From NCBI GenBank assembly GCA_947650365.1, contig CANTAL010000024.1, positions 1,240,001 through 1,304,000 of the forward strand: a stretch of DNA of 64,000 nt. The letters run 5' to 3'. Numbering within the stretch: the first letter of the stretch is position 1; each line of letters starts with the position of its first letter. Positions 1 to 64,000 of this stretch are shown here, piece after piece. The notes beneath the pieces were generated by a model that saw only the letters and a list, made by a program, of their open reading frames with translations, had not been told where the DNA came from and searched no databases. A program made the translations under genes and the position numbers. This stretch comes from Chamaelirium japonicum. Its lineage: Eukaryota; Streptophyta; Magnoliopsida; Liliales; Melanthiaceae.

Positions 1-403
1 TAACGTATTGTGAGATGGGAGAAAGAAAAAACCATCAAACATGCCCCACCCGAAAGAGGTCGTATAAATATTGAGAAAAAGAGTTTTGGAATTTAGATTC
101 CTTCTTACTTCACACCTATTTAATAATTAAATAAATAAATAATTTAAATAAAAAAAATTATAGTAATATTACTACGATAATTAAAATAATATTGAGATAA
201 TACTATTGAGAAGTGGAGTTTTGGAATTTAGATTCCTTTTTACTTCAGACCTATACTCGTGGCCAATCGACTAGAGCAGGACTTCTTCTCTTTTCTCTCT
301 TCGTTTATCTCTCCGTTCTCTTCTTCTCTTTCTTTTGTCTTTATTTCTCTCTCCGTTTTCTTATGACTGGTCGGTTGGGCTCGAATTATTCAAGCTAATA
401 ACA

Positions 404-1380
404 TATTGTGAAATGGGAAAAAAATAGAGCCGTCAAACGTGCCCCACCCTAAAAGGGTCGTATATTCTTTATAGAGTAAGCTTAGTTAAGGCCTAAGCAA
501 TCTATGGAAAACTGGTCCTATATTATTTATAGGGTAAACTTACTTAGGGCCTAAGCAATATATAGAAAAGAATAATCCATGAGAGAGATCAGACGGTGGA
601 TAGCCATCCTATCAAACGATCTCATAACAGTTGTAATGTTTTAAATTTTTTTGAAGAAAAATATAAATTATTTTTAAAATAAAAAATTTGGATTACCTTA
701 TTTTCCTTCTTTACTTCCAATTATTTAAACAATTAACTAATAATTTAAATAATAAGTAAATAGTTATAGAATTTTTTTTTAATTTTATTACATAATTAAA
801 TAAATAATTTTTTATTAATTTCAATTAATATTTTATAATTTAATAAAATAATTATTTAATTATATAATAATTTATTTTATTATTATTTATTTAACTATAA
901 AATTATTTAATAATTAAATTATTTATTTATTTGAGTAAATAATATATTTAATATATTTCTTCACTAATTAAGTTTTTAAATATTTCAATAAGTGACTTAT
1001 TATTTAATTAATTAAAAATAAAATAATAATTTAACATATAACTAATAAAATAAGTAAATAAATAAATAATATAATTAAATTAATATTTTTTTATTTAATT
1101 ATTTAAATAATTAAATTAGTACATAATTTAATAATATAATAATAATAAATAAATAAAATAATTAAATAGCATAAAAATTAATTATTTTACTAAAAACTTA
1201 ATTATTAAATTATTTATATTATTTAATAATTAAATAAATAATTAATTTAATTAAAAAAATTATAGTAATATTACTATGATAATCATAATAACGTTGAGAT
1301 GATACTATTGAGAAGTGGAGTTTTGGAATTTAGATTCCTTCTTACTTCACACCTATATCCGTGGCCAATGAGCTTGAGCA
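404..1380 (-). repeat. Long-form TRIM-family LTR with AT-rich body
   Basis: On the minus strand this runs from an LTR head (complement of GAGCA at the right edge) to the LTR tail next to the primer site at 390-403. About 650 bp of the body (roughly 640-1290) is nearly pure A/T with TTATTTAATTAAAT-like runs. The promoter-proximal part is present twice in tandem (near 440-500 and 510-600). It lies beside the motif GATCAGACGGTGGATAGCC, which recurs in every long LTR here. Its closest relative is 47683-48867. Confidence 0.65.
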
Positions 1381-2031
1381 GGACTACTTCTCTCTTCTCT
1401 TTTTATTTTTTGCTCTATTCTCTTCTCTTTTATTCTCTCTCTTCTGTGAAGTTTTGGAATTTAGATTCCTTCTTACTTCACACCTATACCCATGGCAAAT
1501 GGAATGGAGCAGGACTTCTTATCTTTTTTCTCTTTATTTATCTCTTCGTTCTTTTCTCTCTTCTTCTCTCTCTTCTGTCTTTGTTTTTCTCTCCATTTTC
1601 TTGTAAATGGTCAGCTTGGCTTGATATGTTCGTACTGATTACATATTGTATGATGGGAGAAAGAGAGAGTCGTCATATGTGTTGCACCCTAAAGGGGTTG
1701 TATATTATTTATAGGGTAAGTTTACTTAAAGCCTAAGCAATCTATAGGAAACTCGAATCTATGGGAGAAGAGAGAAGAGAATGGAGAGATTTAATTATAT
1801 TATTGAGAAGTAGAGTTTTAGAATTTAGATTCTTTCTTACTTTACACCTGTACTCATGTCGAATGTACTAGAGTATGACTTTTTCTCTCTTCTCTCTTCG
1901 TTTATCTCTCCGTTTTCTTATCTCTCCTTCTCTCACTTCTGTCTCCGTTTCTCTCTTTGTTTTTTTGTGACTGGTCTGCTGCGTTTGACATGTTCGTGCT
2001 GATAATGTATTGTGAGATAAAAGATTGCTTA

Positions 2032-2076
2032 TTTATTTTATTTATTTTATTTATTTTATTTATTTTATTTATTTTA
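2032..2076 (+). repeat. Minisatellite (TTTATTTTA)x5
   Basis: Five uninterrupted copies of a 9-base unit, TTTATTTTA. The paralogous position near 49500 lacks the expansion, so it arose after the two segments were duplicated. Confidence 0.9.
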
Positions 2077-5000
2077 ATTATTATTTCTTTAAATATTATA
2101 AAGTATATTATTTATTTAAATATTCAAATAGTATCATCTCAATATTATTATTTAAATATTTAATTATAAAATATTAAATAATTATTAAATAATTTATATA
2201 AATTTATGAGCATAAAAAATATTTTATTTCTCTTCTTCTCTCTTTATTTATCTCTCCGTTCTCTTCTCTCTTCTTCCCTCTCTTCTGTCTTTGTTTCTCA
2301 CACCGTTTACTTGTGAATGGTCGGCTGGGCTCGATATGTTCGTGCTGATAACATGTTGTGAGAAGAGAGAAGAGAACGGAGAGATAAATGAAAGGAGAAG
2401 AGAGAAGTCTTACTCTAGTCCATTCGCCAAAGGTATAGGTGTGAAGTAAGAAGGAATCTAAAATCTAAAACTCCACTTCGCAATAATATAATTAAACCTC
2501 TCCGTTCTCTTCTCTCTTCTCCTATGGATTAGGGTTTCCCATAGATTGCTTAGGCCCTAAGAAAGCATACCCTACAAATAATATACGACCCCTTTAGGGT
2601 GGGGCATGTTTGACGGCTCTCTTTTTCTCCCATCTCATAATACGTTATCAGCACGAACATGTCGAGCCTAGCAGACCAGTCGTAAGAAAACGGAGAGAGA
2701 AACAAAAAGAAGGAATCTAAATTCTAAAACTCTATTTCTTAATAGTATCATCTTAATGTTATTATGACTATCATAGTAAATTCCAAAACTCTCGTTATTT
2801 TAATTAAACGATTAATTTAATTAAAAAAATTATAGTAATATTATCAGTACGAAAAGAGAAGAAGTCCTACTCCAGTCCATTAGCCACGAGTATAGGTATG
2901 AAGTAAGAAGGAATCTAAATTACAAAACTCCACTTCTCAATATTTATATGACACCTTTAGGGTAGGGCACATTTGATAGATCTCCCTTTCTTCAACCTCA
3001 CAATATGTTATCAGCACGAATATATCGAACCCAGCATACCAGTCACAAGAAAACGGAGAGAGAAACGAAGACAGAAGAGAGATAAAAAGAAAAAAAAGAA
3101 AACAGAGAGAAAAATAGAGAAGAGAACGAAAACATAAACAAAGAAAGAAAAAGTCCTGCTCCAGGCCATTGGCCATGGGTATAGGTGTGAAGTAAGAAGG
3201 AATATAAATTCCAAATCTTAACTTCTCAATATTTATATGACCCATTTAGCATGGGGCACATTTGACAGCTCCTTTTTTCTTCTATATCACAATATGTTAT
3301 CAGCATGAACATATATAGCCCAACCGACCAATCATAAGAAAACAGAGAGAGAAACGAAGAAAGAAAAGAGAGAATAAGAAATTAGAGAATAGAAAGATAA
3401 AAGAAGACAAAAGAGAGAAGAAGTCTTGCTCCTGTCCATTAACCACGGGTTTAGGTGTGAAGTAAGAAGTAATCTAAATTTCAAAACTCCACTTCTCAAT
3501 AATATAATTTACACTCGCCATTTTCTTCTCTTTTTTTCCATGGATTAGGGATTCCCATAGATTGTTTAGGCCCTAAGTATTCTTACCCTATAAATAATAA
3601 ATAATTTATAACCCCTTTAGAATGGGGCACGTTTGACGACTCTCTCTTTCTCTTATCTTATAATACGTTATCAGCACAAATATTTCAAGCCCAGCTAACC
3701 AGTCGTAGAAAACAAAGAGAGAAATAAAGACAGAAGTGAAGTTTTGGAATTTAGATTCCTTCTTACTTCACACTTATATCCATAGCCAATGGATTGGAGT
3801 AGGACTCCTTCTCTCTTGTTTCTTTATTTATCTCTTCATTCTCTTCTCTCTTCTTCTCTTTCTTCTATGGAGTTTTTGAATTTAGATTCCTTCTTACTTC
3901 ACACCAATACCCATAGCCAATGGACTTGAGCAGGACTTTTTCTTTCTTTTCTCTTCTTTTTTCTCTCTGTCCTCTTCTCTCTTCTCTCTCTTATGTCTTC
4001 GTTTCTCTCTCCGTTTTCTTATGATTGGTCGACTGGCCACGACATGTTCGTGTTGATAATGTGTTATAATATGGGAGAAAGAGAGAGTCGTCATACGTGC
4101 CACACCCTAAAGGGGTCGTATAAATATTGAGAAGTGGGGTTTTGGAATTTAGAGTCCTTTTTACTTTACACCTATACCAGTGGCGAATGGACTGGAGTAG
4201 GACTTCTTATCTCTTCTATCTTTGTTTATCTCTCTGTTGTTTTTTCTCTTTTTCTCTCTCTTATGTCTTTATTTCTCTCTCTATTTTCTTCTGACTTGTC
4301 GGTTGGGCTTTATATGTTCATGCTGATAACGTGTTGTAAGAAGAGAGAAGAGAACTTAAATAAAATAATATAAATCTCTATAGTTTTAATAATTAAATAG
4401 AAGTCTATCCTTATTTTCTCTCTCTTTTATAGATTTTGAAATTTAGATTCCTTATTACTTCACACTTATACCCGTGGCCAATGGACTGCTCTCTTCTCTC
4501 TTCTTCTCTCTCTTCTGTCTTTGTTTCTCTCTTAATTAAATAATTATATTATTTAATTAAATTATTTAGGTAGAAGAGAGAAGAGAACAAAGAGATAAAC
4601 AAAGAGAGAAGGGGAGAAGAAGTCCTGCTCCAGTCTATTGGCCACAGGTATAGGTGTGAAGTAAGAAGGAATCTAAATTCCAAAACTTCACAGATGAGAG
4701 AGAAGAAGAGAGAAGAAAACAGAGAAGAGAGAGAAGAATAAAGAAGAGAACGTAGAGATAAATGAAAAGAGAAGAGAGAAGAAGTCCTGCTGTTTATCTC
4801 TCCTTTCTCTTCTCTCTTCTTCTCTCTCTTCTGTCTTTGTTTCTCTCTCAATTATATAATTATATTATTTAATTAAATTATTTAGGTAGAAGAGAGAAGA
4901 GAATGGAGAGATAAACAAAGAGAGAAGGGGATAAGAAGTCCTACTCTTGTCCATTGGCCACGGGTATAGGTATGAAGAAAGAAGGAATTTAAATTCCAAA

Positions 5001-7090
5001 ACTCCAAAAAAGAGATAAGAGAAAGGATAAGAAGAGAGAAGAGAACTAAAAGATAAACGAAGAGAGAAGAGAGAAGAAGTCTTGCTCTAGTCCATTGGCC
5101 ACAGGTTTAGGTGTGATGTAATAAGAAATCTAAATTCTAAAACTCCACAGAAGAGAGAGAAGATGAGGAAAGACTTCTATTTAATTATTAAAACTAGAGA
5201 GATTTAAATATTTTATTTAGGTTCTCTTCTCGCTTCTCATAATATATTATCAGCATGAACATGTCGAGCCCAACCGAACAGTCATAAGAAAACGAATAAA
5301 GTAACGAAGACAGAAGAGAGGGAAAAAGAGATAAGAGAACGAAAAGATAAATGAAAAGAGAAGAGAGAAGAAGTCCTGTTTCAGTTCATTGGCCACAGGT
5401 ATAGGTGTGAAGTAAGAAGGAATCTAAATTCCAAAACTCTACTTTTTAATATTTATACGAGCCCTTTAGGGAGGGGCACGTGTAACGGCTGTAACTTTCT
5501 CCCATCTCACAACACGTTATAAGCACGAACATGTCGAGCCCAGCCGACCAGTTACAAGAAAATAGAGAGAGAAACAAAGATAGAAGAGAAAGAAGAAGAG
5601 AGAAGAAAACGGAGAGATAAATAAAGAGAGAAGAGAGAAGTAGTCCTACTCTAGTCCATTAGCCACGGGTTTAGGTGTGAAGTAAGAAGGAATCTAAATT
5701 CCAAAACTCTACTTCTGTCTTCGTTTCTCTCTCCGTTTTCTTACGACTGGTCGGTTGTGGCTTGAAATATTTGTGCTGATAACATATTGTGAGATGGGAG
5801 AAAGGAAGAGCCATCAAACATACCCCACCCTAAAAGGATCATATATTATTTATTATTTATAGGGTAAGCATACTTAGGGCCTAAGCAGTCTATGGGAAAC
5901 CCTAATCCATGAGAGAAGAGAGAAGAGAATGGAGAGAATTAATTATATTATTGAGAAGTAGAGTTTGGGAATTTAAATTCCTTCATACTTCACACCTATA
6001 CCTGTGGCCAATAGACTAGAGCAAGACTTCTTCTCTCTTCTCCTTTCATTTATCTATCTGTTCTCTTTTCTCTTTTTCTCTCTCTTCTATCTTTGTTTCT
6101 CTCTTTGATTACTTGTGACTGGTTGGCTGGGCTTGACATGTTCGTACTGATAACGTGTTGTGAGATAGGAGAATGAAAGAGTCATCAAATATGCCCCACC
6201 CTAAAGGGGTCGTATAAATATTGAGAAGTTGAGTTTTGCAATTTAGATTCCTTCTTACTTCACACCTATACCCATGGCCAAAGGACTGGAATAGGACTTT
6301 ATCTCTCTTCTCTCTTCGTTTATCTCTTAGTTCTCTTCTTTCTTCTTCTCTCTCTTCTATCTTTGTTTCTCTCTTCATTTTATTTTCTCTCTTCTTCTCT
6401 TTTTTCTGTCTTCGTTTCTCTCTTTATTTTCTTGTGACTGGTAGGCTGGGCTCGATATGTTTGTACTGATAATGTATTGTAAGATGGAAGAAAGAGAGAG
6501 CCGTTAGACGTGCCCCACCCTAATGGGGTCATATAAATATTAAGAAGTGGATTTTTGGAATTTAGATTCCTTCTTACTTTATATCTATACCCGTGGCTAA
6601 TGGACTTAAGCAGGACTTCTTCTCTTTTTGTGCTGATAATGTTACTATAATTTTTTTAATTAAATTAATCATTTTATTAAAATAAAAAGAGTTTTGGAAT
6701 TTACTATGATAATCATAATAATATTGAGATGATACTATTACGTAGTAGAGTTTTAGAATTTAGATTCCTTCTTACTTCACACCTATACCCATGACAAATG
6801 GAAAGGAGTAGGACTTATTCTTTCTTCTCTCTTTGTTTATCTCTCCGTTCTCTTCTCTTTTCTTCTCTCTCTTCTGTCTTCGTTTCTCTCTCCGTTTTCT
6901 TATGATTGGTTGACTGGGCTCGATATATTCGTGCTGATAATGTATTATGAGATGGGAGAAAAAGAGTATCGTCAAATATGCCCTACCCTAAATTGGTCTT
7001 ATATTATTTATAGGGTAAGCATACCTAGGGCCTAAGCAATCTATGGGAAACCGAAATCCATAGGAGAAGAGGAAAGAGAATTGAGAGAGA

Positions 7091-9270
7091 AGAGTCTTGC
7101 TCCAGTTTATTGGCCACGGGTATATATGTGAAGTAAGAAGGAATCTAAATTCTAAAACTCAACTTCTTAATATTTATACAACCCTATTAGGGTGGGGACC
7201 ATTCGATGCCTCTCTCATTCTCCCATCTCACAACACGTTATCAGTACAAATATATCGAGCCCAACCGACCAGTCGCAAGAAAACAGAGAAAGAAACAAAG
7301 ACATAAGTGGAGTTTTAGAATTTAGATTCCTTCTTACATCACACCTATACCCGTGGCTAATAGACTAAAGCAGGACTTTTTCTATCTTATGTCATCATTT
7401 ATCTCTCCATTCTCTTCTCTCTTCTTTTCTCTTTTCTATGAAGTTTTAGAATTTTGATTCCTTCTTACTTCACACATATACCCGTGGCTAATAAACTGGA
7501 GCAGGACTTCTTCTCTCTTCTATCTTTGTTTATCTCTTCGTTCTCCTCTCAATTCTGTCTTTATTTATAATATTAAATATAAGTCTGTTCTATTTAATTA
7601 TTTAAATATCATAAATAATTGGTTAATATACATTGAGATATTTAATTTGGTTTTTAAATTATTTAAGTCCTGCTCCTATCCAGTTTTATTAATTTAAATA
7701 ACTATTTAATATATTTAGACATTGAGATGATACTATTTTTAAATTGTTTTAGGTTTCCTATAGATTGTTTAGGCCCTAAGTAAGCTTATCCTATAAATAA
7801 TATATGACCCCTTTAGGGTGAGGCACGTCTGACGGCTCCCTCTTTCTTTCATCTTTTAACACGTTATCAGCACGAACATGTCTAGCCCAACCAACTAGTC
7901 GCAAGAAAACGGAGAGAGAAATGAAGACAGAGAAGAGAGAATAAGAGAGAAGAGAACAAAAAGATAAATGAAGAGAGAAGTAAGAAGAAGTCCTGATCCA
8001 ATCTATTGGCCACGGGTATAGGTGTGAAGTAAGAAGGAATCTAAATTCCAAAACTCAACTTCTGTCTTTGTTTTTTTATACATTTTCTTGTAACTAGTCG
8101 GCTGGGCTCGACATGGTCGTGCTGATAACGTGTTGTGAGATGGGAGAAAGAGAGAGCCGTCAAATGTACCCCACCCTAAAGGGGTTATATATTATTTATA
8201 GGGTAAACTTACTTAGGGCCTAAGCAATCTATGGGAAGTCCTAATCCATAGGAGAAGAGAGAAGAGAACGGAGAGATTTAATTATATTATTAAGCAGTGG
8301 AGTTTTGGAATTTATATTCCTTTTTACTTCACACTAATAACCGTGATGAGTAGACTGGAGCAGGACTTCTTCTCTTTTCTCTCTTCATTTATCTCTCGAT
8401 TCTCTTCTCTCTTCTTTTCTCTTCTTACAACACGTTATAAGGATAAACATGTCAAGCCCAACTGACTAGTCACAAGAAAATAGGGAAAGAAACGAAGAAT
8501 GAAGAGAGAGAAGAAAAAAAAAAGAGAACAAAAAGATAAATGAAGAGAGAAGAGATAAGAAGTCCTACTCTAGTCCATTAGCCACGGGTAGAGATGTGAA
8601 GAAAGAACGAATCTAAATTCCAAAACTCCAATTCTCAATATTTGTACGACCCCATTAGGGTAGGGCACATTTGACGGCTTTCTCTTTCTTCCATCACATA
8701 ACACATTATCAGCACGACAATATCGAGCCCAGCCGACTAGTCACAAGAAAACGAAGAGAGAAACGAAGACAGAAGTGGAGTTTTAGAATTTAGATTCCTT
8801 CATACTTCATACCTATACCCGTGGCCAATTGATTGGAGCAAGACTTCTTCTTTATTCTCTCTTTATTTATCTCTCTATTCTCTTCTCTCTTCTTCTCTCT
8901 CTTTTGTGGAGTTTTAGAATTTAGATTCCATCTTACTTTACACCTATACTCGTTGCCAATGGATTGAAGCAAGATTTCTTCTCTCTTCTCTCTTCGTTTA
9001 TCTCTCTGTTCTTTTCTCTCTTCTTCTTTTTTTTCTGTGTTCATTTATCTCTCCGTTCTTTTATCACTTTTTCTCTCTCTTCTATGGAGTTTGGGAATTT
9101 AGATTCCTTCTTACTTCATACCTATACCCGTGGCTAATGGACTAGAGCAGGACTTCTTATCTCATCTCAACTATTCAATATTTATACGACCCGTCGAATC
9201 TCTTCTATATTCATATATTATTTATACGACCCGTCGGATCTCTCCCATCTCTTTGTCCTATCTCACAACA
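7091..9270. repeat. TRIM-like LTR cluster, mostly + (block 2)
   Basis: Repeat modules only. Primer sites begin at + 7236, 7862, 8433, 8704 and at - 8117. An internal region of 133 bp (8433-8565) is followed by a 138 bp LTR (8566-8703). AT-rich DNA at about 7560-7740 is a remnant of a long-form LTR body. At 9170-9240 a short LTR contains a partial duplication of the ATTTATACGACCCGTC segment. Confidence 0.75.
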
Positions 9271-9990
9271 CGTTATCAGCACGAACATATCAAGCTCAGC
9301 CGACCAGTCACAAGAAAATGGAAAGAGAAACGAAAACAGAAGAAAGATGAGAAGAGAGAAGAAAACAGAGAAATAAATAAAGAGAGAAGAAATCCTACTC
9401 TCGTCCATTGGCCACGGGTATAGACAAGAAGTAAGAAAGAATCTAAATTACAAAACTCTACTTCTCAATATTTATATGACCCCTTTAGTGAGGGGCATAT
9501 TTGATATCTCTTTATTTCTCCCATCTCACAATACGTTATCAGCACGAACATGTCTATCCTAGCCGACCAGTCACAAGAAAGCAGAGAGATAAATAAAGAT
9601 ATAAGAGAGAGAAGAAGAGAGAAGAGAATGAAGAGATAAACAAAAAGAGAAGAGAGAAGAAGTCTTGCTCCAGTACATTGGCCACGGGTATAGGTGTGAA
9701 GTAAGAAGGAATCTAAATTCCAAAACTTTACTTCTCAATATTTATACGACCCCTTTAGGGTGGGGCGCTTTTGACAGCTCTCTTTCTCCCATCTCACAAC
9801 ACGTTATTAGTACGAACATGTCAAGCCCACCTGACCAGTCACAAGAAAACGGAGAGAAAAATGAAGACAAAAGAGAGAGAGAAAGAGAGAAGAGAACGGA
9901 GAGATAAACGAAAAGATAAAAGAGAAGAAGTCCTACTCTAGTCCATTGGCCACGAGTATAGGTGTGAAGTAAGAAGGAATCTAAATTCCA
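9271..9990 (+). repeat. Head-to-tail TRIM array (short LTR class)
   Basis: A clean tandem array: internal 9271-9395 (125 bp), LTR 9396-9533 (138 bp), internal 9534-9665 (132 bp), LTR 9666-9801 (136 bp), internal 9802-9933 (132 bp), then an LTR head from 9934. The period is about 268 bp. Each LTR ends in CA directly before a CGTTATCAG-type primer site. Each internal region ends in a purine run followed by TCC and the LTR start. LTRs and internal regions of this size are diagnostic of TRIM elements; tandem arrays of this kind form by recombination between LTRs or internal regions. Confidence 0.8.
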
Positions 9991-11670
9991 AACCTCCACT
10001 TCTTAATAGTATCATCTCAACGTTATTACGATTATCATAGTAAATTCCAAAACTCTCTTTATTTTAAACGATTAATTGAATTAAAAAAATTATAGTAATA
10101 TTACTATGATAATCATAATAACGTTGAGATGATACTGTTGAGAAGTAGAGTTTTGGAATTTAGATTCCTTCTTACTTCACAACTATACACATGGCGATAA
10201 TTAATTAAATATAGTTAAATATTTATATGGTAAGCTTAATTAGAGCCTAAGAAATCTATAGGAAACCCTAATCCGTAAGAGAGATCCGACGATGGACAGT
10301 CATCCGATCGAATGATCTTATATCAGTTGTAATGTTTTAGAATTAAATATTTAAATAATAACATTGAGATGATACTATTTAAATATTTAAAGAAATTATA
10401 TACTTTATAATATTTAAAGAAAAATTAATTGAAATAAATAAAAAAATAAACAATCTTCTATATCACAATACGTTATCAACACGAACATATCGAGCCCAAT
10501 CGACCAGTCATAAGAAAACTGAGAGAGAAACAAAGATAGAAAAAGAGAGAAGAAGAAAGAAGAGAATGGAGAGATAAACAAAGAGAGAAGAAGTTCTGCT
10601 CAGTCCATTGGCCATGGGTATAGGTGTGAAGTAAGAAGGAATCTAAATTCCAAAACTCCACAGAAGAAGAGAGAAGATAACGGAGAGATAAATAAACATA
10701 AAAGAGAGAAGAAGTCCTGCTCCAGTCCATTGGCCACGGGTATATATACAAAGTAAGAAGGAATCTAAATTCCAAAACTCTACTTCTCAATAATATAATT
10801 TAATCTATTCGTTGTCTTCTATCTCTGTTCACTTCTCTCTTCGCCCGTGGATTAGGGTTTTCCATAGATTGCTTAGGCCCTAAGTAAGTTTACCCTATAA
10901 ATAATAAACAACCCCTTTAGGGTGGGGAAAGTTTGACGACTCTTTTTTTCTCCTATCTCGTAATACGTTATCAGCACAAACATATCGAGCCCAGCCAACC
11001 AGTCATAAGAAAATGGAGAGAGAAACAAAGACAGAAGAGAGAGAAGAAGAGAGAAGAGAACAGGGACGTAAACGAAGAGAGAAGAGAGAAGAAGTCCTAC
11101 ACCAGTCCATTGGCCATGGGTATTGGTGTGAAGTAAGAAAGAATCTAAATTCCAAAACTCTACTTCTCAATAATATAATTAAATCTCTCCATTCTCTTCT
11201 CTCTTCTCTCATATATTAGGGTTTCCTATAGATTACTTAGGTCCTAAGTAAGCTTACCCTATAAATAATATACGACCCCTTTAGTTGGGGCATATTTTAC
11301 GGCTCTCTCTTTCTTCTATCTCACAACTTACCCTATAAATAATATATAACCCCTTTAGGGTGGGGCTCATTTGACAGCTCTCTCTTTCTTCCATTTCATA
11401 ACATGTTTCAGTACGAACATGTCAAGCCCAGCCGACCAGTCGTAAGAAAATAGAAAGAGAAACGAAAACAGAAGTGGAGTTTTGGAATTTAGATTCCGTC
11501 TTACTTCACACCTATACCCGTGGCCAATCGACTAGAGCATGACTTCTTCTCTCTTCTCTCTTTATTTATCTCTTCATTCTCTTCTCTCTTCTTCTCTCTT
11601 CTCTGTAGAGTTTTGGAATTGAGATTCTATCTTACTTCATACCTATACCCATGGCCAATGGACTAGAGTA
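9991..11670. repeat. TRIM-like LTR cluster (block 3)
   Basis: Primer sites begin at + 10471, 10966 and 11404. A fold-back around 10010-10140 holds the same AT-junction sequence (TATCATCTCAACGTTATTA) in both orientations. A minus-strand LTR body fragment lies at about 10215-10345, and two tandem LTR heads at 10560-10790. The LTR from 11098 to 11403 carries its promoter-to-end segment twice (11240-11330 and 11330-11403). No coding potential seen. Confidence 0.7.
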
Positions 11671-13130
11671 GGACTTCTTCTCTTATATCTCTTCATTTAT
11701 CTTTCCGTTCTCTTCTCTCTTCTTCTTTCTTATCTGTCTTCGTTTCTCTCTCTATTTTCTTGTGACTGATTGGCTAGGCTCGACATGTTCATGCTGATAA
11801 TGTATTGTAAGATAAGAGAAAGAGAGAGCCATCAAACATGCCCCGCCCTAAAGGGATCGTATAAATATTAAGCAGTGGAGTTTTGGAATTTAGATTCCTT
11901 CTTACTTCACACCTAAACCCGTCGCTAATGGACTGGAACAGGACTTCTTTCCTCTTCTCACTTTGTTTATCCTTCTGTTCTCTTTGCTCTTCTTATTTCT
12001 CTTTTGTCTTCGTTTCTCTCTCTGTTTTCTTGTGACTAATCGGCTGGGCTCGACATGTTCATGAAGATAACGTGTTGTGAGATGGGAGAAATAAAGAGCC
12101 ATCAAACGTACCCCACCCTAAACAGGTACTATTAATATTACGAAGTAGAGTTTTGGAATTTAGATTCCTTTTTACTTCACACCTATACCCATTGCCAATA
12201 GACTGGAGCTGGACTTCTCTCTTCGTTTATTTCTTCGGTCTTTTCTCTCTTCTTCTCTATTTTCTATCTTCGTTTCTCTCTCCGTTTTCTTGTGACTGGT
12301 CAGTTGGGCTCGACATGTTCGTGCTGATAACGTGTTGTGGGATGGGAGAAAGAGAGATCCATCAAGCGTACCCCAGACTGCCATCCGATCAAACGACTGG
12401 TCAGCCCTAATTAGTTATTAAATAATTAATTAGTTATTTTAATTCATACCTATACCCATAGGCAATGGACTAGAGCAGGACTTCTTCTCTCTTCTCTCTT
12501 CGTTTATCTCTCCGTTCTCTTCTCTCTTCTTCTCTCTCTTTTGCCTTCGTTTCTTTCTCCAAATTCTTACGACTGGTCGACTGGGCTCGATATATTTGTG
12601 CTGATAACGTGTTATGAAATAGAAGAAAAAGGGAGCCATCAAACGTGCCCAACCCTAAAGGAGTCGTATATTATTTATAGGGTAAGCTTACTTAGTGCCT
12701 AAGCAAACTAAGGGAAACACTAATCCATGGGAGAGATCCGATGGTGGACAGTTATCCGATCGAACGATCTTATAACAGTTGTAATGTTTTATACTTAAAT
12801 ATTTTTTAAATAATAATTAAATATTTTTTTAAATTATTTAAATAATTTAAATAATTATTTCTTTATTTAATAATTTAAATAATTAAATAGTTATCAAATT
12901 TAATTATTAAATATATTTATAATAATAAATAAATAAAATAATAAATTTATTTAAATAACTAGATAATTAAATAATTAAATAAATTAATTATTTTACTAAA
13001 AAATTTATTATTAAATTATTTAAATAATTTAATAATTAAACAAATAATTATTTTAATTAAAAAAATTATAGTAATATTACTTTGATAATCATAATAATAT
13101 TGAGATGATACTATTGAGAAGTGGAGTTTT
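11671..13130 (-). repeat. Head-to-tail TRIM array on the minus strand
   Basis: Read on the complement: internal 11671-11802 (132 bp), LTR 11803-11940 (138 bp), internal 11941-12072 (132 bp), LTR 12073-12210 (138 bp), internal 12211-12332 (122 bp), LTR 12333-12477 (145 bp, rearranged middle), internal 12478-12609 (132 bp), then a long-form LTR 12610-13130 with an AT-rich body at about 12780-13100. Primer sites are 11789-11802, 12059-12072, 12319-12332 and 12596-12609. Internal and LTR sizes match the plus-strand arrays, which supports the unit boundaries. Confidence 0.8.
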
Positions 13131-13966
13131 AAGGCATATTTGACGACTCTTTTTTTCTCCTATAACACAACACGTTATCAGCACGAACATATCGAGCCCA
13201 GCCGACCAGTCACAAGAAAATGGAGAAAGAAACAAAGACAGAAGAAAAAGAAGAAGAGAGAAGAGAATGGAGAGATAAATAAATAGAAAAGAGAGAAAAA
13301 TTTATGCTCCAGTCCATTAGCCACGGGTATTGCTGTGAAGTAAGAAGGACCCTAAATTTCAAACTCTACTTCTCAATAATACAATTAAATCTCTTCATTC
13401 TCTTATCTCTTCTTCCATTGATTAGGGTTTCCCATAGATGTCTTAGGCCCTAAGTAAGCTTACCCTATAAATAATATACGACCCCTTTAGGGTAGGGCAC
13501 GATTGATGGCTCTCCCTTTCTCCCATCTCACAACACGTTATCAGGACGAACATGTCGAGCCTAGCCGACTAGTCGTCAGAAAACTGAGAGAGAACAAAAG
13601 ACAGAAGAGTGGGAAGAGAACGAAGAGATAAACGAAGAAGAAGAAGCCCTGCTCAACTCCATTGACCATGGGTATAAGTATAAAGTAAGAATGAATTTAA
13701 ATTCTGAAACTCTACTTCTGTCTTTGTTTCTCTTTCTGTTTTCTTGCGACTGGTCGGCTGGGCTCGATATGTTTGTACTGATAATTTATTATAAGATAGG
13801 AGAAAGAGAGAGCCGTCAAATGTGCCCCTCCCTAAAAGAGTCATATATTATTTATAGGGTAAGCTTACTTAGAGCCTAAGCAATCTATGGGAAACCCTAA
13901 TCCATGGGAGAATAGGAAAGAGAATGGAGAGATTTAATTATATTATTGAGAAGTGAAGTAGAGCCG

Positions 13967-15026
13967 TCTAAGGTACCCCACCCCAAAGGGGTCGTATATT
14001 ATTTATCGGTTAACCTTACTTAGGGCCTAAGCAATCTATGGGAAACCCTAATCCATGGGAGAGATCCGACGATGGATAGCCATCTGATCGAACGATCTCA
14101 TAACAGTTGTACTATTTTAATTTTTTAAAGAAAAATATAAATTATTTCTAAAGCAAAAAATTCGAGTGTACCTTATCTTCCTTCTTTACTTCCTATTATT
14201 TAATTAATTTAATTAATTTAATAAATTAAATAATTAAATAATTAAATAATTAAATAAATATTTAATTATCTATAAAATTAAATAATTAAATTAATTAAAT
14301 AATTTATTTATTATTTAAATATTAAAATAAATAAATATTTATTTAATTATTAAAAAAAATTAAGTTATTTAAAAAAATATTTTATTATTTATATATTCAT
14401 ATAATTAACTAATTATTTAAATAATAAGATAATAGTTATTAAATTATTTATTTTATTTTATTACTTAATTAAATAATTAATTATTTTTATTTTATTTAAT
14501 ATTTTATAATTTAATAAAATAATTTTTTAAATATTTAATTAAATAAAAAATAATTGAAAATATTATTTATTTAACTATAAAATATTTTAATAATTAAATT
14601 ATTTATTCCTTTAAGTAAATTATCATTTTAATATATTTCTTAACTAAAAAAGTTTTAAATATTTAAATTATTGACTAATAATTTAATTATTTAAAAATAA
14701 AATAATAATTATTAAAATAACTAATAAAATAAATAAAAAATTAATTATGTAATTAAATCATTATTTAATAATATAAAATAATAAATTTAATTAAATAACT
14801 AGATAATTAAATAATTAAATAAATTAATTATTTTACCAAAAACTTAATTATAAAATTATTTAAATTATTTAATAAGTTAATAAATAATTAATTTATTTAA
14901 AAAAATTATAGTAACATTACTATGACATTTATAATAACTTTGGAATTATACTATTGAGAAGTAGAGTTTTGGAATTTAGATTCCTTCTTACTTCACACCT
15001 ATACCCGTGGCGAATGGACTAGAGCA
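13967..15026 (-). repeat. Long-form TRIM-family LTR, AT-rich body
   Basis: Minus-strand LTR whose tail (near the GAGCCGTC motif at 13969) is not next to a primer site. It has the GATCCGACGATGG motif near 14062, then about 750 bp of almost pure A/T. It ends in the usual ATTACTATGA junction and LTR head at 15026. A decayed fossil; only one LTR is present. Confidence 0.65.
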
Positions 15027-16901
15027 GGACTTCTTCTTTCTTCTCTCTTCGTTTATCTCACCGTTCTGTTCTCTCTTCTTCTCTCAATAGATTGCCAATG
15101 AAGTTTTTGTAATAAAAATAATTTATATTTTTCTTTAAAAAAGTTTAAAACAATATAACTGTTATGAGATCGTTCGATTGGATGGTAATGGACTAGAGCA
15201 GAACTTCTTCTCTCTTTTTCTTTGTTTATATCTCTTTTCTCTTCTTTCTTCTTCTCTCTCTTATGTCTTTGTTTCTCTCTTCATTTTCTTATGATTGGTC
15301 AGCTGGGCTAGATATATTCATGCTGATAATGTGTTGTAAGATGGGAGAAAAAAAGAGTCGTCAAACGTGCCATATCTAAAGGGGTCGTATATTATTTATA
15401 GGGAAGCTTACTTAGGGCGTAAGCAATCTATGGAAAACCCTAATCCATGGGAGAAGAAAGATGAGAATAAAGAGATTTAATTATCTTATTGAAAAGTAGA
15501 GTTTTGGAATTTAGATTCCTTCTTACTTTACACCTATACCCGTGGCCAATAGACTGGAACAGGACTTTTTCTCTCTTCTCTCATTATTTATCTCTCTGTT
15601 CTCTTATCTCTTTTTAATCTTCATTTCTCTCTCCGTTTTTTTATAACTGGTCAGCTGGGCTCGACATGTTCGTACTGATAAAGTATTGTGAGATGGGAAA
15701 ATAAGAGAGTCGTCAAACATGCCCCACCCTAAAGGGGTCATATAAATATTGAAAAGTGGAGTTTTGGAATTTAGATTATTTCTTACATCATACCTATACC
15801 CGTATCCAATGGACTGGAGCAGGACTTTTCCTCTCTTCTTTCTTCATTTATCTCTTCGTTCTTTTCTCTTTTCTTCTCTCTTTTTTGTGGAGTTTTGGAA
15901 TTTAGATTCCTTCTTAGTACATACCTATACCCGTGTGAGAAGAGACTATTTAAATAATTAATTCTCAGTTCTGTTCTTTCTTTTCTATATTCGTTTCTAT
16001 CTCTATTTTCTTATGACTGGTTGGCTGGGATAGATATATTTGTGCTGATAACGTTTTATGAGATGGGAGAAAGAAAGAGCTATCAAACGTGTCCTACCCT
16101 AATGGGGTCGTATTTTATTTATAGGGTAAGCTTACTTAGGGCCTAAGCAATCTATGGTAAACCTTAATCCATTGGAGAAGAGAGAAGAAAACAGAGAGAT
16201 TTAATTATATTATTGAGAAGTGGAGTTTTAGAATTTAGATTCTTTCTTACTACACACCTATACCTATGATGAATAGACTAGAGCAGGACTTCTTCTCTCT
16301 TCCCTATTCGTTTATCTCTCTGTTTTCTTCTCTCTTCTTCTTTCTCTTCTGTCTTCGTTTCTCTCTCTATTTTCTTATGACTGGTCAGTTGGGCTCGACA
16401 TATTCGTGCTGATAACGTGTTGTGGGATGGGAGAAAGAGAGAGCCATCAAATATGCCCCACCCTAATTAGATTTCTTCTTACTTCACACCTATACCCGTG
16501 GCCTATAGGTTAGAGCATGACTTCTATCTTCTCTCTTCATTTATCTCTGCATTTTCTTCTCTCTTCTGTCTTTCTTTCTCTCTCTATTTTCTTATAACTG
16601 GTCGGCTTGGCTCGACATGTTCATACTGATAACGTATTGTGTGATGGAGAAAAAGAGAGCCGTTAAACATGCCCCACCCTAAAGGGGTCATATAAATATT
16701 AAGAAGTTGAGTTTTGGAATTTAGATTCTTTCTTACTTTATACTTATACCAATTGTAAATGGAATAGAGTATGACTTCTTCTCTCTTCTCTCTTCATTTA
16801 TCTCTTCGTTCTCTTCTTTCATCTACTCTCTTCTGTCTTCGTTTCTCTCTCCGTTTTCTTATGACCGGTCAGCTGGGCTCGACATGTTTATGCTGATAAC
16901 G

Positions 16902-17345
16902 TGTTATGATATGGGAGAAAGAAATAGCCATCAAACACGCTCCACCCTAAAGGGGTCATATATTATTTATAGGGTAAGCTTACATAGGGCCTAAGCAATC
17001 AATAGGAAACCCTAATCCAAGGGAGAGATCCGACGGTGGATAGCCATCTGATCGAATGATCTCATAACAGTTGTAATATTTTAATTTTTTTAAAGAAAAA
17101 TATAAATTATTTTTAAAACAAAAATTTGGGTGTGCCTTATCTTCCTTCTTTACTTCCTATTATTTAATTAATTTATTATTTATATAATAAGTAAATAGTT
17201 ATTAAATTATTATTTTATTTTATTACTTAATTAAATAATAATTTTTTTTATTTATTTCAATTAATATTTAATATTTTAATAAAAAAAAGTTTATTTAATT
17301 AATTACATAATAAATTTATTAAAATGATTAATTTTTTAACTATAT
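16902..17345 (-). repeat. Truncated long-form TRIM-family LTR
   Basis: Starts directly after the primer site at 16888-16901 and carries promoter region, GATCCGACGGTGGATAGCC motif and the beginning of an AT-rich body. It then passes abruptly into a new internal region at about 17345. Confidence 0.6.
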
Positions 17346-17640
17346 CTTCTTCTCTCTCTTCTGTCTTCGTTTCTCTCTCCGTTTTCTTATTACTGGTCGG
17401 TTGGGCTCGACATGTTTGTGCTGATAATGCGTTGTAAGATGAAAGAAAGAGAGATCTGTCAAATATGCCCCACCCAAAAGGAGTCATATATTATTTATAA
17501 GGTAAGCGTACTTAGGGCCTAAGAAATATATAGGAAACCCTAATCTAGAGATACGACGGTGGACAACTATCCGATCGAACGTGTCCCACCCTAAAGGGTC
17601 GTATTAATTATTTATTTAAATAATTATTAAATCAATTCTC

Positions 17641-20600
17641 TTAACTAGTAAGCTTACTTTATAAATATTTAATTATATATAATTGATTTTTGCCATAGTT
17701 ATAGGTGTGAAGTAAGAAGGAATCTAAATTAAAAAACATCACTTCTCAATAGTATCATCTCAACGTTATTATGATTATCATAGTAATGTTACTATAATTG
17801 TTTTAATTAAATTAAATATTTATTTAATTATTAGATAATTTAAATAATTTCATAATTTAATAAATTAATAATTAAATTTACTAATTAACGTGTTGTGAGA
17901 TGGAAGAAAGAGAGAGTCGTCAAATTTGCTCCACCCTAAAGGGGTCGTATAATATAATTAAATTTCTCCATTTTCTTCTCTTTTCTCTTATGGATTAGGG
18001 TTTTTCATAGATTGCTTAGGCCATAAGTAAGCTTACCCTATAAATAATGTACGACCCCTTTAGGGTGGGGCACGTTTACAGCTCTCTATTTCTCCCATCT
18101 CACAACACAATATCAGCACGAACATATCGAGCCCAGCCGACCAGTCGCAAGAAAACAGAGTGACAAACGAAGACACAAGAGGAGTTTTGGAATTTAGATT
18201 CCTTCTTACTTCACATCTATACCCAGGGTCAATGGACTTGAGCAAGACTTCTTATTTCTTCTCTCTTCATTTATCTCTCTGTTTTTTTTTTCTTCTTCTC
18301 TCTCATCTCTCCGAAGAGAGAAGAGAAAAGACAGAAGAGAGAGAAGAAGAGAAAAGAAGAGAGAAGACAATGAAGAGATAAACAAAGACAGAAGAAAGAG
18401 ATACGACTGGTCAGTTGGGCTTGATATTAAGAAGTGGCACACTCGAATGCTTAGGCCCTAAGTTCAATTATTAAGAGATACATCATCGGATCTCTCCTAT
18501 AGATTAGGGTTTTTTATCGATTACTTAGGCCCTAAGTAAGCTTACCCTATAAATAATATATAACCCCTTTAGGGTGGGGCATGTTTAACGGCTCTCTTTT
18601 TCTCCTATCTCATAACACGTTATCAGTACGAACATGTCGAGCCCAGCAACCAATCGCAAGAAAACGGAGAGAGAAACAAAGGCATAAGAGAGTTAAGAAG
18701 AGAGAAGAGAATAGAGAGATAAACGAAGAAAGAAGAGAGAAGAAGTCCGGTTCTAGTCCATTGGCCCCGGGTATATGTGTGAAGTAAGAAGGAATCTAAA
18801 TTCCAAAACTCCACTTCTCAATAATATAATTAAATCTCTCTGTTCTCTTCTATCTTCTCCCATAGATTAGGGTTTACCATTGATTGCTTAGGCACTAAGT
18901 AAGCTTACCCTATAAATAATATACGACCCCTTTAGAGTAGGGCATTTTTGATGGCTCTAACTTTCTTCCATCTCACAATATGTTATCAGCATGAATATGT
19001 CTAGCCCAACCGACCAGTCATAAGAAAACGGAGAGAGAAACAAAAATAGAAGATGAGAGAAGAGAACGGAGAGATAAACGAAAAGAGAAGAGAGAATAAG
19101 TCATGCTCCAGTCCATTCGCCATGGGTATAGGTATGAAGTAAGAAGGAATCTAAATTTCAAAACTCCACTTGTCAATAGTATCTTCTCAAAGGTAATATG
19201 ATTATCATAGTACTATTACTATAATTTTTTTATTTAAATTAATTATTTGATTAAAACAAAGAGAGAAGAGAATTTACTATGATAATCGTAATAACGTTAA
19301 GATAATACTATTGAGAAAACTCAACTTCTCAATAATATAATTAAATCTCTCCGTTCTTTTCTATCTTGTCCTATGGATTAGGTTTTCCCATGGATTACTT
19401 AGGCTTTAAGTAAGATTACCTTATAAATAATATACGACCCCTTTAGGGTAGGGCACATTTGACGGCTCTCTCTCTTTCACTCATCTCACAATATATTTTT
19501 AGCATGAATATGTCGAGCCCAGCTGACCCATCACAAGAAAATAGATATAAAAACGAAGACAGAAATGGAGTTTTGGAATTTAGATTCCTTCTTACTTCAC
19601 ACCTATACCCATGTCCAATTGGCTAGAGTAGGACTTCTTCTCTCTTCTTTCTTCATTGATTTCTCCATTCTCTTCTTCTTTCTCTTCTGTCTTCGTTAAA
19701 CTCTACTTCTTTTCTTAGTAAACGGAGAGAGAAATGAAGACAGAAGAGAGAAGAGAACAGAGAGATAAACGAAGAGAGAAGAGAGAAGAAGTCCTACTCC
19801 AGTCCATTGGCCATGGGTATAGGTGTGAAGTTCCCTCTTCTATCTTTGTTTACCTCTCCATTCTCTTCTCTCTTCTTTTGTCTTTATTTTTCTCTCTATT
19901 TTTCTTACGACTGGTCGACTGGGCTCGATATGTTCGTGCTGATAACATATTATAAGATGGAAGAAAGAAAGAGCCGTCAAATGAGAAACCCAACTCCATG
20001 GGAGAAGAGAGAAGAGAACGGAGAGATTTAACTATATTATTGAGAAGTGGAGTTTTGGAATTTAGATTCCTTCTTACTTAACACCTATACCCATGGATAA
20101 TAGACTGGAGCAGGACTTCTTCTCTCTTCTTTCTTCGTTTATCTCTCCATTCTCTTCTATCTTCTTCTCCTTACTCATAACAGTTATCAGCATGAACATA
20201 TCGAGCCCAACCGACCACTATTTAGAATTTAACTAAATTATTTAAATATATTATTTAAATTATTTATCTCTCTATTCTCTTCACTCTTCTTCTCTCTCTT
20301 CTGTCTTTGTTTCTCACTCCGGTTTCTTGTGACTGATCGGCTGGGCTCAATATATTCATGCTGATAATGAGTTGTGAGAAAAAAAAAAGAAGAGAAAATA
20401 GTAGAAAGAGATAAACGAAAAAAGAAGAGAGAAAAAAGTACTACTCAAGTCCATTCGCCACGGGTATTAGTGTGAAGTAAGGAGGAATCTAAATTCCAAA
20501 ACACCACTTCTAAATAATATAATTAAATCTCTCCATTCTCTTCTCTCTTCTCCCATGTATTAGAGTTTCCCATAGATTGCTTAGGACCTAAGTATGCTTA

Positions 20601-20720
20601 CCCTATAAATAATATACGACCCCTTTAGGGTGGGGCACGTTTGACGACTCTTCCTTTCTCCCATCTCATAACACTTTATCAGCACGAACATGTTGAGCCC
20701 AGCTGACCAGTCGTAAGAAA
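17641..20720. repeat. TRIM-like LTR cluster, mostly + (block 5)
   Basis: Primer sites begin at + 18108, 18618, 18981, 19494, 20183, 20674 and at - 19934, 20356. The part 18500-19190 is a direct run of two medium-length LTR units. At 17750-17890 there is an AT-rich LTR-body fragment and at 17886-17955 an isolated minus-strand LTR tail. No coding sequence seen. Confidence 0.7.
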
Positions 20721-20739
20721 ACAGAAAGAGAAACGAAGA

Positions 20740-21220
20740 CAGAAGTGGAGTTTTGGAATTTAAATTCCTTCTTACTTCACACCTATACCCGTGGCCAATA
20801 GACTAGAGCAGGACTTCTTCACTCTTCTCTCTTTGTTAATCTCTTATTTCTCTTTTCTCTTCTTCTCTCACTTCTGTCTATATTTCTCTATTCATTTATT
20901 GAGAGAAGAAGAGGAGTTTAACAAAGACAGAAGAGAGATAAGAAGCAAGAACAGAACGAAGAGATAAATAAAGAGAAAAGAGAGAACTACACACCTATAC
21001 CCATGACCAATGGACTGGAGTAGGACTTCTTCTCTCTTCTCTCTTCATTTATCTCTCCATTTTCTTCTCTCTTTTTCTTTCTCTTCTGTCTTCATTTCTC
21101 TATCCGTTTATATAGAGAAGAAGTGAAGTTTAACGAAGACAAAAGAGAGATAAGAAGCGAGAAGAGAACAGAGAGATAAATAAAGAAAGAAGAAAGAAGA
21201 TGTCCTGCTCTAGTGCTTTG
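20740..21220 (+). repeat. Local tandem duplication of a fold-back segment
   Basis: Two adjacent copies (about 20740-20985 and 20990-21220) share the same odd order: LTR head reversed, internal region reversed, then an abrupt turn at GAGAAGAAG(A/T)G(G/A)AGTTTAAC and a forward purine tract. Sharing the same unusual joint shows one rearranged piece was copied, not two independent events. Confidence 0.6.
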
Positions 21221-23002
21221 GTTATAGGTATAAGTGTGAAGTAAGAAGGAATCTAAATACCAAAACTCTACTCGGTCTTCGTTTCTCTAACTGTTTTCTT
21301 TCGACTGGTCGGCTGGGCTCGACATATTCGTTCTAACAATATGTTGTGAGATGAGAGAAAGGGAGAGCCATCAAACAGGCCCTACCCTAAAGGGGTCGTA
21401 TATTATTTATAGGGAAAGCTTACTTAGGGCCTAAGCAATATATGGGAAACCGTAATCCATAGACGAAGAGAAAAGAAAACGGGGAGATTTAATTATATTA
21501 TTACGAAATAGAGTTTTTAAATTTAGATTCCTTCTTACTGTACACCTATACCCGTGGCGAATGGACTGGAACAGGAATTCTTTTCTCTTCTCTCTTCGTT
21601 TGTCTCTCTGTTCTCTTCTCTCTTCTCATAACACGTTATCAATATGAACATGTCGAGCCCAACCAACTAGTCATAAGAAAACGGAGAGAGAAATAATGAT
21701 AGAAGAGAGAGAAAATAACGGAGAGATAAATAAAGAGGAAAGATAGAAGAACTCCTGCTCTAGTCCATTGGCCACACGTATAGTTGTAAAGTAAGAAGGA
21801 ATCTAAATTCCAAAACTCCACATAAGAAAGATAAGAAGAGAGAAGAGAAAGAAGAGATAAATAAAGAGAGAAGAGAGAAGAAGTCCTACTCCAGTCCATT
21901 GGCCACGGGTATAGATGTGACGTAAGAAGGAATCTAAATTCCTAAACTCCCCTTCTGTCTTCGTTTCTCTCTCCGTTTTCTTGTGACTGGTTAGCTGGGC
22001 TCTATATGTTCGTACTGATAACGTGTTATGAGATGGGAGAAAGAGAGAGCCGTCAAACGTGCCCCACCATAAAAGGGTCGTATATTATTTATAGGGTAAG
22101 CTTCCTTAGGGCCTAAGCAATCTATAGGAAATCCTTATCCATAGGAGATATCCGACGGTGAATAGTCATCCTTTATACTTCACACCTATACCCATGGCCA
22201 ATAGAATGGAGCAAGACTTCTTTTCTCTTCTCTTTTTGTTTATCTCTCCGTTCTCTTCTCTCTTTTTCTCTCATCTCACCACACGTTATCAGTACGAACA
22301 TGTCGTGCCCAGCCGTCTAGTCACAAAAAAACAGAGAGAGAAATAAAGACAACAGAGAGAGAAGAAGAGAGAAGAGAACGAAGAGATAAATTAAGAAAAA
22401 AAAGAAGGATGACTATCCTTCATTGAATCCTAAGGATTTGGATTTCCTATAGATTTCTTTGGCCCTAATTAATCTTACCCTATAAATAATATCTGACCCC
22501 TTTAGGGAGGGGCACGTTTGATGGCTCTCTCTTTCTCCCATCTCATAACACATTATCAGCACGAAAATATCGAGCCCAACTGACTAATCAGAAGAAAAGA
22601 GAGAGAGAAACAAAGATAGAAATAGAGCTTTGGAATTTAGATTCCTTCTTACTTCACACCTATACCCGTGGCCAATGGACTGGAGTAGGGCTTCTCTTTT
22701 TACTTTATTTATCTCTCCGTTCTCTTCTCTCTTCTTCTCTCTCTTGTATGGATTTTCGAAATTTAGATTCATTCTTACTTCACACCTATACCCATGGCCA
22801 ATGGACTGGAGCATGACTTCTCTCTTCTCTCTTTATTTATCTCTCCATTCTCTTCTCTCTTCTTCTCTCACTTCTGTCTTTGTTTCTCTCTCCGTTTTCT
22901 TATGACTCGTCGGCTGGGCTCGACATGTTCGTGCTGATAATATGTTATGACAAGTGAGAAGAGAACGAAAAGATAAATGAAGAGAGAAGAGAGAAGAAGT
23001 CC
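21221..23002. repeat. TRIM-like LTR cluster (block 6)
   Basis: Primer sites begin at + 21634, 22284, 22551 and at - 21328, 22010, 22929. Two LTR heads in tandem lie at 21700-21900 and again, reversed, at 22620-22830. No host gene recognised. Confidence 0.7.
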
Positions 23003-23234
23003 TACTTCAGTCCATTCACCATAGGTATAGGTGTGAAGTAAGAAGAAATCTAAATTCCAAAACTCCACTTCTCAATAATATAATTAAATCTCTCATTTGT
23101 CTTCTCTCTTCTCCCATTGATTAGGGTTTCCTATAGATTGGTTAGGCCCTAAGTAAGCTTACCCTATAAATAATATACGATCCCTTTAGGGTGGGGCACA
23201 TTTGACGACTCTCCCTTTATCCCATCTCATAATA
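23003..23234 (+). repeat. TRIM LTR, medium class (232 bp)
   Basis: Opens TACTTCAGTCC (consensus TGCTCCAGTCC). It then carries the conserved small hairpin with arms GGAAT/ATTCC, a TTAGGGTTT telo-box (complement) at 23121-23129, the palindrome GTAAGCTTAC, TATAAATA at 23165-23172, and an end near ATAATA just before the primer site. Confidence 0.75.
23121..23172 (+). promoter_or_regulatory. LTR promoter: telo-box plus TATA box
   Basis: TTAGGGTTT at 23121-23129 is the complement of the plant telo-box AAACCCTAA. TATAAATA at 23165-23172 lies 35 bases further on. This pair recurs with the same spacing in most medium and long LTRs of the window. Transcription would begin near 23200, leaving a very short R-U5 before the LTR end at 23234. 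Activity is inferred from motifs only. Confidence 0.6.
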
Positions 23235-23366
23235 CATTATCAGCACAAACATGTCAAGCCAAGCTGACCAGTCGTAAGAAAACGGAGAGAGAAACGAAGC
23301 CATAAGAGAGAGAAGAAGAAAGAATAGAACGGAGAGATAAACGAAGATAGAAGAGAGAAGAAGTCC
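23235..23366 (+). repeat. TRIM internal region (132 bp) with primer site
   Basis: Begins with the primer site (23235-23248). Continues with the conserved leader ATGTCAAGCC-type sequence and a purine-rich tract rich in GAGAGAA and GAAGAGAGAAG that acts as the likely polypurine tract, and ends AAGTCC before the next LTR. Far too short to encode gag or pol. Confidence 0.75.
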
Positions 23367-23503
23367 TGCACCAGTCCATTGGCCACGGGTATAGATTTGA
23401 AGTAAGAAGGAATCAAAACTCCAAAACTCTACTTCTTAATTTTTATATGACCCCTGATGATAAGGCATGTTTGACGGATCTCTCTTTCTCCGATCACACA
23501 ACA
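23367..23503 (+). repeat. TRIM LTR, short class (137 bp)
   Basis: Opens TGCACCAGTCCATTGGCC and ends CACAACA. Compared with the medium class it lacks the telo-box/TATA segment, so the conserved hairpin region runs almost directly into the GACCCC segment. About half of the LTRs in the window are of this class. Confidence 0.75.
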
Positions 23504-23628
23504 CGTTATCTACACGAACATGTCGAGCCCAACCGACCAGTCACAAGAAAACGGAGAGAGAAACAAAGACAGAAGGGAGAGAAGACAAGAAAAAAGAACA
23601 GAGAGATAAACGAAGAGAGAAGAAGTCC
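23504..23628 (+). repeat. TRIM internal region (125 bp)
   Basis: Primer site variant CGTTATCTACACGA at 23504-23517, then leader and purine tract ending AAGTCC before the TGCTCC of the next LTR. Confidence 0.75.
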
Positions 23629-23862
23629 TGCTCCAGTACATTGGCCATGGGTATAGGAATGAAGTAAGAAGGAATCTGAATTCAAAAACTCCACTTCTCA
23701 ATAATATAATTAAATATCTCTGTTCTCTTCTCTTTGCTCCTATGGATTAGGATTTCCTATAGATTGCTTAAGCCCTAAGTAAGTATACCCTATAAATAAT
23801 ACATGACCCCTTTAAGGTAGGGCATATTTAACGCCTCTATCTCTTTCTCCAAAATCACAACA
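23629..23862 (+). repeat. TRIM LTR, medium class (234 bp)
   Basis: Opens TGCTCCAGTACATTGGCC, has TATAAATA at 23791-23798 and ends CACAACA at 23862, giving TG...CA termini. This is the best preserved medium LTR on the plus strand. Confidence 0.8.
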
Positions 23863-23987
23863 CGTTATCAGTACGAACATGTCGAGCCCAATCGACCAGT
23901 CGCAAGAAAATGGAGAGAGAAACGGAGACGGAAGAGAGAAAAGAAGAGAGAAGAGAACGGAGAGATAAAAGAAGAGAGAAGAAGTCA
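23863..23987 (+). repeat. TRIM internal region (125 bp)
   Basis: Primer site CGTTATCAGTACGA at 23863-23876, one base from consensus. The AG-rich tract follows and ends just before TGCTCCAGTCC at 23988. Confidence 0.75.
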
Positions 23988-24050
23988 TGCTCCAGTCCAT
24001 TGGCCATGGGTATAGGTGTAAAGTAAGATGGAATCTAAATTCCAAAACTC

Positions 24051-26984
24051 CACTTCTGTCTTCGTTTTTCTCTTTGTTTTCATGTGACTGGTCGGGTGGG
24101 CTCAATACGTTCGTGCTGATAGCATATCTAGTTTAATTAAGAAGGAATCTAAATTCCAAAACTTCACTTCTTAATAATATAATTAAATTTCTTTGTTCTC
24201 TTCTCTCTTCTTCTATAGCTTAGGGTTTCTCATAGATTGCTTAGGCCCTAAGTAAGCTTACCCTATAAATAATATTCAACCCCTTTAGGGTAGGGCACGT
24301 TTAATGACTCTCTCTTTCTCCTATCTCATAAGACTTACCTTATAAATAATATACGACCCCTTTATGGTAGGGCACATTTGATGGCTTTCTCTTTCTCCCA
24401 TCTTATAACACGTTATCTTTTGTTTCTCTCCCCGTTTTCTTTGTTTCTCTATCTTTCTCTTATAGTATAAAATAAAATAAATAATTATTAATAGAAAAGA
24501 GATAGAAAATTATTTTAAACTAGAGAGAGCAGGACTTCTTTTCTCTCCTCTCTTCGTTTATCTTTGCATTCTTTTTTTTTTCTCCCATCTCATAACATAT
24601 TATCAGCACGAATATATCGAGCCTAGCCGACCAGTCGTAAGAAAACAGAGAGAAAAACGAAAACAGAAGTAGAGTTTTTGAATTTAGATTTCTTTTTACT
24701 TCATACTCATACCCATGGCTAATGGACTGGAGCGGGACTTCTTCTCTCTTCTATCTTCGTTTATCTCTCCATTTTCTTCTCTCTTCTTCTCTCTCTTCTG
24801 TCTTTGTTTCTCTCTCTATTTTTTTTATGACTGGTCGGTTGGGCTCGATATGTTCGTGCTGATAACGTGTTGTAAGATGGAAGAAAAAGAGGACCGTCAA
24901 GCGTGCCCCACCCTAAAGGTATCGTATATTATTTATAGGGTCAGTTTACTTAGGGCCTAAGCAATCTATGAGAAACCCTAATCCATAGGAGTGGTCCGAC
25001 GGTGGATAGCAATCTGATCGAACGATCTCTCAACAGTTGTAATGTTTTTTATTTTTTTGAAGAAAAATGTAAAATATTTTTAAAGCAAACAAATTGAGTG
25101 TGCCTCATCCTTTCTTTACTTCCTATTATTTAATTAATTTAATTATTTAATAAATTAAATAGTTAAATAATTAAATAACCAAATAAATATTTAATTATCT
25201 TCTCTCTTCTTATTTTATTTTATTACAATAATAATTAAATGGAGTATTGTTACTATTAATAGTTTAATTAAAACGAAGAGAGAAGAGAATTTACTATAAT
25301 AATCTTAGTAACGTTGAGATGATACTATTGAGAAGTGGAGTTTTAGAATTTAGATTTCTTTTTACTTCACACCTATACCCGTGGGAATAGACTTGAGTAG
25401 GACTTCTTCTCTCTTCTCTCTTATTTATCATCGTTTAAATTATTAAATAATTTAAAAAATTTATAAATTAAGTTTTTAGTAAAATAATTAATTTAAAAAA
25501 ACAAATTTTTTGCTTTAAAAATAACTAATATTTAAAAAAAAAAAATTAAAACATTACAACTGTTATAAGATAGTTCAATCGGATGGCTGCCCACCATCGG
25601 ATCTCTCTAATGGATTAGGGTTTCCCATAGATTGCTTAGGCCCTAAGTAAGATAACCCTATAAATAAAATACGATCCTTTTAGGGTTGAGTACGTTTGAC
25701 GGCTCTCTTTTTCTCACATCTCACAATACATTATCAGCACGAACATGTCAAGCCCTATGGAATCTAATTAAATAAATATTTAATTAATTACAGAACTTCT
25801 TCTCTCTTCTCTCTTCGATATGTTCGTACTGATAATGTGTTTTGAGATGGAAGAAAGAGAAAGCTATCAAACATGCCCCACCCTAAAGGGGTCATATAAT
25901 CTTTAAAGAAGAGAAAAGAGAACGGAGAGATAAACAAAGAGAGAAGAGAGAAGAACTCCTACTCTAGTCTATTGGCCACGGGTATAGTTATGAAGTAAGA
26001 AGGAAGCTAAATTCCAAAACTCCACTTCTCAATATTTATACGACCCATCAGATCTCGACCAACTCTTTATTTATTATACTTATTTAATCTCACAACACGT
26101 TATCAGCACGAACATATCGAGTCTAGCCGACCAGTCATAAGAAAACGGAGAAAGAAACAAAGATAGAAGAAAGAGAAAAAGAGAACGGAGAGATAAACAA
26201 AGAGAAAAGAGAGAAATAGTCCTACTTTGGTCCATTGGCCAGGGTATAGGTGTAAAGAAAGAAAGAATATAAATTCCAAAACTCCACTTCTGTCTTCGTT
26301 TCTCTCTCTGTTTTCTTATGACTGCTCGGCTCGACTCGACATGTTCGTATTTATAACGTGTTATAAGATGGGAGAAAGAGAGAGCTATCAAATATGCCCT
26401 ATCCTAAAGGGGTCGTATAAATATTAAAAAGTAGAGTTTTAGAATTTATATTCCTTCTTACTTCACACCTATACCCATGGCCAATAGACTGGAGAGACTA
26501 TAGGTATATTATTTATTAGGTAAGATTACTTTGGGCCTAAGAAATCCCTGGGAGATTACTTAGGGCATAAGCAGGACTTCTTTTCGTTTGTCTCCTTGTT
26601 TATCTCTCTGTTCTTTTCTTTCTTTCTCCCACCTCATAACACGTTATCTGTACTAACATATCCAGCCCAGCTGACCAGTCGCAAGAAAACAAAGAGAGAA
26701 GAGACGACAAAAGAGAGAGAAGAAGAGAGAAAAGAACGGAAAGATTTAATTATATTATTGAGAAATAGAGTTTTGGAATTTAGATTCCTTCTTAATTCCC
26801 ACCTATACCCGTGGCGAATGGATTGGAGTAGACCTTCTTCTCTATTTTCTCTTCGTTTGTCTCTCTGTTCTCTTCTTTCTTTTCTGTCTTCGTTTCTCTC
26901 TCTGTTTTCTTTGTGACGGTCTGCTGGGCTTGACATATTCGTGCTGAATGGGAGATATTATTTAACTAATATTATTTTTAGTCC
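24051..26984. repeat. TRIM-like LTR cluster (block 7)
   Basis: Primer sites begin at + 24411, 24598, 25729, 26098, 26642 and at - 24111, 24854, 25824, 26345. Two LTR tails stand in tandem at 24210-24418. Long-form LTRs of opposite orientation face each other at 24868-25399 (-) and about 25430-25728 (+), giving an AT-rich stretch at 25110-25560. No host gene. Confidence 0.7.
24868..25399 (-). repeat. Long-form TRIM-family LTR (532 bp)
   Basis: Abuts the primer site at 24854-24867. Carries TATA region, the GTCCGACGGTGGATAGC motif near 24994 and a reduced AT-rich body, and ends at the LTR head ACTTGAGTA at 25399. Confidence 0.65.
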
Positions 26985-29270
26985 TGCTCTATGTTTAATC
27001 TCTTTTTAGTCATGCCAATAAACTAGAATAGGACTTTTTTTCTCTTCCCTTTTTATCTATCTCTCCATTCTCTTCTCTCTTCTTCTCTCCCTCTTCTTCT
27101 TTCCCTCTTTTGTCTTTGTTTCACTCTCTATTTTCATGTGACTGGTCGGCTGGGCTCGATATGTTCATGCTGATAATGTGTTGTAAGATGAGAGAAAGAA
27201 AGAGCCATCAAACGTGCTCCACCCTAAAGGGATAATATATTATTTTTAGGGTAAACTTACTTAGGACCTAAGCAATCTATAGGAAACCCTAATCTATGGG
27301 AGAGATCTGACGGTGGACAACTATCCTTCTTACTTCACACCTATACCCGTGGTGAATGGACTGGAGCTGGACTTCTTTTCTCTTCTTCTCTATCTAATTA
27401 TCGGATAGTTGTCCACTATCGGATCTCTCCCATAGATTAGGGTTTCGCATAGATTACATAAGCCCTAAGTAAGAAGAAGTTCTGCTCTAGTCCATTGGCC
27501 ACAGGTATAGGTCTGAAGTAAGAAGAAATCTAAATTCAAAAACTCCACTTCTCAATAGTATCATCTCAACGTTATTATAATTATCATATTAATGTTACTA
27601 TAATTTTTTAAATTAAATTTAAATTTTATTTAATTATTAAATAATTAAATAATTTAGTTTTTAGTAAAATAATTAATTTATTTAATAATTTAAATATCTA
27701 ATTATTTAATTAAATTTCTTATTTAATTTATTTATTATTATTTAATTATTAAATAATTAAATTAGGTAACTATTTAATTATTTAATTATTTAAATTATTT
27801 AATAAATAAATAATAATTTAATTATATAATTAATTTATTAATTTATTTTATTAGTTATTTCTTTAATTATTATTTTATTTTTAAAAAATTAAATAATTAG
27901 TTATTTATTTAAACGGAGTGAGAGAACGTAGAGATAAATAATAGTGCCCCACCCTAAAGAAAATTTATAATAACATTGATTATTTTAGGTTCATGCTTAG
28001 AAAAGAGAGAGCCGTCAAATATGCCCCACCCTAAAGGGGTCCTATATTATTTATTGAGAAGTTGAGTTTTGGAATTTAGATTCCTTCTTACTTCACACTA
28101 CTTCATACTACTTCACACCTATACCCGTGGCTAATGGACTAGAGTAGGGCTTCTTCTCTCTTCTCTTTTTGTTTCTCTCTCTGTTTTCTTGTGACTGGTT
28201 AGCTGGGCTCGATATGTTTGTACTGATAACATACAGTGAGATGGGAGAAAGAGAGATCCGTCAAACATGCCCAACCCTAATTCGATTTCTTCTTACTTCA
28301 TACCTATATCTGTGACCAATGGACTGGAGTAGGACTTCTTCTATTTCCTCTCTTCATTTATCTCTCTGTTCTCTTCTCTCTCTTCTGAGGAGTTTTGGAA
28401 TTTAGATTCTTTCTTACTTCACACCTATACCCGTGGCTAATGAACTGGAGCAGGACTTCTTCTCTCTTCTCTCTTCATTTATGTCTCAGTTCTCTTATCT
28501 CTTCTTTTCGCTCTTTTGTCTTCATTTCTCTCTTCATTTTCTTGTGACTGGTCGGCTGGGCTCGACATGCTGATGCTGATAACATGTTATGATGTGGGAG
28601 AAAGAGAGAGTCATCAAACATGCCCCACTCTAAAACGATAATATATTATTTATAGGGTAAGCTTACTTAGGACCTAAACAATCTATGGGAAACCCTAATC
28701 CATGGGAGAGATCCGACGGTGGACAGTCATCCTTCTTACTTCACACCTATACCCATGGTGAATGGACTGGAGCAGGACGTCTTCTCTCTTCTCTCTTCTT
28801 CTCTCTTTAATTATCGGATCACTATCCACCGTCGGATCTTTCCCATTGATTAGGGTTTCCTATAGATTGCTTAGGCCCTAAGTAAGATTACTTTATAAAT
28901 AATTAGGACTGACCAGTCATATCTACATTATTATGATTATCATAGTAATGCTACTATAATTTTTTTAATTAAATTAATCATTTATTTAATTATTAAATAT
29001 TTAAACTAATTTAATAATTTAAATAAATAAGTTTTTAGTAAAATAATTAATTTACTCAATTATTGAATTATCTAGTTATTTAATTAAATTTATTATTTTA
29101 TTTTATTTATTATTATTATATTATTAAATAATTCAATTAAGCAACTATTTAATTATTTAAATTATTAAATAAAGAAATAATTATTTAATTATATAATTAA
29201 TTTATTAATTTATTTTATTAATTATTTCTTTAATTATTATTTATCTTTATTTAAAATATTATTTAGTGAA
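26985..29270. repeat. Direct duplication, two copies of about 0.9 kb
   Basis: About 26985-27910 and 28390-29270 share the same order. First comes a minus-strand internal region (primer sites at - 27165 and - 28571), then an LTR with the rare variants GATAATATATTATTT and GGACCTAA. Next is a fold-back where the GACGGTGGACA motif reappears inverted about 100 bp on, and then a plus-strand AT-rich LTR body. The offset is about 1.4 kb. Another minus primer site begins at 28218 between the copies. Confidence 0.65.
27560..27930. repeat. AT-rich LTR body
   Basis: Nearly pure A/T, with TTATTTAATTATTAAATAAT runs. It sits between the ATTATCATATTAATG junction and a purine tract, as in other long-form LTRs. 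Nothing else is seen in it. Confidence 0.6.
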
Positions 29271-29640
29271 GAAATATATTAAATAGATTATTTAATTAAA
29301 CAAATAAATATTTTTATTAAAAAAAATATTTTTTTATAATCATAATAATGCTGAGATGATTTAAATAACTAATTAAAGAAATAATGATTATTATAGTAAT
29401 ATTACTATAATTTAAAAAAATTAAACTATGATAATTTAATAAATAGGGTTTCTATAATATTTCTTCGTATATTAGTTAAATTAATCATCTATTCAATATT
29501 AAATAAATTATTTATTTTACTAAATACTTAACATTTAAATTATTTAAATTATTAAATTATTTAAAAAATAAATAATTTAATTAAAAAAATTATAGTAACA
29601 TTACTATGATAATCTTAATAACGTTGAGGTTATTCTTTTT
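28930..29640. repeat. AT-rich LTR bodies, facing
   Basis: About 700 bp of A/T sequence with the family's junction motifs at both ends and again near 29330-29400 in inverted order, so at least two LTR bodies abut. No gene or other feature seen. Confidence 0.6.
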
Positions 29641-32600
29641 TAATTAAATTATAAATAAAGAGAAAAGAGAAGAAAAGTCCTGCTCTAGTCTATAAATAAA
29701 ATAAATAAGCAATCTTCTATCTCACAATGTGTTTCAGCACGAACATATCGAGCCCAGCCGACCAGTCATAAGAAAACGAAGAGAGAAACGAAGACAGAAG
29801 AGAGAGAAGAATAGAGAAGAGAACGGAGAGATAAACGAAGAGAGAAGAAGTCTTACTCCAGTCCATTGGCCATGGGTATAGGTGGGAAGTAAGAAGGAAT
29901 CTAAATTCCAAAACTCCACTTCTCAATAGTATCGTTTCAACGTTATTATGATTATCATATTAAATTATCTTCTCTCTTTGTTTTAATTTAATGATTAACT
30001 TAATTAAAAAAATTATTGTAGCATTATTATGATATATGATTATTTAACTAATTATAACGTTGAGGTGAATGAAGAGAAGTAGAAGAAAAAAGACCTATAT
30101 TTCATTGATTGTAGGTAGAAGAGATATAAATATTGATTAGGTATGAATATTATTTATAAGAGATATTTAAATTCTGATTAATAAATTGCAGGACTTCTTC
30201 TCTCTTCCCTATTCTCTCTTCTCTCTTCTTTCTTCAATATGTTCATATTGATGACGTGTTGTAAGATAATTTAATATTTAATAATTCTCTTTGTGTTTAT
30301 CTCTCTATTCTCTTCTCGCTTTCTCCCACCTCACAACACGTTATTAGCACGAACATATCGAGCCCAACCGACCAGTCATAAGAAAACAAAGAGAGAAACA
30401 AAGACAGAAGAGAGAGAAGAAGAGAGAAGAGAACGGAGAGATAAACGAAGATAGAAAAGAGAGAAGAAAACATAAGAGAACGGAGAGATAAACAAAGATA
30501 GAAGAGAGAAGAAGTCCTGCTCCAGTCCATTCGCCATGGGTATAAGTGTGAAGTAAGAAGGATAGCTGTCCACCGTCGGATCTCTCTCATGGATTAGGGT
30601 TTCCCATAGATTGCTTAGGCCTATCCTATAAATAATATATGACCCCTGTAGAGTGGGGCATATTTGACGGCTCTCTCTTTCTCCCATCTCACAATACGTT
30701 ATCAGCACGAACATGTTGAGCCGAGTCGACCAATCAAAAGAAAACGGGAAGAGAAACAAAGACAGAAGTAGAATTTTAGAATTTATATTCATTTTTACTT
30801 CATACCTAAATCCGTGGTGAATGGACTCGAACAAAACTTCTTCTCTCTTCTATCTTTGTTTATCTCTCTGTTCTCTTCTCTCTTGTTCTCTCTCTTCTAT
30901 CTTTATTTCTCTTTCTATTTTCTTGTGACTGGTTGGCTGGGCTCAACATGTTCATGCTGATAATGTATTCTGAGATGAGAGAAGAAAAGCAAAGAAAGAA
31001 GTAAGAAGGAATCTAAATTCCAAAACTCCACTTCTTAGTATTTATATGACCTTTTTATGGTAGCACACGTTTGACGACTCTCTCTTTCTTACATCTCACA
31101 ACACGTTATCAGCACGAACAAATCGAGCCCAACCGATTAGTCATAAGAAAACAGAGAAAGAAATGAAGATAGAAGTAGAGTTTTAGAATTTAGATTCCTT
31201 TTTACTTTACACCTATACTTCACACGGATATAGGTATGAATTAAGAAGGAATCTAAATTCCAAAACTCCATAGAAGAGAGAGAAGAAGAAAAAAGAGAGA
31301 AGGAAGAGAGAAACGAAGACAGAAAAGAGAGAATAAAAAAGAAAAGAACGAAGAGATAAACAAAGATAGAAGAGAGAAGAACACCTATTCTATTCCATTG
31401 ACCACGGGTATAGGTGTGAAGTAAGAAGGAATCTAAATTTCAAAAGTTCACTTCTGTCTTCGTTTCTCTCTCCGTTTTCTTACGACTGGTCAGCTGGGCT
31501 CGACATGTTTATGCTGATAACGTATTGTGAGATGGAAGAAAGAAAGAAGAGAACGGAGACATAAATGTGATAAGCTTAAATTAAATGAAATTTATTAAAC
31601 ATATTATTAATAATTTAATTTAATAAATAACATAAGAGATATTTAAATAATTTAAATTTATTTAAAAATTTAATTAACTAGTTATTTATTTATATTTTTA
31701 GTATTAATAATATAAAATAAACTAATTAAATAAATATTAAGAGAGAAGAGAAACAAAGTCCTGCTCCAGTCCATTCGCCATGGGTATAGGTGTGAAGTAA
31801 GATGGAATCTAAATTGCAAAATTCCACAGAAGAGAGAGAAGAAAAGAGAAAAGAACGGAGAGATAAATAAAGAGAGAAGAAGTCCTACTCCAGTCAATTA
31901 GCCACGGGTATAGGTAAGATATAGGAAGGAATCTAAATTCTAAAACTCCACAAAAGAGAGAGAAGAAGAGAAAAAAAAAACAGAGATAAAAACAAAAACA
32001 GAAGAGAGAGAAGAAGAGAGAAGAGAACATAAAGATAAATAAAGAAAGAAGAGAGAAGAAGTCCTGCTCCAGTCCATTAGCCACGGGTATAGGTGTGAAG
32101 TAAGAAAGAATCTAAATTCCAAAACTCCACTTCGCAATAGTATCATCTCGATGTTATTATGATTATCATAGTAATGTTATAATAATTTTTTTAATAAATT
32201 AACCATTTATTTATTTATTAAATATTTTAAATAATTTAATAATTAAGTTTTTAGTAAAATAATTAATTAAATATAATTATTATAGTATAAATAGTTTTTT
32301 AATTATCTAAATAAAATAATTATTGCAAATTAGAGTTTTTGAAATTTAGATTCCTTCTTACTTCACACCTATACCCTTGGCCAATGGACTGGAGCATGAC
32401 TTTTTCTTTCTTTATTTATCTCTTTGTTCTCTTTTCTCTTCTTTTCTCTTTTCTTTAGAGTTTTGAAATTTAGATTCCTACTTACTTCATACCTATACCC
32501 GTGGTGAATGGACTAGGCAGAATTTCATATCTCTTCTCTCTTAATATTTATTTAATTAGTTTACTTTATATTGTTAATATTAAAAAAATAATTAAATAAC

Positions 32601-33959
32601 TAGATAATTAAATAATTAAATTAATTAATTATTTTACTAAAAACTTAATTATTAAATTATCTAATTATTAAATTATTTAATAATTAAATAAATTATTATA
32701 GTAATAGTACTATGATAATCATAATAATGTTGAGATGATACTATTGAGAAGTGGAGTTTTGGAATTTAGATTTTTTCTTACTTCACACCTATATCCATGA
32801 TGAATGGAGTAAAGAAAGACTTCTTCTCTCTTCTCTCTTCGTTTATTTCTTCGTTCTCTTTTCTCTTCTTCTCTCTCTTATATCTTCGTTTCTCTCTACA
32901 TTTTCTTCTCTCTTCTGTCTTTGTTTCTTTTTCTCATAGATTGTTTAGGCCCTAAGTTAGCTTACCCTATAAATAATATACGACCCCTTTAGGGTGGGGT
33001 ATGTTTGATGGCTCTCTCGTTCTCCTATCTCAAAACACATTATCAGCATAAACATATCGAGCCCAACCGACCAGTCACAAGAAAACGGAGAGAGAAACGA
33101 AGATAAAAGAGAGAAAAGAAGAGAGAAGAGAACGGAGAGATAAACAAAGAGAAGACAGAAGAAGATAGAAGAGAACAGAGAGATAAACGAAGAGAGAAGA
33201 GAGAAGAAGTCCCACTCAAGTCCATTGACCATGGGTATAGGTGTGAAGTATGAAGGAATCCAAATTCCAAAACTCTACTTGTTAATATTTATATGACCCC
33301 TTTATAGTGGGGCTTGTTTGACGGCTCTCTCTTTCTCCCATCGCATAACACGTTATCAGTATGAACCTATTGAGCCCAGCCGACCAATCGCAAGAAAACA
33401 AAAAAAGAAATGAAGACAGAAGTGGAGTTTTGGAATTTAAATTCCTTCTTACTTCACACCTATACCCGTGGTTAATGGACTGGAGTAGGACTTCATCTCT
33501 CTTCTCTCTTTGTTTATCTCTTTATTCTCTTATCTCTCTTTCGTCTTTATTTATCTCTCCGTTTCTTATGACTGGTCGGTTGGGCTCGATATATTCCTGC
33601 TAATAACATGTTATGAGATGGGAGAAAGAAAGAGCCGTCTAACGTGCCCCACCCTAAAGGGGTCATATATTATTTATATGGTAAGTGTTGTGAGATGGGA
33701 GAATAGGAGAGCCATCAAACATGCCCCACCCTAAACAGGTCGTATAAATATTGAGAAGTAGAGATTTAGAATATAGATTCCTTCTTACTTTACACCTATA
33801 CCCGTAGCCAATGGATTAGAGCAGGACTTCTTCTCTCTTCGTTTATCTCTCCGTTCTATTCTCTCGTCTTCTCTCTCTTCTGTCTTTGTTTTTTTCTCTG
33901 TTTTTTTTATAATCATATATTAGTTAAATAACATAGAGCTGGACTTCTTCTCTCTTCTC
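29641..33959. repeat. TRIM-like LTR cluster (block 8)
   Basis: Primer sites begin at + 29730, 30339, 30697, 31104, 33038, 33351 and at - 30952, 31509, 33595. AT-rich pieces lie at 31565-31740, 32150-32330 and 32560-32720. A minus-strand LTR tail without a primer site lies at 33688-33750. No host gene recognised. Confidence 0.7.
31740..32140 (+). repeat. Tandem LTR heads joined to purine tracts
   Basis: Three successive copies of a 130-150 bp sub-unit: purine tract, AAGTCCTGCTCC-type LTR head, hairpin segment GGAATCTAAATTC, and then CCACA joined straight back into the next purine tract. Each copy lacks the LTR tail and primer site. The same sub-unit repeats at 10560-10790, 35540-35770, 46720-47330 and 54400-55190. 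Confidence 0.65.
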
Positions 33960-36690
33960 TCTTTATTTATCTCTCCATTCTCTTCTCTCTTCTCATAACA
34001 CGATATCAACACAAACATGTCGAGCCCAGCAGACCAGTCATAAGGAAACAAAGAAAGAAACAAAAAAAGAAAAGAGAGAAGAAGAGAAAAGAGAATAAAG
34101 AGATAAGCGAAAAGAGAAGAGAGAAGTCATACTCCAGTCCATTGGCCATGGGTATAGCTGTGAAGTAAGAAGGAATCTAAATTCTAAAACTTCACTTTGC
34201 AATATTTATACGATCGTTTTAGGGTGGGGCATATTTAACGGCTCTCTCTCTCTCCCATCTCACAACATGTTATCAGCGCGAACATGTCGATCCCAGCCGA
34301 CCAGTCATAAGAAAACGAAGAGAGAAACAAAGACAAAAGAGAAAAGAAGAGAGAAAAGAACGGAGAGATAAATAAAGATAGAATGGAGAAGAAGTCCTAC
34401 TCCAATCGAAAACTCTATAGAAGAGAGAAAAGAAAAGAGAATAGAACAGAGAGATAAATGAAAAAAGAAGAGAGAAGATGTCCTGCTCCAATCCATTGGC
34501 CATGGGTATAGGTGTGAAGTAAGAAGAAATCTAAATTCAAAAACTCTACTTCTGTCTTTGTTTCTCTCTCCGTTTTCTTGGGACAGGTTGGTTGGGCTTG
34601 ATATATTCGTGTTGATAACGTGTTGTGAGATTGGACAAAGAGAGACCCGTCAAACATGGCCCACCATAAAGGGGTCGTATAAATATTGAGAAGTGGAGTT
34701 TTCCAATTTAGATTCTTACTTACTTTGCACCTATACTTGTGGCCAATGGACTGGAGTAGGGCCTTTTCTCTCTTCTCTCTTTATTTATCTCTCTGTTCTC
34801 TTCTCTATTCTTCTCTCTCTTCTATCTTTGTTTCTCTCTTCGTTTTTTTATGACTGGTAGGCTGGGCTCGACATGTTCATGCTGATAACGTGTTGTGAGA
34901 AGAGAGAATAGAGAAGAAGTCAAAAACTCCACTTATTAATAATATAATTAAATCTCTATATTCTCTTCTCTCTTCTCCCATAAATTAGGGTTTCCTATAG
35001 ATTGCTTAGGCCCTAAGTAAGCTTAACCTATAAATAATATACGATCCTTTTAGGGTGGGTCACATTTGATAGCTCTCCCTTTCTCCCATCTCATAACATG
35101 TTATCTGTACGAATATGTCGAGCCCAACTGACCAGTCGCAAGAAAACGGAAAAAGAAACGACGACAGAGGAGATAGAAGAGAACGGAGATATAAACGAAG
35201 ATCGAAGAGAGAAGAAGACCTACTCCAGTCCATTGGCCATGGGTATAGGAATGAAGTAAATAGGAATCTAAATTCTAAAACTCCACTTCTCAATAATATA
35301 ATTAAATCTCACTATTCTCTTCTCTCTTTTCCTCTGGATTAGGGTTTCCCATAGATTGCTTAGGCCCTAAGTAAGCATACCCTATAAATAATATATAACC
35401 CCTTTAGAGTAGAGCACGTTTGATGGTGCTCACTTTCTTCTATCTCATAATACGTTATCAGCACAAATATGTCGAGCCCAACCGACTAACTACAAGAAAA
35501 TGGAGATATAAATGAAGACAAAAGAGAGAGATAAAAAGAGAAGAGAAAAGAAAGAAGAGAGAAGAGAGAAGAAGTCCTGCTCCAGTCCATTGGCCACAAG
35601 TATAGGTGTAAAGTAAGAAGGAATCTAAATTCCAAAACTCCACAAAAAAGAGAGAAGTAGAGAGAAGAGAATAAAGAGGTAAATAAAGAGAGAAAAGAGA
35701 AGAAGTCCTACTCCAGTCCATTGGCCACGAGTATAGGTGTGAAGTAAGAAGGAATCTAAATTCCAAAACTCTACTTCTGTCTCCGTTTCTCTCTCTATTT
35801 TCTTACGACTGGTCGGATGGGCTCGACATTTTCGTGCTGATAACGTGCTGTGAGATGGGAGAAAGATAAAGTCATCAAACGTGCCCTACCCTAAAAGGGT
35901 CGTATATTATTTATAGGGTAAGCTTACTTAGGGCCTAAGCAATCTATGAGAAACCCAAATCTATTGGAGAAGATAGAAGAGAACGAAGAAATAAACAAAG
36001 ATAGAAGAGAGAAGAAGTCCTACTTCAGTCCATTGGCTACAGGTATATGTGTAAAGTTAGAAGGAATCTATATTCCAAAACTCCACTTCTGTCTTCATTT
36101 CTCTCTCTGTTTTTTTACGATTGGTCAGCTGGGCTTGACATGTTCGTGCTGATAATGTGTTGTGAGATGGGAGAAAGAGAGAGTCATCAAACATTCCCAA
36201 CCCTTAGAGGGTCGTATATTATTTAAAAGGTAAGATTACTTAGGGCCTAAGCAATCTATAGGAAACCCTAATCCATATGAGAGATAAAGAAGAGAACAAA
36301 GAGATTTAATTACGTTATTGAGAAATGGAGTTTTGGAATTTAGGTTCCTTCTTACTTCGTACCTATACCCGTGGTAAATGGACATGAGCAGGACTTCTTC
36401 TTTCTTCGTTTATCTCTCTGTTCGCTTCTCTCTTCATTTATCTCTCTGTTCTCTTCTCTCTTCTCACAATATATTATCAGCATGAACATGTCAATCCCAA
36501 CTGACTAGTCACAAAAAAACAGAGAGAAACAAAGACAGAAGAGAGAAAAGAACGAAGAGAACAGAGAGATAAATGATGTGAGAAGAGAGAAGAGAGAAGA
36601 AGACCTACTCTAGTGCATTGGCCACGGGTATAAGTGTGATGTAAAAAAGAATCTAAAATCCAAAACTCTACTTCTCAATATTTATACGAT
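33960..36690. repeat. Helitron-free paralogue of the 37.6-44.4 kb segment
   Basis: Same order of units as 37610-39287 plus 43648-44400. Shared rare marks include CGATCCCAGC after a primer site (34290 and 37944), GGACAAAG with AGACCCGT (34633 and 38278), and TGGACATGAGCA/TGGACATGAACA (36378 and 44119). Primer sites begin at + 34001, 34268, 35099, 35453, 36473 and at - 34607, 34877, 35832, 36144. The offset is about 3.4 kb before the Helitron and about 7.7 kb after it. Confidence 0.75.
35906..35907. other. Empty target site matching the Helitron insertion
   Basis: Reads GTCGTATA|TTATTTATAGGG without interruption. In the paralogue the Helitron lies between the same A and T, at 39287/39288 and 43647/43648. 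Confidence 0.8.
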
Positions 36691-37609
36691 CCCTTTAAGG
36701 TAGGGCACATTTGACGGCTCTCTTTTTGACTCCTCTCACAACACGTTATCAGCACGATCATTTCGAGCTCAACCGACCAGTCATAAGAAAACGGAGAGAT
36801 AAACAAAAACATAAGAGATAGAAGAAGAGAGAAGAGATCAGAGAGATAAATAAAGAGAGAAGAGAGAAAAAGTCCAGCTTTATTCCATTGGCCACGGGTA
36901 TAGGTGTGAAGTCAGAAAAAATCCGACAACGTGTTGTTAGATGGGAGAAAAAGAGAGCCGTCAAACGTGCCCTATCCAAAAGGGGTAATATATTATTTAT
37001 AGTGTAAGCTTACTTAGGGCCTAAGCAATCTATGGTAAACCCTAATCCATGGGAGAAGAGAGAAGAGAACGGAGAATGGATTAGAGCAGGACTTCTTCTC
37101 TCTTCGGTTATCTTTTTATTCTCTTCTCTCTTCTCAAAACACATTATCAGCACGAACATGTCGAGCCCAGCCGACCAGTCACAAGAAAACAAAGAGAAAA
37201 ATGAAGATAGAAGAGAGAGAGAGAAACGAAGATAGAAGAGAGAGAAGAAGAGGGAATAAACAAAGAAAGAAGAGAGAAGAAGTTCTAGTCCAGTCCATTA
37301 ACCACGGGTAAAGGTGTGAAGTAGGAAGGAATGTAAATTCCAAAACTCCACAGAAGATTAAAAAGAAGAGAGAAGAGAACAGAGAGATAAATAAAGAGAG
37401 AAGAGAGAAGAAGACCTACTCTAGTTCATTATCCACCGTCGGATCTTTCTTTCGGAATAGGGTTTCTCATAGATTGCTTAAGTCCTAAGTAAGCTTACCA
37501 TATAAATAATATAAAGGGTGGGGCACATATGACGACTCTCTCTTTATCCCATCTTACAACACGTTATCAGTATGAACATATCGAGCCCAGTCGTTAAATA
37601 ATTCATTTA
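36691..37609. repeat. TRIM-like LTR cluster (block 9)
   Basis: Primer sites begin at + 36744, 37142 and 37562. A minus LTR tail without a usable primer site lies at 36925-37060. Nothing non-repetitive seen. Confidence 0.65.
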
Positions 37610-39287
37610 TCTCTCCCTTCTCTTCTCTCTTCTCTCTTCTCATAACACGTTATCAGCATGAACATGTCAAGCCCGGTCAACCCGTCATAAGAAAACAGAG
37701 AGAGAAATAAAGACAGAAGAGAGAGATGAAGAGAAAAAAGAACGAAGAGATAAACAAACAAAGAAGAGAGAAGAAGTCCTGCTCCAAGCCATTGGTCACG
37801 GGTATAGCAGTGAAGTAAGAAGGAATCTAAATTCCAAAACTCCACTTCTTAATATTTATACGACCCCTTTAGGGTGGGGCATATTTGACGGCTCTCTCTC
37901 TCTCTCTCCAATCTCACAACACGTTATCAGCACGAACATATCGATCCCAGCTGACAAGTCACAAGAAAATTGAGAGAGAAACAAAGATAGAATATAGAAG
38001 AGAGCAGAGAGATAAACGAAGATAGAAGGGAGAAAAAGTTCTGCTCTAGCCCAAAACTCTATAGAAGAGAGAGAAGAAAAGAAAAGAGAACAGAGAGATA
38101 AATAAAGAAAGAAGAAAGAAGAAGTCCTGCCCCAGTCTATTAGCCACGGGTATAGGTGTGAAGTAAGTAGAAATCTAAAATCAAAAACTCCACTTCTGTC
38201 TTTGTTTCTCTTTCTATTTTTGTACGACTGGTTGGCTGGGCTCGACATGTTCATGTTGATAATGTATTGTGAGATAGGACAAAGGAGACCCGTTAAACGT
38301 GCCCCACCATAAAGGGGTCGTACAAATATTGAGAAGTAGAGTTTTAGAATTTAGATTCCTTCTTAATTCACACCTATACCCGTGGACAATGGACTAGAGC
38401 AGGGCTTCTTCTCTCTTTATTTATCTCTCCATTCTCTTCTCTCTTCTTCTCTCTCTTAAGTCTTTGTTTCTCTCCGTTTTCTTACGACATGTCAGCTGGG
38501 CTCGACATTTTCGTACCGATAATGTGTTGTGAGTAGAGAAAAGAAGAAAGAAGAGAATGGAGAGATGAATAAAGAGAGAATAGAGAAGAAGTCCTGCTCC
38601 AGTCTATTCGTTACGGGTATAGGTATGAAGTAAGAAGGAATCTAAATTCCAAAACTCCACTTCTCAATAATATAATTAAATCTCCCCGTTCTCTTCTCTT
38701 CTCTTTCATGGATTAGGGTTTTCCATAGATTGCTTAGGCCCTAAGTAAGCTTACCCTATAAATAATATACGACCCCTTTAGGATGGGGCACGTTTGACGG
38801 CTCGCTCTTTCTCCCATCTCATAATACGTTATCAGCACGAACATGTCGAGCCCAGCCAACCAGTCGAAAGAAAATGGAGAGAGAAATGAAGATAGAGGAG
38901 AGAGAAGAAGAGAGAAGAGAACGGAGATATAAACATAATTAGAAGGGAGAATAAGTCCTACTCCAATCCATTGGTTACAGGTATAGGTGTGAAGTAAGAA
39001 GGAATCTAAATTCCAAAACTCCACAAAAGAGAGAGAAGAAGAGAAAAAAGAATAGAGAGATAAATAAAGAGAGAAAATAGAAGAAGTTCTACTCCAGTCC
39101 ATTGGCCACGGATATAGGTATGAAGTAAGAAGGAATCTAAATTCCAAAACTATACTTCTATCTTCGTTTCTCTCTCCGTTTTTATACGACTGGTTAGATG
39201 GGCTCGATATTTTTGTGCTGATAACGTATTGTGAGATAGGAGAAAGAGAAAGTCGTCAAACATGCCCCACCTTAAAGGGGTCGTATA
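37610..39287. repeat. TRIM-like units left of Helitron 1
   Basis: Primer sites begin at + 37648, 37922, 38827 and at - 38251, 38511, 39213. The last unit is a minus-strand LTR cut in two by the Helitron; its other part continues at 43648. From about 38113 on, every unit has an inverted partner at 62830-64000. Confidence 0.75.
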
Positions 39288-39314
39288 TCTATATAACATG
39301 GCATGGCGGTCTGC

Positions 39315-39393
39315 ATGCTGACTAGACAAAATGGTACCAAATGCTGACTAGACAAAAAAACGCTGACTAGATAATGCTGACAAGACAAAAAAA
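39315..39393 (+). repeat. Subterminal repeat of Helitron copy 1
   Basis: Four close copies of TGCTGACTAGACAAAA (starting near 39316, 39342, 39362 and 39375) just inside the 5' end. The mirror copy is at 62728-62803. Confidence 0.75.
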
Positions 39394-39469
39394 TTAGAAA
39401 GAGAGAGTCTAGCTTATTTTTTTAAATAGAATTTTATTGCTCCTAAATAATAAAAAAGAAAACCCAATA

Positions 39470-39960
39470 ACCCAACCCCCCCAAATCGGGAAACCCTCAC
39501 CCTCGACCCGCCGTTCCAGCCCCTTATCGGACTCCTCAATGCACCCCCTTCCTCTCGAGCCGCCTTGCCTCTTCCGCGCGAGATGATCGCCCACCTCATT
39601 ATCCGCCTTTCACGCCATCGTCATCGCGTGGCCTTCAAACCCCCCTTCACGCCCTCCTCTTCCCCGGATCAGCCCCCCCTTATCGCGCCGTCCTGAGCGA
39701 CGCCATCCCGAGCGAGATGATAGCCACCTTATCGCGCCGCCTGCTTTTTACGCTCCCCTCTTACCCAGATCAACCCCTCATATCCCGTCACCCCTTAAAA
39801 TCTTGAGCCCCCCCTTCACGCTCCCCTCATCATACGTCGTTCATGGCCCCCTCTTCCCTAGATCGGTCACCCCTCAAAATCTCGAGCCCAGACCGTTGAA
39901 GGAAAGATCGTTCCATTCCTTTTTTGTCGTTCCCACAGATTGCGGTCGCGGCTCCATGGA
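39470..39960 (+). other. GC-rich segment inside Helitron 1
   Basis: Composition changes sharply to C-rich with many CG dinucleotides (ATCGCGCCG, TCTTCCGCGCGAG). Direct short repeats such as GATCAGCCCC/GATCAACCCC and GAGCCC lie within it. This resembles a captured plant promoter or first-exon region, but no protein is recognised in it. Confidence 0.45.
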
Positions 39961-40219
39961 AGGAAAGGTTCTTTGCTGATCTCAATCGTCCCCAAATCAC
40001 ATTCAAAACTTTCCGTTTTTAATCCTCAAAATTCAGGTTATTTTGCTCCCCTTTCATTGAAAAATCGATTCGTATATTTATGCCAATCTCATATGAATTT
40101 TCTTTCTTTTTTACTCCCCTAAATTCAGATGATTTTGCTCCCCTATTTCACCATGGAAGGGAAAATCGATTTCGTATCTTTTTTCCGATATCATTCATCC
40201 CCAAATCGATTTTGCTCTT

Positions 40220-40320
40220 CGATTTCGTCCCTACAACTGCGGCAACCCTTGTGAATTAAAGGAGGGAGAGAAGAGCTACCCTCGGAACACAAACCCATTA
40301 CCACCAACACGGCCACAGGT
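40220..40320 (+). other. Exon-like end with splice donor (captured DNA)
   Basis: Non-repetitive sequence ending CACAG|GTAAGC, a near-perfect plant 5' splice site with GT at 40319-40320. With the acceptor-like TTTTTTTGCAG ending at 40610 it could bound an intron of about 290 bp. I could not identify a source gene. Confidence 0.35.
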
Positions 40321-40511
40321 AAGCCGCATCCTCTTTGGAAATCATGCATTTCTGGAATGGCTCCAATTTTGTATCAGGTCTTTGACAAAATTTCTCTATA
40401 TATAATCGACCAAAGCAATCTAAAACTCTCGGAATAGCTCCAATTCAGTTTTTCAATAGCAATGTTTTTGTTTGAAAAGGTCTTCTTAATCCATACAGGA
40501 CGGGCCGGACA

Positions 40512-41062
40512 TAAGCCCCGTCAGAATTCCCATACCCATCTCTCTCTCTTGCTGATTTTTTTTTTGGATGATTTTGTTTTTAATCAATGGTTTTATTGGT
40601 TTTTTTGCAGCAGTTATTCAACACCAAGGTGAGATCTTTGTTATCTTGGTTTTCTTTGTCTGCAGAAAGAGAAATGCAACTCATCCCGAAGGTTTTTTTT
40701 TATTTCGGCGGCCCGATTGACATGGCAGCGTGCAACTGGTGGCTGAAAACCAGTAGCGACCTTAAAGTTCTTTACACCACCAGTTGCACGCTGCCACGTC
40801 AATCGGGCTGAGTGTGATTGGGAAAACCTTCGGGCTTAATAGCATTGCTCCTGCAAAAAACATTGTATGTAAGCCCCGTCAGAAATCCCGTTCCAATCTC
40901 TCTCTCTTGCTGATTTTTTTTTCTTGGTTTCTTAGAAGAAATTTGATATTTGTGTCTTGGCTTTTTTTTTATCTCTTGGTTCTCTTTGTCTGTGCAGAAA
41001 TCATTGTTTTTAATCCCTGATTTTTTGTTTTGGTTTTTTTTGCAGCGATTATACAACACCAA
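40512..41062 (+). repeat. Duplicated intron/mini-exon segment in Helitron 1
   Basis: Two copies (about 40512-40628 and 40870-41062) share TAAGCCCCGTCAGAA, a CTCTCTCTTGCTGATTTTTT run, a TTTTTTTGCAG acceptor and the short exon-like CAACACCAA. In the first copy the 18-base exon-like piece 40611-40628 is followed by GTGAG, a plausible donor. The duplication encloses the 150 bp fold-back at 40685-40834. Confidence 0.6.
40685..40834. repeat. 150-bp fold-back inside Helitron 1
   Basis: Outer arms CCCGAAGGTTTT and AAAACCTTCGGG frame an inner 32-bp stem (40711-40742 paired with 40777-40808, one mismatch) and a loop of about 34 bases. Copy 2 keeps the same 150-bp size at 61274-61423 with its mismatches at other positions. 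This could be a MITE-like fragment or a hairpin-forming transcript; neither is proven. Confidence 0.7.
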
Positions 41063-41170
41063 CGCATGTATCAAACCGAGGTGGGATATTCTTTGGCCAA
41101 GAAAACAAAGTATTTATATCTATATAAAATTCAATTTCTATGCTTCTAAAAAGATGCCTTTGTTTTCAAA

Positions 41171-41415
41171 ATCATATTTTGAAAACAACAGTGTCCCTTT
41201 GATACTGACATGCAAAGGGTCTCTCGGTGCACCACCGAGAGAACCATCTCTATTGTAATTTTATTTAAGAAACGATAAGTGTTTTTCAAAATCAAAATTT
41301 ATATATGTGGGTGATAAGTGTTTTTTAAAATCTAATCATATTTTGAAAACTACAATCTCCTTTTGCCACTGACATGCAAAGGGTCTCTCGGTGCACCGCT
41401 GAGAGACCCATCTCT
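41171..41415 (+). repeat. Two hairpin-bearing direct repeats
   Basis: Units 41171-41250 and 41334-41415 share ATCATATTTTGAAAAC, CTGACATGCAAAGGGTCTCT and a small hairpin built on CTCTCGGTG/CACCGAGAG (unit 1) or GGTCTCTC/GAGAGACC (unit 2). The mirror copies are near 60682-60940. Confidence 0.65.
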
Positions 41416-41473
41416 TTTATACTTTTTTCTATGAAACCATGTTGATTTGGTCGATGACAAATTAAAAAAAATG

Positions 41474-41699
41474 GCAAAATTCTTCTTATTTTTTCTCCCC
41501 CTATTTCTTTCTATTTCCCTACTTGCATTTGTTTCTTTGTATGCTTCTAAAGGGAGGTTGTCTTTTTTGGCAAAATCAATCTGATTTTTTTTTCAGCAAT
41601 TTTTTCGAGCAAAATTCTTCTTATTTTTTCTCCCCCTATTTCTTTCTATTTCCCTATTTGCATTTGTTTCTTTGTATGCTTTTAAAGGGAGGTTGTCTT
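41474..41699 (+). repeat. 91-bp direct duplication
   Basis: 41474-41564 and 41609-41699 are near-identical, starting GCAAAATTCTTCTTATTTTT and ending GGGAGGTTGTCTT, separated by 44 bases. Confidence 0.8.
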
Positions 41700-41705
41700 A
41701 GCTGG

Positions 41706-41707
<2 letters not shown>

Positions 41708-41753
<46 letters not shown>

Positions 41754-41758
41754 TGCAG
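41708..41758 (+). repeat. (TC)22 microsatellite ending in a splice-acceptor motif
   Basis: A 44-base TC run, then CCTTGCAG with AG at 41757-41758. A long pyrimidine tract directly before TTGCAG is what a plant intron 3' end looks like. The following about 85 bases are low in repeats and include a short open frame MEIYKLRL. The run is 38 bases in copy 2 (60345-60382). Confidence 0.7.
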
Positions 41759-41999
41759 TCATATTTATCCTATCCCTTTTCCCCTGGGCGATCAGCTTTG
41801 CTCGATAGTCATGGAGATTTACAAGCTAAGATTGTAACTTTAGTTTTTTTTTATTTGCTATAATCTCTACATTATACTAATGTTGTAGCTTTGATTATTT
41901 GTTAATGAAATTTAGGGAATTAGTCACCTATCATTGGTATTGTGGATGGCCTTGATTTTTTCCCCTTTTTTTTTCCTCTTCTATCACGGTAGGATCCAA

Positions 42000-42440
42000 A
42001 ACTTGAAGGAGACCTAATTGACTGAACCTTTTGATTTCCAAAGCAGACTAATGGTGTGGTGACCAGATTGTGCTGCTTTGATGTAACAAGTGCATTTAGA
42101 ACACAGCCAAGATAATATTGTTCTTAGTCCTTAGAATAAAGATGATGACATTGCATGATCTGAAACTTTAATGAAGAATCGGCTGTTATGAATTTTGATT
42201 CAAACCTTAAGTTATAGGTATGTAGTCCCTATATAGCTTAAAATTTCCAAGTTTCATAATATGATTGAATATCCACACAATTTTATGGAGATTTCCCTGC
42301 CTTATTCGGTTGCACTTGATGAATCAATTGGTGGATGCTTAGTGCCATTTTTATAGTTTTCCATTCCCTCTGAGTGATAAAAATTAGAGATGAACCTGCC
42401 CCATTAAGCTATAGATGATGACAGTGCATGATCTGAATAT
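42000..42440 (+). other. Gene-like unique sequence in Helitron 1
   Basis: An acceptor-like TTTCCAAAGCAG ends at 42046, followed by a 22-codon open stretch beginning TNGVVTRLCCF and closed by TAA. A 23-base direct repeat (GATGATGACA then TGCATGATCTGAA) occurs at 42141-42163 and 42413-42436. The source is not recognised and this could be captured exon and intron remnants. Confidence 0.3.
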
Positions 42441-42599
42441 GTCTTAAATATCTACCTTTGCATTGTTTTCCAGTACTATTTTTTTTCTTTTCATTCTGTC
42501 TAAGCAATTCGGAACATCAAATCTTCTCAAACTATTATCAAAAAATAGCTGATTAATGGGTTGCAGGATGATATTCTCCCTGAAGCCCCTCCTCTGGCG

Positions 42600-42870
42600 C
42601 ATAGCAGTACTAGCAGCGTGCGGGGGTACCGGATCTGGCGTTGTGTGGCCTCCTCCGATCCGATACGTCGAGCTGCACAAATCGGTGCCCTGACACCTCC
42701 GGTGCAAAACAACAGCGAGAGTGTGCGGGGGTGTCAGATCCGGCCCCTCGCCGCCTCCTCCAAGCCGACGCGCTGGGTTACTTGAATCGATACAACAGTT
42801 GGAGCATACAGGGTTGTCAGATCCATCCCTCTGCTCTGCCGCCTCTTTTTCCGATCCGACACACCGATAA
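42600..42870 (+). repeat. GC-rich degenerate triple repeat in Helitron 1
   Basis: Three degenerate units start near 42618, 42723 and 42808. Each has a GTGCGGGGGT(G)TCAGATCC-like head followed by TCC(G/A)A(T/G)CCGA. CG-rich and open on both strands by composition; no protein recognised. Confidence 0.5.
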
Positions 42871-43532
42871 CACCCGGTGTCTCCTCCCTGCACTCCCTCT
42901 TTTTCTCTCTCTTACTCTGTACTGTCCCATTCTTTTCAATTTTTTTTCTCTCTCTATTTTGTTCTTTTTGTTCATTTACAATTTTTTTCTATATGTTCAG
43001 GGGAGGGCAAGATTGGCCAGTGGCTCTTCCCTGCCCTCTCTCTCTATATATATAGTTAATTTTTTCCTTCTTTATTTGGTTTCCTTTTTTTTTGTTCTTT
43101 TACCGATTCTTCTTTTCTTTTCCTTCCCCTTTTTTTTTATTTTCAGCTCTGTTTTTATTTTTGTTTTGTTATTTATTTTTCCCTTTTTATTGTTTTTTTG
43201 TTCTTTCCGTTTTGTTTTTGTTTTTTTTAGCTTGCCAGATTCAACTCATTCAAGTTATAGTTTTGTTTGTTTTAAAGAATCAATCAAATTATATTCAAAA
43301 TTTTAAAATTCTTTATGAGCTATTGAATGTGTGATGCCGAAAGAGTTGAAATATTATCACATCTCCCGAAATTATGTCGTCACCTTTGAATTATTGTCAC
43401 CTCCCTCAAAATATAGTTCTTGCCATCGAAATATTTTTTGCCGCTTTCGATATCTTTTTTATGCCCTTGGACACGGGCTTTCGAATACGACGTTGTGGGT
43501 GGTAGTGGTGATATCTGGGGGATGTCTTTGCA

Positions 43533-43647
43533 ACCGAAGGTGGCCCACTGCAATGCCGATAGGTGTGTTACCATCGAAGGCAGTCCAACTGTGTTTTGTC
43601 ACCGAAGGCGGCCCACTGCAGAGCCGACAGGCACGGGCATACACTAG
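43533..43647 (+). repeat. Helitron 1 3' terminus with internal duplicate
   Basis: The 35-base segment at 43601-43635 (ACCGAAGGCGGCCCACTGCA...), which builds the terminal stem, is also present 68 bases upstream at 43533-43567 in diverged form. A third partial copy (ATCGAAGGCAGTCCAACTG) lies between them. Only the last is followed by CTAG. Confidence 0.7.
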
Positions 43648-46600
43648 TTATTTATAGGGTAAGCTTACTTAGGGCCTAAGCAATCTATGTGAAACCCTAA
43701 TCTATAGGAGAAGATAGAAGAGAACGGAGAAATAAACAAACAGAGAAGAGAGAAGAAGTCCTGCTCCACTCTATTGGCCACGGGTATAGTTGTGAAGTAA
43801 GAAGGAATCTAAATTCTAAAACTCCACTTCTGTCTTTGTTTCTCTCTCCCTTTTCTTACGACTGGTCGGCTGGGCTTGATATGTTTTTGCTGATAATGTG
43901 TTGCGCGATAGGAGAAAGAGAGAGCCGTCAAACGTTCCCCACCCCAAGAGGATCGTATATTATTTATAAGGTTAGCTTACTTAGGGCCTAAGCAATCTAT
44001 AGGAAACCCTAATCCATATAAGAGATCAAGAAGAGAACGGAGAGATTTAATTGTATTATTGAGAAATAGAGTTTTGGAATTTAGGTTTCTTCTTACTTCA
44101 TACCAATACCCATGGTAAATGGACATGAACAAGACACCTCTCTTCGTTTACCTCTTCGTTCTCTTCTCTTTTCTTCTCTCTTCTTACAACGCGTTATCAG
44201 AATAAACATGTCGACCCCAACCGACCAGTCACAAAAAAACGAAGAGAGAAACGAATACAGAAGAGAGAGAAGAAGAGAAAAAAGAACAGAGAGAATAGAG
44301 AGATAAATGAAGAGAGAAGAAAGAAAAAGACCTGCTTCAGTGCAATGGCCACGGGTATAGGTGTGAAGTAAGAAGGAATCTAAAATCCAAAACTCCACTT
44401 CTTATGAGAAGTGGAGTTTTGGAATTTAGATTCCTTCTTACTTTACACCTATACCCGTGGCCAATGGACTGGAGTATGACTTCTTCTCTCTTCTCTCTTC
44501 GTTTATCTCTCTGTTTTCTTATTATCATAAATTATTATATATTTATTAAATAATTTATATAAATTTTTAAGCACAAAAAATATTTTATTTCTCTTCTTCT
44601 CTCTTTATTTATCTCTCTGTTCTTTTTTCTCTTCTTCTCTCTCTTCTGTCTTCGTTTCTTGCACCGTTTTCTTGTGACTGGTCAGCTAGGCTCGTTATAT
44701 TCGTGCTGATAATGTGTTGTGAGAAGAGAGAAGAAGAGAGAAGAGAACAGAAAGAATAATAAAAAGGTTATAGGAGTGAAGTAAGAAGGAATCTAAATTC
44801 CAAAACTCGACTTCTCAATAATATAATTAAATATCTCCATTCTCTTCCCTATTCTCCTATGGATTAGGGTTTCCCATAGATTACTTAGGCCCTAAGTAAG
44901 TTTACCCTATAAATAAATACGGTCCCTTTATAGTGGGGCATGTTTGATGGCTCTCTCTTTCTCCTATCTCATAATTCGTTATCAGTATGAACATATCGAG
45001 CCCAGCCGACCAGTCATAAGGAAACGAAAAGAGAAACAAAAACATAAAAAAGAGAAGAAAAGAGAAGAGAACGGAGAGATAAATAAAGAGAAAAGAGAAA
45101 AGAAGTCCTACTCCTGTCCATTCGCCATGGGTATAAGTGTGAAGTAAGAAGGAATCTAAATTCCAAAACTCCACTTCTTATTAGCATCATCTCGAAGTTA
45201 TTATGATTATCATAGTAAATTCCAAAACTCTCTTCATTTTAATTAAATAATTAATTTAATTAAAAAAATTATAGTAACATTATTAATACGAAAAGAGAAG
45301 AAATCCTGCTCCAGTCCATTGGCCATGGGTATACGTATGAAGTAAGAAGGAATCTAAATTACAAAACTCTACTTCTCAATATTTATATGACCCCTTTAGG
45401 GTGGTGCATGTTTGATGGCTCTCTCTTTCTTCAACTCATAATATATTATCAGAATAAACATATTGAGCCCAGCCTACCAGTCAAGTGAAAACAGAGAGAG
45501 AAACGAACACAGAAAAGAGAGAAGAAGAGAGAAGAGAAAACAGAAAGAGAAACAAAGACATAAGAGAGAAAAGAAGAGAGAAGAGAATGAAGAGATAAAC
45601 AAAGAGAGAAAAAGTCCTGCTCTAATCTATTAGCCATGAGTATAGGTGTGAAGTAAGATGGAATCTAAATTTAAAAACTCAACTTCTCAATATTTATACG
45701 ACCCCTTTAGGGTGGTGCACATTTGACGGCTCTCTCTTTCTCTATCTCATAACACGTTATCAGTATGAACATATCGAGCCTAGCCGATCAGTTATAAGAA
45801 AACAGAGATAGAGAAAAAACAAAAGAGAAAGAATAAGATAGAAGATAACGGAGAGATAAATAAAGAGAAAAGAGAGAAGAAGTCCTACTACAGTCCATTG
45901 GCCACGGGTCTAGGTATAAAGTAAGAAGTAATCTAAATTCCAAAACTCCAGTATTCAATAATATAATTAAATCTCTCCATTCTCTTCTCTCTTCTCCCAT
46001 GGATTAGGGTTTCCCATAGACTGCTTAGACCCTAAATAAGCTTACTCTATAAATAATAAATAATATATGGCCCATTTAGGGTGGTGCATGTTTGACAGCT
46101 CTCTCTTTCTCCCATCTCACAACATGTTATTAGTATGAACATGTCGAGCCCAGCAGACCAGTCCTAAGAAAACAGAGAAATAAACGAAGACATAAGTGAA
46201 GTTTTGGATTAGAGTAGGACTTCTTCTTTCATCTCTCTTTATTTATCTCTCTATTCTCTTCCCTCTTCTTCTCTATCTTCTGTTGAGTTTTTGAATTTAG
46301 ATTCCTTCTTACTTTACACCTATACCCGTGGCCAATGGATTGGAGCAAGACTTCTTCTCTCTTCTCTTTTTATTTATCTCTCCGTTCACTTCTCTCTTCT
46401 TCTTTTTCTTTTATCTTTGTTTCTCTCTCTGTTTTCTTGTGACTAGTTGGTAGGGCTCAATATGTTTGTGCTGATAACATGTTGTGAGAAAAAAGCAGAG
46501 GACCTAAATAAATTAATATAAATCTCTCTAGTTTTAATAATTAAGTAGAAGTCTTTCCTTATCTTCTGTCTCTTCTGTAGAGTTTTAGAATTAAGATTCC

Positions 46601-47480
46601 TTATTACTTCATACCTATACCTGTGGCCAATAGACTGGAGCAATACTTCTTCTCTCTTCTCTCTTCGTTAATCTCTATATTCTCTTCTCGATTCTTCTCT
46701 TTTTTTTCCATTCTCCGTTCTCTTCTCTCTTCTTTTCTCTCTTCTATGGAGTTTTGGAATTTAGATTCCTTCTTACTTCACACCTATACCCTTGGCCAAT
46801 GGATTGGAGCAAGACTACTTTTGCCCTTCTCTCTTCGTTTATCTCTCCGTTTTCTTCTCTCTTCAACCTAAATATTTAATTAAATAATATAATTATTTAA
46901 TTGAGGGAGAAACTAAGACAGAAGAGAAAGAAGAAGAGAGAAGAGAACAGGGAGATAAATAAAGAGAGAAGAGAGAAGAAGTCCTGCTCCAGTCTATTAG
47001 CCATGGGTATAGGTGTGAAGTAAGAAGGAATCTAAATTCTAAAACTACATAGAAGAGAGAAAAGAAGAGAAAAGATAACAGAGAGATATATAAAGATATA
47101 AGTGGAGTTTTGGAATTTAGATTTCTTCTTACTTCACACCTATACCTGTGGACAATGGACTGGAGCAGACTTCTTCTCTCTTCTCTCTTCATTTATCTTT
47201 ATATTCTCTTTTCTTTTCTTCTCTCTTTTCTGTGGAGTTTTGGAATTTAGATTCCTTCTTACTTTACACCTATACCCATGGCCAATGGACTGGAGCAGGA
47301 CTTCTTCTCTCTTCTCTCTTCGTTTATCTCTCCATTCTCTTCTTTCTTCTTCTCTCTCTTCGATCTTTGTTTCTCTCTCTGTTTTTTTATGACTGGTCGG
47401 TTGGGCTCGATATTTTTGTGCTGATAAAATGTTCTGAGGTAGAAGAAAGAAGAGAATGGATAGATTAAATTATATTATTA
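43648..47480. repeat. TRIM-like units between Helitron 1 and the palindrome core
   Basis: Primer sites begin at + 44192, 44977, 45444, 45755, 46125 and at - 43885, 44701, 46466, 47416. Each has a mirrored partner at 54300-58435. Compared with the right arm and with block 1 it carries one tandem unit (about 270 bp) fewer near 46200-46400. No host gene. Confidence 0.75.
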
Positions 47481-50400
47481 AGAAGTGGAGTTTCGGAATT
47501 TAGATTCCTTCTTACTTCATATCTATCTCCGTGGCCAATGGACTAGAGCAGGACTTCTTCTCTTTTCTCTCTTCATTTATCTCTTTGTTATCTTCTCTCT
47601 TCTTCTCTCTCTTCTGTCTTTATTTCTCTCTCCGTTTTCTTATGACTGGTCGGTTGGGCCCGATATGCTCGTGCTGATAACGTGTTATGAGATGAGAAAA
47701 AAAAAGAGTCGTCAAACGTGTCCCACCCTAAAAGGGTCATATATTATTTATAGAGTAAGCTTACTTAGGGCCTAAGCAATCTATAGGAAAGGGGTCGTAT
47801 ATTATTTATAGGGTAACCTTACTTAGGGCCTAAGTAATATATAGGAAACCATAATCCATGGGAGAGATCAGACGGTGGATAGCCATCCCATCGAACGATC
47901 TTAGAACAGTTATAATGTTTTAAATTTTTTTAAAAAAAATATAAATGATTTTTAAAATAAAAAATTTAGATTACCTCATCTTCCTTCTTTACTTCCTATT
48001 ATTTAATTAATTTAATTAGTTTAATAAATAAAATAATTAAACAATTAAATAAATATTTAATTATATTTATAATTAAATAACTAAATTATTTAAATAATTT
48101 ATTTATTATTTAAATATTAAAATAAATAAGTATTTATTTTATTACTTTAAAAAATATTAAGTTATTTAAAAAAATATTTTATTATTTATATATTCAAATA
48201 ATTAACTAATTATTTAAATAATAAGTAAATAGTTATATAATTTATTTTTAATTTTATAACTTAATTAAATAATTAATTTTTTTTTTTAATTTATATATAA
48301 ATTTTATAATTTAATAAAATAATTCTTTAATTATTTAATTGCATTTTAATTTTTTTTTTTATTATTTATTTAAATATAAAATTATTTAATATTTAAATTA
48401 TTTATTTATTTTAGTAAATAATCTATTTAATATATTTCTTCACTAAATGAGATTTTAAATATTTCAATAATTGACTAATTATTTAGCTATTTAAAAATAA
48501 AATAATATTTTAAGAAATAACTAATAAAATAAAATAATTAATTAATTATATAATTAAATAAATATTTCTTTATTTAATAATTTAAATATTTAAATCGGTA
48601 TATAATTTAATTATTTAATAATATAATAAAAAAAATTAAAATAATTAAATAAGTTTAGAAAATTAATTATTTTATGAAAAACATAATTAATAAATTATTT
48701 AAATAATTTAATAATTAAATAAATTATTAATTTAATTTAAAAAAATTATAATAATATTACTATGATAAATCATAATAACATTGAGATGATACTATTGAGA
48801 AGTGGAGTTTTGAAATTTAGATTCCTTCTTACTTCACACCTATACCCGTGGCCAATGGACTTGAGTAGGACTTCTTCTCTCTTCTCTCTTCATTTCTCAC
48901 TCCGTTCTTTTCTTTCTTATTCTCTCTCTTCTATGGAGTTTTGGAATTTAGATTTTTTTACTTCATACCTATACCTATGGCGAATGGAGTGGAGCTGGAC
49001 TTCTTATCTTTTCTCTCTTTATTTATCTCTTTGTTCTCTTCTCTCTTATTCTCTCTCTTCTATCTTTATTTCTCTCACCATTTTTTGTAATTGGTCGGCT
49101 GAGCTCGACATGTTCGTACTAATAACATATTATGTGATGGGAGAAAAAGAGAACCGTTATATGTGTCGCACCCTAAAGGGGTCATATATTATTTATAGAG
49201 TAAGCTTACTTAATACCTAAGCAATCTATAGGAAACCCTAATCCATGGGAGACGAGAGAAGAGAATGGAGAGATTTAATTATATTATTAAGAAGTAGAGT
49301 TTTGGAATTTAGATTCCTTCATACTTCACACCTATACCCGTGGTGAATGGACTGGAGCAGGACTTCTTCTCTCTTCTCTCTTTGTTTATCTCTCCGTTCT
49401 CTCTCTTCTGTCTTCGTTTCTCTCTATGTTTTTTGGTGACTGGTCTGCTGGGCTCATTATGTTCATGCTGATAACGTATTGTGAGATTGGAGATTACTTA
49501 TTTATTTTAATTAATATTTCTTCAAATATTATAAAGAATATCATTTCTTTAAATATTTAAATAGTATCATCTCAATGTTATTATTTAAATATTTAATTAT
49601 AAAACATTACATAATTATTAAATAATTTATATAAATTTATGAGCATGAAAAATATTTTATTTCTCTTCTTCTCTCTTTATTTATCTCTCCATTCTCTTCT
49701 CTCTTCTTTTCTCTCTTATGTCTTCGTTTCTCGCACCGTTTTCTGATGACTGGTCGGCTGAGCTCGATATGTTCATGCTGATAATGTATTGTGAGAAGAG
49801 AAAAGAGAACAGAGAGATAAATAAAGAGAGAAGAGAGAAGTCTTCCTCCAATCCACTCGCCAAGGGTATTGGTGTGAAGTAAGAAGGAATCTAAATTCCA
49901 AAACTCTACTTCTCAATAATATAATTAAATCTCTCCGTTCTCTTCTTTCTTTTCCCATGGATTAGGGTTTCCCATGGATTAGGGTTTCCCATAGATTGCT
50001 AAGGCCCTAAGTAAGCATACCCTATAAATAATATACGACCCCTTTAGGGTGGGGCATGTTTGATGGCTCTCTCTTTCTCCTAATTCACAATACGTTATCA
50101 GCACGAACATGTCGAGCCCAACTGACCAGTCGCAAGAAAATGGAGAGAGAAACAAAGACAAAAGAGAGAAGAAAAAAGAAGACAACGGAGAGATAAATAA
50201 AGAAAGAAAAAATAAGAAGTCATGCTCCAGTCCATTCACCATGGGAATAGGTGTGAAGTAAGAAGGAATCTAAATTCCAAAACTCCACTTCTCAATAGTA
50301 TCATCTTAATGTTATTATGATTATCATAGTAAATTCCAAAACTCTCTTTATTTTAATTAAATAATTAATTTAATTAAAAAAATTACAGTAACATTATCAG

Positions 50401-52060
50401 CACGAAAAGGGAAAAAGTCCTACTCCAGTCCATTAGCCATGTGTATAGGTATAAAGTAAGAAGGAATCTAAATTACAAAACTCCATTTCTCAATATTTAT
50501 ATGACACCTTTATGGTGGGGCACATTTGATAGATCTTTCATTCTTCTACCTCACAACATGTTATCAGCACGAACATGTCGAGCACAGCCTACTAGTCACA
50601 AGAAAATAGAGAGAGAAACGAAGACAGAATAGAGAGAAAAAGAGAAAAGAGAAAACGAAGAGAGAAACGAAGACAGAAGAGAGAGAAAATGAGAGAAGAG
50701 AACGAAAATATAAACGAAGAGAGAAGAAGTCCTGCTCCAGGCCATTGGCTACGGATATAGATGTGAAGTAAGAAGAAATCTAAATTCCAATAGTCAACTT
50801 CTCAATATTTATACGACCCCTTTAGGGTGGAGCATATTTGACATCTTTTTCTTTCTCCTATCTTATAATACGTTATCAGTATGAACATGTCGAGCCCAGC
50901 CGATCAGTCACAAGAAAACGAAGAGAGAAATGAAGGCAGAGGAGAAAGAACAAGAAAGAAGAGAACGGAGAGATAAACGAAGACAGAATAGAGACGAAGT
51001 CCTGCCCTAGTCCACTAACCACGGGTCTAGGTGTGAAGTAAGAAGTAATCTAAATTCCAAAACTCCACTTCTTAATAATATAATTTACACTCGCCATTCT
51101 CTTCTCTCTTTTCCCATGGATTAGGGTTTCCTATAGATTGCTTAGGCCCTAAGTATGCTTACCCTATAAATAATAAATAATTTATGACCCCTTTATGGTG
51201 GGGCACATTTAAAGCTCTCTCTTTTTCTTATCTCACAACACGTTATCAGCACGAATATGTCGAGCCCAGCTGACCAGTCATAAGAAAACAGAGAGAGAAA
51301 CGAGGCCAGAAGAGAAGTTTTGGAATTTAGATTCCTTTTTACTTCACACCTATACCCATGGCCAAAGGATTGAAGTAGGACTTCTTCTCTCTTCTCTCTT
51401 CATTTATCACTTCGTTCTCTTCTCTCTTCTTCTCTTTCTTCTATGGAGTTTTTGAATTTAGATTCCTTCTTACTTCATACCTATACCCGTGGCCAATGGA
51501 CTTGAGCAGGACTTCTTCTTTATTGTCTCTTTGTTTATCTCTTTGTCCTCTTCTCTCTTCTGTCTTTGTTTCTCTCTCCGTTTTCTTGTGACTGGTCGGC
51601 TGGGCATGACATGTTCATGTTGATAACGTGTTGTGAGATGGGAGAATAGAGAGCCGGCATACATGCCGCACCCTAAAGGGGTCGTATAAATATTGAGAAG
51701 TGGAGTTTTGGAATTTATATTCCTTTTTACTTCATACCTATACCCGTGGCGAATGGACTAGAGCAGGACTTCTAATATCTTATCTTTTTGTTTATCTCTC
51801 CGTTCTTTTTTCTCTTTTTCTTTCTCTTCTGTCTTTATTTCTCTCTCCATTTTCTTGTGACTAGTTGGTTGGGCTCGACATGTTCGTACTGATAATGTAT
51901 TGTGAGAAGAGAAAAGAGAACCTAAAGAAAAAAATATAAATATCTCTATTTTTAATAATTAAATAGAAGTCTGTTCTTATCTTCTTTCTCTTTTATGGAG
52001 TTTTGGAATTTAGATTCCTTATTACTTCACACTTATATCCGTGGCCAATGGATTGGAGCA
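47480..52060. repeat. Direct paralogue of 200-4500
   Basis: Shares, in the same order and orientation, the doubled-TATA long LTR, two LTR heads, the TTATTTATTTTA stretch near 49500, the GAGCAT(G/A)AAAAATATTTTATTT segment (2209 and 49640), the TTTACACTCGCCATT joint (3508 and 51087) and the AATAATTAAATAGAAGTCT segment (4388 and 51955). Primer sites begin at - 47669, 49114, 49463, 49773, 51615, 51884 and at + 50093, 50559, 50871, 51241. Confidence 0.7.
47683..48867 (-). repeat. Long-form TRIM-family LTR (1185 bp), left arm
   Basis: Abuts the primer site at 47669-47682 and ends at the LTR head TTGAGTA at 48867. The TATA region is doubled (complement TATTTATA at 47745-47752 and 47803-47810). It carries GATCAGACGGTGGATAGCC near 47867, then about 780 bp of A/T-rich body. 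With its mirror at 52900-54092 it is the most complete long LTR in the window. Confidence 0.75.
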
Positions 52061-52509
52061 GGACTTCTTCTATCTTATCTTTTTGTTTATCTTTACATTC
52101 TCTTCTCTATTCTTCTCTCTTTTCTATCTTCTTTTCTCTCTTCTTCTCTCTCGTCTGTAGAGTTTTAGAATTTAGATTCCTTTTTACTCCACATCTATAC
52201 CCGTGGCCAATGGACTGGAGTATGACTTCTTCTCCCCTTCTCTCTTTGTTTATCTCTCCGTTCTATTCTCTCTTCTACCTAAATAATTTAATTAAATAAT
52301 ATAATTATTTAATCAAGAGAGAAACGAAGACAAAAGAGAGAAGAGAATAAAGAGATAAACGAAGAGAGAAGATAGTATAAGTCTTACTCCAGTCTATTCA
52401 CCACTGGTATAGGTGTAAAGTAAGAAGGAATCTAAATTCAAAACCTCTACTTCTCAATATTTATATGACCTCTTTAGGGTACGGTACGTGTGATGGCCCT
52501 TTATTTCTC
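49491..52509. repeat. Spacer of the giant inverted repeat
   Basis: About 3.0 kb of the same repeat family that has no mirror partner across the axis. Its order matches 2020-4500 directly. Contains plus primer sites 50093, 50559, 50871, 51241 and minus sites 49773, 51615, 51884. Confidence 0.65.
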
Positions 52510-52899
52510 CCATCTCACAACACGTTATCAACACGAACATGTCGTGCCCAGGTGAGACAAGAAAACGAAGATAGAAACGATGACAGAAGAGAGAGAAGAA
52601 GAGAGAAGAGGATAGAGAGATAAACGAAGAGAAAAGAGAGAAAAAGGCCGGATGCAGTCCAGGGGTATAGATGTGAAGTAAGAAGGAATCTAAATTCTAA
52701 AACTCCACTTCTCAATAATATAATTAATCTCTTTATGCTCTTCTCTCATCTCGCATGGAGAAGAAGTCCTGCTCCACTCTATTTGCCATAGGTATAGGTA
52801 TGAAGTAAAAAAAATCTAAATTCCAAAATTCGATAGAAGTGAGATAATAAGAAAGAAAAGAACGGAGTGAGAAATAAAGAGAGAAGAGAGAAGAAGTCC

Positions 52900-54092
52900 T
52901 ACTCAAGTCCATTGGCCACGGGTATAGGTGTGAAGTAAGAAGGAATCTAAATTTCAAAACTCCACTTCTCAATAGTATCATCTCAATGTTATTATGATTT
53001 ATCATAGTAATATTATTATAATTTTTTTAAATTAAATTAATAATTTATTTAATTATTAAATTATTTAAATAATTTATTAATTATATTTTTCATAAAATAA
53101 TTTATTTTTTAAACTTATTTAATTATTTTAATTTTTTTTATTATATTATTAAATAATTAAATTATATACCGATTTAAATATTTAAATTATTAAATAAATA
53201 AATATTGATTTAATTATATAATTAATTAATTCTTTTATTTTATTAGTTATTTCTTAAAATATTATTTTATTTTTAGATAGTTAAATAATTAGTCAATTAT
53301 TGAAATATTTAAAATCTCATTTAGTGAAGATATATATTAAATAGATTATTTACTAAAATAAATAAATAATTTAAATATTAAATAATTTTATAGTTAAATA
53401 AATAATATTAAAATAAATTAATATGCAATAAAATAATTAAAGAATTATTTTATTAAATTATAAAATATATATTTAAATTAAAAAAAAAATTAATTATTTA
53501 ATTAAGTTATAAAATTAAAAATAAATTATATAACTATTTACTTATTATTTAAATAATTAGTTAATTATTTGAATATATAAATAATAAAATATTTTTTTAA
53601 ATAACTTAATATTTTTTGAAGTAATAAAATAAATACTTATTTATTTTATTATTTAAATAATAAATAAATTATTTAAATAATTTAGTTATTTAATTATAAA
53701 TATAATTAAATATTTATTTATTTATTTAATTATTTAATTATTTTATTTATTAAACTAATTAAATTAATTAAATAATAGGAAGTAAAGAAGGAAGATGCGG
53801 TAATCTGAATTTTTTATTTTAAAAATCATTTATATTTTTTTAAAAAAAAATTTAAAACATTATAACTGTTCTAAGATCATTCGATGGGATGGCTATCCAC
53901 CGTCTGATCTCTCCCATGGATTATGGTTTCCTATATATTACTTAGGCCCTAAGTAAGGTTACCCTATAAATAATATACGACCCCTTTCCTATAGATTGCT
54001 TAGGCCCAAAGTAAGCTTACTCTATAAATAATATATGACCCTTTTAGGGTGGGACACGTTTGACGACTCTTTTTTTTTCTCATCTCATAACA
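52900..54092 (+). repeat. Long-form TRIM-family LTR (1193 bp), right arm
   Basis: Mirror of 47683-48867. Opens TACTCAAGTCCATTGGCC, has an A/T-rich body at about 53000-53780, GATGGCTATCCACCGTC near 53888 and a doubled promoter region, and ends CATAACA directly before the primer site at 54093. Confidence 0.75.
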
Positions 54093-57000
54093 CGTTATCA
54101 GCACGAGCATATCGAGCCCAACCGACCAGTCATAAGAAAACGGAGAAAGAAATAAAGACAGAAGAGAGAGAAGAAGAGAGAAGATAACAAAGAGATAAAT
54201 GAAGAGAGAAAAGAGAAGAAGTCCTGCTCTAGTCCATTGGCCACGGAGATAGATATAAAGTAAGAAGGAATCTAAATTCCAAAACTCCACTTCTTAATAC
54301 TATAATTAAATCTATCCATTTTCTTCTTTATTCCACCTCAGAACATTTTATCAGCACAAAAATATCGAGCCCAACCGACCAGTCATAAAAAAACAGAGAG
54401 AGAAACAAAGATCGAAGAGAGAGAAGAAGAAAGAAGAGAATGGAGAGATAAACGAAGAGAGAAGAGAGAAGAAGTCCTGCTCCAGTCCATTGGCCATGGG
54501 TATAGGTGTAAAGTAAGAAGGAATCTAAATTCTAAAACTCCACAGAAAAGAGAGAAGAAAAGAGAAGAGAATATAGAGATAAATGAAGAGAGAAGAGAGA
54601 AGAAGTCTGCTCCAGTCCATTGTCCACAGGTATAGGTGTGAAGTAAGAAGAAATCTAAATTCCAAAACTTCACTTATATCTTTATATATCTCTCTGTTAT
54701 CTTTTCTCTTCTTTTCTCTCTTCTATGTAGTTTTTGAATTTAGATTCCTTCTTACTTCACACCTATACCCATGGCTACTAGACTGGAGCAGGACTTCTTC
54801 TCTCTTCTCTCTTTATTTATCTCCCTGTTCTCTTCTCTCTTCTTCTTTTTCTTCTGTCTTAGTTTCTCCCTCAATTAAATAATTATATTATTTAATTAAA
54901 TATTTAGGTTGAAGAGAGAAGAAAATGGAGAGATAAACGAAGAGAGAAGGGCAAAAGTAGTCTTGCTCCAATCCATTGGCCAAGGGTATAAGTGTAAAGT
55001 AAGAAGGAATCTAAATTTCAAAACTCCATAGAAGAGAGAGAAGAAGAGAGAAGAGAACGGAGAATAGAAAAGAAAGAGAAGAATCGACAAGAGAATATAG
55101 AGATTAACGAAGAGAGAAGAGAGAAGAAGTAATGCTCCAGTCTATTGGCCTCAGGTATAGGTATGAAGTAATAAGGAATCTTAATTCCAAAACTCCACAG
55201 AAGAGACAGAAGATAAGGAAAGACTTCTACTTAATTATTAAAACTAGAGAGATTTATATTAATTTATTTAAGTCCTCTGCTCTTTTCTCACAACATGTTA
55301 TCAGCACGAACATATTGAGCCCTACCAACTAGTCATAAGAAAACGGAGAGAGAAACAAAGATAAAAGAAAGAGAAAAAGATAGAAGAGAACGGAGAGATA
55401 AATGAAGAGAGAAGAGAAAAGAAGTCCTGCTCCAATCCATTGGCCATGGGTATAAGTGTGAAGTAAAAAAGAATCTAAATTCTAAAACTCCACTTCTTAA
55501 TATTTATATGACCCCTTTAGGGTAGGGCACGTGTGATGGCTCTCTCTTTCTCCAATCTCATAACACGTTATCAGCATGAATATATCGAGCCCAGTCGACC
55601 AATTATAAGAAAATAGAGTGAGAAACGAAGACAAAAGAAAAAGAAGAAGAGAGAAGTGAACGGAGAGATAAATAAAAAGAGAAGAGAGAAGAAGTCTTGC
55701 TCTAATCCATTGGCAATGGGTATAGGTGTAAAGTAAGAAGGAATCTAAATTCAAAAACTCAACAGAAGAGAGAGAAGAAGAGGGAAGAGAATAGAGAGAT
55801 AAATAAAGAGAGAAGAAAGAAGAAGTCCTACTCTAATCCAAAACTTCACTTATGTCTTCGTTTATTTCTCTATTTTCTTAGGACTGGTCTGCTGGGCTCG
55901 ACATGTTCGTACTAATAACATGTTGTGAGATGGGAGATAGAGAGAGCTGTCAAACATGCACCACCCTAAATGGGTCATATATTATTTATTATTTATAGAG
56001 TAAGCTTACTTAGGGTCTAAGCAGTCTATGGGAAACCCTAATCCATGGGAGAAGAGAGAAGAGAATGGAGAGATTTAATTATATTATTGAAAAGTGGAGT
56101 TTTGGAATTTAGATTACTTCTTACTTTATACCTAGACCCGTGGCCAATGGACTGTAGTAGGACTTCTTCTCTCTTTTCTCTTTATTTATCTCTCCGTTAT
56201 CTTCTATCTTGTTCTTTCTCTTTTGTTTTTTCTCTATCTCCGTTTTCTTATAACTGATCAGCTAGGCTCGACATGTTCATACTGATAACGTGTTATGAGA
56301 TAGAGAAAGAGAGAGCCGTCAAATGTGCACCACTCTAAAGGGGTCGTATAAATATTGAGAAGTTGAGTTTTTAAATTTAGATTTCATCTTACTTCACACC
56401 TATACTCATGGCAAATAGATTAGAGCAGGACTTCTTCTCTCTTTGTTTATCTCTTCATTCTCTTCTCTCTTCTTTTCTCTCTTCTGTCTTTGTTTCTCTC
56501 TCTGTTTTCTCTTCTCTCTTCTTCTCTCTCTTCTGTGTTCGTTTCTCTCTCTGCTTTCACTTGACTGGTAGGCTGGGCTCAATATATTTATTCTGATAAT
56601 ATATTATGAGTAGAAGAAAGAGAGAGCCATCAAACGTGCCCCACCCTAAAGGGGTCATATAAATATTGAGAAGTAGAGTTTTGTAATTTAGATTCCTTCT
56701 TACTTCATACGTATACCCATGGCCAATGGACTGGAGCAGGATTTCTTCTCTTTTCGTATTAATAATATTACTATAATTTTTTTAATTAAATTAATTATTT
56801 AATTAAAATGAAGAGAGTTTTGGAATTTACTATGATAATCATAATAAGTTCGAGATGATGCTAATGAGAAGTGGAGTTTTGGAATTTAGATTCCTTCTTA
56901 CTTCACACTTATACCCATGGCGAATGGACTGGAGTAGGACTTCTTTTCTCTTTTCTCTTTGTTTATCTCTCCGTTCTCTTCTCTTTTCTTCTCTCTTTTT

Positions 57001-58435
57001 TATTTTTGTTTCTTTTTTTGTTTCCTTACGACTGGTCGGCTGGGCTCGACATGTTCATACTGATAACGAATTATGAGATAGGAGAAAGATAGAGCCATCA
57101 AACATGCCCCACTATAAAGGGACCGTATTTATTTATAGGGTAAACTTACTTAGGGCCTAAGTAATCTATGGGAAACCCTAATCCATAGGAGAATAGGGAA
57201 GAGAATGGAGATATTTAATTATATTATTGAGAAGTCGAGTTTTGGAATTTAGATTCCTTCTTACTTCACTCCTATACCCATGGTGAATGGACTGGAGTAA
57301 GACTTCTTCTTTTTTCTCTTTTTATTATTCTTTCTGTTCTCTTCTCTCTTCTTCTCTCTTCTCATAACACATTATCAGCACGAATATATCGAGCCTAGCC
57401 GACCAGTCACAAGAAAACAGTGCAAGAAACGAAGACAGAAGAGAGAGAAGAAGAGAGAAAAGAACAGAGAGATAAATAAAGAGAGAAGAAGAGAAATAAA
57501 ATATTTTTTGTGCTTATAAATTTATATAAATTATTTAATAAATATATAATAATTTATGATAATAAGAAAACAGAGAGATAAACGAAGAAAGAAGAGAGAA
57601 GAAGTCCTACTCCAGTCCATTGGCCACGGGTATAGGTGTGAAGTAAGAAGGAATCTAAATTCCAAAACTCCACTTCTCATAAGAAGTGGAGTTTTGGATT
57701 TTAGATTCCTTCTTACTTCACACCTATACCCGTGGCCATTGCACTGAAGCAGGTCTTTTTCTTTCTTCTCTCTTCATTTATCTCTATGTTCTCTCTGTTC
57801 TTTTTTCTCTTCTTCTCTCTCTTCTGTGTTCATTTCTCTCTCCGTTTTTTTGTGACTGGTCGGTTGGGGTCGACATGTTTATTCTGATAATATGTTATAA
57901 GAAGAGAGAAGAAAAGAGAAGAGAACGGAGAGATAAACGAAGAGAGGTGTCTTGTTTATGTCCATTTACCATGGGTATTGGTATGAAGAAAGAAGGAACC
58001 TAAATTCCAAAACTCTATTTCTCAATAATACAATTAAATCTCTCCGTTCTCTTCTTGATCTCTTATATGGATTAGGGTTTCCTATAGATTGCTTAGGCCC
58101 TAAGTAAGCTAACCTTATAAATAATATACGATCCCCTTGGGGTGGGGAACGTTTGACGGCTCTCTCTTTCTCCTATACGCAACACATTATCAGCAAAAAC
58201 ATATCGAGCCCAGCCGACCAGTCGTAAGAAAAGGGAGAGAGAAACAAAGACAGAAGTGGAGTTTTAGAATTTAGATTCCTTCTAACTTCACAACTATACC
58301 CGTGACCAATGGAGTGGAGCAGAACTTCTTCTCTCTTCTCTCTTTGTTTATTTCTCCATTCTCTTCTATCTTCTCCTATAGATTAGGGTTTCACATAGAT
58401 TTCTTAGGCCCTAAGTAAGCTTACCCTATAAATAA

Positions 58436-60342
58436 CTAGTGCATACCCGTGCCTGTCGGCTCTGCAGTGGGCTGCCTTCGGTGACAAAACACAGTTGGAC
58501 TGCCTTCGATGGTAACACACCTATCGGCACTGCAGTGGGCCACCTTCGGTTGCAAAGACATCCCCCAGATATCACCACTACCACCCACAACGTCGTATTC
58601 GAAAGCCCGTGTCCAAGGGCATAAAAAAGATTTCGAAAGCGGCAAAAAATATTTCGATGGCAAGAACTATATTTTGAGGGAGATGACAATAATTCAAAGG
58701 TGACGACATAATTTCGGGAGATGTGACAATATTTTAACTCTTTCGGCATCACACATTCAATAGCTCATAAAGAATTTTAAAAATTTGAATATAATTTGAT
58801 TGATTCTTTAAAACAAACAAAACTATAACTTGAATGAGTTGAATCTGGCAAGCTAAAAAAAACAAAAACAAAACGGAAAGAACAAAAAAACAACAAAAAG
58901 GGAAAAATAAATAACAAAACAAAAATAAAAACAGAGCTGAAAATAAAAAAAAATAGGGAAGGAAAAGAAAAGAAGAATCGGTAAAAGAACAAAAAAAAAG
59001 GAAACCAAATAAAGAAGGAAAAAAAAAACTATATATATAGAGAGAGAGGGCAGGGAAGAGCCACCGGCCAATCTCGCCCCGATCTCGCCCTCCCCTGAAC
59101 ATATGGAAAAAATTTGTAAATGAACAAAAAGAACAAAATAGAGAGAGAAAAAAAATTGAAAAGAATGGGACTGTAGAGAGAGAGAGAGAGAGCAAGAGAG
59201 GGAGAGCAGGGAGGAGACACCGGGTGTTATCGGTGTGTCGGATCGGAGAAAGAGGCGGCAGAGCAGAGGGATGGATCTGACAACCCTGTATGCTCCAACT
59301 GTTGTGTCGATTCAAGTAGCCCAGCGCGTCGGCTTAGAGGAGGCGGCGAGGGGCCGCATCTGACACCCCCGCACACTCTCGCTGTTATTTTGCACCGGAG
59401 GTGTCAGGGCACCAATTTGTGCAGCTCGACGTGTCGGATTGGAGGAGGCCACACAATGCCAGATCTGGTACCCCCGCACGCTGCTAGTACTGCTATGCGC
59501 CAGAGGAGGGGCTTCAGGGAGAATGTCATCCTGCAACCCATTAATCAGCTATTTTTTGACAATAGTTTGAGAAGATTTGATGTTCAGAATTGCTTAGACA
59601 GAATGAAAAGAAAAAAAATAGTACTGGAAAACAATGCAAAGGTAGATATTTAAGACATATTCAGATCATGCACTGTCATCATTATAGCTTAATGGGGCAG
59701 GTTTATCTCTAATTTTTATCACTCAAAGGGAAAGGAAAACGATAAAAATGGCACTAAGCTTCCACCAATTGATTCATCAAGTGCAACCGAATAAGGCAAG
59801 GAAATCTCTATAAAATTGTGTGGATATTCAATCATATTATGAAACTTGGAAATTTTAAGCTATATAGGGACTACATACCTATAACTTAAGGTTTGAATCA
59901 AAATTCATAACAGCCGATTCTTCATTAAAGTTTCAGATCATGCACTGTCATCATCTTTATTCTAAGGACTAAGAACAACATTATCTTGGCTGTGTTCTAA
60001 ATGCACTTGTTACATCAAAGCAGCACAATCTGGTCACCACACCATTAGTCTGCTTTGGAAATCAAAAGGTTCAGTCAATTAGGTCTCCTTCAAGTTTTGG
60101 ATCCTACCGTGATAGGAGAGGAAAAAAAAAGGGGAAAAAATCAAGGCCATCCACAATACCAATGATAGGTGACTAATTCCCTAAATTTCATTAACAAATA
60201 ATCAAAGCTACAACATTAGTATAATGTAGAGATTATAGCAAATAAAAAAAAACTAAAGTTACAATCTTAGCTTGTAAATCTCCATGACTATCGAGCAAAG
60301 CTGATCGCCCAGGGGAAAAGGGATAGGAGAAATATGACTGCA

Positions 60343-60384
<42 letters not shown>

Positions 60385-62829
60385 CCAACTAAGACAACCT
60401 CCCTTTAAAAGCATACAAAGAAACAAATGCAAATAGGGAAATAGAAAGAAATAGGGGGAGAAAAAATAAGAAGAATTTTGCTCGAAAAAATTGCTGAAAA
60501 AAAAATCAGATTGATTTTGCCAAAAAAGACAACCTCCCTTTAGAAGTATACAAAGAAACAAATGCAAATAGGGAAATAGGAAGAAATAGGGGGAGAAAAA
60601 ATAAGAAGAATTTTGCCATTTTTTTTAATTTGTCATCGACCAAATCAACATGGTTTCTTAGAAAAAAGTATAAAAGAGATGGGTCTCTCAGCGGTGCACC
60701 GAGAGACCCTTTGCATGTCAGTGGCAAAAGGAGATTGTAGTTTTCAAAATATGATTAGATTTTAAAAAACACTTATCACCCACATATATAAATTTTGACA
60801 TTTTTTTTAGATTGTCATACACCAAATCAATATCGTTTCTTAAATAAAATTACAATAGAGATGGTTCTCTCGGTGGTGCACCGAGAGACCCTTTGCATGT
60901 CAGTATCAAAGGGACACTGTTGTTTTCAAAATATGATTTTGAAAACAAAGGCATCTTTTTAGAAGCATAGAAATTGAATTTTATATAGATATAAATACTT
61001 TGTTTTCTTGGCCAAAGAATATCCCACCTCTGTTTGATACATGCGTTGGTGTTGTATAATCGCTGCAAAAAAAACCAAAATAAAAAATCAGGGATTAAAA
61101 ACAATTATTTCTGCACAGACAAAGAGAACCAAGAGATAAAAAAAAAGCCAAGACACAAATATCAAATTTCTTCTAAGAAACCAAGAAAAAAAAATCAGCA
61201 AGAGAGAGAGATTGGAACGGGATTTCTGACGGGGCTTACATACAATGTTTTTTGCAGGAGCAATGCTATTAAGCCCGAAGGTTTTCCCAATCACGCTCTA
61301 CCCGATTGATGTGGCAGCGTGCAACTGGTAGTGTAAAGAACTTTAAGGTCGCTACTGGTTTTCAGCCACTAGTTGCACGCTGCCATGTCAATCGGGCCAC
61401 CGAAATAAAAAAAAACCTTCGGGATGAGTTGCATTTCTCTTTCTGCAGACAAAGAAAACCAAGATAACAAAGATCTCACCTTGGTGTTGAATAACCGCTG
61501 CAAAAAAACCAATAAAACCATTGATTAAAAACAAAATCATCCAAAAAAAAAAATCAGCAAGAGAGAGAGATGGGTATGGGAATTCTGACGGGGCTTATGT
61601 CCGACCCGTCCTGTATAGATTAAGAAGACCTTTTCAAACAAAAACATTGCCATTGAAAAACAGAATTGGAGCTATTTTGAGAGTTTTAGATTGCTTTGGT
61701 CGATTATATATAGAGAAATTTTATCAAAGACCTGATACAATATTGGAGCCATTCCAGAAATGCATGATTTCCAAAGAGGATGCGGCTTACCTGTGGCCGT
61801 GTTGGTGGTAATGGGTTTGTGTTCCGAGGGTAGCTCTTCTCTCCCTTCTTTAATTCACAAGGGTTGCCGCAGTTGTAGGGACGAAATCGAAGAGCAAAAT
61901 CGATTTGGGGATGAATGATATCGGAAAAAAGATACGGAATCAATTTTCCCTTCCATGGTGAAATAGGGGAGCAAAATCATCTGAATTTAGGGGAGTAAAA
62001 AAGAAAGAAAATTCATATGAGATTGGCATAAATATACGAATTGATTTTTCAATGAAAGGGGAGCAAAATAACCTGAATTTTGAGGATTAAAAACAGAAAG
62101 TTTTGAATGTGATTTGGGGACGATTGAGATCAGCAGAGAACCTTTCCTTCCATAGAGCCACGACCGTAATCTGTGGGAACGACAAAAAAGGAATGGAATG
62201 ATCTTTCCTTCAACGGTCTGGGCTCGAGATTTTGAGGGGTGACCGATCTAGGGAAGAGGGGGGCATGATGTGATAAGGGAAGCGTGAAGGGGGGGCTCAA
62301 GATTTTAAGGGGTGACGGGATATGAGGGGTTGATCTGGGTAAGAGGGGAGCGTGAAAAGCAGGCAGCGCGATAAGGTGGCTATCATCTCGCTCGGGATGG
62401 CGTCGCTCAGGACGGCGCGATAAGGGGGGGCTGATCTGGGGAAGAGGAGGGCGTGAAGGGGGGTTTGAAGGCCACACGATGACGATGGCGTGAAGGGTGG
62501 GGCGTGAAGGGCGGATAATGAGGTGGGCGATCATTTCGCGCGGAAGAGGCAAGGCGGCTCAAGAGGAAAGGGGTGCATTAAGGAGTCCGATAAAGGGCGA
62601 GAACGGTGGGTCGAGGGTGAGGGTTTCCCGATTTGGGGGGGTTGGGTTATTGGGTTTTCTTTTTTATTATTTAGGAGCAATAAAATTCTGTTTAAAAAAA
62701 TAAGCTAGACTCTCTCTTTCTAATTTTTTTGTCTTGTCAGCATTATCTAGTCAGCATTTTTTTGTCTAGTCAGCATTTGGTACCATTTTGTCTAGTCAGC
62801 ATGCAGACCGCCATGCCATGTTATATAGA
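58436..62829 (-). mobile_element. Non-autonomous Helitron, copy 2 (4394 bp), inverted
   Basis: Reads on the complement from TCTATATAAC (ending at 62829) to CACTAG (starting at 58436), again between A and T of the same LTR position. All internal marks of copy 1 are present in mirrored order: subterminal repeats 62728-62803, GC-rich segment about 62150-62640, 150-bp fold-back 61274-61423, hairpin repeats about 60682-60940, (GA)19 at 60345-60382, and CG-rich triple repeat about 59250-59520. Flanking LTR sequence matches copy 1 flanks, so it arose by duplication of the arm and not by a second transposition. No Rep/helicase frame seen. Confidence 0.85.
61274..61423. repeat. 150-bp fold-back inside Helitron 2
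   Basis: Outer arms CCCGAAGGTTTTC and AAAAACCTTCGGG, with an inner stem around CCCGATTGATGTGGCAGCGT and its complement on the far side. Same size as in copy 1. Confidence 0.7.
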
Positions 62830-64000
62830 TATACGACCCCTTTAAGGTGGGGCATGTTTGACGACTTTCTCTTTCTCCTATCTCACAATACGTTATCAGC
62901 ACAAAAATATCGAGCCCATCTAACCAGTCGTATGAAAACGGAGAGAGAAACGAAGATAGAAGTATTATTTTAGAATTTAGATTCCTTCTTACTTCATACC
63001 TATATCAGTGGCTAATGGACTGGAGTAGAACTTCTTCTATTTTCTCTCTTTATTTATCTCTCTATTCTTTTTTCTCTTCTTCTCTCTCTTTTGTGGAGTT
63101 TTGGAATTTAGATTCCTTCTTACTTCACACCTATACCTGTGACCAATGGATTAGAGTAGAACTTATTCTCCCTTCTATCTTTGTTTATATCTCCATTCTC
63201 TTCTCTCTTCTTCTCTCTCCTCTATCTTTGTTTCTCTCTCCGTTTTCTTTCGACTGGTTGGCTGGGCTCGACATGTTCGTGCTGATAACGTATTATGAGA
63301 TGGGAGAATGAGCGAGCCGTCAAACGTGCACCATCCTAAAGGGGTCGTATATTATTTATAGGGTAAGCTTACTTAGGGCCTAAGCAATCTATGGAAAACC
63401 CTAATCCATGAAAGAGAAGAGAAGAGAACGGGGAAATTTAATTATATTATTGAGAAGTGAAGTTTTGGAATTTAGATTCCTTCTTACTTCATACCTATAC
63501 CCGTAATGAATAGACTAGAGCAGGACTTCTTCTCTATTATCTCTTTATTCATCTCTCCATTCTCTTATTTCTTCTTTTCTCTTCTCACAACACATTATCG
63601 GTACGAACATGTCGAGCCCAGCTGACCTGTCGTAAGAAAACGGAGAGAAACAAAGACTGAAGAGAGAGAAGAAGAGGGAAGAGAATAGAGAGATAAATAA
63701 AGAGAGAAGAAGCCCTGCTCTAGTCCATTGTCCACAGGTATAGGTGTGAATTAAGAAGGAATCTAAATTCTAAAACTCTACTTCTTAATATTTGTACGAC
63801 CCCATTATGGTGGGGCACGTTTAACGGGTCTTCTTTGTCCTATCTCACAATACATTATCAACATGAACATGTCGAGCCCAGCCGACCAGTCGTACAAAAA
63901 TAGAAAGAGAAACAAAGACAGAAGTGGAGTTTTTGATTTTAGATTTCTTCTTACTTCACACCTATACCCGTGGCTAATATACTGGGGCAGGACTTCTTCT
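62830..64000. repeat. TRIM-like units right of Helitron 2
   Basis: The LTR interrupted by the Helitron resumes at 62830 and reaches its tail at 62890. It is followed by primer site 62891-62904, two reversed LTR heads, a minus unit (primer site 63277-63290) and plus sites 63593 and 63853. Mirrors 38113-39287. Confidence 0.75.

Follow-up and report, generated by a model that had tools for sequence, protein, structure and literature searches.

Drosophila copia primes its reverse transcription with the initiator tRNA-Met, which carries no inosine. The elements studied here resemble Drosophila copia and yeast Ty5 in that their primer would be an internally cut tRNA lacking its native 3' end, but differ from Ty5 whose primer, in the part of the source drawn on here, is the initiator tRNA-Met without inosine (PMC5371799). 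In the fungal copia element FunCo1 the primer-binding site (PBS) is likewise complementary to the interior of a tRNA, which, according to the excerpt of its description used here, is tRNA-Lys (PMC5445492). Closest to our case is the plant Ty1/copia lineage Bianca, whose PBS is complementary to a half tRNA-Ile with the first anticodon base edited from A to I (Neumann et al. 2019, PMC6317226). In the consulted sections of that survey half tRNA-Ile sites are attributed to Bianca only among the plant elements covered, and a 5-bp target duplication is reported for 93.4% of these elements.

The elements of Chamaelirium japonicum share with Bianca, as far as described in those sections, the half tRNA-Ile PBS directly following the 5' LTR with a C facing the presumably edited base, as well as a copia-type reverse transcriptase (RVT_2 in L088). 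The target duplication of 5 bp (AGAAT, read in one element) agrees with most of the plant elements in the surveyed portion. Judged from the type of PBS, the lineage is most likely Bianca. The tRNA-Ile/inosine primer site as such is already published for Bianca, on the evidence of the same sections, and is here seen in thousands of copies. What is new is a 14-nt boundary opposite G26 and a small family, named after its member L081, whose complement reaches about position 11; neither is mentioned for Bianca in that part of PMC6317226. The 14-mer or its core, searched for as letters, was not found in the literature covered.

The 14-nt site and the adjoining LTR end

The window, i.e. the whole stretch of 64 kb analysed, belongs to contig C36 of the 1.52-Gb genome. 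Its features that matter here are the following.

1630..63866, no strand assigned: fragments of LTR end, site and leader arrayed in either orientation, holding 123 sites with up to 3 mismatches
9271..9284, + strand: exact copy of the 14-nt site (exact-match search)
23161..23234, + strand: 3' part of an LTR, TATA-like CCTATAAATAATATA followed by a tract ending CTCATAATA (read directly; 3' boundary at 23234 set by analogy with the dispersed element L001/L088)
23235..23248, + strand: copy of the putative primer-binding site, CATTATCAGCACAA, with 2 changes from CGTTATCAGCACGA (mismatch search and direct reading)
23249..23380, + strand: short GA-rich leader, ACATGTCAAGCC and then GAGAGA tracts (extent approximate)
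24854..24867, − strand: exact copy of the 14-nt site (exact-match search)
63277..63290, − strand: exact copy of the 14-nt site (exact-match search)

On both strands of the window CGTTATCAGCACGA is present in 21 exact copies, in 60 copies if up to one mismatch is allowed, in 97 with up to two, in 123 with up to three and in 137 with up to four. The mean chance expectation amounts to 0.06 for up to two mismatches (100 shuffles), and to 1.25 and 20.25 for exactly three and exactly four mismatches, respectively (four first-order Markov sequences). The recurrence of the motif, far above chance, is thereby confirmed, and the figure of about 132 copies given in a first-pass annotation, which lies between 123 and 137, holds as an approximation. 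The copy singled out there, at 23235-23248, does exist, although it deviates from the consensus at two positions and is hence not exact. The four bases preceding the 123 sites read A (116), A (118), C or T (118) and A (117) and thus resemble the 3' end of an LTR, while the leader following nearly all of these sites starts with ACATRTCGAGCCC.

Outside the arrays we analysed the first 48 of 75 exact sites with C facing the wobble base on contig C1 before 116.28 Mb. Since these sites were picked by exact match, conservation of the 14-mer itself is a matter of selection and only the flanks and the boundary constitute free tests. All 48 are preceded by A-A-C/T-A. Single linkage at 0.75 sorts them into 8 LTR-end groups and 26 leader groups, average linkage at a distance of 0.25 into 12 and 27; across methods and cut-offs the numbers range from 8 to 12 and from 24 to 29, respectively. 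The 14-mer and the preceding AACA are accordingly common to sites whose LTR ends and leaders differ widely. As a side observation, one and the same leader type is found joined to different LTR-end types (L001-L008, L048-L087). Of the 9 leader groups with several members, 7 are combined with at least two LTR groups, or 6 under a looser cut-off, these groups resting on about 45 bases per side. Such combinations give the impression that parts are exchanged between elements at the primer site, for which strand transfer may be responsible.

In the element L001/L088 both LTRs could be delimited. They comprise 162 bp, are 88.9% identical and are flanked by the AGAAT duplication, which, in this one element, is present before the 5' LTR and after the 3' LTR. 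The 3' LTR ends with the same AACA that precedes the site, so the LTR terminates exactly where the site starts; a polypurine-tract-like sequence reads GAAGGGGGAG. The 3' LTR of a second family (L108) ends at the same point. Since in L001/L088 the LTR abuts the site without any spacer, the primer should end at G40, which agrees with the earlier suggestion of a 5' tRNA half ending near base 40. Within the dispersed element, L088:3289-3507 matches RVT_2 (PF07727, E=3.5e-14) in one open piece. Two of eight scanned L088 pieces yielded a family above the cut-off (RVT_2 and Pol_BBD) and six did not; none of the eight matched an integrase family. One piece of L001, which we take to be gag, has no Pfam match, and its relatives occur in L092, L106 and L107 but not in L105 or L108.

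Priming from a tRNA 3' end is marked by TGG, the complement of CCA, after the LTR. This triplet is missing within 20 nt after the LTR at all 48 dispersed sites and from −5 to +20 at all 123 window sites, so that no tRNA 3' end offers a better fit than the anticodon arm. We consider it highly probable, on the strength of complementarity and position, that the 14-mer represents the minus-strand PBS of Ty1/copia-type LTR retrotransposons whose primer is the 5' half of cytosolic tRNA-Ile(IAU). That it might instead be a tRNA-derived or tRNA-mimicking functional motif, such as a promoter or structural element, with no role as primer site would accord with its location in a decayed array where transposition is not needed. 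Yet in L001/L088, a copia-type element flanked by a target duplication, the site directly adjoins the LTR 3' end, the standard place of a PBS, and its flanks vary widely among elements, which renders such a motif very improbable.

tRNA-Ile genes and the base facing position 34

A genome-wide search with the plant-type arm pattern TCGTGCTRATAACGCGAAGG, allowing A or G at position 34, retrieved nine genes, every one of which has A34 and is assigned to tRNA-Ile(AAT) by ARAGORN. Relaxing the pattern brought in two more sequences of this kind, L103, which ARAGORN accepted as tRNA-Ile(AAT), and L102, which it rejected. In standard numbering, assigned by hand, the 14-mer complements tRNA-Ile from position 40 down to 27, save for the C facing A34. 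This C is to be expected if A34 is converted to inosine, and we infer such editing in C. japonicum, together with the use of the tRNA-Ile 5' half as primer, from the sequences of genes and elements. The modelled site/tRNA duplex reaches −22.4 kcal/mol with G and −16.0 kcal/mol with A at position 34, where inosine was treated as G, which probably overstates its pairing strength. The match to the tRNA-Ile anticodon arm with C at the inosine position, as proposed in the first-pass annotation, is thus reproduced with the tRNA genes of the source genome itself, all nine pattern-found genes containing the matching arm.

A primer with gene-encoded G34 would pair with this C unedited, and an organellar tRNA-Ile(GAU) exists. 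Among genes with the plant-type arm context, however, G34 occurs in none of nine, and a pattern combining G34 with the 5' tRNA context hits four places, each with an LTR-like end before the site; ARAGORN recognises a tRNA neither in the three short stretches nor in L092, the fourth. Judged from the genes with that arm context, we hold another, inosine-free tRNA to be a most unlikely primer.

With tRNA-Ile(IAU) as primer, the tRNA would be cut after G40, and the 3'-terminal 14 nucleotides of the resulting half (27-40) would anneal directly beside the LTR with I34 pairing to C. Plus-strand DNA synthesis copying the primer would then read inosine as G, by which the C would be rewritten in each round. 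This scheme draws on the sequences themselves: site and tRNA are complementary, the genes carry A34 and the elements C, the site abuts the LTR end, and the match stops at 14 nt. Genes and elements of one genome, placed side by side, support the notion that an RNA edit in a host tRNA can become fossilised in the sequence of an element.

Genome-wide, the exact 14-mer with C at the wobble-facing base occurs 14,508 times, and the pattern read backwards does not occur at all. The same site with T is present 1,345 times (11 of these places being tRNA-like sequences), with A 197 times and with G 19 times. As control transitions, C to T at site position 10 is found in 4,689 and G to A at position 9 in 1,923 copies, so T at the wobble-facing base is rarer than both, most genome-wide copies being array duplicates and hence not independent counts. 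In the window the wobble C-to-T change (5 of 123) is likewise rarer than transitions at other C's and G's (11 to 36 of 123), again among array duplicates which are not independent. On C1 before 116.28 Mb and outside the arrays, the matches listed comprise 75 sites with C, 4 with T and none with A or G, one further T place having been excluded as a tRNA gene; the control transitions number 0 (position 10) and 1 (position 9) among the matches listed. All four T sites (L009, L010, L012, L013) are also preceded by AACA. The order C > T > A/G on C1 outside the arrays would be expected from inosine pairing, and T appears somewhat favoured there over both control changes, albeit in small numbers. The T sites may stem from occasional copying of unedited tRNA or from T being tolerated by inosine.

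The 14-nt boundary opposite G26

A tRNA complement longer than the 14-mer would continue with CGCTCTAACC. Among the 48 dispersed sites 40 show no further in-register match, six show one and two show two, which is about random; L081 scores 0 in this run count as its base opposite G26 differs. In 47 of the 48 the match thus stops at 14 nt (0 to 2 extra bases, chance level), opposite G26. In the window 121 sites have no further match and two have one. A local-alignment test for an echo of the tRNA D arm gave p≤0.05 for 6 of 48 leaders (2.4 expected), L081 being the strongest, which amounts to a slight excess. The GCTC of L089-L091 was discounted as evidence since the pattern used to fetch these sequences required it.

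L081 departs conspicuously from the other sites. Of its 16 bases from +15 to +30, 14 match the tRNA complement, the next best of the 48 attaining 8 of 16. It deviates at +15, the position opposite G26, where A replaces C, and at +23. Searched genome-wide with up to three mismatches, this pattern occurs at 12 places, namely L081 and 11 tRNA-like sequences. L105 and L106, which were found by similarity to L081, keep the complement to position 11 but lack one base at the junction; elsewhere in the kept complement one change is present in L105 and two in L106, and 15 of the 16 bases following the site in L105 match (counted by eye). L107 continues with A and GCTCT before it departs from the tRNA complement. 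Opposite G26, L081 and L107 hence carry A instead of C, and one base is missing in L105 and L106. The small copia family formed by L081/L092, L105, L106 and, in part, L107 has LTRs of about 280 bp. In this family tRNA copying seems, on at least one occasion, to have gone further than position 26, with an irregularity right there. Such copying through G26 would account for the complement of positions 25 to about 11 behind the site; as it amounts to one ancestral event, the pattern is no more than suggestive.

In HIV-1, the length of the PBS is determined by the modified base m1A58, at which plus-strand strong-stop synthesis halts, as stated in the consulted part of a review (PMC13191261). A modified G26 could analogously be responsible for the length of 14 nt here, the proposed stop lying in a 5' tRNA half as opposed to the 3' tRNA end with m1A58 used by HIV-1. 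The coincidence of boundary and irregularity suggests, short of proof, that a modified G26 sets the site length. In Arabidopsis reads, according to the sections of PMC2674459 drawn on here, m22G is read mainly as U, which would imply the insertion of A, the base present opposite G26 in L081 and L107. It would follow that the primer site records two modifications of tRNA-Ile, I34 as C and a blocking G26 (m22G expected) as the 14-nt limit, a reading which we put forward tentatively and consider rather doubtful as a whole. About an even chance is given to the alternative that only the anticodon hairpin (27-43) opens for annealing, without any stop of copying at a modified G26. Besides facing G26, the boundary also falls at the foot of the anticodon stem, and in those sections of the Arabidopsis small-RNA study m22G-type misreading is listed for the tRNAs of Asn, Met and Tyr but not of Ile (PMC2674459). 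Against hairpin opening as the sole determinant, the L081 family demonstrates that complement beyond 26 is possible, with an irregularity at 26. A limited literature search, which is no proof of absence, recognised no work linking half-tRNA site length to G26. A boundary set by G26 would provide a testable rule for the length of half-tRNA sites, parallel to the retroviral m1A58 rule.

Array structure in the window and beyond

A TRIM, a short non-autonomous LTR element, would have two LTRs enclosing a short internal part, together with a target duplication; of such parts, the window shows repeated LTR ends and sites along with short leaders. Matches of one real repeat unit cover 67% of the window; the 125 matches longer than 150 bp have a median identity of 81% and lie in both orientations, and many of the 69 same-strand site spacings amount to 253-277 or 346-371. 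Overall, the window consists of decayed LTR/leader fragments from one family, arrayed in a partly palindromic fashion, and contains no live elements. A complete dispersed copy of this family was not identified among the 48 sampled dispersed sites, viewed mostly as 144-base stretches. A Pfam scan of eight open frames, six from the window and two from the leader side (L005, L006), gave no match.

A 26-mer of the window family, comprising site and leader, has 2,631 exact copies in the genome, of which the 100 places listed all fall within C1:116.40-118.05 Mb. Among the matches listed, the site and its variants are densely clustered at C1:116.28-118.27 Mb and near the starts of C2-C7, with recurring spacings and both orientations. 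These clusters possibly constitute a megabase-scale satellite built from LTR ends; we recognised no matching precedent for such arrays or satellites in the literature.

A large inverted duplication (38117-49008 and 52758-64000) reaches the window end, its arms of about 11 kb consisting of pieces 96.5-96.6% identical around a 3.7-kb centre. Both arms contain a block free of the repeat unit (39289-43647 and 58436-62828) with open frames, five of which gave no match in a Pfam scan. An Rfam match to mir-16 at 40714-40805 on the − strand (39.1 bits versus a gathering score of 36.5) is probably due to chance in this context. Furthermore, five AT-rich blocks with a GC content of 8-12% are present (581-1298, 14062-14943, 28904-29737, 47865-48785 and 52982-53910). 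The LTR-start-like TGTTATGAGATC is found at 629, 14105, 15160 and 17069; two of these four places lie inside the first two AT-rich blocks and one 0.2 kb beyond the second.
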